Source of the DNA: Terriglobia bacterium
GTDB taxonomy: Bacteria > Acidobacteriota > Terriglobia > Acidiferrales > UBA7541
DNA length: 64,000 nt
Assembly (NCBI GenBank): GCA_020072785.1
Contig: JAIQGG010000001.1
Span: 702,581-766,580, forward strand
Direction: 5' to 3'
The notes beneath the pieces are model-generated. The model was given only the letters and a program-made list of their open reading frames with translations. It was not told where the DNA came from and did no database searches. Positions 1 through 64,000 of the stretch are shown here, one piece after another (the stretch's first letter is position 1; each line of letters opens with the position of its first letter). The translations under genes and the position numbers were made by a program.

Positions 1-12
1 CGTTTCGGACGG

Positions 13-258
13 TTACTTCTTGTTGCCGGCCTGGATGGCGGCCTGTGCGGCCTGGGCGCTGGCGTACTTCTTCTGGAAGCGCTCGACGCGGCCCGCGGTG
101 TCCACCAACTTCTGTTTGCCGGTGAAGAAGGGGTGACAGTTCGAGCAGATTTCCACCTTCAGCAGCTCGCCCTTCATGGTCGAGCGTGTCGGAAAGGTGT
201 GGCCGCAAGCGCAGTGCACGGTCACGGGATGGTAGTCGGGGTGAATGCCGGGCTTCAT
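13..258 (-). CDS. rpmE: 50S ribosomal protein L31
   Basis: Structural protein of the large ribosomal subunit, 81 aa. It carries the zinc-binding form of L31: a CxC pair (C16, C18) and a CxxC pair (C38, C41) frame the conserved core, followed by the signature [10 protein letters not shown] and [10 protein letters not shown]. The frame stays open further upstream, but the ATG at 256-258 gives the canonical [11 protein letters not shown]-terminus and is preceded by a GGGAG ribosome site, so I start there. The C-terminal tail is alanine/glutamine rich. The gene is the ordinary housekeeping edge of the window and is divergent from the hypothetical gene at 486. The cysteine-containing form suggests expression under zinc-sufficient conditions; a cysteine-less paralogue would lie elsewhere if present. 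Confidence 0.97.
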
Positions 259-485
259 GGATGCTCCCTTTCGTCGCGGCCGGTCTGCACGGCTCCCCAA
301 GGGGACTCCAGCCGCGTCGCTAGGCCACAAGACAATTCCTAATTGTACGCGAATTCCTGGGATTCCGCCAATCCCCTGCCGTACAGTGCCCTCCGGCGAA
401 AGCAACGGCGGGGAGTCCCGCGGCCTGGAAGCAGGCCACGGATTTCCGCTTGTCGCACGCGGATTCTTCGCGTAATTTCGCGGAT

Positions 486-980
486 ATGCGAGTGGAAATC
501 CTGCCCCATGTCGTTGTTCCGGACGCTTCGCGGCCGGCCGCGGATAACCGCGCACTGCAGGTCTTTCTGGCATCACTCAAGAGCGAAGACTCGCTGTTCC
601 GTGCCACGCCGTGTACGTTGCAGCCGGGGGCTTCAGCCCCGGCCGAGACGCCGTCGTTTTCGGGGGGCGTGGTTCTTTCCTTCGCCAATGAGGCCCACAA
701 CAGGGATCGCGGCCTGTACTACGTGCTCATCGAAAAACTGACCGAACTGCTGAAAGAAGCCGGATCCGCCGATGCGCTGGAAGTCCGCCTGGGATTGTGC
801 AACCAGGCCGAGCCCGGCGCACTTGCGGCCCGGAATTCCCTGGTGCTGGAGCTCATCGCCCGGGGGAATTCGCGGGAGCAGGCGGAGTTGCGCTGGGGGC
901 TGGGTGTCGCGCATCTCCAGCAGGCGCTGCTGTTCACCTCCCGCCTTCTTCGCCAGCAACTCTCCGCGCGCAGCGAGTAG
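486..980 (+). CDS. Hypothetical protein, 164 aa
   Basis: I do not recognise this family. The frame runs without interruption and codon use resembles its neighbours. The predicted protein is soluble, with no signal peptide or membrane segment. It has a helical, leucine-rich C-terminal half (roughly residues 75-160) rich in LIEKLTELL- and QQALLF-type helices. A TTG at 450 would extend it by 12 residues; I chose the ATG at 486 because the extra residues look like leader sequence. No clear ribosome site supports either start. It ends 65 bases before the stop of the convergent GGDEF gene. It could be an Acidobacteria-specific small protein; function unknown. Confidence 0.6.
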
Positions 981-1045
981 ATCGAAGGGCGTTGCGCAGC
1001 GATAACCGGAAAAAGAACGAAGGGAAGTGCAGCGCAGGGCTGGGG

Positions 1046-2329
1046 TCAGGAGACGAAGCAGCAGCCAACGCGAACGTTGCCTTCGGGACTGCGCGCGGAC
1101 CAAACGGCTCGCAGATTCACGCGCACCGGGGGCAGAATCGGCACATGCAGGATGGCGAAGACGTTCGGGGGCAGCTCTTCGGGGGAATCGAGCTCGAGGG
1201 CGACGCCGCCAAAACCCAGGTCGAGAACGCGTGCGCGGCGCCCGCCTTGTTCGCCCAGTACGGCGTAGGCATTGGTGCCGGCCATGGTCACGCGCTCGCC
1301 TTTGCGCTGCATGCTGTAACTGAGCGCCGGGGCCGCAGCTCCGGGGCCTGCGGCCGGAATGCCCGCCGCCGAAATGTCTGGAATTGGAAGTTCTGTGACG
1401 AACGGCGCTTCCGTCTTTTCCGCCGCTTTCTTCGATTCGATGGAAATGGTTTTCGGCGCGGGCGCAGCGCGTTCCGGTGCGGGCCGCTCGTGGACCGCCG
1501 CTGCGGGTTGCGCCTCGGCGGTTGCGCCGCGCAAATGGTTGGCGTGCTTCAGCTGGTAGAGCCGTTCATCGGCCACGCGAATCAGGACGTCGCCCTGATC
1601 GCCGTCCTGCGGACAGGTGGAGATGCCGTGATCCATGCTCACGCGCACGCTCAACTGCAGAGGGCGGACAGCCTCCGCGAAAACGGTCTCGATGCGGCGG
1701 CTCAGCGCCAGCGCCTGAGCTGCGTCCGTCTGCGGAAGAATCAGGGCGAATTCATCGCCGCCGATGCGGAAGGCGGAGTCCGACGAGCGCATGGCTTTGC
1801 GCAGGGTGGCGGCCGCGGCGCGCAGCACCTCATCCCCCTTGGGATGGCCGTGCATATCGTTCACTTCCTTGAAGCGATGCAGATCCAGGATCACCAGCGT
1901 CACGGGATGCTCGTAGCGCTTGGCCCGGGTCATCTCTTTTTCCAGCGATTCGCTGAACAGCCGGCGGTTGTAAAGTCCGGTGAGGGGATCGGTCACGGCG
2001 TTGAGCTGCAGTTTTTTCAGCTCGTCGTATTCGATGACCACCGGCACGCGGATCAGTCCGGCCGTGGAGAGCGCTTCCATGAGCGCGGTCTTCAGAGAAA
2101 CGGGCCGTCCGAGATGTTCGGAGAACTGGCGGCGGCTCTTGAGCGCTTCTTCCCAGAGCTGCAGGCACTGGCTTTCGCGAAGTTCGAGGTGCGTAGTCGT
2201 GCGGAAGTAGCGCTGCAGAAACTGCCCGCGTGCGGGCAGATCGAGCGACTCCAGTGTATCGGCGAGGAGCTCGAGGTACGAGTCCTCAATGGTCAGGCGC
2301 GGGGCGACCGCGCCACCTGGGCTGGGCAT
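1046..2329 (-). CDS. Diguanylate cyclase with C-terminal PilZ domain
   Basis: Predicted to make cyclic di-GMP from two GTP and possibly sense it. Residues 1-105 are an uncharacterised helical region. Residues about 106-262 are a GGDEF domain with DPLTGLYNRR, the active-site GGDEF at 190-194, and an inhibitory I-site RSSD (181-184) exactly five residues upstream. A 75-residue Ala/Pro-rich linker leads to a PilZ-like domain (about 338-427). This has the RxxxR motif (R342-R346) but D-x-G-x-x-G (370-375) in place of the usual [DN]xSxxG. The protein lacks a membrane segment, so it is probably cytoplasmic. The start at 2329 follows AGGTGG ten bases upstream; an in-frame ATG at 2356 is possible. It sits beside PilZ genes and a two-component pair, suggesting local c-di-GMP control of polymer synthesis. 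Confidence 0.92.
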   Translation of the reverse strand: MPSPGGAVAPRLTIEDSYLELLADTLESLDLPARGQFLQRYFRTTTHLELRESQCLQLWEEALKSRRQFSEHLGRPVSLKTALMEALSTAGLIRVPVVIEYDELKKLQLNAVTDPLTGLYNRRLFSESLEKEMTRAKRYEHPVTLVILDLHRFKEVNDMHGHPKGDEVLRAAAATLRKAMRSSDSAFRIGGDEFALILPQTDAAQALALSRRIETVFAEAVRPLQLSVRVSMDHGISTCPQDGDQGDVLIRVADERLYQLKHANHLRGATAEAQPAAAVHERPAPERAAPAPKTISIESKKAAEKTEAPFVTELPIPDISAAGIPAAGPGAAAPALSYSMQRKGERVTMAGTNAYAVLGEQGGRRARVLDLGFGGVALELDSPEELPPNVFAILHVPILPPVRVNLRAVWSARSPEGNVRVGCCFVS

Positions 2330-2401
2330 TAAAGTTTTCCACCTGACGTCCGCCATTCCCTGCGGGGACAGGGGGAGGGCACATCACCTACTGCTTGGAA
2401 G

Positions 2402-2420
2402 CTGCAAACCAGAGTCCAAT
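2402..2420 (-). promoter_or_regulatory. Weak sigma-54 promoter candidate for the GGDEF-PilZ gene
   Basis: On the minus strand TTGG and TTGCA are separated so that GG and GC lie exactly ten bases apart (GC at 2404-2405, CC at 2416-2417 on the plus strand). The -12 element is perfect but only four of eight -24 bases match, 9 of 13 overall. It would start transcription about 36-60 bases before the gene. Confidence 0.25.
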
Positions 2421-2600
2421 CCTACCAGTTTTCCGAGTAGCCTATAGGGTTCTTCAATTTTATGCCAATCTGCAAATATCTTGCTAGTTATGATGCAGAT
2501 AGAGCGGGCAAAGTCAGATGACCCTGCCGCGCAGACCTCCTGAGCTTTCGCATTTTGAGAACAAAGTTTCCTCTCCAACCGCACCGACGAGAAATATTTT

Positions 2601-2918
2601 CTATCCCAGGGGGCGCAAGAATTCCAGTCCAAAAAGACGAACATCGCCTGCCGCTTCCTGACGGAGTACGCGTGCTGAAATCGGGGGAGTTTCGCTGGGG
2701 ACCATGCTGGATGAGATAGGCGAGGGCGCAGGGAAAGTTAGCTGTACAGGATGATCCATCTGCAGAGCCCGCGTGCAAGCAATACACGCGCCAGTACCGC
2801 TGATATTGAGTGTCTTCGTGAGTTCGATGAACTCCATCCCCGCCGCATCCGTGCCGCGCAACAAGACGGGAACTTGAAGACGAATTCGCTCTGCTCGACG
2901 TCGCTCGGCAGGATTCAA
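2601..2918 (-). CDS. PilZ domain protein
   Basis: Small cytoplasmic c-di-GMP receptor of 105 aa consisting of a single PilZ domain. Both ligand motifs are present: R7-x-x-x-R11 in the RRRAER segment and N38-x-S40-x-x-G43 in NISGTG. The start is a TTG at 2916-2918 with GAAAGG about six bases upstream; no in-frame ATG lies near the N-terminus and the RxxxR motif immediately follows this start. It is divergent from the histidine kinase at 3270 and has the best sigma-54 promoter of the window in front of it. Its target is unknown; the setting suggests polysaccharide synthesis or its regulators. Confidence 0.88.
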   Translation of the reverse strand: MNPAERRRAERIRLQVPVLLRGTDAAGMEFIELTKTLNISGTGACIACTRALQMDHPVQLTFPAPSPISSSMVPSETPPISARVLRQEAAGDVRLFGLEFLRPLG

Positions 2919-2948
2919 AGGATGCCTTTCGCAATAGAAATCTAAATA

Positions 2949-2981
2949 TAGAATGACATTCTAGTACTCGGGCACTAGTAC
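2949..2981. promoter_or_regulatory. Palindrome and direct repeat at the PilZ gene transcription start
   Basis: TAGAATG-A-CATTCTA (2949-2963) is a perfect seven-base dyad around one central base. It is followed at once by two copies of CTAGTAC (2961-2967 and 2975-2981), 14 bases apart. They lie between the predicted sigma-54 promoter and the PilZ start codon, where an operator would act. The identity of any binding protein is unknown. Confidence 0.4.
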
Positions 2982-2985
2982 CAAC

Positions 2986-3006
2986 TCTTGCAGATTTCGT
3001 GCCAGA
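2986..3006 (-). promoter_or_regulatory. Sigma-54 (-24/-12) promoter for the PilZ gene
   Basis: Reading the minus strand, the -24 element CTGGCACG matches the sigma-54 consensus YTGGCACG at all eight positions and the -12 element CTGCA matches TTGCW at four of five. GG (3002-3003) and GC (2990-2991) are exactly ten bases apart. Expected transcription start is near 2978, giving a leader of about 60 bases to the TTG start. Sigma-54 activators are encoded at 4515 and 7189. Confidence 0.7.
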
Positions 3007-3269
3007 ATCGCGCTTCCGGAGTCATTTATAAACATTGTATTTTCAGTGCATTATCCTATGCCAAGCATCGGGAATGCTAGATGCATGATACTAACCACCC
3101 CGGGAACTGCATTTCCTTTCCCATATTGTGCAAATGGAACGTATTTACCATTGACGTTTGTTGCGGGCGTCTGCGACGATGTGCATCCAGAGACGGGAAA
3201 AGATTTACCACTTGAAGCGCAAAGCGCAAAAATCTCTGTTTTCGTGACGGTGAAGCGGTCAAGACTGCA

Positions 3270-4493
3270 ATGACCTCTCTCCCTACATTACCGGTTGAGC
3301 GTGTTTCGCAAGGCCTGCCGTTAGGCCTGGTCACATCGCTTCTGGATACGCTGGAGAAGCCCCTGCTGGTCATCGAGCGGAGCGGGCGCTTCGTGTTGGC
3401 GACCCTGCAGGCACGCCAATGCTTGGAAGCGCGGGGGATTGTGGATCTCGCGAGCAAGGATCTTTTTTCACAAATGCTGGGCATCGAACCCAAGGTAATT
3501 TTCGAGCAGTTCGAAAGCGGTGAGCGGGAAGTGAACCTGCATGTGGTAGGCGGGGGAAAAAAGGCCCGCGCGCGCATCCAGTGGCTGCCGGAGCCGGACT
3601 GGCTGCTCGTGCAGTTCGACCCGCAACCCGAAGCCGCGGAGGTGGAGGAAGGGTCCTCCGTGCTGACCATCCAGGACCTGCTGCAGGAACGCGAAGTGAC
3701 GTACCGCAACCTGCTGGCGGCCTATCTGCGGCTGCAGGATGTAAACCGGCAGAAAACGGTGTTCTTGGGTTCAGCGGCGCACGAATTGAAGACGCCCCTG
3801 GCAGTCATCAAGGGCTACTACGATCTGCTGCTCACCGGCTCTCTGGGGCGGCTGAACGACAAGCAGCGCGAGATTCTCGAGGAATCGAAAGAGAGCTGCG
3901 AGCGGCTGGTGCGGCTGGTTTCCATGTTCCTCAATTATTCCGCGCTGGAAAGCGGCCGGCTGGTGCTGCAGCTGCGGGAGAACGACCTGAAGGATTGTTT
4001 GGAAGAGCTGGGCAAGCGCTGGCAGGAAGCCTTTCAACGCAAGGGCGTGCGCCTGGAAACACAGATCGATTCCGCGCTGCCGGTGTTCCGCTTTGACTAT
4101 CAGAAGGTGCAACAGGCGGCGGGCAACTTGCTGGATAATGCGCTCAAGCACACGCCGCCGGGCGGCTGCGTTACGCTGCTGGCCGCGCCGCATTTCTGGG
4201 AAAGGCGTCTGGCGGCCAACAAGCCGCTTCAGGAGCGCCGCGGCGGGCGCGCGCCGCGGGCCAACAGCGTACAAGTTTCTGTCTCGGATACCGGGCCAGG
4301 GCTGGCCGCCGAATTTCATCAGGAAATATTCGAAGATTTCATGCGCGTGGATCGCAACACGTCGGGCATGGGCCTGGGTCTGGCCATCGCCAAACGGCTG
4401 GTGCAGGCGCATCGGGGAAAGATCTGGGTCGATAGTGAAGCACGGCAGGGCAGTACATTCACCTTTCTCCTGCCCATAGAGCAGGGCCAGTAG
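3270..4493 (+). CDS. Sensor histidine kinase
   Basis: Two-component kinase, 407 aa, that autophosphorylates on histidine and should phosphorylate the regulator encoded immediately downstream. Residues about 20-120 look like a PAS-type sensor region. A short coiled stretch leads to the HisKA dimerisation domain with H-box AHELKTPLAVIKGYYDLL (H171). The ATPase domain shows the N-box NLLDNALKHTPPGG, the G1 box DTGPGL and the G2 box GMGLGLAIAK. No transmembrane helix or signal peptide is visible, so it senses a cytoplasmic signal. It is 21 bases from the response regulator gene and surely co-transcribed. By position near an exosortase locus it is a candidate counterpart of PrsK, but it lacks that family's multi-helix N-terminus. 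Confidence 0.95.
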   Translation: MTSLPTLPVERVSQGLPLGLVTSLLDTLEKPLLVIERSGRFVLATLQARQCLEARGIVDLASKDLFSQMLGIEPKVIFEQFESGEREVNLHVVGGGKKARARIQWLPEPDWLLVQFDPQPEAAEVEEGSSVLTIQDLLQEREVTYRNLLAAYLRLQDVNRQKTVFLGSAAHELKTPLAVIKGYYDLLLTGSLGRLNDKQREILEESKESCERLVRLVSMFLNYSALESGRLVLQLRENDLKDCLEELGKRWQEAFQRKGVRLETQIDSALPVFRFDYQKVQQAAGNLLDNALKHTPPGGCVTLLAAPHFWERRLAANKPLQERRGGRAPRANSVQVSVSDTGPGLAAEFHQEIFEDFMRVDRNTSGMGLGLAIAKRLVQAHRGKIWVDSEARQGSTFTFLLPIEQGQ

Positions 4494-4514
4494 CGCGGTC
4501 CCGAGGGAGTAATT

Positions 4515-5966
4515 ATGAGCATAGCGGAAAGAATTCTGGTGGTGGACGACGAGCCGAGCATCCGCAAATACTTGCAGACGCTGCTCGAGGTGGACGGCTT
4601 CCATGTCGAGACGGTGTGCTCGGGCAGGGAAGCGCTCGAGAAAGTCAGCACGGGCGAACGGCCGGACTTCATCATTCTCGACGTGCTCATGCCCGAGATG
4701 AACGGGATCGAGACGCTCAAGGAACTGATGCAAGTGGACCGTTCCTTGAACGTTATCATGCTCTCCTGCTCCAACGAAGTGGGCACCGTCGTGGACGCGA
4801 TCCGCCTGGGAGCTCACGATTACCTGACCAAGCCCTTCGAAAAGGGCGAACTCGATGCGGCCATGCTCAAGTGCCGCAAGAAGAAGCAGCTGCACGAGGA
4901 GAACCAAGCGCTGCGCGAATATTGCGAACAGCTCACCGAGGACCTCAGCTTCCTGGCCGCCAGCCCGCAGATGGTGCGTATCCGCCAGCAGATCCTGCAG
5001 ATTGCTCCGGTGGACGTGCCAGTGTTCATCTGCGGGGAGAGTGGTGTCGGCAAGGAAGTGGTGGCGCGCATGATCCACCTGCGCTCCAAGCGGCGCAATC
5101 AGGCCTTCGTCAAAGTAAATTGCGCGGCGCTGCCGGGGGAGCTCCTGGAATCGGAACTGTTCGGCTATGAGCAGGGCGCGTTTACCGGAGCGGTGCGCGC
5201 CAAGCCCGGCAAGTTCGAGCTGGCCAACAAGGGCACCATCTTCCTCGACGAAATTGCGGAGATGAGCACGCACCTGCAGGCCAAGCTTCTGCACGTTCTG
5301 CAGGATCACCAGTATTCGCGGCTGGGCGGCCGTCAGGTGGTGGACATGGACGTGCGCGTTCTGGCCGCGACCAATGTGGACGTCCAAGAAGCCATGAAGG
5401 ACGGGCGCTTCCGCGAGGATCTCTATTACCGCCTCAACGTGCTGTCCATCAACGTGCCGCCGTTGCGCGAACGCCAGACGGAAATTCCCCTGCTCTTCCG
5501 CCACTTTCTCCAGAAATACGCCGAGAAATTCGGCAAGACCGCGATCGAGCCGTCGCACTATCTGCTGGAAGCGGCCGCGCGCTATCCGTGGCCGGGCAAT
5601 CTGCGGGAGCTGGAAAATTTCGTGAAACGTTACGTCATTCTCGATGATGAGGAAGGCAGCCTGCGCGAGCTGGTCGAGATGTCCACGGCGCGGCAGCGCA
5701 CCGCGCCGCGCGTGGAAGCACCGCCCCCCCGCGAGCAGGGGCTTAAGGCGCTGGTCCGGGGCTTGAAAGACGAAGCGGAGATGGAAGCGATTGCCAACGC
5801 CCTGGAAAAGACGCGCTGGTGCCGCAAGGATGCGGCGAAAATGCTGGGAATCAGTTACAAGGCATTGCTCTACAAGATGCGGCAATTCAATCTGGACACA
5901 CCGCGGAACCGTCGTGGCGCCGCGACGGAAGAGACACGGCGCGAGCCGGCGATTCGGAACGTCTAG
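4515..5966 (+). CDS. NtrC-family sigma-54 response regulator
   Basis: Transcription activator, 483 aa. The receiver domain (1-125) has acidic D11/D12, phosphoacceptor D56 and K106. The AAA+ domain (about 148-385) has Walker A GESGVGK (174-180), the sigma-54 contact loop GAFTGA (221-226) and Walker B FLDE (243-246). A Fis-type helix-turn-helix closes the protein (about 425-465; ALEKTRWCRKDAAKMLGISY). All elements for phosphorylation-triggered, ATP-driven opening of sigma-54 promoters are intact. It is paired with the upstream kinase. PrsR of the PEP-CTERM system is the closest known role (Zoogloea PrsK/PrsR/RpoN drives PEP-CTERM genes). I infer it controls at least some of the sigma-54 promoters in this window. 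Confidence 0.96.
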   Translation: MSIAERILVVDDEPSIRKYLQTLLEVDGFHVETVCSGREALEKVSTGERPDFIILDVLMPEMNGIETLKELMQVDRSLNVIMLSCSNEVGTVVDAIRLGAHDYLTKPFEKGELDAAMLKCRKKKQLHEENQALREYCEQLTEDLSFLAASPQMVRIRQQILQIAPVDVPVFICGESGVGKEVVARMIHLRSKRRNQAFVKVNCAALPGELLESELFGYEQGAFTGAVRAKPGKFELANKGTIFLDEIAEMSTHLQAKLLHVLQDHQYSRLGGRQVVDMDVRVLAATNVDVQEAMKDGRFREDLYYRLNVLSINVPPLRERQTEIPLLFRHFLQKYAEKFGKTAIEPSHYLLEAAARYPWPGNLRELENFVKRYVILDDEEGSLRELVEMSTARQRTAPRVEAPPPREQGLKALVRGLKDEAEMEAIANALEKTRWCRKDAAKMLGISYKALLYKMRQFNLDTPRNRRGAATEETRREPAIRNV

Positions 5967-6444
5967 CCTTCCCAGTCCGCCGGGTATTGCTCCTTTTAGG
6001 CACACGGCGACACTTTATTTCTTTCCAGCTCGCTTGGGATTACGCTACTGTTCCGTCCCGGTATGGGAAATTTGAGGGTGCCTGCTTGCAAGGAATTTCC
6101 CTTCGCTCGCCAGTAATCTTGCTTGGAGTTCCATGAAAAGAGATTGCGGCGCTGCTTGCGAAAGATAAACACCTTAAGAATTAGTGAGTTAAATTGGATG
6201 CGATACTTGAAAATTGGAAGATTGCGGAATTGGTCTGAAACGTGCACCTCTCTTTGTAAGTTTTGTGATCTGCGATCCATCCACGGTGACGCCGAAGGCA
6301 GGACCTTATAGTGCGGAAAGTGCACGACGCGAGAGACCGGGGGATAGGCCTCTCGTAGCAGAAGCAATTTGCCAAATGCGGGTAACGCTGATAGAACCTT
6401 CGGACAGCGGATGCCACGCTTAGAGGCGGGGGGATGGACTGGGG
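5967..6444. other. Intergenic region upstream of the second PilZ gene
   Basis: No credible coding frame in this 478-base, AT-richer stretch. The only pattern worth noting is a weak sigma-54 match at 6230-6248: TTGG and GTGCA with GG-N10-GC spacing, nine of thirteen consensus bases. It would give a leader of nearly 190 bases to the PilZ gene. I looked for a c-di-GMP riboswitch and could not find its conserved core. Confidence 0.5.
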
Positions 6445-6792
6445 ATGGGCCTGATGACTGAACGTCGTACGGCACGACGCTATGATTTGACTTTGCCGGT
6501 CGTCATACGCATTCCGACCGAGCGCAAGGCGGAGACGCAGCGCGGCAAAACGCGGGATATTTCCACGCGCGGCCTCTATTTCGTGATTGATCAGGACCTC
6601 CAAGCCGGTTCCGAACTCGACATTACGCTCACGCTCCCGGCTGAGGTTACCCAGGGCTCGGAAGTGCTTGTGCGCGCAATCGGGAAGGTCATCCGCGTCG
6701 AGCAACGTCTGGAAGACGGCAATACACGCATGGGCGTGGCGGCCGTGATCGAACGCTACGACATCATCCGCGGGGAAACTTCCAAGAACTGA
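6445..6792 (+). CDS. PilZ domain protein
   Basis: Single-domain c-di-GMP receptor, 115 aa. The RxxxR motif lies in TERRTARRYD (R7-R11 or R8-R12), and D38-x-S40-x-x-G43 in DISTRGLYF gives the second half of the ligand site. Beta strands with a VRAIGKVIRV segment complete the barrel. The start could be the ATG at 6445 or at 6454; both have G-rich sequence upstream. It is the third PilZ domain within 6 kb. It stands alone between the NtrC-type regulator and the orphan activator, and its partner cannot be deduced. Confidence 0.9.
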   Translation: MGLMTERRTARRYDLTLPVVIRIPTERKAETQRGKTRDISTRGLYFVIDQDLQAGSELDITLTLPAEVTQGSEVLVRAIGKVIRVEQRLEDGNTRMGVAAVIERYDIIRGETSKN

Positions 6793-6805
6793 ACTCCGTT
6801 TTATA

Positions 6806-6825
6806 GCCGGCAGCTCTCTGCTGGC
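6806..6825 (+). terminator. Hairpin after the PilZ gene
   Basis: GCCGGCAG-CTCT-CTGCTGGC forms an eight-pair stem including one G-U pair, 14 bases after the stop codon. The sequence that follows is CT-rich without a clean U-run, so termination is plausible but not certain. Confidence 0.4.
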
Positions 6826-7188
6826 GTCTGCAGTTCTCTCTTTGCTTCGAGACAACACAAGCAAGGGCTTCCCCTTTCTGCACACTTGCTGTTTGGGGAG
6901 TCCGCTCGATTTGGGGATATCTCAGGCCTTATCACGGGAATGGCCAGGCTGTCCTGGCAAGGGGAAAGAGAAAAAGCTTCCCAAATCAGGAGCAAATATT
7001 TTCTCTGCTGTACCCACAACTCGTTCAATTTTTCCGGGATTAGTACTGGGACCACCTTGTCCATTGCACCTGTAACATATAGATAATGCATTCGTTAGCC
7101 GATTACGGATCTTGTCTTCAGTTTTCGAACATGTCCCTCCGGTTGGCCGAATATGTGCATCTTCTCTGGATCAGGCAGATGCCTGTGT
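6826..7188. other. Intergenic region upstream of the orphan activator
   Basis: No gene recognised. At 7142-7161 TTGGC and GTGCA have GG-N10-GC spacing (GG 7145-7146, GC 7157-7158), nine of thirteen matches to the sigma-54 consensus. If real, the activator gene would be autoregulated and its start must be 7189, not the ATG at 7153 that lies inside the promoter. Confidence 0.4.
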
Positions 7189-8265
7189 ATGCCTACGGAA
7201 CCCACAACTAGAAGCTGCAGGGCGGAGCCGATCAGCCAGATCCCTCCGGATGAGGTCCTTTTTGGCTGTTCGGCGGCGATGGCCGAAGTACGGCAGCGCG
7301 CCGAAAAGATCTGCAATACCAATATCCCCGTGCTGCTCAATGGCGATGGCGGGACGGGCAAGGAAGCGCTGGCGCGGTGGATTCACGCGCGCTCTTCCTA
7401 CCGCAACGGTCAGTTCATCAAGGTCAACTGCGCGGCCATCCCCGGAACGCTGCTCGAGAGCGAGCTTTTCGGTTACGAGCGGGGCGCGTTCACCGGGGCG
7501 CAGGTCAGCAAGTGCGGGCGCGTAGAACTGGCGCATAACGGCACGCTATTTCTGGATGAGATCGCAGACCTGGATCTGAGTCTGCAAGGCAAGCTTCTGC
7601 ATTTTCTCCAGGACGGCAGGTTCACGCGAATCGGCGACAACGAAGAGAGAACCGTAGAGACGCGCATCTTGTGCGCGACGAACAAGGATCTGGAGCGGGA
7701 GATAGCCGCGGGCATATTCCGCGCCGATCTGTTCTACCGCATCAATGGGATGCGGTTGTGGTTGCCGCGGCTGCGCGAGCGCAAGGACGACATTCCGGCG
7801 CTTGCGAATTATCTCCGCGCATTTTACGAGAAACAGTTCGCCAAAGAATCCCCTCCGTTGAGTGCGGAATTTCTCGCCTATCTGCGGGAGTTGGATTGGC
7901 CGGGGAACGTGCGGGAATTGTCCAACGGAATGGCACGCTATGTCTTGATCGGTCCCGAAGAGGTGATTGCCGAAGAGCCGCCGCGCAAGCGCAGTTTGCG
8001 GATGTCCGGCGCGTCTTCCGAGGCTGCCCCTGTTCCGCTGAAGCACCTTGCGAGGGAAGCGACCCGGGAGATGGAGCGCAATATCATCCTGGAAACGCTG
8101 CAAGCCAACCGCTGGAATCGCCGGAAGACGGCGGAGGCGCTGCAAATCAGTTACCGCGCACTCATCTACAAGATCCGCGATGCCGGGTTGCTGGCGCGGA
8201 GCACGGAAGTCCTGGCGGACGTACCCGAAAAAAAATCTCCCGCTTCGCAGTCCTCCCGCGACTAA
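7189..8265 (+). CDS. Orphan sigma-54-dependent activator without receiver domain
   Basis: 358 aa. A short N-terminus leads directly into an AAA+ domain with Walker A GDGGTGKE (52-59), GAFTGA (99-104) and Walker B LFLDE (120-124). A Fis-type helix-turn-helix follows near the C-terminus (NRWNRRKTAEALQISYRAL). The sigma-54 contact loop is intact, so it should be competent for activation. With no receiver or other sensor it would resemble PspF, controlled by expression level or by a partner protein. The ATG at 7153 would add twelve residues of unlikely, Cys-rich composition, so I prefer 7189. Its target is most likely in the local polysaccharide/exosortase genes. A degenerate relative is encoded at 61188. 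Confidence 0.93.
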   Translation: MPTEPTTRSCRAEPISQIPPDEVLFGCSAAMAEVRQRAEKICNTNIPVLLNGDGGTGKEALARWIHARSSYRNGQFIKVNCAAIPGTLLESELFGYERGAFTGAQVSKCGRVELAHNGTLFLDEIADLDLSLQGKLLHFLQDGRFTRIGDNEERTVETRILCATNKDLEREIAAGIFRADLFYRINGMRLWLPRLRERKDDIPALANYLRAFYEKQFAKESPPLSAEFLAYLRELDWPGNVRELSNGMARYVLIGPEEVIAEEPPRKRSLRMSGASSEAAPVPLKHLAREATREMERNIILETLQANRWNRRKTAEALQISYRALIYKIRDAGLLARSTEVLADVPEKKSPASQSSRD

Positions 8266-8290
8266 CTGTCCCTGAGGACAGTTCCGTTTT
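8264..8290 (+). terminator. Rho-independent terminator after the activator gene
   Basis: AACTGTCC-CTGA-GGACAGTT is a perfect eight-pair stem with a four-base loop, followed by CCGTTTTC. It begins inside the stop codon of the activator gene. Confidence 0.55.
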
Positions 8291-8563
8291 CTCCCTCTTC
8301 GGCAACTCTCTCACGGCTGTCTTGCGCCATTTTTCTGCGTGAAAAGCCTTGCAAATGCGAACATCCGGGAGTTGCGGAAATTTTCCGAAGTTCAGGAAAA
8401 GCGCCGCGCGCCACGCATTGGAAAATCCTAAGAATTAGGCCGGTACAGCTTCCAGTTCATGCGGACAGGCAGTGTGGCTGTCCCTTAATTGGACGTCTCA
8501 CCAGTATTTTTCGCAGCTCGCGGTCCCTTACTCTGCTCACGGCGAGCAGTGGGAGGGAAAGCG

Positions 8564-10237
8564 ATGACGAACCGGGGGCGGTTCAGTCCTGAGAAACGGG
8601 ACAGAGATCTACGCGCTGGGAACACCCGTCAACTGCAAGGGCTCGCGCTACTGGGACTGGCTGTATTGCTGCCACTGGTGGTTCTGAGCGGTTGCGTCGG
8701 CGTGGCCGGCCAGGGGGTGAATCCAGCGGGGGGGCAGGCCGTGATTCAGGCCAGTCCTGCAACTGTAAATTTTGGAAATGTGACCGTGGGGACGAAAAGC
8801 AGTTTGCCAGTTACGCTGAGCAATACAGGCGGTAGCGACCTTACGATTTCGGTGCTCACGCTGAGCGGCGCGTCCTTCAGCGTCTCGGGAATTGCGGCGC
8901 CCAAGACCATTTCTGCCGGGCAGTCGGCCACGATGAACGTGACCTACGCGCCATCGAGTGCGGGGAGCAACTCCGGGTCCATTGTGATCACCAGCAATGA
9001 TTCGAAGTCTCCTGCGACAATTGCGCTTTCGGGAACGGCAACGACCGCGTCTGTGGGGCAACTTACGCTGAGCCCGGCCAGCCTGAATTTCGGGAACGTG
9101 AACGTGGGCGGCAGCAGCACGCTCACCTCGACATTGACCAATTCCGGGCAGGCTGCCGCCAACATTTCGCAGGTGAACGTTACGGGGACCGGTTTTACGG
9201 TAAGCGGCCTGACAGTTCCGGCGACTTTGAATCCGGGGAATTCCGTGACGTTGCAGGTGAAGTACGCGCCGGGGTCGGCAGGAGCGGCGAGCGGCAGCGT
9301 GTCCATCATCAGCGATGCACAGGGCTCGCCGACGACCCTCGCGCTATCCGGCACCGGCCTGCAGCCCGGGCTGAGTCTGTTGCCGGCGAGCATCAGTTTT
9401 GGCAATGTCGTCGTGGGCATGATCAATTCCCAGACGGTAAAGATCACGAACAGCGGGAACGCCAGTCTGACGATTTCCCAGGCCACCCTGACGGGCAGTG
9501 GTTTCAGCACCAGCGGGCTGACCACGCCGCTCACGCTGGCGGCAGGACAGGCCAGCACGTTTACGGTGCTGTTCGCACCGGCGGCGGCAGGCAGCGTGAG
9601 CGGAAGCCTTGCGCTGACCAGCAACGCGCCGAACTCTCCGGCTTCGATTCCGCTGAGCGGCAGCGGCGTTGCCGCCACCTATACGCTATCGGTCAGTCCG
9701 ACCAGCTTGAGCTTCGGCAACGTCAACACGGGCAGCTCGGCTTCGCAGAGCGTCAGCATCGCGAACACCGGGAACTCGAACGTGACCATTTCGCAGATCA
9801 GCGTGTCCGGCGCAGGCTTTTCTGCAACCGGCGTGGGCGTCCCGGTTACGCTTTCGCCGTCGCAGAAGGTAACGCTGACCATACAATTCAGCCCGTCCGT
9901 GGCCGGAAGCGTAAGCGGGACGATCTCCGTGGTGAGCAATGCCAGCGGATCGCCGGCGGTGATTTCCGCGAGCGGAACGGGTGTGACTCCGACGGTGGCC
10001 CATTCCGTGGCCCTGACGTGGAATGCCAGCAGCTCGACGATCTCCGGCTATAACGTGTACCGCAGCACGGTGAGCGGAAGTTCTTACGCCAAGGTCAGCT
10101 CGACGCTAGTCACCGGATTGACCTACACGGATGGGACCGTTCAGAGCGCCCTGACCTACTACTATGTGACGACGGCGGTAGATGCCAGCGGCAACGAGAG
10201 CGCCTATTCCAACGAAGCACAGGCCGTCATTCCGTAG
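8564..10237 (+). CDS. HYDIN-repeat (choice-of-anchor D) lipoprotein with Fn3 domain
   Basis: Exported surface protein, 557 aa. The start at 8564 follows a strong GGGAGG site. A membrane stretch (about 24-42) ends in the lipobox LSGC (C44), so it should be a lipoprotein. Four tandem immunoglobulin-like ASPM/SPD-2/HYDIN repeats of about 100 residues follow, each starting with an SFGNV-type motif and ending in LSGTG. A fibronectin type III domain (SVALTWNASSSTISGYNVYR) closes the protein. Such proteins are typical of Acidobacteriota cell surfaces; their ligands are unknown. A shorter paralogue with two repeats and the same Fn3 end is encoded in opposite orientation at 18902, so the pair faces inward around the rhamnose/exosortase block. 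Probable role: adhesion or matrix scaffold. Confidence 0.9.
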   Translation: MTNRGRFSPEKRDRDLRAGNTRQLQGLALLGLAVLLPLVVLSGCVGVAGQGVNPAGGQAVIQASPATVNFGNVTVGTKSSLPVTLSNTGGSDLTISVLTLSGASFSVSGIAAPKTISAGQSATMNVTYAPSSAGSNSGSIVITSNDSKSPATIALSGTATTASVGQLTLSPASLNFGNVNVGGSSTLTSTLTNSGQAAANISQVNVTGTGFTVSGLTVPATLNPGNSVTLQVKYAPGSAGAASGSVSIISDAQGSPTTLALSGTGLQPGLSLLPASISFGNVVVGMINSQTVKITNSGNASLTISQATLTGSGFSTSGLTTPLTLAAGQASTFTVLFAPAAAGSVSGSLALTSNAPNSPASIPLSGSGVAATYTLSVSPTSLSFGNVNTGSSASQSVSIANTGNSNVTISQISVSGAGFSATGVGVPVTLSPSQKVTLTIQFSPSVAGSVSGTISVVSNASGSPAVISASGTGVTPTVAHSVALTWNASSSTISGYNVYRSTVSGSSYAKVSSTLVTGLTYTDGTVQSALTYYYVTTAVDASGNESAYSNEAQAVIP

Positions 10238-10248
10238 CCTTTAATGGT

Positions 10249-10749
10249 CTACGCTTCTTCCCGCGCTGCGTCTGCCGGTGCTGCGGGAGGGGCTGGGGAG
10301 CGCCACTTGCGCAGGGCGTAGAGCCAGACCAGGACTTGTGCAAGCAGGGCCCCGGTGGCATCGATGGCCACGTCGCGCGGCCGGGCTCCGCGCAGCGGCA
10401 CGAACGACTGGTGCCACTCGTCGAGACCGGCGTAGGCGACGGCGATGGTCAGAGTCGCGAGAGCCCAGTTCAGGCGCCAGCCCGTCCGGCCTGCGCGCAC
10501 CCCGCGAAACACCAGAATGCTGAACAATCCGAATTCGCTTACGTGCGCCAGCTTGCGGATGCCGACATGCATCAGGTGCAGGGTGTGCCGCGTGGCCCAC
10601 GGAAAGAGCCAGTGCAGGAAGGGAATCAGGATGCTCCCTGTCTCCTCCGCGCTGAAATAGTGCGTGGAGAAAACAGAAATCAGGATGGCGGCGAGAATCG
10701 CTGGGATCCAATAGGTGAAGCGAGATTGTCTCTCAGAGTAATCAATCAT
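10249..10749 (-). CDS. VanZ family membrane protein
   Basis: 166 aa integral membrane protein with about four hydrophobic segments. The VanZ signature is clear: RKLAHVSEFGLF in the middle and DEWHQSFVPLRGARPRDVAIDATGA in the C-terminal half. Characterised VanZ gives low-level teicoplanin resistance by an unknown mechanism. Homologues beside polysaccharide and exosortase genes are common and have no defined role. The stop codon lies 12 bases from that of the convergent lipoprotein gene. The C-terminus ends in a short Ala/Pro-rich tail. Confidence 0.88.
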   Translation of the reverse strand: MIDYSERQSRFTYWIPAILAAILISVFSTHYFSAEETGSILIPFLHWLFPWATRHTLHLMHVGIRKLAHVSEFGLFSILVFRGVRAGRTGWRLNWALATLTIAVAYAGLDEWHQSFVPLRGARPRDVAIDATGALLAQVLVWLYALRKWRSPAPPAAPADAAREEA

Positions 10750-10857
10750 CGGTCGTGTCCCGGCTATGGCACCCAGTCTTCCCGGCGCAGATTACTGGCA
10801 GCGCGCTGTGTTGCGTTCGGCAAATCCTGGAATGGCGAACCAGGGGAAGCCGATCCC

Positions 10858-11712
10858 TCAAGTTAGCTTACCCTGTTCCCGCAATTCTTTCAGGTAAGCG
10901 GCCAGGGCGTCACGCCAGTGGCGCAAGCGCAGGCCGCGGGCATGCAAGCTGGCCGGGGAAAGCACGGAGTAGGCCGGCCGTCTTGCCGGGCGCGCAGTTT
11001 CCGCCGTCGTAGTGGGCAGCACGGAGACCGAGGCGCGGCCGGCTTGGCGGAGAATTTCGCGGGCAAATTCGAACCAGGAGCAGGATCCTTCGTTGGTCAC
11101 GTGCAAGGTTCCGCGGGCATCGCTGCGCACGAGGTCGCGGATGGCCTGCGCCAAATCGCGGGTAAAGGTCGGCGAACCTACCTGATCGGCGACGACGGTC
11201 AATTCCGGCCGGGAATCCGCGGCGCGCAGGATCTTTTCCGGAAAGCACACACCCGATGCGCCGAACAGCCAGGAAGTGCGGGCGATGCACCAATTGATGT
11301 GGTTCTCGCGCACGGCCTTTTCCCCCGCGGCCTTGGATTGTCCGTAGACGTTGAGAGGCGCAATCGGATCCTCCGGTTCGTAGGGGCGCGTCGCGGTGCC
11401 GTCAAAGAGATAGTCGGTGCTGACGAAGAACAGGCGCGAGCCGCATGCCTGCGCGGCGCGGGCCACGTTTTCGGCGCCGGCGGCGTTCACCGCAAAGGCC
11501 TGCTCCGGATTGCGCTCGCTCCCGTCGACATCGGTATAGGCCGCTGTCAGGACGGTCCAGTCCGGGCGTGTGCGGGCAAGCAGGCTGCGCACCTGCTGCG
11601 GATCGCGGATATCGGCGTCTTGCGAGGTCGCGGGAATCACCTCGTCCGTCTTCCATTCCTGCAGAAGATCGGTTCCGAGCATCCCCCGCGCACCAATGAT
11701 GAGAATGCGCAT
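10858..11712 (-). CDS. rfbD: dTDP-4-dehydrorhamnose reductase
   Basis: Last step of dTDP-L-rhamnose synthesis: NADPH-dependent reduction of dTDP-4-dehydro-L-rhamnose. 284 aa, the usual length. An N-terminal Rossmann motif IIGARGMLG is followed by AAYTDVDGSE, STDYLFDG and the catalytic YGQSK (YxxxK). RTSWLFG is also characteristic. It overlaps no gene; its start is six bases past the end of the epimerase gene, so rfbC-rfbD form an operon on the minus strand. The other two pathway genes lie 44 kb away at 55979-57807. Confidence 0.95.
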   Translation of the reverse strand: MRILIIGARGMLGTDLLQEWKTDEVIPATSQDADIRDPQQVRSLLARTRPDWTVLTAAYTDVDGSERNPEQAFAVNAAGAENVARAAQACGSRLFFVSTDYLFDGTATRPYEPEDPIAPLNVYGQSKAAGEKAVRENHINWCIARTSWLFGASGVCFPEKILRAADSRPELTVVADQVGSPTFTRDLAQAIRDLVRSDARGTLHVTNEGSCSWFEFAREILRQAGRASVSVLPTTTAETARPARRPAYSVLSPASLHARGLRLRHWRDALAAYLKELREQGKLT

Positions 11713-11717
11713 TGGAT

Positions 11718-12329
11718 TTACTTGTGCTGGGTTTCCCAGTCATAGGCGATGTCCGGATGATTGTAGGGCAAGCGGAGCTCGTCCGCGGGATTGTAGTGGC
11801 GGTCGGTCATATAGAGAAGCTGGATGGCGTCCATGCCCAGCGCCTTGTAGCCATGTCCGACCCCCGGGGGAATCAGGATTTGCCAAGGGCGAAAGCGTCC
11901 GACATAGAGCGTATTAATCAAGCCAAAGGTTTTCGACTGGCGGCGCAAGTCGTAGAGGAAGACCTGGAGCATGCCGATGACAGGGGCCCACAGATCGGTC
12001 TGTTCGCAATGATAGTGAATGGCTTTGATGGTGCCGGGGTAGGTCAGCGTGAACGACACCTGAATCTTGCGCGTGGCGTCCGGCACCATATTCGTGGCGA
12101 GCCCTTTGCCGAGCCGCGCGATTTCGGTAAAAAAGCCGCGGTCGTCGGGAAAAATCTGGAGCGGCTCGATGCGCACGCCGTCAATCAGATCCGCCGAGTC
12201 GTGCTTGGCGATCACCTTGCCGAGCGTCTTTTCGGAACGCTTGAGAATCGCCAGCTCGATACCATTGCGGGTGCCGAGCGAGACGATGCCCTCTGCACTC
12301 TTCTGTGTTGCGGATGGTTCAGCCGCCAT
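11718..12329 (-). CDS. rfbC: dTDP-4-dehydrorhamnose 3,5-epimerase-like protein (divergent)
   Basis: Cupin-fold sugar epimerase, 203 aa. The catalytic histidine region reads IKAIHYHCEQTD instead of the usual LRGLHYQ, so the substrate-binding arginine is replaced by lysine. The YDLR strand, IPPGVGHGYKAL and LLYMTDRHYNP (catalytic tyrosine region) are kept. About 45 extra N-terminal residues precede the RIEPLQIFPDDRGFFTE core. Position next to rfbD supports a rhamnose role. The replaced motif leaves open a 3-epimerase or related activity giving another deoxy sugar. It is transcribed with rfbD on the minus strand, upstream of it. Confidence 0.85.
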   Translation of the reverse strand: MAAEPSATQKSAEGIVSLGTRNGIELAILKRSEKTLGKVIAKHDSADLIDGVRIEPLQIFPDDRGFFTEIARLGKGLATNMVPDATRKIQVSFTLTYPGTIKAIHYHCEQTDLWAPVIGMLQVFLYDLRRQSKTFGLINTLYVGRFRPWQILIPPGVGHGYKALGMDAIQLLYMTDRHYNPADELRLPYNHPDIAYDWETQHK

Positions 12330-12388
12330 GTGCGTGCCTCTCTCGAAAGGATTCTGAAAGTCTTCCCGGAATCACTCGCCGGGCCAAG

Positions 12389-14677
12389 TTATCTGCCGGA
12401 GCTCTGTCCTAGGGCTCGGCGGGCGTTCTCGGCGATGAAAGAATTTGGATCGAGGCTGACGGCCATCTCGAATTCCGCGCGCGCCCGCCCGGGCTTGTTC
12501 AGTTTCTGATAGATCAACCCGAGATGGTAGCGGTAGGCCGCATTGGCGGGGGCCTGCCTAACGGCTTCTTCGAGCAGCTGCGCAGCCAGCGAAAAAGCGC
12601 CGTTGTGGTAGTAGGCCCAGCCCAGGGTGTCGGCGGAATTCGGCAGGCTGGGCAGGCCGCGGCGCGCGATTTGCGCGAGCGACAGGGCGACGTTGACGTT
12701 GCCGCCGTGTTCCAGCAACAGGTAGGCCAGATTGTTGGCCGCAAATGCGTCGTCTGGCTGGATCGAAAGCGCCTTTTGGTAAAGCGACTGCGCCTGCTGC
12801 CAGTTGCCCTTGGCTTCGAAGAGACTGCCTTGCGCGACATAGAGTCGCACATTGGATGGTGCCAGCTTGAGGGCCCGCTGGTAGCTGGAGATGGCCTGCT
12901 CGGCCTCGCCGCGGGACGCCTGGACGTCTGCGAGGAGAATTGCTGCATTCGAATTGCTGGAATCGAGCTGCACAGAGCGGGCCAGCGCCTGTTCGGCTTC
13001 CGCAGGCATTTTGTTCGTGAATTGCGCCTGGCCGAGCAGAAAATACAGGGCCGCATTTTCCGGCCTGCGCGCGATCTGCGCTTGGATCTTCTGAATGGCA
13101 TCCGCAGGCCGTTTCCGGCGGAGATCGAGGTCCACGAGGCCGCGCAGCGCTTCCAGGGAGTCCGGTTCGTGAGTCAGCGCTTGGCGGTAAAACGATTCCG
13201 CTTCGTTCCAGCGTTTTTGCCGGGCGCGCAGCAGGCCGAGCTGTACATAGCCGAGGGCGCCCTGCGGGGCAAGCTCGACCAGGCGGTGGAAGTCGGCTTC
13301 TGCCGCAGCGGCGTCCCCTTCGTTGAATCTTGCGGTGGCATGAAACAGATACCCCTCGGCGGCCGCTGGTGCAATCTTCCTGAGCTGATCGCCGGCCGAT
13401 TCGAGCGCATTCCAATCCTGGCGCTGCATGGCGCTATAGCCCAGCGCGCGCCAGGCTTCGGAAAGGTCAGGGCGCAAGCGCACGGCTTCGTGCCATTCGC
13501 TTTCTGCCTGGCTGGAATTCCCCTGGCCTTGAAATGCAAGACCCAGCTGATAGTGGCCTGCCGCATTGTCCGGAGCGTACTTGACGGCCTGCTGCAGCGT
13601 GGCGACGGCCTCGGCAAAGTTTTTCTGCTGCACCTGAATCTGCCCCCGCAGAACGAGCGCGGTCGCGTCCTGCGGCTCCTTTTTGAGGATATCGTCATTG
13701 AGTTGCGCGGCTTCGGCGATGCGCTGGGTCAAAATGAGGAGCTCGATGTACGTTTTCTTGAGCGGAAGGTCCTTCGGATGCGCTGCGGACAAGGCAGCAA
13801 ATTCGGCGAGGGCCTTGGCCTGATCATTCCGGCGAAGATAGTAGTCGCCGAGCATGCGGTATGCAGCAGGATCGTCCGGCAATTGCTGTTTGGCATCGGC
13901 CAGAACTTTCTCCGCGAGATCGTTCTTTCCCTGCATGGCGTACAAGCCCGCCAGGGCCGCGCGGGGAAGAGCATTCTTTGGAGCGAGAGTGATAGCGGAT
14001 TGCACTTGTTCTTCCGCCTCCGCCCAGCGCTGCTGCCGCTCGTACAAATTCCCCAGGGCCATGAGGGGAGCAAGTGAGCCTGGCTCCAGTGTATGTGCTT
14101 TTTGAAGATGTGTTTCGGCGTCCGGAAGTGCGCCGGCCCTCTCCTCGATCAGGGCCAGATTGAGGTAGGGGAGGGAACGCTCGGGAGCCATGCGCACCGC
14201 GTCGTTGGCTTCCTGCAGCGCGTCCTGCAAATTTCCAAGCGCGGCATCCGCATTGGAAAGGAGAATTTGCGCTTCGAAGTGCGCAGGATTGCTGCGCAGG
14301 ATCAGTACGGCCTGCTCTTTGGCCTCCTGCTTCTTCCCGCCCGTGAGGAGGAGTTGGCCGAGATCGAGTTGTGCGGCCCAGTTATCCGGCTGAAAATGAA
14401 CGGTGCGCAGAAGTTCCTGGTATGCCCCTGCCGCGTTGCCTTGCTGGAGAAAGCACTGTGCCATCTTGTAGTGCGCTTCGGCGTAACGCGGGTCGAGCTG
14501 CAAGGCCCGGGAGAAAGAGATGATGGCTTCCGGGTATCTGCCGCGATCAAAATCCTGGCTTCCCTGGTGGAAGTACCTCTGCTTGCGTGTATTGACGTCC
14601 CGCGAGCAACCACCACCCAGTGCGCCGGCGAGAAGAAACAGCCCTAAGAACAGACCTAGCTTTGTCGTACGCTGCAT
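12389..14677 (-). CDS. PrsT-like TPR repeat lipoprotein (PEP-CTERM system)
   Basis: 762 aa. An N-terminal signal ends in the lipobox GGGC (C24), so it is anchored in a membrane. The rest is a continuous array of about twenty tetratricopeptide repeats (for example YAEAHYKMAQCFLQQGNAAGAYQELL), expected to form a superhelical scaffold. Length and architecture match the PEP-CTERM/exosortase-associated TPR protein PrsT (TIGR02917). It lies between the rfbCD operon and the wzz/tyrosine-kinase pair and near the exosortase gene, consistent with assembly of the export complex. No sign of truncation. Confidence 0.85.
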   Translation of the reverse strand: MQRTTKLGLFLGLFLLAGALGGGCSRDVNTRKQRYFHQGSQDFDRGRYPEAIISFSRALQLDPRYAEAHYKMAQCFLQQGNAAGAYQELLRTVHFQPDNWAAQLDLGQLLLTGGKKQEAKEQAVLILRSNPAHFEAQILLSNADAALGNLQDALQEANDAVRMAPERSLPYLNLALIEERAGALPDAETHLQKAHTLEPGSLAPLMALGNLYERQQRWAEAEEQVQSAITLAPKNALPRAALAGLYAMQGKNDLAEKVLADAKQQLPDDPAAYRMLGDYYLRRNDQAKALAEFAALSAAHPKDLPLKKTYIELLILTQRIAEAAQLNDDILKKEPQDATALVLRGQIQVQQKNFAEAVATLQQAVKYAPDNAAGHYQLGLAFQGQGNSSQAESEWHEAVRLRPDLSEAWRALGYSAMQRQDWNALESAGDQLRKIAPAAAEGYLFHATARFNEGDAAAAEADFHRLVELAPQGALGYVQLGLLRARQKRWNEAESFYRQALTHEPDSLEALRGLVDLDLRRKRPADAIQKIQAQIARRPENAALYFLLGQAQFTNKMPAEAEQALARSVQLDSSNSNAAILLADVQASRGEAEQAISSYQRALKLAPSNVRLYVAQGSLFEAKGNWQQAQSLYQKALSIQPDDAFAANNLAYLLLEHGGNVNVALSLAQIARRGLPSLPNSADTLGWAYYHNGAFSLAAQLLEEAVRQAPANAAYRYHLGLIYQKLNKPGRARAEFEMAVSLDPNSFIAENARRALGQSSGR

Positions 14678-15181
14678 ATGCCTCAGGAAGAGTGCTACGC
14701 AAACTTTTCCTCTTCAAAATACTGAGAGATGCAATTTTGCACCCTGAAACCAAGGAATTGCCAGCTCGTTCTCAAAACAGACGTATATAACAGATAATAA
14801 AGGCATTAAATGCTGGTCACCGGACTTTCTGCCATGATTCAGGGAGGCTTTGGAATTCTAGATACCGATCAAATGCCAGGAAAAGGCAAATTCAATGGAC
14901 AATGTGGATAGAATAGTTCCACTTCATGGCCGGATTATAGCTGCAGGATAGGCAAGAATTTGACTATGCCGATCACGTTTGCGCCGATTACTTCATGATA
15001 ATAAAAGACATGGATTGATTTTCAGAGTCTAGGCAAGCTTTGCTTTCTTGGCAAGGCCCGTGCTTTAGTCTCTCTCGTAGCGACCTGTGTCTCGGTAGTA
15101 GAATGTCCAGAGGCACTGGAAGCGGGAATTCATCCCGCTCTTTGAAGAGCGGCGTTCGGGAAGGGCAGGAGCGAGGTAACG
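14678..15181. other. Divergent intergenic region, prsT-like and wzz-like genes
   Basis: AT-rich 504-base region between divergent operons with no coding frame. It holds the sigma-54 candidate at 15047. A small dyad GTGGA-N9-TCCAC (14904-14922) lies about 130 bases upstream of it, a usual activator-site distance. On the minus strand a perfect TTGCA -12 element (14731) has a poor -24 partner, so I do not call it a promoter. Confidence 0.5.
15047..15066 (+). promoter_or_regulatory. Sigma-54 promoter candidate for the wzz/tyrosine-kinase operon
   Basis: TTGGCAAG (seven of eight consensus bases) and GTGCT (four of five) have exact GG-N10-GC spacing, GG at 15050-15051 and GC at 15062-15063. Predicted start near 15075 leaves a leader of about 105 bases to the ATG at 15182. 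Confidence 0.55.
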
Positions 15182-16693
15182 ATGGTCCGGAACGGCGAAA
15201 TCAGCATTGGCGATGCGAAGAGGGTCCTCCGGGGCTACTGGTGGATTTTGCCTATCACCTCCGTGGGCTGCGCGGTTCTTGCGCTGGCGGCCGCGCTGAT
15301 GCTGCCGAAGCGCTATACCTCGGGGACGATGGTCCTGGTCGAACAACCGACAGTGTCGTCAGATTATGTGAAACCCGTGGTTACCGAAGACCTCAATCAT
15401 CGTCTGGCATCGATGAAGGAACAGATTCTCAGCCGCACACGTCTAGAGCCGATTATCGAAAAGTTCGATCTGTATGCCGTGGACCGCGACCGTGTGCACA
15501 TGGACGATCTTGTGGAGCGCTTGCGCTCAGCGGTGACGATTCCCCCGATGGAGCCTATGCCAGGAACGCAGAACCGCCAATTGCCGGGTTTCTACGTCAA
15601 CGTCACCTTTGATAATCCCCAGATCGCGCAACAGATTTGCACGGAAATCACCTCGATGTTTCTGGAGCAGAACTCCCGGGAGCGCGAACAGCAGGCTTCG
15701 CGGACCACTTCCTTCCTCAGCCGGCAATTGGACGAAGCCAAGGCCAAGCTGGACGCACAGGATGCCAAGCTGGCCCAGTTCAAGCGGCAATATCTGGGCT
15801 CGCTTCCTGACGAAGAACAGACCAATCTCAGCCTACTCCTGGGAATGAACTCCCAACTCGAAGCCAACACCCAGGCGTTGAGCCGGGCACAACAGGACAA
15901 GGTCTTCAATGAGTCCTTGCTTGGTCAGCAGGAAGCTATCTGGAAGGCCGCGCAGTCCGGACAGAGTCCAGAGACGACCGAACAGCAGCTCAACGCGCTG
16001 CAGGAACAGCTGACCGCTCTGCAGGCACGCTACACGCCGGAGCATCCGGATGTCATCAAGATCCAAAGCCAGATCGATGAATTGAAGAAGCGCATGGCCC
16101 AGACTCCCAAGACGAAAGATGTGGAGAATAAGGCCGCGCAGCTAGCCCCCAGCGAGCCGCCCCAGCTGCAGCAACTCCGCGCCAAACGGCGGCAGGATGA
16201 ATTGAACATCGCCGATCTCACCCGCCGGCAGGGACAGATCCAGGAGCAGATCCGCATCCTGCAGGGACGCGTGCAGGCCAGCCCGATGGTGGAGCAGCAG
16301 TATAAGGAATTGACGCGGAACTATCAGAGCGCACTGGATTTCTACAATGATCTTCTGAAAAAGCGTGAACAATCCGCAATGGCCACGGATCTCGAACACC
16401 AGCAGGAGAGCGAGCAATTTCGCGTGTACGATCCGCCCAGCCTGCCGGATAAACCTTCCTTTCCGAAGAAGACCTATTTTGCGGGTGGCGGGTTGGGGGC
16501 GGGGCTAGCCCTGGGGTTGGGCATCCTGTTCGTAATCGCGGTGAGCGACAAGGCGATGTATACCGGGCAGGATGTGGAGCTCTGCTTGAAGGTTCCGGTT
16601 CTCGCGCTGGTTCCGAGATTGGAGACAGCTTCTGCCCCGGGAGGCATAACCGGAACGGTCGGAAGTACCTATCCGGCGGGCAAGAAGATCTGA
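15182..16693 (+). CDS. Wzz/GumC-type polysaccharide chain length determinant
   Basis: Inner-membrane co-polymerase that sets polymer length and couples to export, 503 aa. There are two transmembrane segments, about residues 22-40 (WWILPITSVGCAVLALAAAL) and 418-440 (glycine-rich, PKKTYFAGGGLGAGLALGLG). A long periplasmic coiled-coil (about 170-400) lies between them. The proline-rich motif before the second segment (PPSLPDKPSFP) is typical of the Wzz family. It matches the exosortase-associated chain-length protein group (TIGR03007). A GGAG-type site precedes the ATG. The tyrosine kinase follows 36 bases downstream as a separate protein, the arrangement of Wzc split into two genes. Confidence 0.93.
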   Translation: MVRNGEISIGDAKRVLRGYWWILPITSVGCAVLALAAALMLPKRYTSGTMVLVEQPTVSSDYVKPVVTEDLNHRLASMKEQILSRTRLEPIIEKFDLYAVDRDRVHMDDLVERLRSAVTIPPMEPMPGTQNRQLPGFYVNVTFDNPQIAQQICTEITSMFLEQNSREREQQASRTTSFLSRQLDEAKAKLDAQDAKLAQFKRQYLGSLPDEEQTNLSLLLGMNSQLEANTQALSRAQQDKVFNESLLGQQEAIWKAAQSGQSPETTEQQLNALQEQLTALQARYTPEHPDVIKIQSQIDELKKRMAQTPKTKDVENKAAQLAPSEPPQLQQLRAKRRQDELNIADLTRRQGQIQEQIRILQGRVQASPMVEQQYKELTRNYQSALDFYNDLLKKREQSAMATDLEHQQESEQFRVYDPPSLPDKPSFPKKTYFAGGGLGAGLALGLGILFVIAVSDKAMYTGQDVELCLKVPVLALVPRLETASAPGGITGTVGSTYPAGKKI

Positions 16694-16729
16694 ACGGGAC
16701 ATGCAGGGGAGCAGTTCTTTGAGGAAACG

Positions 16730-17638
16730 ATGAGCCGGATTCACGAAGCACTGAAGAAGGCAGCACAAGAAAGATCGTCGCAGTTGGCGACCGGCGTGGT
16801 GCCGGATCTTTCCGGGCTTGGGGCCGATATACAGCGGCCGGTGGTTCCCCCGGCCGCGGTGTCGGAGGCGGCGGCCGCGGATCTCCGCGCGGCCGCGGAT
16901 TTGCCGTTCCTGCGTTTCGAGGAACTCACTAGGCGTTGTGCTCGCCCCACGTGGCACTTCGATCCGCGGATGAGCGTTTTTCATGGCGCGACCGTTGAAA
17001 AGATCGCTGCAGAGCATTTCCGCACGCTGCGCTCCCGCCTCTATCAGATTGCAGGTATTCAGCCGCTGCGCCGGGTCCTGGTAACGAGCAGCGTGGCCGG
17101 GGAAGGAAAGACATTTGTGGCTGCGAATCTTGCGCAGTCCATTGTGCGGCAGCCTGAACGGCGAGTACTGCTGATCGATGCTGATTTGCGGGTACCCACT
17201 CTGCATCAGGCGTTAGGTGCGCCCAGCACTCCGGGATTAACCGAATTTCTCCGCGGCGAAGCGGATGAATACGCGGTGATCCAGAAAGGCACGGAGGGGA
17301 ATCTCTGCTTCATTCCCGGTGGCAGCCTGGTGTCCAACCCCAGTGAATTGCTTCTGAGCGATCGCATGGCGCAACTGCTGGACCTGGTAACCCCTGTTTT
17401 TGACTGGATCATTCTCGATTCGCCGCCGACATTGCCCGTACACGATGCCAGCATGCTGGCTGATCGTTGCGATGGCGTGCTGTTTGTGGTGGGCGCGGGG
17501 AGCACGGATTACGAGGTAGCGGAAAAGGCCATCGCGGAATTTCGCGAAAAGAACCTGCTGGGCGCGATCCTCAACCGCACCTCCGATAGAGATTCCTACG
17601 GCGGGTATTACGGCTATAGGCGAAGAGAGAACAAATAG
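16730..17638 (+). CDS. Bacterial tyrosine autokinase of the exopolysaccharide system
   Basis: Cytoplasmic BY-kinase (CpsD/Wzc-C type), 302 aa. The N-terminus MSRIHEALKKA is typical of the exosortase-associated group. An EHFRTLRSRL segment precedes Walker A SSVAGEGKT (120-128), Walker A' VLLIDADLR and Walker B WIILDSPP. The C-terminus carries a tyrosine cluster (Y290, Y293, Y294, Y296 in DSYGGYYGYRRR), the expected autophosphorylation sites, shorter than in E. coli Wzc. It should act with the preceding chain-length protein, cycling phosphorylation to control polymerisation. Confidence 0.95.
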   Translation: MSRIHEALKKAAQERSSQLATGVVPDLSGLGADIQRPVVPPAAVSEAAAADLRAAADLPFLRFEELTRRCARPTWHFDPRMSVFHGATVEKIAAEHFRTLRSRLYQIAGIQPLRRVLVTSSVAGEGKTFVAANLAQSIVRQPERRVLLIDADLRVPTLHQALGAPSTPGLTEFLRGEADEYAVIQKGTEGNLCFIPGGSLVSNPSELLLSDRMAQLLDLVTPVFDWIILDSPPTLPVHDASMLADRCDGVLFVVGAGSTDYEVAEKAIAEFREKNLLGAILNRTSDRDSYGGYYGYRRRENK

Positions 17639-17806
17639 CCCGATTCCCGGTCTGGATTGCAGCGCGAAGAACTGTCCTGACTTAAGCTCTGGAACTATCC
17701 TCCAAGCGGCATGCCGGGGATGCAGGAGTGGGTGTGCGCCAGGCGCGCGCGGCTGTCTCTCCCATATCTAATACAACTCTCTGAAAATAAAAGCCTTGTT
17801 CTAAAT

Positions 17807-18706
17807 TTAAGCTGACGGAATTTCCGCCGTTTTCCTCCTGGGTTTCTCTCCGCGCTGCAGTAGCCACAGCACCGGAACAAGAAGGAGCAGGCCCAGCAGG
17901 AAAAACACGACGCCGCCTTCGCGGTGCAGATTGCCATAGAGGAATCCCGGATTCACGTAGTTGGCGAGAAGGGTCAGAGTCACGATTCGAACGCCATTTT
18001 TCACGATCATCACGAAGACACCGCAGAGGACAAAAACGAGCTGCTTCCAGAAGGGGCGAAGAAGGAAATGGCCCACGAGCACCGCCAGGATGAGAAGAGC
18101 CATGCTCGAGCGGATACCGCTGCACTCGCTGGCTACCTCGATGTTCACCCGCGAAAGATGAAAGACAAATCCCTCGCGCAGGACGGGCACGCCCGTCAGG
18201 TCAAAGAGGGTCCCCGCAATCTCGGCCGATCCTTTCTGCAGGAAAAAAACGGTTCGTGCGAGCAAGGCATCCGGCAAGGGCACGGATAGAAACAGAAAGA
18301 GCATCGCAAAGCGGTTAGCTTGGAGCGCTTCTCTTCCGAAGACGAGCGCAAATCCCGCGATCCAGAAGAAGACGAGCGCGACGGCATAACTCGCCAGGGA
18401 GTTGCCCAGACTCCATTGCGCAGCGGAGTGCAGCGTCCAGCTATAGACGGTGGCGGCCACAGCGAAGAGACCCGCCGTAACTCCCCAATCGCAGGACTTC
18501 CGCTCCAAGATCTGGCGGCGCTTCTGAAAGATCAGCCATGCGCTGATGAAGGGAATCAGCAGGATGTGCGAGGCGTTGTCGTTGGCGAGCGCATGACGGA
18601 CGAGCAGCATGCCAGGCCGCCAAAAAATCGCAAGCGACAGGACTACCCACAAACCGTAAAACAGCCAGCGCTGGTTGCTTCCTTGTGGTGTATCCGTCAA
18701 TTCCAC
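17807..18706 (-). CDS. Exosortase (EpsH/Xrt family cysteine protease-transpeptidase)
   Basis: Multi-spanning inner-membrane enzyme, 299 aa, that recognises PEP-CTERM tails. About eight hydrophobic segments. The catalytic triad is visible: C195 in ASECSGIRSS, R240 in VKNGVRIV and H261 in LYGNLHREGG. No EpsI domain is fused at the C-terminus, which ends in a short basic tail. The start is GTG at 18704-18706 with AGGGG six bases upstream; an overlapping ATG is out of frame. I do not assign an Xrt subtype. It lies convergent to the tyrosine kinase and downstream of a HYDIN lipoprotein on the same strand. The only PEP-CTERM substrate seen is 44 kb away at 62653. Confidence 0.95.
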   Translation of the reverse strand: MELTDTPQGSNQRWLFYGLWVVLSLAIFWRPGMLLVRHALANDNASHILLIPFISAWLIFQKRRQILERKSCDWGVTAGLFAVAATVYSWTLHSAAQWSLGNSLASYAVALVFFWIAGFALVFGREALQANRFAMLFLFLSVPLPDALLARTVFFLQKGSAEIAGTLFDLTGVPVLREGFVFHLSRVNIEVASECSGIRSSMALLILAVLVGHFLLRPFWKQLVFVLCGVFVMIVKNGVRIVTLTLLANYVNPGFLYGNLHREGGVVFFLLGLLLLVPVLWLLQRGEKPRRKTAEIPSA

Positions 18707-18901
18707 ATTACCCCTGCCCGGCGAGGTCTTGCCAGCGTAGCGCGGGTGGACGGCGGCACGCTGCCGCCGCTACCGGAGTGTACCAAAGAAAGGAGTGTAA
18801 CGAGGGCCGGACCAAACAAGGACTGCAAGCGTTGTGCTGGAAATTCCTAGAGGGGCGCGAATCCGAGATGCAGAATCAAGGAGCCTGTTGCACTGGGAGA
18901 C

Positions 18902-19930
18902 TCAAGGGTTGGGGATGATGGCGGAGGTCGCGTTCGAGGGCGCACTCTCTTGCCCGGCACCGTTCACAGCGGTGACGTAGTAGGTGTAGCTATTCCCGGA
19001 GACCACCGTCGAATCTGTATAGGAGAGGCCGGCCAGAAGGGACGCTGTGAGACGCGTAAAAGGGCCGTTCAAGGAACCACCACGATAGACATAGTAACCA
19101 TTGACTGTGCTTGCACTGGCGTTCCAGCTGAGCTTGACCGAATGCGACGTGGCGGAAGCTGTGATACCAGCACCCGTGAGAGCCATGCTCAAAGAGGGCG
19201 AAATGCTGGAGCTAGCCAGCGTCAGGGTACCCTTCAGGGTGCCTACGACTGGCGGTTGAAACGTAACCTGAAACGTGATCTGTTGCTGTGGCGCCAGCTT
19301 AAGGCCCGGCGTGAGGCCCGCATAACCGAACCCCGTACCAGTCACGGAGATACCGCTTACCGTGACATCGATGTTGCCGGTGTTGGACAGTGTGACGTTT
19401 TGCAAAGTCGAGTTTTGGACGACTTCGTTTCCGAAATTCAGCGAGGATGGACTTAGTTGCAGATGAGCCGAGGCTTGCTGTGCGCTTCCCTGCAAGGGAA
19501 CTGTTTCCGGAGAGGGTAGGTCGGCACTGCTGATCGTGAGCGTAGCGGATACTCCTCCCGGGGTCTGCGGAGCAAACGCCACGGTGATATTCAGGGCAGC
19601 GCCCGCTGCCAGGGAAGCCGGCAATGCCGGCGCAGAGACAGTGAAGCTGGCGTTGGAAACCTGTATTTGACTAATTGTAATCGTGGTTTTACCCGCATTG
19701 GCGATCTGAAGGGTCTGCGTGTTGCGCTGCCCGACGACGACATTCGCGAAATTCACGGTCCCGGGAGTGATCACCAACTGCGGCACCAGTCCGGACTGCG
19801 AAGCCATTCCACTACAACCCGAAAGGGCGACTGCGATAATCACGGCGGAGGCAGCAACACAGAAGACCGTCCACGGTCGGAAGTGACCGGGAAATCTCTC
19901 CCCCAGGTTTGCACGCCCCTCAGCACGCAT
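18902..19930 (-). CDS. HYDIN-repeat (choice-of-anchor D) lipoprotein with Fn3 domain
   Basis: 342 aa exported lipoprotein. A hydrophobic signal (about 21-38) ends in LSGC (C39). Two HYDIN-type repeats (starting TPGTVNFANVVVG and SPSSLNFGNEVVQ) precede a C-terminal Fn3 domain (SVKLSWNASASTVNGYYVYR). It is a shortened paralogue of the protein at 8564 (four repeats), in inverted orientation. It sits just upstream of the exosortase gene on the same strand, 195 bases apart. No PEP-CTERM motif is present, so it is not an exosortase substrate; lipid anchoring is its route to the surface. Start chosen at the ATG, though no good ribosome site is visible. Confidence 0.88.
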   Translation of the reverse strand: MRAEGRANLGERFPGHFRPWTVFCVAASAVIIAVALSGCSGMASQSGLVPQLVITPGTVNFANVVVGQRNTQTLQIANAGKTTITISQIQVSNASFTVSAPALPASLAAGAALNITVAFAPQTPGGVSATLTISSADLPSPETVPLQGSAQQASAHLQLSPSSLNFGNEVVQNSTLQNVTLSNTGNIDVTVSGISVTGTGFGYAGLTPGLKLAPQQQITFQVTFQPPVVGTLKGTLTLASSSISPSLSMALTGAGITASATSHSVKLSWNASASTVNGYYVYRGGSLNGPFTRLTASLLAGLSYTDSTVVSGNSYTYYVTAVNGAGQESAPSNATSAIIPNP

Positions 19931-19977
19931 ACATCGTACGGTACGCGCTGACTCCCGAATGAGACAACCTGTCCGCC

Positions 19978-20008
19978 GTACAGTTGTGGGACAGTCTGTT
20001 AACTGTAC
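19978..20008. promoter_or_regulatory. Inverted repeat with 15-base spacer upstream of the lipoprotein gene
   Basis: GTACAGTT (19978-19985) and AACTGTAC (20001-20008) are perfect eight-base arms separated by 15 bases, 48 bases upstream of the lipoprotein ATG. This is the layout of a dimeric activator or repressor site. A different inverted repeat with the same 15-base spacing lies upstream of the PEP-CTERM gene. Confidence 0.45.
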
Positions 20009-20403
20009 TTTCGGGCAGGAAAAATAGCGTCTTCAGATGGCTTGTGCGCTCCCGAAAAGCATACTGATTGGGTGAGATTCTAGATCAGATACATGATGGA
20101 TTTTCAATCTGCAAAAATGACAAAATAGGCTATTTTTCTCCTCTTTACGAGGCCGGGAATTGTCAATAAACTCTTATAATTCTGTTATTTACGACAAATT
20201 CTTTGCGACAAAAGCAAAAGAATTGCCTCTCCCCAGGAATCTGTTTACAACAATCGGGCAGGTGTTTTCTCTAGTTTCCGGATATGTCTAAAAGTCGAGG
20301 CTAGCAGCCATTTTCTTAGTTGACCATTGTTGCTGTAATGCAATGTAAATAAAAGACTTAACCATGGACATGAAAATTGTTCAAAATTGGGACGAGTCTT
20401 TGG

Positions 20404-20424
20404 TTCTGGCAGATGAATTGCCCC
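20404..20424 (+). promoter_or_regulatory. Sigma-54 promoter candidate for the nusG-like operon
   Basis: CTGGCA and TTGC are placed with exact GG-N10-GC spacing (GG 20408-20409, GC 20420-20421), ten of thirteen consensus bases including all core ones. The predicted start near 20433 lies 86 bases before the TTG start codon and about 30 bases before the ops-like element. Confidence 0.6.
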
Positions 20425-20461
20425 GTTCTATCTGCAACAGGCTGTCGACTGGGACTTTTAT

Positions 20462-20472
20462 GGCGGTAGCCT
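20462..20472 (+). promoter_or_regulatory. ops-like element in the leader of the nusG-like operon
   Basis: GGCGGTAGCCT contains the full GGCGGTAG core recognised by RfaH on paused RNA polymerase. It lies in the predicted leader, 50 bases before the first gene, which itself encodes a NusG/RfaH-family protein. The eight-base core also occurs at 8828 and 10174 inside a coding region, so chance cannot be excluded; position is the argument. Confidence 0.45.
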
Positions 20473-20518
20473 ATCAAGAGCAATTAGGTCCATTGCAGTG
20501 CATTCCTGGAGAGGCCCC

Positions 20519-21115
20519 TTGAACGGACTCGCAGTGCACCCAGAACCAAAAGTAGTGAGGTTTCCTTGGTTTGCCTTGCAAGTGCGCTCGCGGAAGGAAG
20601 ACTGGGTCGCCTCCCAGCTGGCAGGGCAAGGCTTCGAGTGTTTTCTCCCGAAATACAAGACAATTCGGCGGTGGTCCGATCGTATGAAGGAGCTGGAGCA
20701 GCCACTCTTCCCGGGCTACCTGTTTTGCCGGTTCGATTATCAGAATCGCCGGCCCCTCGTGATGACACCTGGCGTGATGCAAGTCATCGGCGTTGGTCGC
20801 ACCCCAATACCGATCGAAGAGCGGGAAATAGAGGCGATTCAGCTGGCCGTTTCTTCCGGTTTGCCAAGCCAGCCCTGGCCGTACCTCGAAGTCGGTGAAC
20901 GAGTGCGGGTCAATTACGGGAACCTCGATGGCCTGGAAGGTATCCTGGTCAACTTTAAGGGCAATCATCGGGTCGTTCTTTCGGTAACCCTGCTTCAGCG
21001 TTCGGTTGCCATGGAAGTCGATCTCAGCTGGATTACTGCGGTGCAAGAACAGCGGAGTGCGCAGGCAGCAAGACATGCAGTGCGCCCGGCGGTCAGTGTC
21101 CCCGTCGCGGGCTGA
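20519..21115 (+). CDS. NusG-family transcription antiterminator (RfaH/UpxY-like)
   Basis: About 198 aa specialised NusG paralogue. The N-terminal NGN domain begins FPWFALQVRSRKEDWVASQL and includes LPKYKTIRRWSDRMKELEQPLFPGYLFCRF, the classic RfaH/UpxY pattern. A KOW-type segment follows (VGERVRVNYGNLDGLEGILVNFKGNHRVVLSVTLL). It should bind elongating RNA polymerase and help it read long polysaccharide operons. The TTG at 20519 has GGAGAGG upstream at good spacing; a GTG at 20498 would add seven residues. First gene of the main cluster, followed 39 bases later by the initiating sugar transferase. The same order occurs in Bacteroides capsule loci (UpxY). Confidence 0.92.
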   Translation: MNGLAVHPEPKVVRFPWFALQVRSRKEDWVASQLAGQGFECFLPKYKTIRRWSDRMKELEQPLFPGYLFCRFDYQNRRPLVMTPGVMQVIGVGRTPIPIEEREIEAIQLAVSSGLPSQPWPYLEVGERVRVNYGNLDGLEGILVNFKGNHRVVLSVTLLQRSVAMEVDLSWITAVQEQRSAQAARHAVRPAVSVPVAG

Positions 21116-21154
21116 GATTCAAGTGCAACGTATTGATATCGAGAGATAAAGACC

Positions 21155-22333
21155 ATGAGCCCACTGAACACCGATCTACGAAAAGAAGAGCGACGGGAGA
21201 AACGGAGAATCACCACGCACGTGCCAGTCCGGAACGCACGTCGTGTGCCGGCGCGGGTGTTGCTGGCGGAGGAGCCGTTTGTCTCTATGCTCTACCTCGA
21301 ACGGCGGCGCGCAGAACGGGCCCCAAAACGCTTCGTCCTGATGTTGATGGACGTGAAGCAGGTTCTTGCAGATCATCAGAAAAAATCCACGATCGCCAAC
21401 ATCAGCGCCGCGTTGATGGAATCGATTCGCGAAACCGATATCATCGGCTGGTACCTTGAAGATCATCTGATTGGCGTAATTGGGACGGAGATAGGAGAAA
21501 CCACTCCGAAGATGGTCCAGACACGGATGCTGGACAAAGTACGCCAGGCATTGCACAAGTCACTAGGCGCGGACAAGACCCGGCTGATCCCCTTCTCCTT
21601 CCACTTTTTTCCGGAGGAAAACGACGAAAACAATACGGATCATTCCGCCAACATCACACTGTATCCGGATCTTTCCCGGCAGGATGCATCGAGAAAATTT
21701 GCGTTGAGCGTCAAGCGCGTCATGGACGTCGCCGGCAGTGCGGCCGCTCTTGTGATCCTGTCCCCCATCTATGCAGCGATTGCCCTGGCGATCAAGATGA
21801 ATTCAAAGGGGCCTGTGCTTTTCCGGCAGGAGAGACTCGGGCAGTACGGCAAGCCATTCACGGTTTTGAAGTTCCGTTCGATGCGCACCGACTGTGACCC
21901 CCGAATTCACCAGGAGTACGTGAATCAATTCATCGCGGGGCAGGTGGAGGGAAAAGCGAGCGATGGCAGCGCGCCAGTATTCAAGATTCAAAAAGATCCG
22001 CGCGTGACACCCATTGGGCGCTTCCTGCGCAAGACCAGCCTGGACGAATTGCCGCAGTTCTGGAATGTGCTGCGCGGGGACATGTCCCTGGTGGGGCCGC
22101 GCCCCCCGATCGCCTACGAATTCAAGGTTTACGACGTGTGGCATCGCCGCCGCGTCTTGGAGATCAAGCCGGGAATCACTGGCCTCTGGCAGGTGCATGG
22201 CCGGAGCAGGACGCGTTTTGACGACATGGTGCGGCTGGATCTGAAGTATGCGCGCGTATGGTCCATCTGGCTGGACCTCAAGATTCTCGTGCAAACGCCG
22301 GCTGCGGTATTCAACGGTGAAGGCGCTCATTAG
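21155..22333 (+). CDS. Polyprenyl-phosphate sugar-1-phosphate transferase with GGDEF-like N-terminus
   Basis: Starts repeat-unit synthesis by moving a sugar-1-phosphate to undecaprenyl phosphate, 392 aa. The catalytic Bac_transf domain (about 187-392) begins with a membrane hairpin ([28 protein letters not shown]). It contains [51 protein letters not shown] and [14 protein letters not shown]. The usual five-helix N-terminus of WcaJ/WbaP is absent. Instead residues about 45-165 resemble a degenerate GGDEF fold: [12 protein letters not shown], then [21 protein letters not shown] where an active cyclase would have R-x-GGDEF. No catalytic motif remains. It directly follows the antiterminator gene. 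Confidence 0.92.
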
Positions 22334-22546
22334 AAACTGAAAAAGTTCCTCAGCGGGCCTGTCCGAGAAGCGTAACGCGCTCGCTCCACACCCGGACGCG
22401 CAGGTGCAGTTCCGATACATGCGATGCATCTCCACGAGCCATAGCTTTGAACGTCCCTACAGTATCTCGCTGAAAGGCGGCGCAGTGTCCCCCTGCGCCA
22501 GTTGAATTGCGAGTCACGCAAACCGCGTGCTGTTCTAAGGAGCACC

Positions 22547-23551
22547 ATGATCCGAGTTGGCATAATCGGTTACGGGTATTGGGGTCCGAACATCGTCAGG
22601 AATTTTCATGCCCATGATTCCTCCGAAGTCGTGATGGTCTGCGACAAAAGCACAAAATGCCGGGAACGGCTGGAGAAGACCTATCCTTTGATACCGTTCA
22701 CAACGGACGAGAACGAAATTCTGAAATCACGGAATGTCGACGTGGTCGCCGTGGTGACGCCCGTCTGGACGCACTTCGAACTGGCCAAAAAGGCCCTGGA
22801 GAACGGCAAGCATGTCTTTGTCGAGAAGCCTTTCACCAGCAGTGTGGCCCAGGCAGAAGAACTGATCGAGCTTGCGGACCGCAAGAATCTGAAGATCATG
22901 GTGGATCACACCTTTCTGTTTACGGGCGCAGTCAAGAAGATCCGGCAGCTGGTGGACGAGAAAGCGCTCGGAGATCTCTATTACTATGACTCGCTGCGTG
23001 TGAACTTGGGCCTGTTTCAACATGACGTGAACGTCATTTGGGATCTTGCGCCGCATGACCTCTCCATCATGGACTACGTGATTCGCGAGAAGCCCGAAGC
23101 CGTGGTCGCTACCGGGGAGAAGCATTTGAACGGCGTGGAGGACGTGGCGTTCATCACGGTCTACTTCCCGAAGCGCATCATCGCGCACGTGAACGTCAAC
23201 TGGCTCTCCCCCGTAAAGGTCCGCACCACGCTGATCGGCGGAGAAAAGAAAATGCTCGTGTGGAACGATCTCGAGGCCGACGAAAAAATCAAGCTTTACG
23301 ACAAGGGCGTAAGTATGTCCACGAACCCGAGTAACCTGCACCAACTCCTGGTGAGCTACCGTTCCGGAGATATGTGGGCGCCGCAAGTGGAGCAGATTGA
23401 AGCGCTGCGTGCGGAAACTGCGTACTTCCTGGAATGCATCGAGAAGAGCAAGACACCGTTCAACGACGGGGCAGCCGGACTGCGCGTCGTGCGAATTCTG
23501 GAAGCCGCGGACAAGTCGGTGCGCAAGCGCGGCGAGGCGGTGTCCCTGTGA
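22547..23551 (+). CDS. wbpB: Gfo/Idh/MocA oxidoreductase, WbpB-like
   Basis: NAD-dependent sugar dehydrogenase, 334 aa. The N-terminal Rossmann motif VGIIGYGYWGPN starts at residue 4 and the conserved EKPFTSS segment follows at about residue 95. In the Pseudomonas WbpB/WlbA pathway this enzyme oxidises C3 of UDP-GlcNAcA to make the 3-keto substrate for amination. The next two genes encode the acetyltransferase (WbpD) and aminotransferase (WbpE) of that pathway, supporting the assignment. The ATG at 22547 has AAGGAG seven bases upstream. The stop codon overlaps the GTG of the next gene, so translation is coupled. Confidence 0.88.
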   Translation: MIRVGIIGYGYWGPNIVRNFHAHDSSEVVMVCDKSTKCRERLEKTYPLIPFTTDENEILKSRNVDVVAVVTPVWTHFELAKKALENGKHVFVEKPFTSSVAQAEELIELADRKNLKIMVDHTFLFTGAVKKIRQLVDEKALGDLYYYDSLRVNLGLFQHDVNVIWDLAPHDLSIMDYVIREKPEAVVATGEKHLNGVEDVAFITVYFPKRIIAHVNVNWLSPVKVRTTLIGGEKKMLVWNDLEADEKIKLYDKGVSMSTNPSNLHQLLVSYRSGDMWAPQVEQIEALRAETAYFLECIEKSKTPFNDGAAGLRVVRILEAADKSVRKRGEAVSL

Positions 23552-24045
23552 ATGAATTCGTCTGCATTGCTCCCGACGTCAAGCTCGGCAAGGGCGTCAA
23601 GCTGTCCAAGTTTATTAATCTGTACGGGTGCGAAATCGGCGACGATACAAAGATTGGGGCCTTTGTCGAGGTCCAGAAGAACGCGCGCGTCGGCCGCCGC
23701 TGCAAGATCTCCAGCCACACCTTCATCTGCGAGGGAGTGGACATTGAAGACAACGTGTTCATCGGCCACAGCGTGGTGTTCATCAATGACTCCTATCCCC
23801 GTGCCACCACGGCCGACGGCGGGCTTCAGACGGAAGCCGACTGGAAGGTCGAGAAGACAGTCGTGAAGAAGGGGGCATCGATCGGCTCCGGCTCGACCAT
23901 CCTGAGCAACGTGACCATCGGGGAAAACGCGATCGTCGGAGCGGGCAGCGTAGTAACGAAAGACGTTCCGGCCAACGCGATTGTCGTCGGCAATCCGGCA
24001 AAGTTTCGGCGGTTTATTTCTGAAGAGAAGAGAGCAGCGCAATGA
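23548..24045 (+). CDS. wbpD: Hexapeptide-repeat N-acetyltransferase, WbpD-like
   Basis: 165 aa left-handed beta-helix acyltransferase. Hexapeptide repeats run through most of the protein (APDVKLGKGVKLSKFINL, IGDDTKIGAFVEV, IGSGSTILSNVTIGENAIVGAGSVVTKDV). The family uses acetyl-CoA. In the diacetamido-uronic acid pathway WbpD acetylates the 3-amino group. The GTG start at 23548 overlaps the TGA of the preceding gene (GTGA), and its own stop overlaps the ATG of the aminotransferase (ATGA). Confidence 0.9.
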   Translation: MNEFVCIAPDVKLGKGVKLSKFINLYGCEIGDDTKIGAFVEVQKNARVGRRCKISSHTFICEGVDIEDNVFIGHSVVFINDSYPRATTADGGLQTEADWKVEKTVVKKGASIGSGSTILSNVTIGENAIVGAGSVVTKDVPANAIVVGNPAKFRRFISEEKRAAQ

Positions 24046-25253
24046 CGAGCACAGCGAAAATCCCATTCCTCGATCTCATTACTCCCCATCAAGAGCTGCA
24101 TGCGGAACTCCTCGGGGTTGTCGAGAAGGTGCTGAGCACGGCCGGCTTCATTGGCGGTCCGATGCTCGACGCATTTGAACGCGAGTTTGCGCTCTTTTGC
24201 GGCGCGAAACATTGCGTCGGCGTGAACAGCGGTACGGATGCGTTGCGTTTTGCCTTCCTGGCGGCGGGCATTGAGCCCGGCGGCATCATTGTCACCGTGC
24301 CGCATACGTTCATCGCCACGACCGAGGCGATTTCGCAAGCCGGCGCGCACGTCGCCTTCGTGGATATCAGCGAGTCCACCTACACGATGGATCCGGAAAG
24401 ACTGCGCGAATATCTGGAGACGCAGTGCGAATTTGACAGCAAGCGCGGAAAGTTGAACGAGCGGGCGTCGAAACGTCCGGTTTCTGCGATTGTTCCGGTG
24501 CACCTCTACGGACAGACCGCCGACATGGATCCGATCCTGGAGCTGGCGGCGCGCTACAACCTCATCGTGGTCGAGGATGCCTGTCAGGCGCACGGTGCGG
24601 AGTATTTTTCGAAACGCGATAACGTCTGGAAGAAAGCCGGTTCGATGGGACAGGCCGCGGCGTTCAGTTTTTATCCAGGCAAGAACCTCGGGGCCTGTGG
24701 CGAAGCGGGCGCAACCATAACCAACGACGAAGCCATGGCGCAGCGCATGAAGATGATCCGCGACCACGGTCAGGCCAAAAAGTACTACCACGACGTGGAG
24801 GGCTATAACGGGCGTCTCGATGCGCTGCAGGCCGGGATCCTGTCGGTGAAATTGCGCCACCTGACAAAGTGGAATGAAGCGCGCCGTGACCTGGCGCACC
24901 GTTATCACGAGCTCTTCGCGGAAGCCAAAGGCGCGGTCGTTGTGCCGCGCGAAGCGCCGTGGACCAAGGGGATTTATCACCTCTACGTCGTGCGCGTGCA
25001 GGATCGCGAAGCGCTGCAGGCCCATCTTGCCGCTGCCGGGATCGGCACCGGCATCCACTATCCGATCCCGCTGCACCTGCAAAAGGCGTATCAGCACCTC
25101 GGCTACAAGAAGGGCGACTTCCCCGTGACCGAGCGTGTTGCGGCGGAGATTGTTTCGCTCCCCATGTTCCCGCAGCTCACGGCCGACCAGCAGAGGGAAG
25201 TCGCCGGCAAGGTGACCGAATTCGTTACGTCGAAGGTCGGCGCCTCCCACTAA
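24042..25253 (+). CDS. wbpE: DegT/DnrJ/EryC1/StrS sugar aminotransferase, WbpE-like
   Basis: PLP-dependent aminotransferase, 403 aa. The PLP lysine is K214 in FSFYPGKNLGACGEAG. SGTDAL (63-68) and VEDACQAHGA (177-186) are further family motifs. In the WbpB-E pair the enzyme converts the 3-keto sugar to the 3-amino form using glutamate. It overlaps the acetyltransferase gene by four bases. Together wbpB-D-E predict UDP-2,3-diacetamido-2,3-dideoxy-glucuronic acid; the dehydrogenase that starts the pathway is probably the gene cut by the window end at 63917. Confidence 0.93.
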   Translation: MTSTAKIPFLDLITPHQELHAELLGVVEKVLSTAGFIGGPMLDAFEREFALFCGAKHCVGVNSGTDALRFAFLAAGIEPGGIIVTVPHTFIATTEAISQAGAHVAFVDISESTYTMDPERLREYLETQCEFDSKRGKLNERASKRPVSAIVPVHLYGQTADMDPILELAARYNLIVVEDACQAHGAEYFSKRDNVWKKAGSMGQAAAFSFYPGKNLGACGEAGATITNDEAMAQRMKMIRDHGQAKKYYHDVEGYNGRLDALQAGILSVKLRHLTKWNEARRDLAHRYHELFAEAKGAVVVPREAPWTKGIYHLYVVRVQDREALQAHLAAAGIGTGIHYPIPLHLQKAYQHLGYKKGDFPVTERVAAEIVSLPMFPQLTADQQREVAGKVTEFVTSKVGASH

Positions 25254-25399
25254 GCTTGCAGAGCGCATGCAAGGGTTTCGGGTCTGTCTCGATATCCGTC
25301 GCGGACGATGCCCTCGGCCCGCCCGCCTAGCGCGCTCACGGGGCCGCATCACGCGGTCTGAATCGGCCAACCGCCGCAACATTTCAGGTTGAAACGTAT

Positions 25400-26284
25400 A
25401 TGCCTCGCTTAGATCGCTTGGCCACACTTTATCTCTGTCATCCGTTCATGCGACTCTTTGGACGGAATGCGGGGAGGTGCGTGCCGATTTTGATGTATCA
25501 CAGCATCTCGGACAACCTTTTCGCCAAATCCCATCCGTACTATCAAATCAATACGTCGCCGAAGGTCTTTGCGCGCCAAATGAGATGGTTGAAACAGGCT
25601 GGCTATCGCACGATGGATCTGACGGAAATGCTTACCGCATTGGAAGCAGGCAAAGATCTTTCCCGGACTGTGGTTATCACGTTTGACGATGGCTACCGGG
25701 ATTTCTATACAGACGGTCTTCCCGTGATGAAGCAGTGCGGTTTTACCGCAACGATTTTCCTGGCAACAGACCGGATCCAAAACACTTCGGCCCGAATAGA
25801 GGGCGCGGATTATCTGACGTGGCGCGATGTCCGAGAATTGCATGCCGAGGGCGTCCGGTTCGGCTCGCACACGGTGACTCATCCAGACCTGCGCTCGCTC
25901 GGCCCGGAGCAGATTGATTACGAACTGGGCTATTCGAAAGAAACGATCGAACAGAAACTTGGCACCCCTGTGGATTCCTTCTCCTATCCGTCTGCTTTTC
26001 CGGAAGAAGATCGTGACTTTACACGTTTTCTGTTTGATGCCCTGGAAAACCAGGGTTTCGAGAGCGGCGTATCAACGATCATCGGCCGCACCAGCCTCGG
26101 CAACAACCGTTTCTTTTTGCCACGCCTCCCGGTGAACTCCTGGGACGATCCGCGACTGCTCCGGGCGAAACTGGAAGGCGGTTATGACTGGCTGCATCTG
26201 CCGCAGTGGTTTGCCAAGGTCGTGTACCATAATGTTTCACTGATGCAACGTTCGAGCTGGATTGAGTCGGAAGAGGCGAAATGA
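25400..26284 (+). CDS. Polysaccharide deacetylase (NodB fold)
   Basis: 294 aa carbohydrate esterase family 4-type protein. The metal and base motifs are present: TFDDGYRD (motif 1) and SHTVTHPDL (motif 2, two metal-binding histidines). An upstream LMYHSISDN block is typical of the PgaB/IcaB-like branch. Expected to remove N-acetyl groups from an amino-sugar-containing glycan or its precursor. No clear cleavable signal peptide; the N-terminus is weakly hydrophobic, so location is uncertain. It follows the WbpE-like gene by 146 bases. The exosortase-associated deacetylases (TIGR03006 type) have the same length. Confidence 0.9.
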   Translation: MPRLDRLATLYLCHPFMRLFGRNAGRCVPILMYHSISDNLFAKSHPYYQINTSPKVFARQMRWLKQAGYRTMDLTEMLTALEAGKDLSRTVVITFDDGYRDFYTDGLPVMKQCGFTATIFLATDRIQNTSARIEGADYLTWRDVRELHAEGVRFGSHTVTHPDLRSLGPEQIDYELGYSKETIEQKLGTPVDSFSYPSAFPEEDRDFTRFLFDALENQGFESGVSTIIGRTSLGNNRFFLPRLPVNSWDDPRLLRAKLEGGYDWLHLPQWFAKVVYHNVSLMQRSSWIESEEAK

Positions 26285-26374
26285 AGACGGGGCACGAATA
26301 CTGTCGTATTGTTTGATGCCAATCCACAACGAGACCAACAAGCGTTCTTGCCTCTATACGTGAGTTGAAAGATC

Positions 26375-27469
26375 ATGAAAAAGAAAAAACAAACACCATC
26401 ACCTGATGCCGGCAAAGTCTGGATTGATCTGGAGAATTCGCCTCACGTACCGTTTTTTGCGCCCATCATCGACGAATTGGAGAAGCGCGGCTACTCGGTT
26501 TTAGTGACTGGGCGCGACTGTTTCCAGGTTGCTGATTTGACTAAGCTTTTTAACATCGATTGCAAACTCGTGGGACATCACAGCGGCAAGAACAAGATCG
26601 CCAAGTTGCTGGGGCTCTGCCAGCGATCCCTCCAACTAGATCTGGCTGTGCTGGGGAAAAAGCCCAGGCTGGCTTTGTCTCACGGTTCCCGGTCCCACTT
26701 GCTTGCTTCTGCGATCCTGGGTATCCCCCACTTGATGCTATTTGACTACGAGCACGCCAAGCCGATGCCCTTGGTACAGCCAGATTGGGCAATGGTTCCC
26801 GAAGTGATCTCGACCGAGGCCGTACCATTTAATGCAGACCGTGTTCTCAAATACCCTGGGATCAAAGAGGACGTCTATGTTCCCCGATTCAAACCCGATC
26901 CGAGTCTTCGAGCCCACTTGGAAATCAAGGCTGAAGATTTGCTGGTCACCATCCGGCCGCCCGCCAATGAGGCTCATTACCACAACCCGCAGAGCGACGA
27001 ACTCTATCATGCCGTGATCGACTTTCTGGGGGCGAAACCCAATACCAAAGTTGTGCTTCTGCCTCGAAATGACAAGCAGGCGGTTGCAGCGCGAAATAGG
27101 TGGCCCGGGCTGTTCGCTGCCGGGAAGGTCCAAATCCCGAATGAGGTTTTGGATGGCTTGAATCTGATCTGGCATTCGGATCTTGTGATCAGCGGCGGCG
27201 GGACGATGAATCGCGAGGCGGCTGCCCTGGGAGTCCCGGTCTATAGCATTTTTCGCGGTAAGACAGGAGCCGTGGATCGCTACCTCTCCGAGAACGGCCG
27301 TATGGTCCTTCTCGAAAGCGTGGAGGATGTGCGGACCAAAATTGTCTTGGCTCGCCGGTCCCTTCCCAAATCCAAGACGGCAAGTTCCGAGACATTGGAA
27401 TTCATCGTGAACACTGTGGTTTCGCTCATGGAGTCGCCGCACCGGCGTCCATCGCCCAGAATTCAATAA
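26375..27469 (+). CDS. DUF354 family protein (glycosyltransferase-like), copy 1
   Basis: 364 aa. The N-terminal signature KVWIDLENSPHVPFFAPIIDELEKRGY identifies DUF354, a family with a GT-B glycosyltransferase-like fold and no firmly assigned reaction. Later motifs include YPGIKEDVYVPRFKPD, RPPANEAHYHN and SGGGTMNREAAALGVPVYS, the last resembling the nucleotide-sugar binding region of MurG-like enzymes. No signal peptide. It is followed by a closely related second copy at 27647. Likely a cytoplasmic glycosyltransferase or sugar-nucleotide enzyme of the polymer pathway. Confidence 0.85.
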   Translation: MKKKKQTPSPDAGKVWIDLENSPHVPFFAPIIDELEKRGYSVLVTGRDCFQVADLTKLFNIDCKLVGHHSGKNKIAKLLGLCQRSLQLDLAVLGKKPRLALSHGSRSHLLASAILGIPHLMLFDYEHAKPMPLVQPDWAMVPEVISTEAVPFNADRVLKYPGIKEDVYVPRFKPDPSLRAHLEIKAEDLLVTIRPPANEAHYHNPQSDELYHAVIDFLGAKPNTKVVLLPRNDKQAVAARNRWPGLFAAGKVQIPNEVLDGLNLIWHSDLVISGGGTMNREAAALGVPVYSIFRGKTGAVDRYLSENGRMVLLESVEDVRTKIVLARRSLPKSKTASSETLEFIVNTVVSLMESPHRRPSPRIQ

Positions 27470-27646
27470 CGAGCATCGGGATCCCCGGCTGCGGCAAGAT
27501 AGTAGAGGCCATCGAGCGTCGCGGGGATCGCTCCCAACCATTGCGCCCGTTAGACACCGCGGTTACTCATGCCCCCATGGCTTTCTTGGTTGGAAAGAAG
27601 AGCAAAAGTCAGTGTAGGCAATTTAGTTCTGGGAAGAGCTGAAAAC

Positions 27647-28819
27647 ATGCTACATCATATGCTAGCAGTGTTTGAGGACCACCCAGCGCCCTCTGAACCG
27701 AATTCCGATATGGAGTTTTCCGTGAGAGGATCAGAAGGCCACGTAAATCCAGGGACTCAAAAAAAGATCTGGATTGATCTGGATAACTCTCCTCACGTTC
27801 CTTTTTTTATTCCCATCATTGAGGAGCTTCAGAAGCGGGGTCACCAAATCCTGCTTACGGCTCGAGATTCTTATCAAGTTTGCGAGCTTCTGGAGTTTCA
27901 TCATCTCGCCTGCAAAGTCATTGGGGGTCACTGGGGCAAGAACCGGGCTTTGAAAGCGCTGGGAACCTTATTGCGCGCCGCGCTGCTCATGCCCTTGGCG
28001 ATCAAAGCGAAGCCGGACCTGGCCATCTCGCTCGTGTCGCGGGGCCAGCTTTTGACATGCAGCGCCCTGGCTATCCCAACGATTGTGCTGTTTGATTATG
28101 AGTTCGTAATGAAGATGCAGTTTTTGCATCCGGATTGGATCTTTGTACCGGAAGTGATACCGGAATCGGGGGCTGGTACACCCAAAAGAGAAATCTTGCG
28201 CTACCCGGGGCTAAAAGAAGATGTATATGTGCCGAAGTTCAAGCCGGATTCGACCATAAAAAAGCAGCTCGGAATCAACGAGACAGACTTGCTCGTTACA
28301 GTGCGCCCTCCAGCCACGGAAGCTCATTATCACAATCCAGAAAGCGAGAAGCTGATGAGTGCGGCGCTCGATTTTCTCACTCAGCTGCCCGATGTTCGCG
28401 TGGTCTTACTCCCTCGTAACGACAGGCAGGCCATAGCATTGCGGAAAGACTGGGGCGATTGGATTGCGAAGGGCAAGATTGTCATTCCGGCGCGTGTAAT
28501 GGACGGATTGAACCTGATCTGGTTTTCCGATCTGGTGATTAGCGGGGGCGGGACGATGAATCGCGAAGCGGCGGCCCTGGGCGTCCCGGTCTACAGCATC
28601 TTTCGCGGCAAAATCGGAGCCGTGGACCGGTACCTTGCCGAAAAAGGCCGTCTCGTGCTTCTGGAGCGAGTTGCGGATATCCATACCAAAATTGTCCTCG
28701 AACGGAGGGAGCAGGCTCGTTGTGATTTTTCGACAGACAGCATCGCTCTTCGCTGTATATCGGAAGCAATTATCTCGATCGCGGAGCACCAGTGCCTACC
28801 AGCGCAACGCCAAAAGTGA
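27647..28819 (+). CDS. DUF354 family protein (glycosyltransferase-like), copy 2
   Basis: 390 aa, tandem paralogue of the preceding gene. The core from KIWIDLDNSPHVPFFIPIIEELQKRGH to SGGGTMNREAAALGVPVYSIFRGK is shared almost block by block, and the DNA in the last block is also strikingly similar. The copies differ mainly at the N-terminus, where this one has about 45 extra residues. I start at the ATG 27647, preceded by GGAAGAG; an ATG at 27710 would give a length like copy 1. The two copies probably add related sugars or form a heterodimer. The gene's end overlaps the start of the next by 28 bases. Confidence 0.84.
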   Translation: MLHHMLAVFEDHPAPSEPNSDMEFSVRGSEGHVNPGTQKKIWIDLDNSPHVPFFIPIIEELQKRGHQILLTARDSYQVCELLEFHHLACKVIGGHWGKNRALKALGTLLRAALLMPLAIKAKPDLAISLVSRGQLLTCSALAIPTIVLFDYEFVMKMQFLHPDWIFVPEVIPESGAGTPKREILRYPGLKEDVYVPKFKPDSTIKKQLGINETDLLVTVRPPATEAHYHNPESEKLMSAALDFLTQLPDVRVVLLPRNDRQAIALRKDWGDWIAKGKIVIPARVMDGLNLIWFSDLVISGGGTMNREAAALGVPVYSIFRGKIGAVDRYLAEKGRLVLLERVADIHTKIVLERREQARCDFSTDSIALRCISEAIISIAEHQCLPAQRQK

Positions 28820-29958
28820 GTTCTTCTCAAAAACAAAATCGCTCTAAACTTCCGGGAGCCATGAATCCCGACGTCTGCGAACTGAATCGCATGGCTTTGC
28901 GGGGACTCGTCCCCATGTTCGTTGCGGAGAAGCAACTCTTTTGCCACCGCTTGATCCGCACGAGCCTGGGAATGGTGTGCGAGGGACTTTCTCCGCGATA
29001 CACGATCATGACTCTTCTGGGACTCCGCGAGCTCGAGCGCACAGGTGCACGTTCTCCTTTTGACGTGCATGCGCTCTATGCATCGTTCATCCGAGACACA
29101 ACGTGGGTTCATGGTGCTGGCGATTTAGGTTTGTTAATTTGGTTGACCGCGGCATGCGCTCCTGATCAGGTCGACGGTCTTTTCCGCCATTTCGACTTGG
29201 CGACGGCGCTCGATCGTTATGGGGACGCCCGCGAAGCGAGGACGATGGAATTGGCTTGGTTCCTGGCAGGACTGTCTCATGCGGGGCTGGCATGCCCGGA
29301 AAAACTTCCAGGTCTCCGGGATTTGGCACTCGAAGCATTTCGCCGGCTGGAAAAGAACAAAGGCAAGAGCGGTCTTTTCGGCCACCAAAGCACGACAAAG
29401 TCGGTGGCAGGATTCCTCCGAGGACATATTGGCAGCTTCGCCGATCAAATCTATCCCATCTATGCGATGTCGAAATTTGCGGTCGCGTTTCATCTGGAGG
29501 CTCCGTCGAGTTCAGCCCTTGACTGCGCAGCAGCCATTTGTGGCGCACAGGGTGAGTTGGGTCAATGGTGGTGGCTGTATGACTCTCAAACGGGCCGGGT
29601 ATCGAGCCGGTTTCCTGTCTATTCTGTTCATCAGCAGGGCATGGCACCAATGGGCCTGATCGCTGTCGAAGAAGCTACGGGTCGCAGCTTTCAAGAACCG
29701 ATTTACAAGGGTCTGCGCTGGATCACCGGGGCGAATGAGCTCGGAGAGGACATGAGAGACACGTCGCAGAACTTGATCTGGAGATGCATCTATCCACGGC
29801 GAAAATACAGTAAGTATCTGAATGTTGTTCGGAGCCTTGTTCGAACGCCGAGTGACAGATCGTCAGAAGGAGAGCTCAGGATTCTGTATGAGGACCGGCC
29901 CTATGAATTGGGCTGGTTGCTCTATGCCTTCGGAAGGTTTGGAGTAGCAGGAAATTGA
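28792..29958 (+). CDS. Conserved hypothetical protein, possible alpha/alpha-toroid
   Basis: 388 aa, no family I can name. The sequence is helical and repetitive in spacing, with WHF- and aromatic-rich turns. The segment GQWWWLYDSQTGRVSSRFPVYSVHQQGMAPMGL, together with FGHQSTTKSVAGFLRGHIGSFADQIYP, recalls alpha/alpha-barrel glycan-active or terpene-cyclase-like folds; this is an impression only. No signal peptide. A GTG at 28792 with GGAG five bases upstream is chosen; ATG 28861 is the alternative. It overlaps copy 2 of DUF354 and precedes the epimerase, so it belongs to the polysaccharide operon and may act on lipid-linked sugar. Confidence 0.7.
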   Translation: MPTSATPKVSSSQKQNRSKLPGAMNPDVCELNRMALRGLVPMFVAEKQLFCHRLIRTSLGMVCEGLSPRYTIMTLLGLRELERTGARSPFDVHALYASFIRDTTWVHGAGDLGLLIWLTAACAPDQVDGLFRHFDLATALDRYGDAREARTMELAWFLAGLSHAGLACPEKLPGLRDLALEAFRRLEKNKGKSGLFGHQSTTKSVAGFLRGHIGSFADQIYPIYAMSKFAVAFHLEAPSSSALDCAAAICGAQGELGQWWWLYDSQTGRVSSRFPVYSVHQQGMAPMGLIAVEEATGRSFQEPIYKGLRWITGANELGEDMRDTSQNLIWRCIYPRRKYSKYLNVVRSLVRTPSDRSSEGELRILYEDRPYELGWLLYAFGRFGVAGN

Positions 29959-30088
29959 GTCTGAAACAGAAGCTATTTGGTCGCTCCGTCAAGTGGGACG
30001 CACGTTCGAAGTGACAGACGGGTTCCGTGAGCAAGTTTGGAAAGCAAGCCACAATCACAGGGTTTTTCGGAAGCCGGTAAACACCTCC

Positions 30089-31375
30089 ATGCAAATTAAA
30101 ATTGTCACGGTTGTTGGCGCTCGGCCCAATTTCATGAAAGCCGCACCGGTCCTTCAAGCCATCCACGAGCGCAACGAGAAAAAAGGTGCGCGGGGACTAA
30201 AGATTCAGCATCTGCTTGTGCACACGGGGCAGCATTACGACGCACTGATGTCCGACCGGTTCTTCTCCGACCTGAACCTGCCCAAGCCGGACGTGTACCT
30301 TGGCGTTGGTTCCGGTTCGCAGGGATCACAAACAGCTGAGATTCTGAGGAAATTCGAGGACGTAGCAGCCCAGGAATGGCCAGACGTCGTGGTTGTCGTG
30401 GGTGACGTCAACTCAACGGTCGCCTGTGCCCTGGCGACCGCGAAGCTTCCAGTAAGCGCAAACAGACGCAGGCCCTTGATCGCCCACATCGAAGCGGGCC
30501 TCCGCTCCTTCGATCGCATGATGCCGGAAGAAATCAATCGAATTGTGACGGATCACCTCTCCGATCTCCTTTTTGTAACGGAAAAGAGTGGATTGGTGAA
30601 CCTGCGGCGGGAAGGAATCCCCAACAAGAAAATATTCTTTGTCGGCAACACAATGATCGACTCGCTTCTGGCGTTCCAAGAGCGCGCCGATGAGTCCCCC
30701 ATTCTTGATTCATTCGGGTTGCGCGCGGGAACCAGCCGGAACGGCAGTCGCGGGGCGATCCAACCTTATGCCCTGCTCACCCTGCACCGCCCCTCGAACG
30801 TTGACGAAAAGGCAGCGTTCCTGAAAATCTTAAAAGGCCTTGAATATCTGTCATCCCAGTTGCCGATTATTTTTCCAGTCCATCCGCGGACCCGGAAACG
30901 CATCGAGGAATTTGGCCTTCAGCAATATTTCGAGATTTCGGAAGCCGCCGGTCTTTCACCCATAACCGCGCCGGTTGCGCCAACGGGTGCCAAGGGGATT
31001 CATCTGGCCGATCCTCTCGGATACATCGATTTCCTTTGCGTGATGAAGCACGCCCGCCTGGTCCTCACCGATTCAGGAGGAATCCAGGAAGAAACAACCT
31101 GTCTGGGTGTTCCGTGCGTCACCATCCGCGAGAATACGGAGCGCCCCGTGACCGTAGAACGAGGAACAAACGTTGTCGCGGGAACGTCGATTCAAGGAAT
31201 CCGAAGAGCAATCCGGCAGCAGATTGGCCGCAAGATCCAGCCTCGGGTCCCGGAGAAGTGGGATGGCAAGACAGCCCAGCGCATTGTGGAAATCCTGGCT
31301 CGTGTCGCCAGTAGGCGCCATTCCGGCGCTGCAATCGAAGAACAACACGCAGTTGTGGGTGAGGTTCGGACTTGA
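30089..31375 (+). CDS. UDP-N-acetylglucosamine 2-epimerase family (WecB/WbpI-like)
   Basis: 428 aa, somewhat longer than WecB (about 376). Signature segments: VVGARPNFMKAAPV at the N-terminus, HTGQHYDALMSDRFF, VVGDVNSTVACALA, HIEAGLRSFDRMMPEEINR, LTLHRPSNVD, DSGGIQEETTCLGVPCVTIRENTERPVT. The catalytic residues of non-hydrolysing epimerases are retained. With WbpB/D/E-like genes in the same cluster, the better guess is a WbpI role: epimerising UDP-GlcNAc3NAcA to UDP-ManNAc3NAcA. Plain UDP-ManNAc formation cannot be excluded. The ATG at 30089 gives the standard N-terminus; 32 further in-frame codons upstream look non-coding. Confidence 0.9.
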   Translation: MQIKIVTVVGARPNFMKAAPVLQAIHERNEKKGARGLKIQHLLVHTGQHYDALMSDRFFSDLNLPKPDVYLGVGSGSQGSQTAEILRKFEDVAAQEWPDVVVVVGDVNSTVACALATAKLPVSANRRRPLIAHIEAGLRSFDRMMPEEINRIVTDHLSDLLFVTEKSGLVNLRREGIPNKKIFFVGNTMIDSLLAFQERADESPILDSFGLRAGTSRNGSRGAIQPYALLTLHRPSNVDEKAAFLKILKGLEYLSSQLPIIFPVHPRTRKRIEEFGLQQYFEISEAAGLSPITAPVAPTGAKGIHLADPLGYIDFLCVMKHARLVLTDSGGIQEETTCLGVPCVTIRENTERPVTVERGTNVVAGTSIQGIRRAIRQQIGRKIQPRVPEKWDGKTAQRIVEILARVASRRHSGAAIEEQHAVVGEVRT

Positions 31376-31705
31376 CAAGTAAAGCGCTTACTCGGGTTCG
31401 GACAAACAAAAGGCGAAAGCCCTCGTGGAAGATTCAGAGCGTTCGTCGTTTCTGGTTTTCCCACCGGCAGGGGTCGAATTCGTTCCGCGAGGACCTGAGC
31501 AGGACAGGGTGGCTATCCTGTACTCATTCTGGTCTGGTTGCCAGTTGTCCGGCTTTCGCAAGGGCTGTTACGGTGCCCATGGGGCAGACCAATGGGAGGA
31601 ACAGGCAGGCTCGCTGTCCTCAATCTGTTCTCACGACCAGTGGCGACCCAGCCGCCCGATGGAATAGCATTCGGATTGGCGGTAATCGAGGCGGGGGAGA
31701 CACAA
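31376..31705. other. Intergenic region before the beta-helix gene
   Basis: 330 bases with no credible gene. The frame of the following gene is open upstream, but the signal peptide and a GGGGGAG ribosome site fix the start at 31706. No convincing promoter found. Confidence 0.5.
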
Positions 31706-33340
31706 ATGCGGAATCTAGGTTTCATCGCGGTTTTCCTGGGCTTTTTCCTTTGCGCTGGCAGTGCCTCGGCGACAACGTATTACGTGGACTACGCGAGCGG
31801 AGCGGATACCAACAACGGGACCGCGAAGAGCACGCCGTGGAAGCGTGCCCCAGGAATGGTGGGCTGTGCGAATACTTGCTCCTCTACGACCATCGTGGCG
31901 GGGGATCATATCGTCCTAAAGGGCGGTGTGGTCTGGCCCAACGCCGTTATGACCTGGGCATTCGGTAAAAGCGGCTCTGCCGGGAACTACATCGTCATCG
32001 GCGGAACGGACCAGACTTGGTATGACGCTACAGCATGTTCGGCCAAGGGCTATCCCGGATGGTGCCGCCCGGTCTTGGACGCGGGGGGATTAACAGCTGG
32101 AACCAACAACTGGATGGTAAGCGCCCCCCAGTATACCGACTGGGAAAGCATTGAGTTCGCTCGCTTTGCCAACAATGCCGCTGACGGTGCCTATGGCCAC
32201 AATGGAATGTTTTATATAGGCGGAACGCCGAATGTGACCATGAATGACTTGTATTTCCACAACTGGATTCACGCTGCCGGGCAGGATGGTGGCTGGGCCA
32301 TCATGGCAGATTCGCACTACCCGTCAGGAAATGCTGGTTCCATTCTATCCAATTCCGTCTTCGACAATTCCGATAGTGCCGATGCCGGCTATATGAATTG
32401 TGGACCTGGGAACAACCAGCAATGCTCAACGGGTTCGGGTATTTGGGGCAGCATTCCTGATGTTCACAACTCCGTTTTCCGCTGGCTATCGAACGGGATC
32501 ATCGGTCAAACCGAACTTTACTACAACAATCTCGTTGAATACTTCTATTTTTCCCCGGACACGGGCACGCACTCGAACGGATTTGAAACGAACGGCAGTA
32601 CATCGCTCATCTATAACAACCTGTTCCGGCATTATCCCAACTACAGCGGATTTCCGCTGGCGACCAATCCGTGCTGCGACAGCTCCAGACCAAACGGAAT
32701 CACCTACGTTTTCAACAACGTGTTTTATGATATGTCGAACTCGAATAACATTTTTGTCACGTCCCACTCTGGGACACAGAGTACGACCACGAACTATCAA
32801 AAAGTTTTCAACAATACACTGGAGTGCGGGCCAGATAGTGGTAGTCCTGGCAACACTTGCGGGAATTGTGACAACTACTATGCTGGGTGCGATTGGCAAA
32901 ACAATCATTGGATTACCAGTCTCGCCACTCCTATCGTGCAGAACGGTGCTCCATCGAATTGCCTTTGGAACCAGAGCGGATGCGGGAACATCGTCCAGAC
33001 GAAGGCCCAGGCGAACGCGCAAGGCTACAACTCCGGGCAGACCTATGGGTTTTCTCCGACCAGTTCGGGGAATGCCACCGTTAATGCCGGGGCCAATCTC
33101 ACGAGTGCCTGCTCTGCTACTTTCACCTACACGAACGGAACCGTGAACTTGGCCCCACTGTGCTCTGACACTGGCTATGCCTGCACCTACAGTAGCGTGA
33201 CACACACGGTAAGCTGCCCGGCGAGGAAGACGAACACGAGACCTGCGGCCCCAACATTGTGGGATGTGGGAGCCTATTATATCAGTTCAATGGCAAGCGC
33301 TCCGGCGGCTCCAATAGGGCTCACAGCCTTAGTTCAATAG
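31706..33340 (+). CDS. Secreted parallel beta-helix protein
   Basis: 544 aa. Residues 1-22 are a signal peptide with predicted cleavage after SASA. The mature part begins TTYYVDYASGADTNNGTA, the usual opening of right-handed parallel beta-helix (pectate-lyase-like) proteins. It continues with many N-rich turns (FDNSDSADAG, YNNLVEYFYF, FNNVFYDMSN, VFNNTLECG). Unusually cysteine-rich for this group (C-S-S/CC/C-x-x-C motifs), suggesting disulphides in the periplasm. It is probably a polysaccharide lyase, epimerase or binding protein acting on the exported polymer. No PEP-CTERM tail; the C-terminus ends APAAPIGLTALVQ. Codon use is somewhat lower in GC than the flanking housekeeping genes. Confidence 0.78.
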   Translation: MRNLGFIAVFLGFFLCAGSASATTYYVDYASGADTNNGTAKSTPWKRAPGMVGCANTCSSTTIVAGDHIVLKGGVVWPNAVMTWAFGKSGSAGNYIVIGGTDQTWYDATACSAKGYPGWCRPVLDAGGLTAGTNNWMVSAPQYTDWESIEFARFANNAADGAYGHNGMFYIGGTPNVTMNDLYFHNWIHAAGQDGGWAIMADSHYPSGNAGSILSNSVFDNSDSADAGYMNCGPGNNQQCSTGSGIWGSIPDVHNSVFRWLSNGIIGQTELYYNNLVEYFYFSPDTGTHSNGFETNGSTSLIYNNLFRHYPNYSGFPLATNPCCDSSRPNGITYVFNNVFYDMSNSNNIFVTSHSGTQSTTTNYQKVFNNTLECGPDSGSPGNTCGNCDNYYAGCDWQNNHWITSLATPIVQNGAPSNCLWNQSGCGNIVQTKAQANAQGYNSGQTYGFSPTSSGNATVNAGANLTSACSATFTYTNGTVNLAPLCSDTGYACTYSSVTHTVSCPARKTNTRPAAPTLWDVGAYYISSMASAPAAPIGLTALVQ

Positions 33341-33607
33341 GCCCAGGCGTGATCCGGCTTGTGCCCAAAAGACCTTTCAAATCGTCATTCCAGTAGTTAG
33401 TCGCTCAACGCAAGCGTCGGGTCGATGGGGGAACTAGAGTCTCCCGTGGATGAGCACGACGCGGGTAAAGCAGAATCTCAAGCGTAAATCGATTGACCTG
33501 CTTGATCCCTGCATCACTGATTCGAGCGATCGATCCACTCCATTCATATAGTGTCCCGACTACCTTCTGGTTGCCAACGCATAGAGTGGCAGCCCACAGG
33601 AGAAGTG

Positions 33608-34783
33608 ATGGAATCAGGTGTCCATGTCAGAATTCTGAGGACCCTGGCCGAGGTTGAAGACATCCGCCAAACTTGGGAATCCTGGCCAGGCAATCGGGAT
33701 TCTGACATAGATTTCTATCTGACAGTTCTACGCTCCTGTCCAGAAACTGTGCGCCCTCACATCGTCATGATCGGCCGTGGGGGCCAGCCCGATGCCATGC
33801 TCGTCGGACGGATAGACGACAGGCAGATTGATTTCAGAGTCGGCTATCTCCATTTGAAGTCTAAGGCCCGCATCCTGTATTTTGTTTACGGCGCCTTGCG
33901 AGGAAATCCGACAGCCGAAAACAGCGAACTATTGGTCCGCGAGGTTTGCAAATCGTTGTCTCAGGGAGAGGCAGACGTCGCATACCTCAATTTCCTCCGG
34001 ACAGACTCTCATGTTTACGGGTTCGGGAGAAAAATCCCTGGAATTTTGACCCGCGACTACGTCCCCGCTACCCAACTGCACTTCAGCAGGACCATCCCGA
34101 AGAGTGCAGATGAGTTCTATCAGAGCCTTTCGTCCAATGCCCGATGGCAAGCAAAAAGCAAGCAGAAAAAGCTTGTGAAAGCGTTTTCTGGTGCAGTAAA
34201 CGTGCGCTGTTTTCGGGAGGTCGGAGAACTCGACAACCTGATTCAAGATGTAGAGCGGGTCGCGAAGAGTTCTTACCAGCGTGGTTTAGGAGTCGGGTTC
34301 GTTGACAGTCCGGAGATGCGAGAGCGGTTGCGACTGAAGGCCCACAAGGGGTGGCTCCGTGCTTATGTCCTTTATGTTGCACAACGCCCATGTGCATTCT
34401 GGATAGGAGATCTCAATGGGGAGACCTTCGGCAGCGATTATCTAGCCTACGATGCAGATCTCGCAAAGTACTCACCGGGAATGTATTTAATCCTGAAAGT
34501 AATCGAGAGCTTTTGCAGTGGCAATGAGGACCGAGTGACCGAGGTGGACTTTGCGACGGGGCATGCTCAGTACAAGGAAGTGCTGGGAAACCGGCGATGG
34601 ACGGAATCTGCGGTTTATATATTCGCGCCATCCCTCAGGGGATTTAAATTGAACGCTTTCAAGTGCTTCACGGGCGGAATCGAGCAAGTGCTGAGGCGAA
34701 CCCTGGATGAAACCGGCCTGCTGCAGATGATCAAAAAGAGGTGGCGTGACCGCCTGAGGCAGAAAACATCAGGCGAGGATTAA
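33608..34783 (+). CDS. GNAT/FemAB-like acyltransferase (BioF2-like)
   Basis: 391 aa with the double-GNAT layout of the CelD/BcsL-FemAB group. Typical segments: RWQAKSKQKKL (helix before the second domain), CAFWIGDLNGETFGSDYLAYDADLAKYSPGMYLILKVIE and the final EVDFATGHAQYKEVLGNR. These proteins transfer an acyl or aminoacyl group to a sugar or peptide; the substrate here is unknown. A GGAG site precedes the ATG at 33608. One of three such proteins in the cluster (also 45950 and 52442), with low mutual similarity. Confidence 0.8.
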   Translation: MESGVHVRILRTLAEVEDIRQTWESWPGNRDSDIDFYLTVLRSCPETVRPHIVMIGRGGQPDAMLVGRIDDRQIDFRVGYLHLKSKARILYFVYGALRGNPTAENSELLVREVCKSLSQGEADVAYLNFLRTDSHVYGFGRKIPGILTRDYVPATQLHFSRTIPKSADEFYQSLSSNARWQAKSKQKKLVKAFSGAVNVRCFREVGELDNLIQDVERVAKSSYQRGLGVGFVDSPEMRERLRLKAHKGWLRAYVLYVAQRPCAFWIGDLNGETFGSDYLAYDADLAKYSPGMYLILKVIESFCSGNEDRVTEVDFATGHAQYKEVLGNRRWTESAVYIFAPSLRGFKLNAFKCFTGGIEQVLRRTLDETGLLQMIKKRWRDRLRQKTSGED

Positions 34784-34847
34784 GTGTACTGCCTTCCTGC
34801 AGAGAAGGCTGTGCTTGATGGATCGTTGCATGTACGGAGCTAAGATA

Positions 34848-35636
34848 ATGTCGACTACGATGCCAATCACGTTCGCGATCGCGGTGAATAACAGAGCGGT
34901 ATTGGAGCGCAACTTCTTGGCATCCCCTTGCCTCCGCGGGACTCACCCTCATCAGATACTTATTCAAGAGGGCTTCAGCTCTGCCGCGAAGGCCTATAAT
35001 GACGCGATTGACAGATCCCATAACGACCTCATCGTATTCTGTCATCAGGATATTATTTTCCCTGAGTACTGGCTATTACAACTGGGACGCGCGCTTGATT
35101 ATTTGGAGTCGGAGGACCCCCCGTGGGGAGTGTTGGGATGCTACGGCGAAACGAGCGATTATAAAGGGAGAGGACACATCTACTCCTCCGGCCGAGGTGT
35201 ATTGGGAATGCCTTTTGACCGTCCCGTTCCGATTCAGACTCTCGACGAAATCGTCTTGATCTTGAGAAAATCGTCAGGTTTGAGATTCGATGAACGCTTA
35301 CCCCACTTTCATCTCTACGGCGCCGACATTTGTATGGCCGCGATGAAAAAAGGAATGAAGAATTATGCGATTTCCGCCTTTTGCATACATAACACTCATC
35401 AGTATCTAGTCCTTCCCAAGGAGTTCTACGAGTGCTACAGAAGCCTCAAGCGAAGCTGGAAGAAAAACCTGCCGATCCAGACTACCTGCATTAAAGTCAC
35501 TAAATTTGATCTCCCGATGTACAAGAGAAGACTTCAAGAGGTTTATCTGCGATATATCCGTCGAAAGGAAGTCGGGGCAACCCGTGAAGATAACGTGCAG
35601 CGACTGCTGGAGGAATTTAGAACTTCGTCCAACTAG
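34848..35636 (+). CDS. Glycosyltransferase-like protein
   Basis: 262 aa. The middle holds NDLIVFCHQDIIFPEYWLLQL, where HQD takes the place of the DxD metal motif of GT-A enzymes. PHFHLYGADICMAAMKKGMKNYAI is the acceptor-side segment. The N-terminus lacks the full nucleotide-binding strand of ordinary GT2 enzymes, so it belongs to the short glycosyltransferase-like group. Cytoplasmic. Start at ATG 34848 with GGAG upstream, in preference to ATG 34818. It precedes the flippase gene. Confidence 0.7.
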   Translation: MSTTMPITFAIAVNNRAVLERNFLASPCLRGTHPHQILIQEGFSSAAKAYNDAIDRSHNDLIVFCHQDIIFPEYWLLQLGRALDYLESEDPPWGVLGCYGETSDYKGRGHIYSSGRGVLGMPFDRPVPIQTLDEIVLILRKSSGLRFDERLPHFHLYGADICMAAMKKGMKNYAISAFCIHNTHQYLVLPKEFYECYRSLKRSWKKNLPIQTTCIKVTKFDLPMYKRRLQEVYLRYIRRKEVGATREDNVQRLLEEFRTSSN

Positions 35637-35810
35637 CTTGTGCGCTATCGCTTCTGCTTGATTTTTGGCATGAGCTTCGTTTGCGCTAATCTGAAGGTCC
35701 AGACCGCAAGTGAAAAGCCTTCCCCATTAATTAGTTTGTCCGTCCCACACGCAAGGACATTCCAGGAACGGACTTCTACAGTACGATAGAAGCTGCACGC
35801 AAACTCAGAC

Positions 35811-37313
35811 ATGATGATAAATCAAAGACAAGAAAATATGGTTACGCGGGTGTATGGGCGAATCAAGCAGTCCGCGTCTTCTGTTTTTCAGGGGGAAAAT
35901 CTCAAAGCCAAGGTTTTTCGCGGCGGAGCATGGCTGGGGGGCGCAAGCTTCGCGGAGCAGATGGCCCGGTTTGCAAGGAACATGATCCTGACTCGGGTGC
36001 TGGCTCCCGAGGCCTTTGGAATGATGGCAATTGTTATGTCCGCAGGCTCCCTGATTGACACATTCACAGACATAGGAATCAAGGACGCGATCATCCAAAA
36101 CCCCCGCGGAGGAGAAGACAGATATCTGAACGCGGGCTGGTGGATGGTCGTGGCACGCGGGATTGTTATTTATTCTCTGATTTTTTCGCTCGCGCCCTGG
36201 CTCGCGCGGTTCTATGGAAATCCAGAACTGGCTCCCCTGATCCGGGTCGCGCTGCTCAGCGTTCTGTTCTATAGCTTTATGAGCGCCGGGGCGTACCTCG
36301 GGCTCAAACAGATGAAGTTTGGGAAGTGGGCGACGCTTTATCACGGCGGCGGGATTTTCGGCGTCGTGACTACCGTCATTTTGAGCTTTTATATCCCGAA
36401 TGTCTGGGCGCTGGTGATTGGGTACTGTGCGGAAGCCGCTGGCCGCTGCCTCCTGTCCTATTTACTCTGTCCGTACCTTCCGCGATTCAGGTGGAACAAC
36501 GATGCTGGCCGGGACCTGTTTAAGTTTTCAAGGGGCCTGTTCGGCCTGTCCCTCTTGAATCTCATCTTTGCCCGCGCCGACATTTTCGTGCTGGCAAAAT
36601 TGTACTCCGCTGCGGAGCTTGGGCTGTACTCGATGGCCGTCTACTTGATTCAGACTCCCATAGGTTTCCTCATGGGTTTACTCGGACAAACTCTCCTGCC
36701 AACGCTCTCCCAAATACAGGGAGACGAAGGCCGTGTAAATCGGATATTTCTTCAAGTAACGTCGCTCCTCGTGATGCTCGGGATGCCTGCCTTCGTTTTT
36801 GTGTTCTTTTGTGGGCGTTCCGTCCTCACCCTCATGTACGGACACCCCTATAGTGCGGCTGCGGCGCCATTGATCGCTGCTTCGGCGGTTGCTCTCTTCA
36901 ATACATTAAATGGACAGATAACCAGCGTCTTCTATGCACGGGGACTTCCGCAGCTCCATCGGACCTGTGTCCTGATTATGGCGATCGCGATGATTGCGTT
37001 GATCTATCCATTCGCGAAATGGTTCGGGTTTGTAGGCGCCCAACTGGCATGTCTCGTATCAGTTCTTCTTGGCTTTCTATTTCAAATGGCTCGCTTGCGT
37101 GCGCTCACTCGATTTGACCTATCACAATTTGGGAAACCCCTTCTTCTTTCCGGTGTCATATCCGTCAGTGCAGTCGCAGTCTGTCTTTGTGCCCGGCCCT
37201 TCTCCATATTTGCCAGCCCCGTTCCAAACATTCTGATCGGGACCTTGGGTTGCCTTGTCGCCTATGGGCTCGGCGGTGCGCTCTTCTTTCGGAGTGAAAA
37301 GGGAACCGCGTAG
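35811..37313 (+). CDS. wzx: Lipid-linked oligosaccharide flippase (Wzx/WzxC-like)
   Basis: 500 aa MATE-like/MOP-superfamily transporter with about 12-14 membrane segments. It moves undecaprenyl-diphosphate-linked repeat units across the inner membrane. The N-terminus GGAWLGGASFAEQMARFARNMILTRVLAPEAFGMMAI is characteristic of the polysaccharide synthesis branch. VGYDNADIFVLAK-like pairing is here FARADIFVLAKLYSAAELGLY. The following gene encodes the probable polymerase, giving a Wzx/Wzy pair. Confidence 0.92.
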   Translation: MMINQRQENMVTRVYGRIKQSASSVFQGENLKAKVFRGGAWLGGASFAEQMARFARNMILTRVLAPEAFGMMAIVMSAGSLIDTFTDIGIKDAIIQNPRGGEDRYLNAGWWMVVARGIVIYSLIFSLAPWLARFYGNPELAPLIRVALLSVLFYSFMSAGAYLGLKQMKFGKWATLYHGGGIFGVVTTVILSFYIPNVWALVIGYCAEAAGRCLLSYLLCPYLPRFRWNNDAGRDLFKFSRGLFGLSLLNLIFARADIFVLAKLYSAAELGLYSMAVYLIQTPIGFLMGLLGQTLLPTLSQIQGDEGRVNRIFLQVTSLLVMLGMPAFVFVFFCGRSVLTLMYGHPYSAAAAPLIAASAVALFNTLNGQITSVFYARGLPQLHRTCVLIMAIAMIALIYPFAKWFGFVGAQLACLVSVLLGFLFQMARLRALTRFDLSQFGKPLLLSGVISVSAVAVCLCARPFSIFASPVPNILIGTLGCLVAYGLGGALFFRSEKGTA

Positions 37314-37395
37314 GTTACTTCGTCGTCAATGCAAGAGAATTGCAAAGGCCGATTGGGAGGCCACTAGGCCTTGAAACTTCTTCGAGAGGGATTCA

Positions 37396-38865
37396 GTGCA
37401 AGCTGACAATTTGAAATTCGGTGGTGGCGCCAGCGAAACGGCGCTCAACCCCCTCGTGGCGGTCGCAATGGTCATCACGATCGCACTGATCTGCGTCCTG
37501 CGGCGGAAATACGTGATCGCACCGTTACTTGCAGCGGCCTTTCTGATCCCCATGGACCAGGTGATTGTGGTCGGTCCCTTCCATTTCATGATGCTCCGCG
37601 TGTTGATCCTGGCCGGTTGGATCCGTCTCATCTGGACAAAGCTCTCCTCAAAGACGGAGATCTTCAGCGGGGGCATGAATGGGATTGACAAGGCCATGAT
37701 TCTCTCCACTCTCATCGGCGGCGCGGATATCGTTCTGCTGTGGGGGAGTTCAGGAGCCTTAATCAATCAATTGGGGAATCTTTACACGGTCTTCGGCATG
37801 TACTTCCTGTTGCGCTTTCTGATCCGGGACGAGGAAGACATCGAGCGTGCCATACGAGTGTTTGCCTACGTAGCAGCCGTGATTGCCGTCGTGATGATGA
37901 CTGAACAAGCGACTGGCAGAAATCCGTATAGCTTCCTCGGCGGACCACGTGAAGCGGTGCGCCAGCAGTTGATGGAACGAGATGACCGCTTTCGCGCGAT
38001 GGCCGCCTTCGCACACCCGATTCTGGCAGGGGCATTTGGAGCAATTCTATTGCCGATTTTCATCGGCTTGTGGTCCCGAGGCAGGAAATTTCGAATCAGT
38101 GCGTTGGTGGGAATTTTTGCCGCCACGATCATTACCATCGCCTCCGTTTCCAGCACCCCTGCGTTGACTTATCTGGCGGGCATCGGCGCTCTCTGTCTGT
38201 GGCCCTTGCGCAAGCGGATGCGCCTCCTGCGGTGGGGCATGGTTACAACGTTGGTGTCGCTTCACTTGGTGATGAAAGCCCCGGTTTGGGCCCTGATCGC
38301 CCGAGTGGATGTGATCGGAGGGTCTTCCGGATATCATCGGTATTTCCTTGTGGACCAGTTCATCCGGCACTTTTGGGACTGGTGGCTTCTGGGCGTGAAG
38401 AGCTACGCGGAGTGGGGCTGGGACTCGTGGGATCTTGCCAACCAATACGTGGCCGTCGGTGAAGGTTCGGGTCTCATACCGTTCATCTTTTTTCTTGCCG
38501 TCATCGTGTACGGTTTCAAGTATGTGGGCTTGGCAAGAAAGGCAGTGGAGGGAGACAAAAGGAAGGAATTTTTCTTTTGGGCGTTGGGTGCGGCTCTTTT
38601 TTCCAATGTGATCGCCTTCTTTGGAATCTCTTACTTCGACCAAACAGTGGTCGCCTGGTACGCTTTCTTGGCCATGATCTCCACGGCAACCGCTCCCTTT
38701 CTTGTGTCGTTTGCCCGACCCAAGGATGATGCTGCCATCCAATCTTCACCTGCCGGTTTATTTCACACCTTTCCTTCGATGTCGCGTTCTAGGGAGAGGG
38801 GATCACCTTACGGAGGCGAGAGGCGACTGAAGGCAATCGATACCGCTAAGGAGCGAATTGGATGA
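37396..38865 (+). CDS. O-antigen polymerase/ligase-like membrane protein (Wzy)
   Basis: 489 aa with about ten to twelve hydrophobic segments and a large periplasmic loop near residues 330-370 (GYHRYFLVDQFIRHFWDWWLLG). It resembles the Wzy_C/O-antigen ligase family, and in exosortase loci the O-glycosylation-ligase-like group (TIGR03097). Polymerisation of flipped repeat units is the expected role; ligation to protein is possible. GTG start at 37396 with AGAGGG upstream. Its TGA overlaps the ATG of the following glycosyltransferase. Confidence 0.82.
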   Translation: MQADNLKFGGGASETALNPLVAVAMVITIALICVLRRKYVIAPLLAAAFLIPMDQVIVVGPFHFMMLRVLILAGWIRLIWTKLSSKTEIFSGGMNGIDKAMILSTLIGGADIVLLWGSSGALINQLGNLYTVFGMYFLLRFLIRDEEDIERAIRVFAYVAAVIAVVMMTEQATGRNPYSFLGGPREAVRQQLMERDDRFRAMAAFAHPILAGAFGAILLPIFIGLWSRGRKFRISALVGIFAATIITIASVSSTPALTYLAGIGALCLWPLRKRMRLLRWGMVTTLVSLHLVMKAPVWALIARVDVIGGSSGYHRYFLVDQFIRHFWDWWLLGVKSYAEWGWDSWDLANQYVAVGEGSGLIPFIFFLAVIVYGFKYVGLARKAVEGDKRKEFFFWALGAALFSNVIAFFGISYFDQTVVAWYAFLAMISTATAPFLVSFARPKDDAAIQSSPAGLFHTFPSMSRSRERGSPYGGERRLKAIDTAKERIG

Positions 38866-40055
38866 AGATCATGCTCATCTGCAACGAGTACCCCCCGCGG
38901 CCCCATGGCGGCATCGGCACTTTCGTTCAAACTCTCGCGAGGGGCTTACATCGGAGGGGACACGAAGTGACCGTGGTCGGTATGGGCCTCGAAAGCGAGG
39001 AGAGCACAGACGAAGGGATCCCGGTAATTATTCTCCGCAAATGCAAAATACGATATGTAGGGAATCTTATATCCCGTCTCCGCATGCGCAGGTGGATATT
39101 CTCGCGTGTGAAGGCTGGCCAGGTTGATGTAATCGAATCGCCCGACTACTCAGGAATGTTGCCTTTCGGAGTCAACGGATGTCCAGTTGTAGTACGCTTG
39201 CATCAAACGGGAACCGCCCTCCGCTTAGATCGAGGGCAGAAGAAAGCCCGCGGTATCGCCTTCTATGAACGACGAGCACTTATGGCAAATCCCAACTGGA
39301 TTGGTGTGTCTCACTACATAGTGGACTTGACCCAGCGGGTTTTCGGCGTTTTTCCCGGACGATCCACAGTAATTTACAATCCAGTTTCCATGCCACCCTC
39401 CGATCTCCCCGAGGTGGCTGGGTTGCCTGCCAACTACGTGCTCTACGCCGCTCAGGTTTCGCGGAGAAAAGGGGCGCTAATGCTAGCGGAAGCCGCTCGC
39501 GAGTTTCTGAGTCGCCACCCAGGCTTGCATTTGGTGTACGCCGGAGGCGAAATTTCCGAAGGAAGAAACCGCCCCATTTCAGAGGACATCCGGGAAATCG
39601 TGGGGCCCGATCTGTCTAAGCGTATCCACTTTCTCGGTCATGTGGATCGCGGAGTCGTTCTGGCTTGCATGAAGCGGGCCAGAGTTTTTGCGTTTCCCAG
39701 CCGGCTTGAGGCTTTTGGGCTCGTAGTCTTGGAGGCGATGAGCTGTGGTCTCCCCGTTGTGTTTTCAAAGAACCCGCCTGGTCCTGAAGTCATCGAGGAT
39801 GGCATAACCGGGCTGCTTGCCGATCCAAATTCTCCGAAGGACTTCAGCGAAAAAATCAGCCGGATACTCGACGACCCTGAGCTTGCGCGCCGCCTCGTCG
39901 AAAACGCCCGCAGGTCGCTTGCAGAACGTTTTTCCGTGGGAAAGTGCATTGAGGAAACAGAGCGGTTTTACGGGGAGTGTCTGGACGCGGTGAAAAGCCC
40001 CGCACAAACATCGGCACCGGAGCTGCAGTCCGCGAGGACAAGAATCCGTAACTGA
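38862..40055 (+). CDS. GT4 family glycosyltransferase
   Basis: 397 aa GT-B retaining glycosyltransferase. N-terminal CNEYPPRPHGGIGTFVQTLARGL is the classic acceptor-domain start, and the nucleotide-sugar region ends in FPSRLEAFGLVVLEAMSCGLPVVF (E-x7-E motif). Cytoplasmic, membrane-associated. Overlaps the polymerase gene by four bases, so translation is coupled. Sugar specificity not predictable. Confidence 0.93.
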   Translation: MKIMLICNEYPPRPHGGIGTFVQTLARGLHRRGHEVTVVGMGLESEESTDEGIPVIILRKCKIRYVGNLISRLRMRRWIFSRVKAGQVDVIESPDYSGMLPFGVNGCPVVVRLHQTGTALRLDRGQKKARGIAFYERRALMANPNWIGVSHYIVDLTQRVFGVFPGRSTVIYNPVSMPPSDLPEVAGLPANYVLYAAQVSRRKGALMLAEAAREFLSRHPGLHLVYAGGEISEGRNRPISEDIREIVGPDLSKRIHFLGHVDRGVVLACMKRARVFAFPSRLEAFGLVVLEAMSCGLPVVFSKNPPGPEVIEDGITGLLADPNSPKDFSEKISRILDDPELARRLVENARRSLAERFSVGKCIEETERFYGECLDAVKSPAQTSAPELQSARTRIRN

Positions 40056-40244
40056 GAGGCAGGCTAGAGCGAAAAGAGATGCGGGCCGCTCGCGAAAACA
40101 GCTCTATCCTAGGCAAGCGGAGCGCAATGACTGTAATGGATCCCTGAAGGCTATAGCTCCGAAGACGGACACGGGGGTCTCGATGAGAGGTACCGAACAC
40201 CGAGAGCAACCGGATTGAAGATTTTTCAGAAGTCCAATTATCCC

Positions 40245-41111
40245 ATGGACATAAAATACGTAGTCATCACACCGGTGCGGGATGAAGAAGCTCATCTGAG
40301 ATACACGATGGAGAGTATGGTTGCGCAAACCGTCCGTCCTCGAGAATGGGTGCTCGTGAATGACGGTTCGCGGGACCAGACAGGGAATATCATTGATGAA
40401 TATGCGCGGCGCTATCCGTGGATTCGCGCTGTACACCGAGGGAACCGCGGTCATCGAAAGGCGGGCGGCGGGGTGGTCGAGGCATTCAACGACGGATACC
40501 ACAGTTTAACTTACCCAGATTGGGAATTCATCGTCAAGTTAGATGGGGATTTGTCCTTCGAGTCCGGTTATTTCGAAAAATGTATCGACTATTTTCAGCG
40601 GGAACCCCGGCTGGGCGTGGGGGGAGGGGCCATTTATCACATTTTTAACGGAAAACAAGTGCTGGAAGAGTGCCCCGCATTTCACGTTCGGGGTGCTACA
40701 AAAATCTACCGGAGGACCTGTTGGGAAGCCATTGGTGGGTATTGGCCAGCACCGGGATGGGACACGATCGATGAGATAAAGGCCAACATGCTTGGCTGGA
40801 CTACAAGGAGCTTCCCGGATCTGCATCTTATTCATCATCGATACACTGGGTCGGCTGACGGCCGGTGGGGTGGAATGGTTAAGAATGGGAGATCGGACTA
40901 CGTTTGTGGATACCATCCGCTGTATATGCTACTAAAATGCATTTATCGCCTTACTCGCAGGCCTTACGTCATCGGCTCCATTGCGTTGCTGTATGGGTTC
41001 GTTACGGGTTACCTGAAACGGATTCCACGGGTAAATGACGCGGAACTAATCAAATATCTTCGGCGTCAACAACTCGGTCGGCTTACCGGAAGAGAGACTA
41101 TTTGGAGATGA
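40245..41111 (+). CDS. GT2 family glycosyltransferase
   Basis: 288 aa GT-A inverting glycosyltransferase. VITPVRDEEAHLRYTMESMVAQT begins the nucleotide-binding domain, VLVNDGSRDQTG and FIVKLDGDLSF (DxD) supply the sugar-nucleotide and metal sites. A C-terminal segment with hydrophobic stretches could associate with the membrane. Start at ATG 40245; a TTG at 40215 is the alternative. Confidence 0.9.
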   Translation: MDIKYVVITPVRDEEAHLRYTMESMVAQTVRPREWVLVNDGSRDQTGNIIDEYARRYPWIRAVHRGNRGHRKAGGGVVEAFNDGYHSLTYPDWEFIVKLDGDLSFESGYFEKCIDYFQREPRLGVGGGAIYHIFNGKQVLEECPAFHVRGATKIYRRTCWEAIGGYWPAPGWDTIDEIKANMLGWTTRSFPDLHLIHHRYTGSADGRWGGMVKNGRSDYVCGYHPLYMLLKCIYRLTRRPYVIGSIALLYGFVTGYLKRIPRVNDAELIKYLRRQQLGRLTGRETIWR

Positions 41112-41420
41112 CGAGAGGCCTCTCCAAGCATCCCATGACCGGGTAAGTTTCTTGGAAAGAGTCATGGTCCGTATGTTCTCGCAGCCGCTCCTTTTCGGAG
41201 CTATCGCAAGGACAATTGACCATGCCGATTTGCATCCGATGATGTTCGGTGATTTGCCGCGCACGTGGAGAGGCTGGCCGGCTCGGGATTTATAAGACTG
41301 GGATTAGTGGTTTTGAGCTCCCCCTGCGATGCGGACTTATTCGGGACGGGGCTTGGAGAGATCACCAAGGCTGTAGCACCCACTGAATCAGGGACGCAGA
41401 GCAGGCCATTCAAACCTCAC
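41112..41420. other. Intergenic region between two GT2 genes
   Basis: 309 bases without a credible gene. A perfect 12-base palindrome GAGAGGCCTCTC lies at 41113-41124 straight after the stop codon; with no U-run it is not a clear terminator. The frame of the next gene is open from 41265 but the GT2 core starts at 41421. Confidence 0.45.
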
Positions 41421-42365
41421 ATGGACCTTTCAATCATTTGCGTGAACTGGAACTCATTGGGCTACCTCCGAGAATGCATCGTCAGTATCTACGAATACAC
41501 GCACGGGATCTCGTTTGAAGTCATCGTTGTCGATAATGCGTCATCAGAGGTGGGGGTGGAAACGCTCAAGGATTTCTTCCCGAATATCTCCATCGTACAG
41601 AGCAGCGAAAATCTTGGATTTTCACGCGCCAATAATCTTGGATTCGCTCATTCTTCCGGCCGATACGTGCTTTTTCTCAATCCCGACACGCAGCTAATCA
41701 GTCCGGCGATCAATATCCTGCTGGGATCTCTCCAATCGTTACCGGATGCGGGCGTCCTAGGAGCCAAGCTATTAAATAGCGATCTCACCATCCAGACGAG
41801 TTGCATCCAGAAATTTCCCGGGATTCTGAATCAGATCCTGGAGATCGAGTATCTGCGGCTGCGCTGGCCAGAATGTCCCTTGTGGGGAATTGCTCCGCTC
41901 TTCTCCAACGATGAGAAACCAATTCGTGTGGAAGTGATTTCTGGTGCGTGCATGATGTTGAAACGCGAAGTATTCGAGCAAGTGGGGATGTTTAGCGATG
42001 AATATTTCATGTACGCTGATGATTTGGATCTTTGCTACAAGGTCGAACGGGCCGGATGGACGAATTACTATGTGGGTGGGGCAGTGGTGATCCACCATGG
42101 AGGAAAGAGCACGAGTCAGCGCACGGCCAACCAGTGGGCGACAATCATGAAGTTCAAATCAATTATACAATTCTGTACAAAGACCCGGGGACGAGCGTAC
42201 GGATTGCTCTATCGTGCCGCGATGGGTTGCGCTGCCTTAGGGCGCCTGACGATTCTCGGACTCATGTACCCTCTTGGCAGCATTGTGTGGAATAAGGAAA
42301 CCCTCCAAGCGGCCTCGTCGAAGTGGAGTGCTGTACTGAAATGCGCCGTCGGATTGCAGGGTTGA
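41421..42365 (+). CDS. GT2 family glycosyltransferase (rhamnosyltransferase-like)
   Basis: 314 aa. Motifs typical of WbbL/RfbF-type rhamnosyl- and galactosyltransferases: IICVNWNSLGYLRECIVSI, VVDNASSEVG, NLGFSRANNLGF, LFLNPDTQL (metal site) and GACMMLKREVFEQVGMFSDEYFMYADDLDLCYKVERAGW. Given the dTDP-rhamnose genes in the window, rhamnosyl transfer is plausible but not proven. Confidence 0.9.
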   Translation: MDLSIICVNWNSLGYLRECIVSIYEYTHGISFEVIVVDNASSEVGVETLKDFFPNISIVQSSENLGFSRANNLGFAHSSGRYVLFLNPDTQLISPAINILLGSLQSLPDAGVLGAKLLNSDLTIQTSCIQKFPGILNQILEIEYLRLRWPECPLWGIAPLFSNDEKPIRVEVISGACMMLKREVFEQVGMFSDEYFMYADDLDLCYKVERAGWTNYYVGGAVVIHHGGKSTSQRTANQWATIMKFKSIIQFCTKTRGRAYGLLYRAAMGCAALGRLTILGLMYPLGSIVWNKETLQAASSKWSAVLKCAVGLQG

Positions 42366-42410
42366 GAGCCGGAGGACCGATCAAGATCTCTCGGCGCATG
42401 TGAGGTGTTT

Positions 42411-44372
42411 GTGTGCGGCTTCTGCGGAAAATTGATGTTTGATCGTGGAGCGACTGTATCGCCGATTTTGCTGAAGACGATGGCGGATACTATTCGTCAT
42501 CGAGGACCGGATGACGAAGGATTCTATTCCTCCGGGCCGATTGGTTTGGGCTTTCGTCGGCTTTCCATTATTGACTTGCAGACGGGTCACCAGCCGATTC
42601 CGAATGAAGATGGCAGTGTGTGGATAGTCTTTAACGGCGAAATCTACAATTATCAGGAACTCAGAAATGACTTGTTGTCGAAGGGTCATGTTTTCAAGAC
42701 GCGGACAGATACTGAGGTAATCGTCCACCTCTACGAGGAGCTGGGTGAAGACTGCGTAAAGAAACTCCGAGGCATGTTTGCGATCGCGATCTGGGACGAC
42801 CGCCAGAAGACCCTCTTTCTCGCAAGAGACCGTGTCGGAATTAAACCTCTTTATTACTGGCTGGGAAAAGACTCTCTGGTCTTTGCTTCGGAGATCAAGG
42901 CCATCTTGGCCGATCCAGAAGTAAAAGCGGAAGTCCAGCCCGCTTTGATCGACAGATTTTTGACTTTCTATTATGTTCCCGGCGAAGAAACATTGTTTCG
43001 AAATGTTTACAAACTGGCGCCGGGATCCAGCATGGTGGTCCGAAAAGGCGAACCACGCGTCCGGCAGTATTGGGATCTGGACTTTCAGCCGGCCGCTCAG
43101 GCCCGCGACCTGCGCCAAGCGCAGAAGCAATTGCTGGATCTGCTTGATGAAACCGTGCAATTGCACATGATCAGCGATGTGCCCGTAGGATTTCTCTTGA
43201 GCGGTGGCGTGGACTCTACTGCGATGCTCAGTTTCGCCACTGGAAAGACGAACCGCCCGATCAGTTCTTACACCGTCGGTTTTGCGGATCCGGGAATCAT
43301 CGATGAACGCCCTTATGCCCGGCTGGCCGCCAAGAAGTTCGGCACGAGACATCATGAGATTTCGATATCAAGTAAGGAATTTACGGAGTTTTTGCCAAAC
43401 TATATCTGGCACATGGAAGAGCCCGTCTGCGAACCACCCGCCATCGCCCTGTATTATGTTTCTCGACTGGCCCGCAACGACGTCAAAGTGCTGATCTCGG
43501 GGGAGGGCGGCGATGAAGCGTTCGCCGGGTACAGCAATTACCGAAACCTCGTCTGGTTGGAGCGAATCAAGCGCGCGTTCGGTCCGTTGCGGGAGCCTGC
43601 AGGCAAATGTCTGTTGGCGGTAAATCATTTGGTCCAGTCCAAGACGGTCGCAAAATTTGCGCCCTTAATGTGCATTCCCCTGGACAGTTATTACTACAGC
43701 CGTACATCTTCGCCGTTCAATTTTTTCAATCGCCGTACCCGAGATCTTTATTCAGCAGAGTTTGCCCATCAAGTGACAAAGGAGTGGTCTGTGGGTGCCG
43801 TTCGGAAGTATCTCGGACCCGAGGTGCCCCGAGGGACTTTGGAAAAGATGCTCTATGTGGATACGAAGACTTGGCTACCCGATGACCTGCTGCTGAAAGC
43901 GGACAAGATGACGATGGCCAACTCCGTGGAGCTCCGGGTGCCATTCCTTGATCACAAGGTTCTTGAATTTGCTGCGGCCCTTCCGAGTCGATACAAAATT
44001 CGAGGATGGACCACCAAATACGTGGCGAAGAAAGCTCTGGAGACTCGAGTGCCGAGAGCGATTCTAGAGCGCCGGAAGGCGGGTTTCCCGGTTCCATACG
44101 AATCCTGGCTCAGAACTGACTTGCGGGATTGGTTGCACGGCATCCTGCTTGATCGAGAGACTTTGGCCAGAGGCTATTTCGAGAAGAGGTGCATCGAAGA
44201 TCTTATCTCGATCGATCTCCGCGATGGCGGGTACTCCAAAGAACTTTTCTCTCTTGCGGTGCTGGAGTTATGGCATCGCGTCTTCCTTGAAGGGACTAAA
44301 ACTCACCTGTCCCCATCCGCATCGGCGCCGCCTTATCGTCTTGTGACTCAGAGCCGAAGCGAATCTACGTAA
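42411..44372 (+). CDS. Asparagine synthase-like amidotransferase (exosortase-associated type)
   Basis: 653 aa two-domain enzyme. The start GTG at 42411 is chosen because it places cysteine at position 2 (MCGFCGK), the nucleophile of class II glutamine amidotransferases; a GTG six bases upstream would bury it. The glutaminase domain shows RHRGPDDEGFY and VFNGEIYNYQELR. The synthetase domain has the PPi-loop FLLSGGVDSTAM and GEGGDEAFAGYSNY. In polysaccharide and exosortase loci these enzymes (TIGR03108 type) are thought to amidate a sugar uronic acid, fitting the predicted uronic acid pathway here. A GAGG site lies five bases before the start. Confidence 0.92.
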   Translation: MCGFCGKLMFDRGATVSPILLKTMADTIRHRGPDDEGFYSSGPIGLGFRRLSIIDLQTGHQPIPNEDGSVWIVFNGEIYNYQELRNDLLSKGHVFKTRTDTEVIVHLYEELGEDCVKKLRGMFAIAIWDDRQKTLFLARDRVGIKPLYYWLGKDSLVFASEIKAILADPEVKAEVQPALIDRFLTFYYVPGEETLFRNVYKLAPGSSMVVRKGEPRVRQYWDLDFQPAAQARDLRQAQKQLLDLLDETVQLHMISDVPVGFLLSGGVDSTAMLSFATGKTNRPISSYTVGFADPGIIDERPYARLAAKKFGTRHHEISISSKEFTEFLPNYIWHMEEPVCEPPAIALYYVSRLARNDVKVLISGEGGDEAFAGYSNYRNLVWLERIKRAFGPLREPAGKCLLAVNHLVQSKTVAKFAPLMCIPLDSYYYSRTSSPFNFFNRRTRDLYSAEFAHQVTKEWSVGAVRKYLGPEVPRGTLEKMLYVDTKTWLPDDLLLKADKMTMANSVELRVPFLDHKVLEFAAALPSRYKIRGWTTKYVAKKALETRVPRAILERRKAGFPVPYESWLRTDLRDWLHGILLDRETLARGYFEKRCIEDLISIDLRDGGYSKELFSLAVLELWHRVFLEGTKTHLSPSASAPPYRLVTQSRSEST

Positions 44373-44470
44373 CTTTTTTCGCGGGCCTACGATTGAACTG
44401 GTTTGATGCCCAAAAGCCCGAAACTACTTTCATACGGCTCTTGCCAAGCCGGAGAAAGGAAAGAGAGTAC

Positions 44471-45700
44471 ATGAGCCAAGAAAGCAATCGTGTTCGGGTG
44501 TTGTACAGTTTCCCGCACAAGCTGGGCGCGGACAGGATCTGTTACACAGCCTGGCAACAGGTGAATGGCATCGCTGCGGTCGGCGTGGATGTTCTAGTCT
44601 TTCCTGGCGCTCTCAGCAAACCTGTACCCCCCGGCGTGAGAGTCCGGCCAACGCTCGCCAGAGGAAAGGTGCGCATCCCCTATAAGATCCTTGGCAGCAT
44701 GCGCGCTTTCGCCCTCCACGACTATATTGTGTCTCGTCGAATCGAGAAGCTGGTTGGGAAAATTGATATTGTTCACACGTGGCCGCTAGGGGCACTGCGA
44801 ACGCTTAAGGCCGCCGCAAAGCTGGGGATTCCCAGCGTGCTCGAAAGGCCTAATGCGCATACGCGTTTTGCTTACGAGGTGGTGCAGAAGGAATGCGAGC
44901 GCATCGGAGTTCCTTTGCCGCCCGGCCATGAACACGCCTATAACGAGGAGATCCTGCGCATCGAGGAAGAGGAGTATCAGCTCGCCGATCGCCTTCTTTG
45001 CCCGTCTGATTTTGTCGCAAACATATTCATCGAACAGGGTTTCCCGCCGGAGAAGCTTGCGCGACATCAATACGGATTCGATGAGAAGATTTACCATGCG
45101 AACGGCAGGCCACGGGACCCAAACTGTGGGTTTACGATGTTGTTTGTTGGCGGGGTTGCACCAAGAAAGGGTTTGCACTACGCTCTCGAGGCCTGGCTGA
45201 AATCTCCCGCTCATCGGGAAGGCAGCTTTCTAATTGCGGGGGAGTTCATACCGGGATACGCGGAAAAGCTTTCTACGATGCTTTCTGACCCCAGCATCCA
45301 CGTACTGGGACACCGCAATGATGTGGCCGATCTCATGCGGAAAAGCGATATCCTGATCCTGCCGACGATTGAGGAAGGAAGCGCTCTCGTGACGTCGGAG
45401 GCCCGGGGGAGTGGGTGCGTCCTGCTTGTCTCGCAAGCGGCCGGCGCCATCTGCAAGCATATGGAGAACGCGCTTGTCCATCGCGTCGGCGACGTTGAGG
45501 CGCTCACGCAACATATAACCGCTCTGTACGAGAATCGCGCGCTTTTAGAAAAGTTGCGCGTTGCATCTCTGAGTACCGTACACGAAATCACATGGTCCGC
45601 GGCTGGGATGAAGCTTTTGCAAGTATATCGCGAGGTCATCGCGGCCCACTCCAAACAGGCGCTTCCTGAAGGCCGCCAACTTCAGACACCTGTCTCTTGA
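44471..45700 (+). CDS. GT4-like glycosyltransferase
   Basis: 409 aa GT-B glycosyltransferase. RVRVLYSFPHKLGADRI opens the acceptor domain; FTMLFVGGVAPRKGLHYALEAW and LPTIEEGSALVTSEARGSGCVLL lie in the donor domain (E-x7-E variant with serine/alanine). The acceptor domain includes HAYNEEILRIEEEEYQLADRLLCPSDFV, typical of this branch. ATG chosen at 44471 after a purine-rich GGAAAGAGAG site. Sugar unknown. Confidence 0.9.
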   Translation: MSQESNRVRVLYSFPHKLGADRICYTAWQQVNGIAAVGVDVLVFPGALSKPVPPGVRVRPTLARGKVRIPYKILGSMRAFALHDYIVSRRIEKLVGKIDIVHTWPLGALRTLKAAAKLGIPSVLERPNAHTRFAYEVVQKECERIGVPLPPGHEHAYNEEILRIEEEEYQLADRLLCPSDFVANIFIEQGFPPEKLARHQYGFDEKIYHANGRPRDPNCGFTMLFVGGVAPRKGLHYALEAWLKSPAHREGSFLIAGEFIPGYAEKLSTMLSDPSIHVLGHRNDVADLMRKSDILILPTIEEGSALVTSEARGSGCVLLVSQAAGAICKHMENALVHRVGDVEALTQHITALYENRALLEKLRVASLSTVHEITWSAAGMKLLQVYREVIAAHSKQALPEGRQLQTPVS

Positions 45701-45949
45701 AGAAATGGCGGAGCATCGATGTGTCGAGATTCATCGAGCCCGCACACTATCAGACAATGAGTTTTTTTGAGATGGATGATGCGGTCCCAGATCCTACGCG
45801 GGTGAACGTTATTCCTCAACAATGCGTCGGGTTACGGCGCTAGGCTCTGCACCATGATGTGCACATCTCATGGAGTGTCGTCTGACAAGCTGAAAGCAGT
45901 AGAATCCTGACCTTTGAGTCCCTGGACTGTTGATAATAGCTCCGTGACC

Positions 45950-46984
45950 ATGCATCAAATTGATCCGATCAAAGATCCGCGATGGGAAGTGTTTCTGGAG
46001 CGCCATCCGTGCTCCTCGGTCTTCCATTCCGCTGCCTGGCTCGCGGCGTTGCATAAGACTTATGGCTACGAGCCGGTCGCATATACAACTACGAGGCCGG
46101 GCACGGAGTTAGAGAATGGACTTGTCTTTTGCCGAATCGACAGCTGGCTGACGGGACGGCGCTTGGTGTCGTTGCCATTTTCGGATCACTGCCATCCCCT
46201 GGTAGACAGGCAGGAAAATCTGGTCTCCCTACTGCAAGGCTTACAACGCATTCAGGTGGACGAAAGATTAAAGTGCATCGAGATCCGGCCGCTGGAAAGC
46301 TCGACTATCGAGTGGGGAAACTTTGCTGCAGCAGAATCAGTTTATCTCCACAAGGTGGATCTTCGTCCCAGCCTGGAACAGTTGTTCCGTAATTTGCATA
46401 AAGATTCGATACAAAGAAAAATCCGGCGCGCCGAACGGGAGGGATTGATCTGTGAGGAGGGGAGGTCGGAAGCCCTGCTCAGCAAATTTTATCGATTGAT
46501 GTTGCTCACTCGCCGTCGGCACGAACTTCCTCCCGCTTCCCTCGATTGGTTCCGGAATCTGGGGGTTTGCATGGGCGAAAAGTTTACAATCCGCGTGGCT
46601 TGTAAGAATGAGAGACCGATTGCTGCGGTTCTCATCCTCTCGCATAAGAATACGGTCGTTTACAAGTACGGCTGTTCCGACGCCGAGTTCCATAATTTCG
46701 GGGGGATGCCTTTTCTGCTCTGGAAGACAATCGAAAACGCCAAAAAGGAAGGCGCTGAGGAGCTTGACCTGGGAAGGTCAGATATAGACAATTCCGGACT
46801 GGTCCAGTTTAAGGAACGGTTAGGGGCCTCTCGATCAACGCTGACTTATGTAAAGTTCCCGGCGAGCCGTGCACGAAGCACAAGTGCAGGCTGGAAGATG
46901 CAAATCGCTAAACTAGTTGTTTCCTATTTGCCAGACCGATGTCTTATCACGGCAGGAAGGTTGCTCTATCCCCATATTGGCTGA
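45950..46984 (+). CDS. FemAB-family protein (exosortase-associated type)
   Basis: 344 aa. Double GNAT fold with the N-terminal HPCSSVFHSAAWLAALHKTYGYEP block typical of the exosortase/PEP-CTERM-associated FemAB group (TIGR03019). The central DSIQRKIRRAEREGL and the C-terminal GAEELDLGRSDIDNSGLVQFKERLG complete the pattern. Members are thought to attach an amino acid or acyl group during polymer modification; no substrate is proven. Start uncertain between GTG 45944 and ATG 45950; no strong ribosome site. Confidence 0.85.
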   Translation: MHQIDPIKDPRWEVFLERHPCSSVFHSAAWLAALHKTYGYEPVAYTTTRPGTELENGLVFCRIDSWLTGRRLVSLPFSDHCHPLVDRQENLVSLLQGLQRIQVDERLKCIEIRPLESSTIEWGNFAAAESVYLHKVDLRPSLEQLFRNLHKDSIQRKIRRAEREGLICEEGRSEALLSKFYRLMLLTRRRHELPPASLDWFRNLGVCMGEKFTIRVACKNERPIAAVLILSHKNTVVYKYGCSDAEFHNFGGMPFLLWKTIENAKKEGAEELDLGRSDIDNSGLVQFKERLGASRSTLTYVKFPASRARSTSAGWKMQIAKLVVSYLPDRCLITAGRLLYPHIG

Positions 46985-47160
46985 AAGCTAGGGGAGGCAC
47001 CCCCGCCGTAAATGTGACGAAGCATTCAGATGCCGAAAACCAGTGCTCTAGGAAGAAGTTCACATCCTTAGTATGAGAAGAAGTTTGGCATTTCCATGTC
47101 CTATGCCGGGAGTATCGAAAGCCATCTACGAGATAATATGAGCCTTACAAGTTACATGGA

Positions 47161-47180
47161 AGTGGTACTTGCCTTGCATT
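47161..47180 (+). promoter_or_regulatory. Sigma-54 promoter candidate for the deacetylase-like gene
   Basis: TGGTAC and a perfect TTGCA are spaced GG-N10-GC (GG 47164-47165, GC 47176-47177), ten of thirteen consensus bases. The predicted start lies about 17 bases before the ATG at 47206, leaving little room for a ribosome site; none is evident. Confidence 0.4.
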
Positions 47181-47205
47181 CATAAAGCTATCCGCTAGGT
47201 AGGCT

Positions 47206-48561
47206 ATGCTCAATCGAGCCCTTATCGATCGATACAAATGCGCCGAGAGCGTCGCCACTTTTGGCTTAGCGGGTGCGCTGTCCGAGGACACGGGGTTCTT
47301 TCGCTTCGGGCAAGAGGCAATCTGCTATGGTCAATCTGCTTCCGGATTCCGGAGCATTCATCCCGCCGAATCTCTCTATGATGCAGCGCAGGACGTAAAG
47401 GTCGATGGGTCTATTCTCAAGTTGCCGTTTGACCCGGCGAAGGTAATTGATAATCTGCGTTTGGAGCGATACGCAACGAACTCAAACCACACCGGGTCCC
47501 GGCGCATCGCCAAGAAAGTTGTGCGAAGCGCTTACTACGCCCTGCGCCCGCTTATGTCCGTCGCTGTCCGCAAGCATTTTCAGAGACTGTATTTGCGTGG
47601 CTGGCAGAAAAAATTCTTCCCCCGCTGGCCGGTGGACCGGTCTGTGGAAGAGATACTCGAGAGACTTCTCGTGAGTTCGATGAAGGCTCAGGGGATTAAT
47701 GAGATTCCCTTTATCTGGTTCTGGCCTGAGGGAGCGCCCGGTTGCGTGTTGATGACGCATGACGTAGAGACGACAGCCGGCCGGGATTTCTGTTCCCGGT
47801 TGATGGACATTAACGATTCCTTCGGTGTAAAGGCATCATTTCAAATTGTCCCCGAGAAGCGGTACTCGGTGCCCGAAGAATTTCTTGCGGACATTCGCGA
47901 GCGGGGATTCGAAGTCGCTGTCCAAGATCTCAATCACGACGGATATCTCTATTCTGATCGGGATGAATTCTTGCGCCGGGCAAAACTGATCAATCAATAC
48001 GGCAAAGAATTTAGAGCTCGGGGTTTTCGAGCTGCCGTGTTGTACCGCAATCTCGACTGGCTCCCTGCCTTGGATTTCAGTTATGAAATGTCCGTTCCAA
48101 ATGTCGCTCATCTGGATCCGCAGCAGGGTGGATGTTGCACTGTGTTTCCTTACTTTATCGGCGATATCCTTGAGTTGCCGGTGACGACAACGCAGGATTA
48201 CCCCCTGTTCTACATCCTCCGGCAGAATTGCCTCACTCTCTGGAAGACACAAGTTCGCCTCATCCTCGAAAAATACGGTCTCGTCAGTTTCATCGTTCAC
48301 CCCGATTACATCATTGAGGAAAAGAATCAGCAAACATACAAGGATTTGCTCGGATATCTCTCTCAACTACGCCGGGAGGAAAACGTCTGGACCGCTCTTC
48401 CCCGGGAAATCGACAGCTGGTGGAGAGCAAGAGCCCAGATGAGACTCGTCTCGGAAGACGGAAAATGGCGCATCGAAGGGCCGCAGAAAGAGCGGGCGCG
48501 CGTCGCATACGCGCGGCTTGAGAATGACCGCCTTGTGTATCACAAAGAGGGAAAATCTTAG
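47206..48561 (+). CDS. Divergent polysaccharide deacetylase-like protein
   Basis: 451 aa. The C-terminal 280 residues look like a NodB-type barrel: CVLMTHDVETTAGRDFC replaces the TFDDG motif (D-V-E keeps an acidic residue), EVAVQDLNHDGYL provides a histidine, and FIVHPDYI follows. The usual HxxxH metal pair is not clear, so catalysis is doubtful. The first 130 residues are of unknown type. No signal peptide. A family of such proteins lies beside exosortase loci and is usually called hypothetical or deacetylase-like. Confidence 0.72.
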   Translation: MLNRALIDRYKCAESVATFGLAGALSEDTGFFRFGQEAICYGQSASGFRSIHPAESLYDAAQDVKVDGSILKLPFDPAKVIDNLRLERYATNSNHTGSRRIAKKVVRSAYYALRPLMSVAVRKHFQRLYLRGWQKKFFPRWPVDRSVEEILERLLVSSMKAQGINEIPFIWFWPEGAPGCVLMTHDVETTAGRDFCSRLMDINDSFGVKASFQIVPEKRYSVPEEFLADIRERGFEVAVQDLNHDGYLYSDRDEFLRRAKLINQYGKEFRARGFRAAVLYRNLDWLPALDFSYEMSVPNVAHLDPQQGGCCTVFPYFIGDILELPVTTTQDYPLFYILRQNCLTLWKTQVRLILEKYGLVSFIVHPDYIIEEKNQQTYKDLLGYLSQLRREENVWTALPREIDSWWRARAQMRLVSEDGKWRIEGPQKERARVAYARLENDRLVYHKEGKS

Positions 48562-48812
48562 CAGGTACCGAGGAAATGGATGTAGCGGCGTCCTTTGTTG
48601 CGGCATGCCGAGGCCAAAGCCCGCGACGAATCCGCGATCACTGTTCTAAACTCGCGCGCGCGTTTTCACCTTTTCTCCGCAGATTATTCGAGCCCGCATG
48701 AGCTTCCTTTTAAGATTCCTTCCGAGTAATGATTCGGCACAGAACAGATATCTCGCGAGAGTTCTTTGTTTGTAGTTGTTAAGATAGATCCAAATACAAC
48801 CACGGAGGCACG

Positions 48813-50306
48813 ATGGGAACGGTGACTACATTGGGGACGATCGAATCTTTGCTGCAGGACAAGAGAGTCGCGGTTTCCTTCACAGGGCTCAAGGATTACC
48901 CCACGGAGCTCCCCTTCGATCCTCCCGAGAGGTACCCCGAGTATGCCTTGAAAGGTGTTGACCCCAACAACGAGGTCTACGCCTGGGTCCGGGAAACTCT
49001 TCATAGGGCAGGCCTGGACCAGAAGAACTTCGGAACTCCCAATTGGAATCCCCTCGGCGACATCGTCCAGCCGGGCATGAAGGTGTTGATCAAGCCCAAC
49101 ACCGTCTCGCACATGCATGAGGAAAACAAGGAATATTTTTCCGTCATCATCCACCCGTCCGTCATCCGGCCGATGCTTGATTATCTTTGTATTGCTCTGA
49201 AGAATCAGGGAAAGATCACCATCGGGGATTCTCAGGTGATCTTTGGGCATTTTGAAGAGGCCATGGCGGCATCCCGGATCGACAAACTTCTCGTTTGGTA
49301 TCGCCAGCAAACCTCCATTCCTATCGAGTGCATCGACCTCCGCACGGTCCGTGGCGTGCGGACGTGGATGTACGGCAAGTGGGCGCGCAAGAAAGTTGGC
49401 CAGGATCCTCTGGGTTACCAGACCGTGGACTTGGGGAAGGAAAGTTTCTTCAAGGATATCGATCCCAAGCGGCTCCGGATCGCGATCGCCAGTTACAAAA
49501 AGATGTACGAGCATCATTCCGAGGGTCGCCACGAGTATGTGTTCCCCAAATCCGTGCTGGAAAGCGACGCGATCATAAACATCCCGAAGTTGAAAACCCA
49601 TCGGCGCACGGCGATCACGCTGGCCTTGAAAAACTTCATGGGGCTGCCCGCCTCCAAGGACAGCCTTCCGCACTTTCGCACGGGTTCTGTCGAGGAAGGA
49701 GGCGACCAGTACATTTATCCCTCCTGGCGGAAGCGGGTCTGCCTTGTTTTGCACGACCAGATCCAGACGCGGTCTTGGGTTCCCGTAAAGTTCATGTTCG
49801 CGGTGATCAAGAAACTCATTTGGGACACGCACAAGGTGATTCCCTTCAAGGACGACGTTTACGAGGCGATGTGGTACGGGAACGACACGCTCTGGCGGAC
49901 CCTGTTGGATATAAACCGGATTGTTTTCTACGCGGATAAGAACGGCAAGCTGCGCGATACTCCGCAGCGCAAGTATTTCTGTTTGATTGACGGAATTGTG
50001 GCCGGCGAAGGAAATGGCCCGCTCTCGCCCAACCCCTTGGCGCCGGGCGTTTTGATAGCCGGTTACAATTCGGCTGCCATCGATGCGGTCGCGACCTCAC
50101 TCATGGGATTTGACATTGATAAGATTCCCCTCGTCAAAAAGGCGCTGGAGGATGGCGAGCAAAAGAGGCCGATCTTCCGCGGAAATCGCGAGCAGATTGA
50201 AGTGATCGAAGGCGGTCGGGTCCTCAGCTTGGCAGAAATGCAAAAATCCGCAAATCTGAAATTCGAGCCGCATCCAAACTGGAAAGGGCAAGTGGAACGC
50301 AAATAG
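48813..50306 (+). CDS. DUF362 domain protein
   Basis: 497 aa. The DUF362 core includes KPNTVSHMHEENKEYF, GDSQVIFG, INIPKLKTHRRTAITLALKNFMGLPASKD and DGIVAGEGNGPLSPNP. The family occurs in redox and iron-sulphur settings and beside exopolysaccharide genes; the reaction is unknown. No CxxC clusters for iron-sulphur binding are seen here. A strong GGAGG site precedes the ATG. First gene of a tight group with a GNAT protein, a CapK-like ligase and a FemAB-like protein. Confidence 0.88.
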   Translation: MGTVTTLGTIESLLQDKRVAVSFTGLKDYPTELPFDPPERYPEYALKGVDPNNEVYAWVRETLHRAGLDQKNFGTPNWNPLGDIVQPGMKVLIKPNTVSHMHEENKEYFSVIIHPSVIRPMLDYLCIALKNQGKITIGDSQVIFGHFEEAMAASRIDKLLVWYRQQTSIPIECIDLRTVRGVRTWMYGKWARKKVGQDPLGYQTVDLGKESFFKDIDPKRLRIAIASYKKMYEHHSEGRHEYVFPKSVLESDAIINIPKLKTHRRTAITLALKNFMGLPASKDSLPHFRTGSVEEGGDQYIYPSWRKRVCLVLHDQIQTRSWVPVKFMFAVIKKLIWDTHKVIPFKDDVYEAMWYGNDTLWRTLLDINRIVFYADKNGKLRDTPQRKYFCLIDGIVAGEGNGPLSPNPLAPGVLIAGYNSAAIDAVATSLMGFDIDKIPLVKKALEDGEQKRPIFRGNREQIEVIEGGRVLSLAEMQKSANLKFEPHPNWKGQVERK

Positions 50307-50341
50307 CGAGAACCCCGCTTGTGCGGGCGGACAAATAAGTT

Positions 50342-50986
50342 ATGCGCCTTTCTCTTTTCGTCCGGAAATTCCAGAGAAACGTGGAAGACTATGGCTGGCC
50401 GGTTACTCTCAGAAAGAGTCTGGGTTACCTCTTCCAGACATTTTATGCCCATCAGGTTTACCGCATCTATCGAATCGACCTCACGGAGCCGCGCCCTTCT
50501 GCGCTGTGCGATGAACAGGGCCTGTCTTTTAGGATTCTCGATCCGGACGATCATCAGGCCATCTCGCAGATTGAGAAGGTTCACGAATGGCTTCAGGGCG
50601 GATTGAAAGAAAGCATCCGGGCCGGCGCCTTGTGCCTGGTGGCCCTGCAGGGCGAGAAGGTGGCGGGGTTTAACTTGATTGGGTTCGGCGAAGTGTTTAT
50701 GCCACTGGTCAATAAGAAGCGGACCTTTCGCAAGGGTGATGCCTGGTCCGAACAGATTGCGGTGATGAAAGACTTCCGGCAATTGGGTCTCGGTTCTCAG
50801 CTCCGCTACAGGATTTTTGAGGAGCTTGGCAGCCGGGGGGTCAAGCGCCTTTATGGCGGCGCTCTCACTTCCAACGTCGGCTCGCTCAAATTGGCAAGAA
50901 AAGTGGGCTTCCGGGAAATCATCGATATTCATTACTTCCGAATACTGGGACGTGACATTTGGCGGTATAAGAAGGTGCAGCAGTGA
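50342..50986 (+). CDS. GNAT N-acetyltransferase
   Basis: 214 aa. The acetyl-CoA binding region reads WSEQIAVMKDFRQLGLGSQLRYRIFEEL (V-x-x-x-x-R-x-x-G-x-G), followed by GALTSNVGSLKLARKVGF, the usual last GNAT strand and helix. The first 70 residues form a separate N-terminal region of unknown role. It overlaps the next gene by four bases (GTGA), so the two are translated together. Substrate unknown. Confidence 0.87.
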   Translation: MRLSLFVRKFQRNVEDYGWPVTLRKSLGYLFQTFYAHQVYRIYRIDLTEPRPSALCDEQGLSFRILDPDDHQAISQIEKVHEWLQGGLKESIRAGALCLVALQGEKVAGFNLIGFGEVFMPLVNKKRTFRKGDAWSEQIAVMKDFRQLGLGSQLRYRIFEELGSRGVKRLYGGALTSNVGSLKLARKVGFREIIDIHYFRILGRDIWRYKKVQQ

Positions 50987-52431
50987 GCTTTCTGGAGCAC
51001 TTCAATGATTTCGTTGTCGGAAACATTACCTTTCCTTTGACGAACTACACGCTGAACAGAAGGGGGGTCCTGCGTCATTTCCACGAATTGAAAAAGTCCG
51101 AACGCTACCCGCAAGAACAATTGCAGGAGATGCAGCTCAGAAAGTTTAGAGAGCTGGTAAGGTATGCGGGTAAGCAGTGCCCATTCTACGCTGCCCGGTT
51201 CAAGGCAGCCGGGCTCCTGCCGGACGATATCAGGACACTGGAAGACGTCAAGAAGATCCCTCCCCTGACCCGCAAAGATGTGATGGATCACTGCCGCGAG
51301 CTTCTGGACACTCGCTACTGGCCCTCCATCCCCTTCGCGGATCGATCCACGCGAGGCCCCGGCCAGCCGGCGTCGTTTGCAAGGTTTCGCAAGCACAAGC
51401 TTGTGAAGAATACTTCGTCGGGTTCCACCGGTGCCCCAGTCACCTTTTACGAGGATGGAGCGATCACGGGCCGGAATTGGGCTTTGGAACTGAGATTGAA
51501 GGATTGGTTTGGCCATAAGCCCGGCGTGCGGGAGGCACGACTGGTCAGGATTTCAACGGATTACCTTCCAAACAGCAAGACCCTGTCGGCGAGAAAGCGC
51601 CTTTGGCACCAGTTGATTCTACCCGGGGTGAATCTGACGAATCCGGATTACGCGCTCTCCGTCGAGAAAATCAAGGAATTTCGGCCCAAGGTTCTCTGGG
51701 GATTCACTTCCGCGTTGACCGGGTTGGCCGATTACATTCGGCGGTCGAACCAAGACATGGCCTCTTGGCGCCCGGAACTTGCCATATCCTGGGCCGCTCC
51801 CCTCTACGAGCATGAAAAGGCTCTTCTCTCCAGCGTCTTTCATTGCGCGCAGACGAATATCTATGGCAGCCGCGAGGTGGGGCACATCGCTTTTTTCTGC
51901 CCCGAGGGCAGCTTGCACATCAACCAGGAAGATCTCCTCGTCGAGAGTCAACGGGATAACGGGGAAAGCGCCCCTGAACACCCCGGAGAAATTATCGTTA
52001 CTACTCTCGATAGATCCCCCATGCCTTTCATCCGCTATCGGATGGGCGATATCGGCGAGGTGGCCCCCGGGAATTGCGCCTGTGGCCGGTCCTTGCTGGT
52101 CATCAAGAACTTCCTGGGACGAACCGGCGAAGTCTTTTACACCAGGGACGGCCGCATGATTTCCCCGAATTTCTGGATGCGCACGTTCATGGTTGGACGC
52201 CAAAGCCAGACGATCGAAAGATGGCAGGTCGTTTATCGCAAGGATCGCAGCATTCATTTGCGAATCGTGCCGCGTCCGAATTTCACCCCGGAGACAGAGG
52301 CCGATATCCGGCGCCATCTGGAAAAAAACCTTTCGACAGCAACACCCGTCGATTTTGAATATGTTTCAAAGATCGAAAAGCATTCCTCCGGGAAAGAGAT
52401 GCTGATTATTAACGAAAGCAATCAACCTTAG
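50983..52431 (+). CDS. CapK/phenylacetate-CoA ligase-like adenylating enzyme
   Basis: 482 aa adenylate-forming enzyme. The ATP loop is TSSGSTGAPVTFYED, and IYGSREVGHIAFFCPEG plus PGEIIVTTLDRSPMPFIRYRMGDIG are the other signature motifs. The family includes capsule protein CapK and PaaK. It activates a carboxylic acid, presumably for transfer to the glycan by neighbouring GNAT/FemAB proteins. It lacks a phosphopantetheine carrier domain, so CoA or direct transfer is implied. GTG start overlapping the preceding stop. Confidence 0.9.
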   Translation: MSFLEHFNDFVVGNITFPLTNYTLNRRGVLRHFHELKKSERYPQEQLQEMQLRKFRELVRYAGKQCPFYAARFKAAGLLPDDIRTLEDVKKIPPLTRKDVMDHCRELLDTRYWPSIPFADRSTRGPGQPASFARFRKHKLVKNTSSGSTGAPVTFYEDGAITGRNWALELRLKDWFGHKPGVREARLVRISTDYLPNSKTLSARKRLWHQLILPGVNLTNPDYALSVEKIKEFRPKVLWGFTSALTGLADYIRRSNQDMASWRPELAISWAAPLYEHEKALLSSVFHCAQTNIYGSREVGHIAFFCPEGSLHINQEDLLVESQRDNGESAPEHPGEIIVTTLDRSPMPFIRYRMGDIGEVAPGNCACGRSLLVIKNFLGRTGEVFYTRDGRMISPNFWMRTFMVGRQSQTIERWQVVYRKDRSIHLRIVPRPNFTPETEADIRRHLEKNLSTATPVDFEYVSKIEKHSSGKEMLIINESNQP

Positions 52432-52441
52432 GGGACACCCG

Positions 52442-53467
52442 ATGCGCGTGGATATTCTCGAGGAAAGCAGGAAGGCGGATTGGGATCGCTTTGTCGACAC
52501 GAACCCAAACGTGATTGCCTGGCATAGCTACTATTATTCATCCGTGCTCAAGAAGATGTATAACCTGCCCTTTTATCCGCTTGCCGCGTATGACGGCTCT
52601 GCGCTCTGCGGGATCTTGCCCCTGTACCTCAGTGATACCTTTCGCCGCGGCAGAATCCTGATGTCCGTTCCCTATTTCGTGGCCGGGGGCATTGTGGCCA
52701 TGAACCAAGAGGCGGAGCAGTTGCTGCTCAAGAGGGCGATCGAATTGGGAAAGGAAACCAGCGCCGCCCACATCGCCCTGCGGCAATACAAGATCAAAAT
52801 CCAGGGCGAACTTTTGACCGATGACAGCTATTACAATCGCGAGCTGGCGCTTACCGAAGACCTCGCCCAGATCTGGAAGAGCATCAGCGATACGAACAGA
52901 TCCAAGGTGGAGGAAGCGAAGAAACACAGCACGGTCCTGGAATATCCTTCCTCGGATCTCGACACCTTTTACAAACTTCTCCTCCACGACCAGCATGGAC
53001 AGGGCCTGCCCTGCGTCAGCCGGCGCTGGGTCGAGCTTCTCCTCGGAACCGGAACCTATCAAATCGCTCTCTTGAGGCAACAAGGGACCCTGGTTGCGGC
53101 CACTCTGGCGAAGTGCTTCAAAGACACGGTTTCCTTCCCCCTGACCTGCCTGCCCAGGCATGACGAGCAAGGCGAGCTCTTTGCCTATGATCTTTACTGG
53201 AAGCTGATTACGAATCTGGCGGGCGAGGGAGTTCACATCTTTCATTCCGGGCGGATTCCACAGGGGGATGTGGCTCCCTCTTACCGTCTGGGCTGGGGCG
53301 GCACAAAATGTACCTACTACTATCAATCCCCCGGTGTCGCTAAGTCCCAGGCGCAGCAGACAAACACGCGCGGGGCGAAGAGGTCCCTGTTCGAATCAGT
53401 ATGGAAGAAAACTCCTCTGAGTCTGGCAAAAACGCTCGGCCCTGTGATCGTCAAGCAGTTCCCGTAG
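52442..53467 (+). CDS. FemAB-like acyltransferase
   Basis: 341 aa. N-terminal SRKADWDRFVDTNPNVIAWHSYYYSSVLKKMY and the C-terminal GEGVHIFHSGRIPQGDVAPSYRLGWGG match the FemAB-related double-GNAT proteins of exosortase clusters. It follows the ligase gene by ten bases and closes the plus-strand polysaccharide cluster. Probable partner of the ligase in decorating the polymer. Confidence 0.83.
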   Translation: MRVDILEESRKADWDRFVDTNPNVIAWHSYYYSSVLKKMYNLPFYPLAAYDGSALCGILPLYLSDTFRRGRILMSVPYFVAGGIVAMNQEAEQLLLKRAIELGKETSAAHIALRQYKIKIQGELLTDDSYYNRELALTEDLAQIWKSISDTNRSKVEEAKKHSTVLEYPSSDLDTFYKLLLHDQHGQGLPCVSRRWVELLLGTGTYQIALLRQQGTLVAATLAKCFKDTVSFPLTCLPRHDEQGELFAYDLYWKLITNLAGEGVHIFHSGRIPQGDVAPSYRLGWGGTKCTYYYQSPGVAKSQAQQTNTRGAKRSLFESVWKKTPLSLAKTLGPVIVKQFP

Positions 53468-53479
53468 ACCGGCCGGAGG

Positions 53480-53923
53480 CTAGGGTGCCGGGTCCGTTAC
53501 TGCTGCCAGCGGGTTGGGCTCATCCGGCTGCACGCGGATGGCGACTCGCCTGCCCATCAGGGTTTGCCGGATGATCCGCGGTGTGACACTCAGAACCATC
53601 TTGAACGGATGAGTCTTCCAGTAAGCCCGGTACACGCGCCAGACTTCGCGCTTTTCTTCGAGAATCGTGGCCGTTCCGGCAATCACCGGACCTTCGGCGC
53701 TCCCGAGATGGCAGAGCACGCGCGGATTGCGGCGCACGCGCGCTACTTTGTGCGTATCCGACGGTGTGATGAATTCAATGCAGCCGGCGGTTACAATGGA
53801 CCACACCTCCGTCGTCCTCAGTTCGCCGGAGGCCTTGTACGAGCCGAACCAGACCATGTATTGCTTTAGGGCGCGTTCGATATCGGGTGTCATGACGGAC
53901 GGGTTCACGAAGATGAACGCCAT
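53480..53923 (-). CDS. Pyridoxamine 5'-phosphate oxidase-like flavin protein
   Basis: 147 aa split-barrel protein. TTEVWSIVTAGCIEFITPSDTHKVARVRRNPRVLCHLG is the typical flavin/F420-type core, where an amino-acid strand is followed by the K-x-x-x-[LI]-x-x-NP motif. The substrate is unknown; family members reduce or oxidise small molecules with FMN or F420. Convergent with the FemAB gene, with only 12 bases between the stop codons. Not evidently part of the polysaccharide pathway. Start could also be the later ATG (residue 11, MTPDIERAL). Confidence 0.82.
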   Translation of the reverse strand: MAFIFVNPSVMTPDIERALKQYMVWFGSYKASGELRTTEVWSIVTAGCIEFITPSDTHKVARVRRNPRVLCHLGSAEGPVIAGTATILEEKREVWRVYRAYWKTHPFKMVLSVTPRIIRQTLMGRRVAIRVQPDEPNPLAAVTDPAP

Positions 53924-54044
53924 CTTAGGTGTTTGCAGGAGGCCTTGGCAAGGAAGCGCAGCTGCCTGGCTCGCTGAATAGCCTTGCAGGGTTTGGGCCG
54001 CTCACCCGCTTTGCGCGCCCGGTTACAGAACCCGGAAACTCCCC

Positions 54045-55625
54045 ATGACTCCTCCTTCCTCCCCATCCGCTGAAATCATCTCGTGGAGCGCTGCGGAAAT
54101 CGCCAGGCTCGTGGCCTCCGGCGCACTTTCAGTGCGCGATGTGGTGGACGCGCACATCCGGCGCATCGAAGCAGTCAATCCGAGTCTGAACGCCGTCGTT
54201 GTCCCGTTGTTCGAATCGGCCAGGGCTGAAGCGGCGGCTCTCGATTCTGCGCGGGCCCGCGGCGCGCTGACTGGCCCGCTCTGCGGTGTGCCGCTGACCG
54301 TGAAGGAAGCGTTCGAGGTTGCGGGCACTCCCAGCACCATGGGGCTGACCGAACGTGCTGCGCACTGCGCCTCGGCCGACGGCATTCTCGTGGCCAGGCT
54401 CCGCCAGGCGGGCGCCGTCCTGCTTGGCAAGACCAACGTGCCCTTGCTCATGAAGGGTAATGAGACCTCCAACCCGCTCTACGGCCGCTCCAATAATCCC
54501 TGGAACCTGGACAGAACGCCTGGAGGCTCCTCCGGCGGGGAAGCCGCTATTCTGGCTGCCGGCGGTTCGGCCCTGGGGCTCGGCTCCGATTATGGCGGCA
54601 GTCTGCGCCTGCCGGCCCATGCCTGCGGCATTCATGCTTTGAAGCCGACCTCCGGACGGTTCACAATGCGCGGTTACGCGCGCTTCCGTTTCGGCCAGGA
54701 AGCGATCCTGCCGCAGCCCGGTCCGTTGGCCCGAAGCGTCGAGGATCTGATTCTAGCCATGCGCATTCTGGGAGCACCGGGGCAGGAGGCTGTCGACGAA
54801 AGCATTCCTCCCGTGGCGCTCGGCGACCCGGCGGCCGTAGATATGAAGAGGCTCCGCGTGGGCTTCTACACGGACAATGGCATTCTGACTCCGGCGCCCG
54901 CTCTGCGGCGTGCCGTGCTCGAAGCGGCCAGCGCTCTGCAGGAGCGCGGTGCCGAAGTCGAGCCCTGGCAGCCTCCGGATACCGCCGAGGCCTGGGAAAT
55001 CCAGCTCCGTCTGATCTGTGCGGACGGCATGGCCAGCTACAGGAAGGCCATGGGCGGAAGCCAGTGGAATCCGGCCCTTCGCCGGAGCTTGCGCGCCGCC
55101 GCTCTGCCGGGATTTGTTCGCGATGCAATCCGCGTATCACTCCGGCTCGCCGGACAGCATCATTACGCCGAGCGCCTGCGCCGCAGGGGCGGCATCTCGG
55201 TCGAAGAATATTTTCAGCTTGTCGAGCAGCGCTCGAATTACCGCAGAAGGTTTCTCTCCTCTCTGGACGCCGGGCGATTCGATGCGCTCTTATGCCCCCC
55301 GGATGCGCTGCCCGCCGGGCTCCACGGGAAGAGCTTCTTGGTGGGTGATGGGCAGAGCTACGCCGGCCTGTACAATCTGCTCGGTCTGCCGGCCGGCGTG
55401 GTCAGCACGACGAGGGTTCGCCCGGGAGAGGAATCCGATCGGCCGGCGACTCGGGATGTCGCGCGGCGCACCGCCCGCGAGGTGGAGAAAGGCAGCGCCG
55501 GACTGCCCGTTGGCATCCAGGTCGTGGCCCGGCACTGGCGGGAGGACCTCGTTCTGGCTCTCATGGCCGCCCTGGAAGACCATTTCCGGCGCCTTCCGGA
55601 CTACCCTGCCAGACCACCCATTTGA
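54045..55625 (+). CDS. Amidase signature family hydrolase
   Basis: 526 aa. The catalytic triad of the amidase signature family is present: K87 in GVPLTVKEAF, S162 in TPGGSSGGEAA and nucleophile S186 in GSDYGGSLRLPA. It cleaves an amide or ester bond, substrate not predictable from sequence. No signal peptide, so cytoplasmic. Divergent from the flavin protein by 121 bases. It appears to be an ordinary accessory gene between the polysaccharide cluster and rfbAB. Confidence 0.93.
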   Translation: MTPPSSPSAEIISWSAAEIARLVASGALSVRDVVDAHIRRIEAVNPSLNAVVVPLFESARAEAAALDSARARGALTGPLCGVPLTVKEAFEVAGTPSTMGLTERAAHCASADGILVARLRQAGAVLLGKTNVPLLMKGNETSNPLYGRSNNPWNLDRTPGGSSGGEAAILAAGGSALGLGSDYGGSLRLPAHACGIHALKPTSGRFTMRGYARFRFGQEAILPQPGPLARSVEDLILAMRILGAPGQEAVDESIPPVALGDPAAVDMKRLRVGFYTDNGILTPAPALRRAVLEAASALQERGAEVEPWQPPDTAEAWEIQLRLICADGMASYRKAMGGSQWNPALRRSLRAAALPGFVRDAIRVSLRLAGQHHYAERLRRRGGISVEEYFQLVEQRSNYRRRFLSSLDAGRFDALLCPPDALPAGLHGKSFLVGDGQSYAGLYNLLGLPAGVVSTTRVRPGEESDRPATRDVARRTAREVEKGSAGLPVGIQVVARHWREDLVLALMAALEDHFRRLPDYPARPPI

Positions 55626-55626
55626 T

Positions 55627-55740
55627 TTGACCAACTTATGTCTAGCCCCTGCCTTCAGGAGCTCCTCGGAACTCTGTGTTTATGGGAGAGGGCAGGGAAG
55701 GGCCGGGCCAAATTGGTCAATGCTTTTCCACTTTTTCCAA
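55627..55740 (+). terminator. Nested inverted repeats followed by T-rich sequence
   Basis: TTGACCAA (55627-55634) pairs with TTGGTCAA (55713-55720). Nested inside, CCCTGCC (55647-55653) pairs with GGCAGGG (55691-55697), and the palindrome AGGAGCTCCT (55657-55666) lies in the loop. TGCTTTTCCACTTTTTCC follows. It starts right at the amidase stop codon, so a large branched terminator is the simplest reading. Confidence 0.5.
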
Positions 55741-55978
55741 AGGTGATTCCCTCTTGCGGGTCTAAACGCAGTGTTGTATCTAAGTTATTTAAATACAGGT
55801 AGATACAGAAGCTTCCAGCTTCTGGACCGGATTCATTGTGGCGAGACAATTGCTCCCTTCCGGGCTGTTAACGTTCGCGCTGGCCTCTTCTGAAATTTTG
55901 CTTCTAGGCCATCTGTTCGCGAATAGACTATTTTGATTCCGTAAGATTCGTGGTATTCGCTAGTCATAGGAGACACCC
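55741..55978. other. Upstream region of rfbA
   Basis: No gene. It holds a perfect hairpin CAGAAGC-TTCCA-GCTTCTG (55806-55824) just ahead of the sigma-54 candidate at 55837. The hairpin ends 16 bases before the -24 GG, too close for a normal activator site. A GGAG site at about 55969 serves rfbA. Confidence 0.5.
55837..55856 (+). promoter_or_regulatory. Sigma-54 promoter candidate for rfbAB
   Basis: TGGC and a perfect TTGCT with exact GG-N10-GC spacing (GG 55840-55841, GC 55852-55853), ten of thirteen consensus bases. The leader to the rfbA ATG would be about 115 bases. Confidence 0.5.
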
Positions 55979-56758
55979 ATGAAAGGCGTTGTACTCGCAG
56001 GGGGTTTGGGCAGTCGCTTGAATCCGCTCACCAAGGTGACCAACAAGCATCTGCTCCCCATCTATGACAAGCCTATGATCTATTACCCCATTCAGACTCT
56101 CGTCAATGCCGGCATCCAGGACATCCTGGTGGTGACCGGCGGCAAGAACGCCGGGGAATTCCTGCGCTTACTGGGGAATGGCAAGGATTTCGGTCTCAAG
56201 CACGTGAACTACACCTACCAGGAAGGCGAGGGCGGGATCGCCCACGCGCTGGGCCTGGCCGAGTTTTTTGCGGATGGCGAGCCCATCTGCGTCATCCTCG
56301 GCGACAACATCATCGAAACCAACGTTTGTCATGCCGCGGATGCTTTCCGCAAGCAGGGCAGAGGCGCGAAGATCATCCTCAAGCAGGTCACCGATGCGGA
56401 CCGCTTCGGCGTCGCGGAGATCCAGGGTGACCGCATTATCGGCATTGAAGAGAAGCCTAAGGCGCCGAAATCCGATCTGGCGGTGATTGGAATTTATTTC
56501 TACGACGCCACCGTTTTCGAAAAGATCCGCCGCCTGAAGCCCTCCGGCCGCGGCGAGCTCGAAATCACCGACGTGAACAATTTCTATATCGAGGAAGGCA
56601 CGCTCAGCTACGACAAGCTGGATGGCTGGTGGACTGACGCCGGAACGTTTGAGTCGCTCCTCCGGGCGAACAATCTGGTGGCCGAAACCGGCGCGAACAA
56701 GATGACCGGAAACACCGTGCCCACCGTGCCCGTCAAGGTTTGGGAAAAAGCGCGATGA
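55979..56758 (+). CDS. rfbA: Glucose-1-phosphate thymidylyltransferase
   Basis: First step of dTDP-rhamnose synthesis, joining dTTP and glucose-1-phosphate. 259 aa, shorter than the common 290-residue RmlA. The nucleotide loop reads LAGGLGSRLNPLTKVTNKHLLPIYDKPMIYYPI, and GDN (104-106 region), EEKP and GWWTDAGTFESL are conserved. The short form lacks the C-terminal regulatory helices, so feedback inhibition by dTDP-rhamnose may be altered. Overlaps rfbB by four bases. Confidence 0.94.
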   Translation: MKGVVLAGGLGSRLNPLTKVTNKHLLPIYDKPMIYYPIQTLVNAGIQDILVVTGGKNAGEFLRLLGNGKDFGLKHVNYTYQEGEGGIAHALGLAEFFADGEPICVILGDNIIETNVCHAADAFRKQGRGAKIILKQVTDADRFGVAEIQGDRIIGIEEKPKAPKSDLAVIGIYFYDATVFEKIRRLKPSGRGELEITDVNNFYIEEGTLSYDKLDGWWTDAGTFESLLRANNLVAETGANKMTGNTVPTVPVKVWEKAR

Positions 56759-57807
56759 ATCTCTTCGTCACCGGTGGCGCCGGCTTTATCGGCTCGAACT
56801 TCATCCGCTACGTTCTTTCCCTCAATCAGGGCCATCGTATCGTCAATTACGACAAGCTCACCTACGCCGGAAACCTCGCAAACCTCGCCACCATTGCCGG
56901 GAATCCGGATTACCGCTTCGTCAAAGGGGATATCTGCGATACCGCCGCGGTCGAGGCGGCCATGGCTGGCTGCGACGCCGTAGTCCATTTCGCCGCCGAA
57001 TCTCATGTGGACCGCAGCATCTACGAACCGGCTCCGGTCATTGAAACCAATGTCACCGGAACCTTCATCCTCCTCCAGGTAGCGCGCAAAATTCAGATCG
57101 CCCGCTTCCTCCATGTTTCCACGGATGAAGTCTACGGCGACATGGCTCCCGGCGCCTTTGCCGATGAGAATTCGCCTTTGCAGCCCAGCAGTCCGTATTC
57201 CGCCTCCAAAGCGGCCTCGGATCTCCTGGTTCGCTCCTATGCGCGCACCTATGCCTTCCCCGGCATCATCACCCGCGCTTCCAACAATTACGGCCCCTTT
57301 CAATTCCCGGAAAAATTCCTCCCCCTGATGATTACCAATGCCCTGGATGGCAAGCCCCTCCCGATCTATGGCGATGGAAAGCAGCAGCGCGATTGGCTGC
57401 ACGTCGAAGATCATTGCCGGGGCATTCTGGCGGTTCTCGAGCGTGGCCGCATCGGCGAGGTCTACAACATCGGTGGCCTCGACATCGAAGAGAACCTGAC
57501 CATGGCACGGCGCCTGCTGCGCGTCATGGGCCAGCCGGAAAGCCTGCTCACCTATGTGAAAGACCGTCCCGGCCACGACCGCCGCTACGCCCTGGACTGC
57601 AGGAAAATCGAAGCCGAACTCGGCTGGAAAGCCTCCGTCTCGCTCGAGGAAGGCCTGCGCCAGACGATTGCCTGGTACCGCAACAACGGCGAATGGCTCG
57701 CCGGCGTGCGTGGCGGCGAATACCGCTCCTACTACGCCAAGTATTACGAAAATCGCGACTCTTCTCTCCACGCCCTTGCGCAGTTAAAATCCGCGCGGGA
57801 ACTGTGA
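56755..57807 (+). CDS. rfbB: dTDP-glucose 4,6-dehydratase
   Basis: Second step of the rhamnose pathway, 350 aa. TGGAGFIGSNFIR is the NAD-binding motif, HFAAESHVDRSI and STDEVYGD carry the catalytic Thr-Asp-Glu, and SPYSASKAASD is the YxxxK. Fully typical. The ATG at 56755 overlaps the rfbA stop (ATGA). The pathway is completed by rfbC and rfbD at 11-12 kb on the other strand. Confidence 0.97.
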   Translation: MNLFVTGGAGFIGSNFIRYVLSLNQGHRIVNYDKLTYAGNLANLATIAGNPDYRFVKGDICDTAAVEAAMAGCDAVVHFAAESHVDRSIYEPAPVIETNVTGTFILLQVARKIQIARFLHVSTDEVYGDMAPGAFADENSPLQPSSPYSASKAASDLLVRSYARTYAFPGIITRASNNYGPFQFPEKFLPLMITNALDGKPLPIYGDGKQQRDWLHVEDHCRGILAVLERGRIGEVYNIGGLDIEENLTMARRLLRVMGQPESLLTYVKDRPGHDRRYALDCRKIEAELGWKASVSLEEGLRQTIAWYRNNGEWLAGVRGGEYRSYYAKYYENRDSSLHALAQLKSAREL

Positions 57808-57942
57808 TCTCGGAAGACCTGAGTTTCTCCGGGGCCTTTTGAAAAGACACGGTTCTTGGCTGGGCCGGAGCCTTCCTGGCCCGGTCTGGAAGACAAAATT
57901 GCTCGTTGGATTGCCCCGGAACTTCCCCCAAGACCCGCAGGC

Positions 57943-57976
57943 CCTCAGGAAGGACTGAGGTAAGGGACGATACCTC
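57943..57976. repeat. Two overlapping alternative hairpins between convergent genes
   Basis: CCTCAG-GAAGGA-CTGAGG (57943-57960) and GAGGTA-AGGGACGA-TACCTC (57957-57976) are each perfect six-pair stems and share the GAGG bases, so they cannot form together. They lie between the convergent rfbB and ATPase genes. No U-run follows on the plus strand. Confidence 0.45.
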
Positions 57977-58021
57977 GGCCCTCTAGATAAGCGCCCATTC
58001 GCTGCGCCGGGATGGTCGCGC

Positions 58022-58993
58022 TTATTCTTTTTCGCGCGTGGTTGCCGGTGCCGGGTGGGAAGAAGCGATGCGGAACTTCGAGAGCACTTCGCCAAGGTTT
58101 TGCAGGAATTCTTCGGAATTGTAAATGTCGTTGGCGTGGTCGGCGCGCGTTCCACCCGCCGGCGCGATCGGCGCAACCTCGTCAAGCTGGAAGTCGCGCG
58201 CGACGTCGTCCACGATCTTTGCTTCGATCGTTCGCTGCTGGTCGACGTACGCACTGATCAGCGCGTGCTCGCAGAGCAGATTCACTACGCGTGGAATTCC
58301 CATGGAATAGTGGTGGATGGTTTCAATCGCCTGCGGGCTGAAGATGGCTTCGCCATCGGCCGCGGCCCCCGCGATGCGCAGTCGCTCTTGGATGTAGTTG
58401 CCCGTCTCTTCTTTCGTAAGCGGGGCGGTCTTGCAGCGCAGCGTGATGCGCTGCCGCAATTGCCGCAATTGCGGCAGTTTCAGCCGCTCTTCCAGCTCCG
58501 GCTGCCCGGACAGTACGATCTGCAAAAGCTTTTCCGTCGAGGTCTCCAGGTTGGTCAGAAGGCGAATTTCTTCCAGCACCGGATGCGTCAGGTTTTGCGC
58601 TTCGTCGATGATCAGAACTACCGTCTCGCCCGCGCGGTAGCGTTCCAGCAGCCAATGGTTCAGTTTCATCAGCTGCTGGCTCTTGGACTGCGATTCACAG
58701 GGGATATCGAATTCCGCAAGGATGAAATCGAGCAGCTGGTCCGTGTTCATCTGCGAATTGAACAGGAACGCCGTACGCGAGCGCTGTTGGTGCAGCCAGT
58801 CGAGCAGCCGGTTCACCAGCGTCGTCTTGCCCGTGCCGACCTCGCCGGTAAGGGTAATGAACCCTTTGCGCGTCTCAATGCCGTACATCAGCCCCGTCAG
58901 CGCTTCTTCTATCTCCTTCGTGAGGAAGAGGAAACGCGGATCCGGGTTGACGTTGAAAGGGTTTTCTTTTAGCTTGAAAAAAGTCTTGTACAT
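58022..58993 (-). CDS. ExeA-type AAA ATPase (exosortase-system associated)
   Basis: 323 aa. MYKTFFKLKENPFNVNPDPRFLFLT is the characteristic start of the ExeA/GspA-like and PEP-CTERM-associated ATPases (TIGR03015). Walker A GEVGTGKTT, Walker B VVLIIDEAQNL and the RQRITLRCKTAPLT sensor region are intact. Works in the cytoplasm, probably energising or assembling the export apparatus encoded just upstream on this strand. Some 120 bases separate it from the outer-membrane protein gene. Confidence 0.9.
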   Translation of the reverse strand: MYKTFFKLKENPFNVNPDPRFLFLTKEIEEALTGLMYGIETRKGFITLTGEVGTGKTTLVNRLLDWLHQQRSRTAFLFNSQMNTDQLLDFILAEFDIPCESQSKSQQLMKLNHWLLERYRAGETVVLIIDEAQNLTHPVLEEIRLLTNLETSTEKLLQIVLSGQPELEERLKLPQLRQLRQRITLRCKTAPLTKEETGNYIQERLRIAGAAADGEAIFSPQAIETIHHYSMGIPRVVNLLCEHALISAYVDQQRTIEAKIVDDVARDFQLDEVAPIAPAGGTRADHANDIYNSEEFLQNLGEVLSKFRIASSHPAPATTREKE

Positions 58994-59114
58994 GGTCTCC
59001 GAACTCGTACTGCCGCTCCTGCGCTATTCTACCTGAAGCACAACAGCCCTCCACCTGTAAACGCCGCTCCCGTTCGGCATCGCATCCCGGAGATGTTCAG
59101 GGGGCAATTGCGGT

Positions 59115-60533
59115 CTAGCGGATCACGAACGGCCGCGTGTGCCACTGAAATCCCAGCGAGATCTGGTGCTGCGTGAAGCTGGTGCTGCAATTTCCCGCTG
59201 CGCAGACAGGCAATTGCGAAACCTGGATCCGGGCTGTATATCCGAAGGACAGGCTGGCATTCCGGCCCAGGGGCCGGCTAAGCCCGGCGCCAGCGAACCA
59301 CGTGTCATAACCCTGCCCATTGGCGGTTACCAGAGCGTGGTTGCGCGCATATCCGAAGTTGCCTTGCATCTGCCACTCCCTGCTGATCTGGCGGTTGGCA
59401 TCCAGGCCCACGCGATCCGTGCTCGACCCGATCAGCGCGCCGCCCCCGTTGCTCACGCCGTGGTCATAACTCAGCGACAGGCCGCCGCGCTTGAAACCGT
59501 AGGAGAGGGAAGCCCCTCCCGACACGGAAAGCGTGTCGCTGATATTGCCGATCGGAATGCGGAAGGTGGTCAACTCCGGACCGCCGGACACTTGCAGTGC
59601 CAGGCGCCCCGTAATCTTGCGGCCGTAGACGAAGTGGAACGAGTGATCGCCAAGGGCCTGCGGAAAACCCGCGAAGTGATAGGCGCTGAACCGGTACACT
59701 CCACCGAGCTGGTCCTCACTCGTCAGCGCGTAGTCATAACCCACATTCCCGTTCACATTGTCGCTCTCGATATTCCCGGCTTCCACAAAACGCAGAATCC
59801 CATAGGAACCTGCAACCGTGAGCGTTCCGCGCCGGCTGAGCGCATAGCTGGCCTGCGTCGCAAAGGCGTTGCTGTAGCGCGGGCCCGCCGATGTCAGGAT
59901 GCTTTGGTTGGGCACATAGCTATTCTGTAACCCGGGCAGGGAGCCGCCGAGAGAGCCTCCGATTCCCGGAATGCTGAGATTCGCGGCTCCCCCAAAACCG
60001 AACTGCGCTTCCGGCAAATAGGAGAATTGGTCCAGGAACAGCACTTGCCATCTTTGCCGCTGGAATACCTGCACCAATCCAAGCTGGTGAAAATAGCCGT
60101 TGCCCTGGGCGCTGTTCGTGGAAAAAAGTCCGCCGCCCGAATAGTTCATCGACAACTGGGCATGGCTCCAGGCTTCCAATAGGCTGAGGTTCCCGGCCAC
60201 ATAACTATTTGCAGTCCAGTCCCCGGAGCTGGCTTGATTGAGCGCAAAATTCTGCGTCGTATTCCCGTACTGCAAGCCAGGCACCCAGTAGCTGTGCCGG
60301 AACTGCGCAGAGCCCAGCGTTGGAGTTTGCACTCCGGTCAACGGGCGATTGTCCGGCTGCAGTTCGTTGGCGGGGGTCTGCTCGGCATCGTCCTGGCCCA
60401 TGCCAATCAGCAGCGGGGCCTTCGCGGCGGGTTTCGGCTGCGTCTCGTCTTCCTGCGCGCGCGCGCGCGGCGCCCCCAGAGCCAGTGCCGCGAGCACCGC
60501 CAATCCTGACAGCAATGCTTTCGAATGTTTCAT
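59115..60533 (-). CDS. Outer-membrane beta-barrel protein of the export block
   Basis: 472 aa. A signal peptide (about 1-27, cleavage after ARA) is followed by a Pro/Ala-rich linker and then alternating strands with aromatic girdles (RHSYWVPGLQYGNTTQNF, TWFAGAGLSRPLG, SLSFGYTARIQVS), ending in FQWHTRPFVIR. No family is recognised with certainty; exosortase loci usually carry an outer-membrane protein of this size (TIGR03016 type). The ATG at 60531-60533 has GAGGG six bases upstream, better than the GTG two codons before. The gene is ten bases downstream of the Wza-like gene. Possibly a polymer porin. Confidence 0.8.
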   Translation of the reverse strand: MKHSKALLSGLAVLAALALGAPRARAQEDETQPKPAAKAPLLIGMGQDDAEQTPANELQPDNRPLTGVQTPTLGSAQFRHSYWVPGLQYGNTTQNFALNQASSGDWTANSYVAGNLSLLEAWSHAQLSMNYSGGGLFSTNSAQGNGYFHQLGLVQVFQRQRWQVLFLDQFSYLPEAQFGFGGAANLSIPGIGGSLGGSLPGLQNSYVPNQSILTSAGPRYSNAFATQASYALSRRGTLTVAGSYGILRFVEAGNIESDNVNGNVGYDYALTSEDQLGGVYRFSAYHFAGFPQALGDHSFHFVYGRKITGRLALQVSGGPELTTFRIPIGNISDTLSVSGGASLSYGFKRGGLSLSYDHGVSNGGGALIGSSTDRVGLDANRQISREWQMQGNFGYARNHALVTANGQGYDTWFAGAGLSRPLGRNASLSFGYTARIQVSQLPVCAAGNCSTSFTQHQISLGFQWHTRPFVIR

Positions 60534-60542
60534 GGCCACCCT

Positions 60543-61172
60543 CTACGGCACGACGATTATGTCGCCGGACTGCAGCATGATGTTCTGCTCCGGTTTGCGG
60601 CCCTTCACCACTTCCTTGTAGTTGAAGGGGATCTTCTCCTGTTTCCCGTTCACCGTGCGCAGCACATAGATATCTTTGATCCTGGCAAATTGCGTGAAGC
60701 CGCCGGCGCTCGACAGCGCCTGCAATACGGTCATATCTGGCAACAGTGGTAACGCCCCCGACCGCAATACTTCCCCGTTGATGTACACCCGCCGGCTGTT
60801 GATCTCCGATACGCCCACAGTCACCTGCGGGTTGGTGATGAACTTTTTCAGCCCCTCGCTGATCACGCTGGCAAGCTGCGTCGGCGTCAGCCCTGCGGCC
60901 TGCACGTCATTCAGCAGCGGCAAAGAAATCTTTCCGTCCGGCCGCACCGGAACGGTGCGCGAAATCTCCGGCTCCTTCCACACGTCGATGCGCAGTACGT
61001 CTTGCGGGCCAATTTTGTAAAGGGCCTCAGTCCCGGTCGCCGCTTCGGCGCTGGCCGTTTTTCCGCCCGCTTCTGTCTTCGTTGCCGCGGCCTCCGGCTT
61101 GTCCGGTTTTTGCGCCTGCCCAGCCGCGAAGATCAGCCACAGCCCCATGAGAAGACTGCTTGTCAGACTCAT
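60543..61172 (-). CDS. Polysaccharide export protein (Wza-like)
   Basis: 209 aa. The poly_export domain (YKIGPQDVLRIDVWKEPEISRTVPVRPDGKISLPLLNDVQAAGLTPTQLA) precedes an SLBB domain (RRVYINGEVLRSGALPLLPDMTVLQALSSAGGF). A signal peptide is present but there is no lipobox cysteine (AAGQAQ), so unlike E. coli Wza it may not be acylated. It lacks the C-terminal outer-membrane helix, as in the shorter exosortase-associated group (TIGR03027). It should form the periplasmic part of the export channel, with the neighbouring barrel as outer-membrane partner. Confidence 0.92.
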   Translation of the reverse strand: MSLTSSLLMGLWLIFAAGQAQKPDKPEAAATKTEAGGKTASAEAATGTEALYKIGPQDVLRIDVWKEPEISRTVPVRPDGKISLPLLNDVQAAGLTPTQLASVISEGLKKFITNPQVTVGVSEINSRRVYINGEVLRSGALPLLPDMTVLQALSSAGGFTQFARIKDIYVLRTVNGKQEKIPFNYKEVVKGRKPEQNIMLQSGDIIVVP

Positions 61173-61187
61173 CTTTCCTTCTCCCTG

Positions 61188-62141
61188 TTACTCGTCGCTC
61201 GTTGTGCCCTGCACGCCGATCAGCTTGATTTTGTAGAGCAGCGATTTGTAGCTGATCTGCAGTTCCTGCGCTGCTCGCTTGCGGTTCCAGTGCGTGCGCT
61301 CCAGCGCCTGCAGAATCAACTCCCGCTCCGCCCGCCGCGAAGCCTCCCGCGAGGCCGCTTTCAAGGAAAACAGGGGCGCCCCGTCGTTCGTTTTGCCGGC
61401 CTTCCGGGGAGCTGTGCGCAGATCGTCCAGCGCCACGCCGGCATCTCCGATGGCCACGATCTTCTTCGCCACATTTTCGATCTCGCGGATGTTCCCCGGC
61501 CAATCGTGGGCGGTCAGTAATTCCAGTGCCTCCGGGCCCAGGACTGGCGGGTCGCGCTTCAATTCGCCGGAGTATTTAGTCAGAAAATACTGTACCAGCG
61601 CCGGAATATCCTCTTTCCGCTCGCGCACCGGCGGCAGCCGCAGGTGCACCCCATTGATCCGGAAATACAACTCCCTCCGAAAACGCCCCTTCTCGATCTC
61701 CTCTTCCAGATTCCGCGAGGTGGTGGAAATCACGCGTGCCGTCACCTCGTTCTCGCCACTCTTCTCCGCGCCATCGGGGAGCAGAGAAAGCAGCAGGCGC
61801 TGGCAGGCCGGATCCAGTTCCTCCACGCCGTCCAGGAGCAGTGTCCCGCCCTCCGGAGCGCCATTCACGAGCTGTGTTCCTTCCTGAATTTGCCGCAGCA
61901 AACGCCCCGGCTCCAGAGTCGCGCAGTTCAGTTTTCTCAGCGGCCTTTGCCCAGCGCCAGAGAGCCGGTGAATCAGTCGGGCATAGACCTCTTTGCCCGT
62001 GCCGCTCTCTCCTTGCAGCAGAACGGGGATTTCCGTACGCGCAATCACGGCAACCACGGCATTCAGGGCTTGCATGGCGGCACTCTGGCCGTAAACCATA
62101 TCGGCCAGCGGTTCGAGAATGTGGCTCGTTGGTGTGCTCAT
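61188..62141 (-). CDS. Degenerate sigma-54 activator homologue lacking GAFTGA
   Basis: 317 aa AAA+ protein with a Fis-type helix-turn-helix (HWNRKRAAQELQISYKSLLYK). Walker A is intact (GESGTGKE, 44-51) and the RFRRELYFRIN arginine-finger helix and WPGNIREIEN are kept. The segment that should carry GAFTGA (about 82-97: LRQIQEGTQLVNGAPEG) is about eleven residues shorter and has no trace of it. Walker B ends LLLDG instead of LFLDE. It should bind DNA and ATP but not open sigma-54 promoters. I choose the ATG at 62141; GTG 62201 adds 20 residues. Upstream of the Wza-like, barrel and ATPase genes on the same strand, so probably regulates this block. Confidence 0.88.
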   Translation of the reverse strand: MSTPTSHILEPLADMVYGQSAAMQALNAVVAVIARTEIPVLLQGESGTGKEVYARLIHRLSGAGQRPLRKLNCATLEPGRLLRQIQEGTQLVNGAPEGGTLLLDGVEELDPACQRLLLSLLPDGAEKSGENEVTARVISTTSRNLEEEIEKGRFRRELYFRINGVHLRLPPVRERKEDIPALVQYFLTKYSGELKRDPPVLGPEALELLTAHDWPGNIREIENVAKKIVAIGDAGVALDDLRTAPRKAGKTNDGAPLFSLKAASREASRRAERELILQALERTHWNRKRAAQELQISYKSLLYKIKLIGVQGTTSDE

Positions 62142-62570
62142 GCGTCTCTGGCTAGCATCTTCCCCCGGTCCTTGGACCAGCTCAGCCGATGCTCTGGACA
62201 CGCTACCGGCAAAGGTAGGGGAGCAAGTTCGCTACCAGAGAACAAAGATATGGATACTCTGCAATCTGCCACTAACTAATTGCAAATAAATAAGTTAACA
62301 TTTCCTGATCCTCTCCCAGTCAATTTCCGGATGTTACTGGAGTCCCCATTTTCTTCCACCAAGTGGCAAACTATTTACCCTACCCATCGCTGCTACGCTG
62401 CCTTTCTCGATATCAGATTCTCGCTATCCAAATATCTTGCAGAAAATAAATGGCTTAGGCAAATTCTTAAGAACATGCCACTGGTCATTCTTGCAATTGA
62501 CTGAGGGACCACACAAGACGTTCTATGCCTGACAGACCCTTGAAGGGAACAGGTCGGAGGAATTGGAGCC
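62142..62570. other. AT-rich region between the degenerate activator and PEP-CTERM terminator
   Basis: About 430 bases, AT-rich, without a credible coding frame. No sigma-54 site with correct spacing was found in either direction, although fragments of TTGCA and GTGGCA occur. The promoter of the export operon must lie here or in the activator gene. Confidence 0.5.
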
Positions 62571-62607
62571 GGAAAAACCAACCCCTCTCTCAATTCGGAG
62601 CGGGGTT
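62571..62607 (-). terminator. Terminator of the PEP-CTERM gene
   Basis: On the minus strand AACCCC pairs with GGGGTT (plus-strand arms 62580-62585 and 62602-62607), with inner CTC/GAG pairs, and is followed by GGTTTTTCC. It lies about 46 bases after the stop codon. Confidence 0.55.
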
Positions 62608-62652
62608 CTTGAAAGTCATGGTGCGGTGTGCTAAATCGCTTATTTCGTTGGT

Positions 62653-63276
62653 CTAGAGACGCAAACGCGCAAGACCTGCCAGGGCCAGCAACCCAGCGCC
62701 AAGCAGGGTCAACGAAGCGGGCTCAGGAACCGCGGTCGTCTGGGAGACGATGAGGCCATCGAAACTCCCGTTGGCGTTCGGACCGTACTCCGCCCCAATG
62801 TGAACGCTGCCATCGGCAGCGATCAATGAGGGGTCGATTGCATCGAAGGTCCAAGTCCAAGTGTAGACCCCATTCTGCGCGATAAGGAGTGAGGTCAAGG
62901 GTGACGCCGAAGCGCAGACAAAAGCTCCGGAATTAACACCGCAAGTCCCGCCAGAACTCAAACTGCCAGTAGTGGCTGTCCAACCGGTCGAAGGAAAGGC
63001 CGTCAGAGACAACCCAGTGATGTTTCCGCTGGATGTGAAGCCGAGGTCCACGGCCGTGATGTAATCGTTGGATGACGTCGGCACCCCGTTGATTGTAATG
63101 GTCAGGCTCGCCGAGGTGGTCGTTATGTCAAAGGCATACGTCGCACCCGGACAGTTCCCGCCACCGCCACAATCCGTCAAGATCAAGGTACCTACTGTAT
63201 CCGCCATGGCCGGCGCTGTGCAAAAGAGGACCATAATAGTGAGGCCCAGTACTGCCAAGACCTTCCGAATCATCAT
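62653..63276 (-). CDS. PEP-CTERM sorting-signal protein (exosortase substrate)
   Basis: 207 aa secreted protein. Residues 1-25 are a signal peptide (cleavage after AMA). The mature domain is rich in Ser/Thr/Gly with C-x-x-G-G-G-G-N-C, and no catalytic motif is seen. The tail is a textbook PEP-CTERM signal: VPEPASLTLLGAGLLALAGLARLRL minus its first residues, that is a PEP motif, a hydrophobic helix and a basic end. A GGGGGAT site precedes two ATGs (63271-63276). The exosortase at 17807 is the evident enzyme. The promoter is a sigma-54 candidate with a dyad further upstream. Likely a surface or matrix protein. Confidence 0.93.
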   Translation of the reverse strand: MMIRKVLAVLGLTIMVLFCTAPAMADTVGTLILTDCGGGGNCPGATYAFDITTTSASLTITINGVPTSSNDYITAVDLGFTSSGNITGLSLTAFPSTGWTATTGSLSSGGTCGVNSGAFVCASASPLTSLLIAQNGVYTWTWTFDAIDPSLIAADGSVHIGAEYGPNANGSFDGLIVSQTTAVPEPASLTLLGAGLLALAGLARLRL

Positions 63277-63328
63277 ACGATCCCCCTGCTTCTATCTGAA
63301 CGTACACCAAGATATGCGAACGTAATTA

Positions 63329-63347
63329 CTGCAATCAGTGGGCCATC
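63329..63347 (-). promoter_or_regulatory. Sigma-54 promoter candidate for the PEP-CTERM gene
   Basis: Minus strand: TGGCCC and a perfect TTGCA with exact GG-N10-GC spacing (CC 63343-63344, GC 63331-63332), ten of thirteen consensus bases. The predicted start lies about 43 bases before the ATG. Sigma-54 with PrsK/PrsR is the known control mode for PEP-CTERM genes in Zoogloea. Confidence 0.6.
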
Positions 63348-63388
63348 AAAGCCGATAAACCTCCCATCGAGAGATCCTCGTAAATCCT

Positions 63389-63421
63389 TTATCATCAATT
63401 GCCTATAGGTAGATGATAAAT
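63389..63421. promoter_or_regulatory. Inverted repeat upstream of the PEP-CTERM promoter
   Basis: TTTATCATC (63389-63397) and GATGATAAA (63413-63421) are perfect nine-base arms with a 15-base spacer containing CCTATAGG. It lies 45-78 bases upstream of the -24 element, where an activator dimer binds. Candidate enhancer site. Confidence 0.55.
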
Positions 63422-63916
63422 CGGAAAAAAGGTTCGTGATCTTCCCTCGGAAGGTGGAAGAAAATTTGTGCACATTTCGGGATTTTCTCTATCGTTTCTG
63501 TACATTCTCTGCATACCAACTTCGCTGATTTCAGGATAACCACCCAAGGCCAGACTTGGCGCCGCTTCCGAAACGGCGATCCGGATTATCCCCAACGACA
63601 TCGTTTCCGGAGGGCTGCAGCCTGCGCTTACTGGACATGGACTCGATCGGCCTTTATGGTTTACGCGTTTCCAGTTTTCTGGAGACGCGCAGATCCATTC
63701 GCGCGGATTTTGCCCTTGTTCATGCCGGATAACTTCTAATCTACTGAGCGAATACACCCATTTTTTCCCCGGGCGCTTTCCCTGCTATAGTGAATGTTCG
63801 TTGACCGCTCTGCGGTCACAGTTGGAGTTGACCGCTTTACGGTCGCAATTGCCTTAGCAACGCCGGCACGGCCGCTTTCCGGGCGGTGCCCCAGCCTCGA
63901 GGAGAGAGACGCACTC
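63422..63916. other. Intergenic region before the nucleotide-sugar dehydrogenase
   Basis: About 500 bases with no gene recognised. It holds the tandem dyads at 63800-63844. GGCAC and GTGCC at about 63870-63895 form a loose further inverted repeat. A purine-rich GGAGAGAGA precedes the ATG at 63917. Confidence 0.5.
63800..63844. repeat. Tandem dyads upstream of the nucleotide-sugar dehydrogenase
   Basis: GTTGACCGCTCTGCGGTC (63800-63817) recurs at 63827-63844 with two changes, a direct repeat with a 27-base period. Each copy is itself a dyad: the first TGACCGC-TCT-GCGGTCA (63802-63818, perfect), the second GACCG-CTTTA-CGGTC. Lies 73 bases before the ATG, as an operator pair would. Confidence 0.5.
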
Positions 63917-64000
63917 CATGGCCACGGACCGCAAACCCGAATTCTTCAAGGGCGCGCAGTTGAATGTCGGCATCATCGGCTGCGGCTATGTGGGTCTGCC
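63917..64000 (+). CDS. Nucleotide-sugar dehydrogenase (WbpA/WecC-like), cut by window end
   Basis: Only the first 28 codons are visible: MATDRKPEFFKGAQLNVG then IIGCGYVGLP, the NAD-binding glycine motif of UDP-glucose/UDP-GlcNAc 6-dehydrogenases. A WbpA role (UDP-GlcNAc to UDP-GlcNAcA) would supply the missing first step to the WbpB/E/D genes at 22.5-25 kb. UDP-glucose dehydrogenase cannot be excluded from this fragment. The end at 64000 is the window edge, not a stop codon. Confidence 0.8.

Follow-up and report, generated by a model that had tools for sequence, protein, structure and literature searches.

At the head of an XrtA/PEP-CTERM polysaccharide-export operon in a soil acidobacterium we found EBP_A, a homologue of the enhancer-binding proteins (EBPs) that has lost the GAFTGA loop, a loss that sequence comparison across its relatives identifies as a family trait and not one broken gene. 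EBP_A probably tunes fully working sister regulators rather than switching genes on alone, and to the reading that it is an enhancer-anchored, non-catalytic modulator working with or against competent paralogues we give a probability of roughly one half. GAFTGA-less EBPs are already known; what is new is the EBP_A clade and its wiring, which join known traits in a sigma-54-blind EBP inside a sigma-54 circuit. Our literature search found no work joining Acidobacteria, sigma54, exopolysaccharide and enhancer binding protein.

The export operon and its candidate regulators

The window, the whole 64,000-nucleotide stretch of DNA that was analysed, contains the operon headed by EBP_A, a separate XrtA chain-length gene, and two further EBPs that bear GAFTGA:

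58022 to 58993, minus strand: XrtA/PEP-CTERM system-associated ATPase (TIGR03015), fourth gene of the operon
59115 to 60539, minus strand: conserved probable outer-membrane protein with no Pfam or NCBIfam match, third gene
60543 to 61172, minus strand: XrtA-type exopolysaccharide export protein (Poly_export/SLBB), second gene
61188 to 62141, minus strand: EBP_A, GAFTGA-less EBP homologue, 317 aa from the ATG at 62141, in a frame open to a GTG at 62201
3270 to 4493, plus strand: histidine kinase gene, immediately upstream of RR_C
4515 to 5966, plus strand: RR_C, PrsR-like response regulator of the NtrC family, complete in all its motifs and a candidate activator or partner
7153 to 8265, plus strand: EBP_B, receiver-less GAFTGA-bearing EBP, candidate activator or partner
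15182 to 16693, plus strand: XrtA polysaccharide chain-length determinant, TIGR03007-like, followed by a tyrosine autokinase (16730-17638)

An exosortase maps to about 17858-18643. EBP_A heads the export operon here, as the original prediction had said, and in nearly every other locus, where the gene order is EBP_A, export protein, outer-membrane-type protein, (chain-length determinant), XrtA ATPase, (tyrosine kinase). In some genomes without EBP_A (loci L201, L202, L213, L240 and L217) a gene of the EBP_B type with GAFTGA stands first in the XrtA export operon, which suggests that a local EBP at the operon head may be the older arrangement.

The ATG at 62141 is a more plausible start for EBP_A than the GTG at 62201 (which would give an ORF of 61188-62201, minus strand), because a predicted -24/-12 element at 62222-62238 puts the transcription start near 62211. 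In the 317-residue form the AAA domain begins at about residue 16 and is preceded by some 15 unconserved residues. Pfam matches to Sigma54_activat (PF00158; 102 bits, compared with 215 bits for the paralogue at 7153), AAA_lid_14 (PF25601) and Fis HTH_8 (PF02954) supply the AAA+ domain and Fis-type helix-turn-helix (HTH) of the bacterial EBPs. The N-terminal receiver or signal domain expected of a GAFTGA-less EBP regulator is missing, and with no receiver domain and a score of 163.7 bits against the PrsR model (TIGR02915; cut-off 502.6), EBP_A is not PrsR. The segments that matter for its function are these:

61989 to 62012, minus strand: Walker A, GESGTGKE, residues 44-51, Lys in 51/51 orthologues
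61845 to 61898, minus strand: shortened L1 segment without GAFTGA, residues 82-99, 18 aa compared with 29 in EBP_B and RR_C
61827 to 61844, minus strand: Walker B, TLLLDG, with Glu changed to Gly, residues 100-105
61734 to 61778, minus strand: L2 segment without the canonical RLGG, residues 122-136
61647 to 61688, minus strand: arginine-finger helix, GRFRRELYFRINGV, residues 152-165
61218 to 61295, minus strand: Fis-type HTH, THWNRKRAAQELQISYKSLLYKIKLI, residues 283-308, near-invariant in orthologues

Walker A, the arginine fingers (FRRELYFR), sensor II (WPGNIRE) and the HTH are intact, in agreement with what had been claimed for Walker A, the finger helix and the DNA-binding domain. The sigma-54 contact segment had been put at about eleven residues short, and is exactly that when set against the canonical EBPs of the locus (18 and 29 residues). 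Walker B does read LLLDG, and a Ser replaces the sensor I Asn, leaving the protein without the Walker B Asp-Glu pair and sensor I Asn looked for in a hydrolysing enzyme; the sensor I change, like the loss of the second sigma-54 loop (RLGG), had escaped the original prediction. An AlphaFold model built with 12 sequences, and of lower confidence in the HTH part, has an EBP-type AAA+ domain with a short loop instead of L1 (mean pLDDT 76), and its nearest solved structures are FlrC, NtrC1, Brucella NtrX, FleQ and VpsR, with Z of 22-23. The GAFTGA loop is thus lost from an AAA domain that is otherwise EBP-like, as in other GAFTGA-less EBPs, and because EBP_A lacks the defining features of both a sigma-54 activator and PrsR, it is classed here as a GAFTGA-less EBP homologue.

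Losses and retentions across the orthologues

A search of 89 genomes of the family, combined with reading of the loci, yielded 51 distinct EBP_A orthologues, and a class-wide search with reading of 20 further loci in other families added about 20 members, so that the relatives examined with a sigma-54-blind regulator number about 70 beside the soil acidobacterium. GAFTGA is absent from 51/51 family orthologues and from all of the further members, which head the same export operon. The L1 segment is 10-24 residues long in the 51 orthologues, compared with 29 in every EBP_B and in all RR_C but one that is truncated, and the orthologues form one clade (support 100) apart from EBP_B and RR_C. Between close pairs dN/dS is 0.06-0.24, and the gene is therefore under purifying selection. 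Given 51 of 51 orthologues and these ratios, the loss of GAFTGA is not due to chance, and a pseudogene or single-genome artefact is ruled out; the original prediction had reserved the single-pseudogene explanation for the case that orthologues carried a normal GAFTGA, and none does.

At 80 signature columns common to EBP_B and RR_C at 85% or more, retention in EBP_A is about 0% in L1 (GAFTGA) and L2 (RLGG), with both RLGG columns at 0% in the family. L1 and L2 are the loops that contact sigma-54 in known structures (review PMC7175178), and both sigma-54-contacting loops are therefore gone from EBP_A. Retention at the P-loop Gly and Lys, arginine fingers, sensor II and lid is 90-100%, and 99% in the HTH; among the orthologues the Walker A Lys is found in 51/51, the two arginine fingers in 49/51 and 50/51, and the sensor II Arg in 51/51. 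Residues of the hydrolysis machinery are more variable, with Glu at the Walker B position in 29 of 51, Gly in 15 and other residues in 7, the switch Asn kept in 10/51 and the sensor I Asn in 4/51. The Walker B Glu loss that had been offered as a hallmark therefore holds for the protein in the window but is lineage-specific and not a family trait. The alignments thus show a relaxed hydrolysis apparatus beside preserved elements for binding ATP, contacting other subunits and binding DNA.

Nine members of one other family have gone further, having replaced the Walker B Asp by E, S, Q or R, and they keep the first arginine finger in 9/9 and the second in 8/9. Arginine fingers act on the ATP of the neighbouring subunit, and their survival after loss of the Walker B Asp is explained most simply if they are donated to, and serve, another subunit that does the catalysis. 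The fingers may instead serve only a non-hydrolysing, ATP-binding homo-oligomer, or folding.

A predicted sigma-54 promoter and upstream dyad

Upstream of EBP_A, and at two other places in the window, we found candidate regulatory elements:

62222 to 62238, minus strand: predicted -24/-12 sigma-54 promoter, CTGGTAGCGAACTTGCT, position conserved in orthologous loci
62354 to 62369, minus strand: predicted enhancer/operator dyad, TTGCCACTTGGTGGAA, 131 nt upstream of the -24 element
14916 to 14932, plus strand: second enhancer-like dyad, 132 nt upstream of a -24/-12 element
15048 to 15064, plus strand: that element, a predicted -24/-12 promoter, TTGGCAAGGCCCGTGCT, before the XrtA chain-length gene
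3118 to 3134, plus strand: dyad of related sequence, ahead of the operon for the histidine kinase and RR_C

A -24/-12 element lies at a fixed place upstream of EBP_A in 39/44 loci, where shuffled sequence would give 0.09 per region, and the genome encodes rpoN (sigma-54); EBP_A itself is probably made from a sigma-54 promoter. The dyad (consensus TTSCCAC-N3-GTGGWA, 16 nt) lies 120-137 nt upstream of the -24/-12 element across loci. The copy at 62354-62369 is the only perfect core match in the genome and outscores every other site in the window (20.5 bits) even under a profile trained without it. Dyads of at least 8 bits occur upstream of 44/59 EBP_A genes, compared with 1/59 in the reversed control. 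The combination of dyad and -24/-12 element recurs ahead of the XrtA chain-length gene.

Five export-gene-headed operons without EBP_A (L204, L205, L206, L208 and L218) have no convincing dyad and no plausible sigma-54 site, the nearest thing being one weak 8.1-bit match in L204, and a sixth (L209) keeps a degenerate half dyad. This contrast is supportive, not decisive, for a link between dyad and EBP_A: the detector was trained on EBP_A-headed operons, which biases the comparison, and the operons compared are few and not all of the same ancestry, some perhaps descending from different operons. The link could instead reflect loss of gene and promoter as a block. By the same profile, several members of the family with decayed Walker B have no dyad. 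As a genome-wide regulon motif the dyad was rejected, since the perfect core occurs once and matches with two mismatches number 85, compared with 37 in the reversed control (about twofold).

Other sites in the window were also recorded. A block at 3117-3150 (TTTCC-N7-GTGCAAATGGAACG-N2-TTTACCA), which contains the related dyad, is strongly conserved upstream of the histidine kinase-RR_C operon in most loci. A sigma-54-like site, ATGGCCCACTGATTGCA (63330-63346, minus strand), lies about 54 nt upstream of a PEP-CTERM gene (62653-63276), where a search for the dyad found none despite this -24/-12-like site. Two of the strongest -24/-12-like matches in the window, CTGGCACGAAATCTGCA (2989-3005, minus strand) and CTGGCGCGTGTATTGCT (2778-2794, minus strand), have no obvious gene directly downstream. 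Further dyad-like sites at 55725-55741 and 51078-51094 (12.9 and 15.4 bits), one in the gap before an rfbA-like gene at 55979 and the other inside an ORF at 50983-52431, are to be judged knowing that chance alone should produce about 1.4 sites of at least 12 bits across the window.

Competent paralogues and a shared recognition helix

The recognition helix ISY[KR]xL[LI]YK is found only in EBP_A, EBP_B and RR_C among the EBPs of the genome that were examined, and the EBP_A HTH is 60% identical to that of RR_C and 52% to that of EBP_B. Mean pairwise identity in the HTH compared with the AAA core is 87% and 52% in EBP_A, and 70% and 58% in EBP_B. This uneven conservation, together with the association of the dyad with the EBP_A gene, suggests that EBP_A itself binds the dyad, probably alongside a competent EBP.

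As to the identity of that EBP, the activator at 7153 had been named as a possible partner, a choice that is now less clear. A 99%-complete genome with EBP_A (G028) contains a PrsR-like response regulator and no detected EBP_B orthologue, and EBP_B as an obligate partner is accordingly not supported. RR_C is the better candidate, because most genomes have it, its sequence is strongly conserved and none of its motifs is missing. An apparent loss of RR_C in two genomes (G048 and G049) was not used, as a diverged EBP frame of 492 aa adjoins EBP_B there.

EBP_B has itself changed the Walker B Glu to Gly in 10/38 genes (L136, L138, L142, L148, L155, L157, L159, L163, L165 and L237) with GAFTGA intact, as in a protein with GPKGSGKE and LFLDGIADLD. 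In several genomes both EBP_A and EBP_B are without this Glu, making RR_C the sole motif-complete EBP of the locus. Strict complementarity between the Walker B losses of EBP_A and EBP_B was looked for and was not found.

Proposed mechanism and alternatives

We propose that EBP_A is a paralogue that cannot work with sigma-54 and is devoted to the XrtA polysaccharide-export operon. The operon would be transcribed from its sigma-54 promoter by a GAFTGA-bearing EBP, most likely RR_C and/or EBP_B, and EBP_A would use its Fis HTH to bind the dyad that lies 131 nt ahead of its own promoter, acting there inside, or competing with, a ring of the competent paralogue. To such a ring it would donate DNA binding, ATP binding and arginine fingers, with no sigma-54 contact and little or no hydrolysis, and in this way it would feed back on its own operon. 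Sequence shows which parts were lost and kept, that the orthologues form a clade, how the operon is made up, and that a promoter and dyad accompany the gene; the identity of the dyad-binding protein, the formation of mixed rings and the sign of the feedback are inferred. More tentatively, the proteins of this class-wide family might be "blind" ring subunits derived from EBPs. Each would be an obligate partner in a hetero-oligomer, anchoring or gating a catalytic EBP at a single dedicated enhancer, and its gene would lie under the promoter it controls. What points this way is that both sigma-54-contact loops have been shed, and the Walker B acid lost in one lineage, yet fingers are kept that would serve a neighbour's ATP.

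A sigma-54-independent regulator, an antagonist at the same sites and a hetero-oligomer partner had all been put forward originally and remain the right rivals, the shared HTH supporting the last two. As a homomeric autorepressor, EBP_A would sit alone on the dyad and block RR_C or EBP_B from the enhancer, giving negative feedback with no mixed rings. The HTH type common to the three proteins, the complete loss of the sigma-54 contact loops and the position of EBP_A as first gene of the operon it could repress all suit this account, which we regard as possible but not probable. An activator's dyad should outlast the loss of a repressor, but operons without EBP_A are also without the dyad, one of them keeping half, and arginine fingers kept after Walker B decay have no obvious use in a simple DNA-bound repressor.

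It is unlikely that EBP_A instead activates or represses sigma-70 promoters, independently of other EBPs and with ATP binding as a structural switch, in the manner of Rhodobacter and Caulobacter NtrC or of VpsR. Known GAFTGA-less EBPs do act at such promoters, namely the NtrC proteins of R. capsulatus and Caulobacter, Caulobacter NtrX and V. cholerae VpsR, and in R. capsulatus NtrC the ATP must be bound but need not be hydrolysed (PMC10274813). The Walker A Lys of EBP_A is kept in 51/51. A conserved dyad 131 nt upstream of a sigma-54 element, however, has the geometry of an enhancer and not the position of a sigma-70 activator site; some members have wholly lost the Walker B acid, and EBP_A has no N-terminal signal domain. 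The fast-evolving AAA core (52% mean identity) and drifting Walker motifs are what a duplicate in decay, still able to bind DNA but lacking any specific role, might display, but the gene has kept its place as the first of this operon in several families of the class, its dN/dS is 0.06-0.24 and its HTH and arginine fingers are near-invariant, which makes that explanation very improbable.

Relation to known systems

The modulator reading has partial parallels in several systems. The GAFTGA-less NtrC and NtrX proteins share with EBP_A the AAA+ EBP fold and a shortened L1 without GAFTGA, and Brucella NtrX (5m7n) is among its top structure matches (Z 23.2). Those proteins have a receiver domain, whereas EBP_A has none, and Brucella NtrX keeps in the alignment an ELFG stretch and an L2-like RVGG that EBP_A has lost. 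Unlike those proteins, EBP_A heads a sigma-54 operon for polysaccharide export. The original prediction had named TyrR as a further precedent among family members lacking GAFTGA. VpsR of Vibrio cholerae has an N-terminal receiver-like domain. It is a polysaccharide regulator that, like EBP_A, is EBP-derived and without GAFTGA (PMC10274813; structure match Z 22.1), but it binds c-di-GMP according to its PDB title, whereas EBP_A has only the short unconserved stretch before its AAA domain.

EBP hetero-oligomers have been reported for HrpR/HrpS, VnfA paralogues and FleQ/FleT (PMC9542535). The co-dependent pairs HrpR/HrpS and VnfA1/VnfA3 are, like the proteins considered here, paralogous EBPs, and they act at the same promoters (PMC9542535); the paralogues of EBP_A lie in the same locus (4515-5966 and 7153-8265). 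Those pairs are not described in PMC9542535 as lacking GAFTGA, whereas EBP_A is without any sigma-54-contact loop. PEP-CTERM genes use sigma-54, PrsR and an upstream motif (PMC1569441, PMC9850573), and PrsK-PrsR regulation (Haft 2006; RpoN-dependent pepA in Aquincola) resembles the present case in joining sigma-54, an NtrC-family regulator and an upstream motif at XrtA/PEP-CTERM genes. It differs in that EBP_A is not PrsR and that the promoter here would drive the export operon, not only a PEP-CTERM gene.

Significance

GAFTGA-less EBPs are usually treated as sigma-70 regulators. EBP_A is fixed in its clade, is itself probably transcribed by sigma-54, and has a DNA-binding helix common only to the competent EBPs of its locus, and it is therefore a natural system for asking whether a subunit blind to sigma-54 can gate, from inside, an AAA+ ring bound at an enhancer, in a dominant-negative or co-activating way. 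For the XrtA export operon in Acidobacteriota, the analysis provides a candidate enhancer, promoter and regulator set, with predictions that can be tested at the bench.
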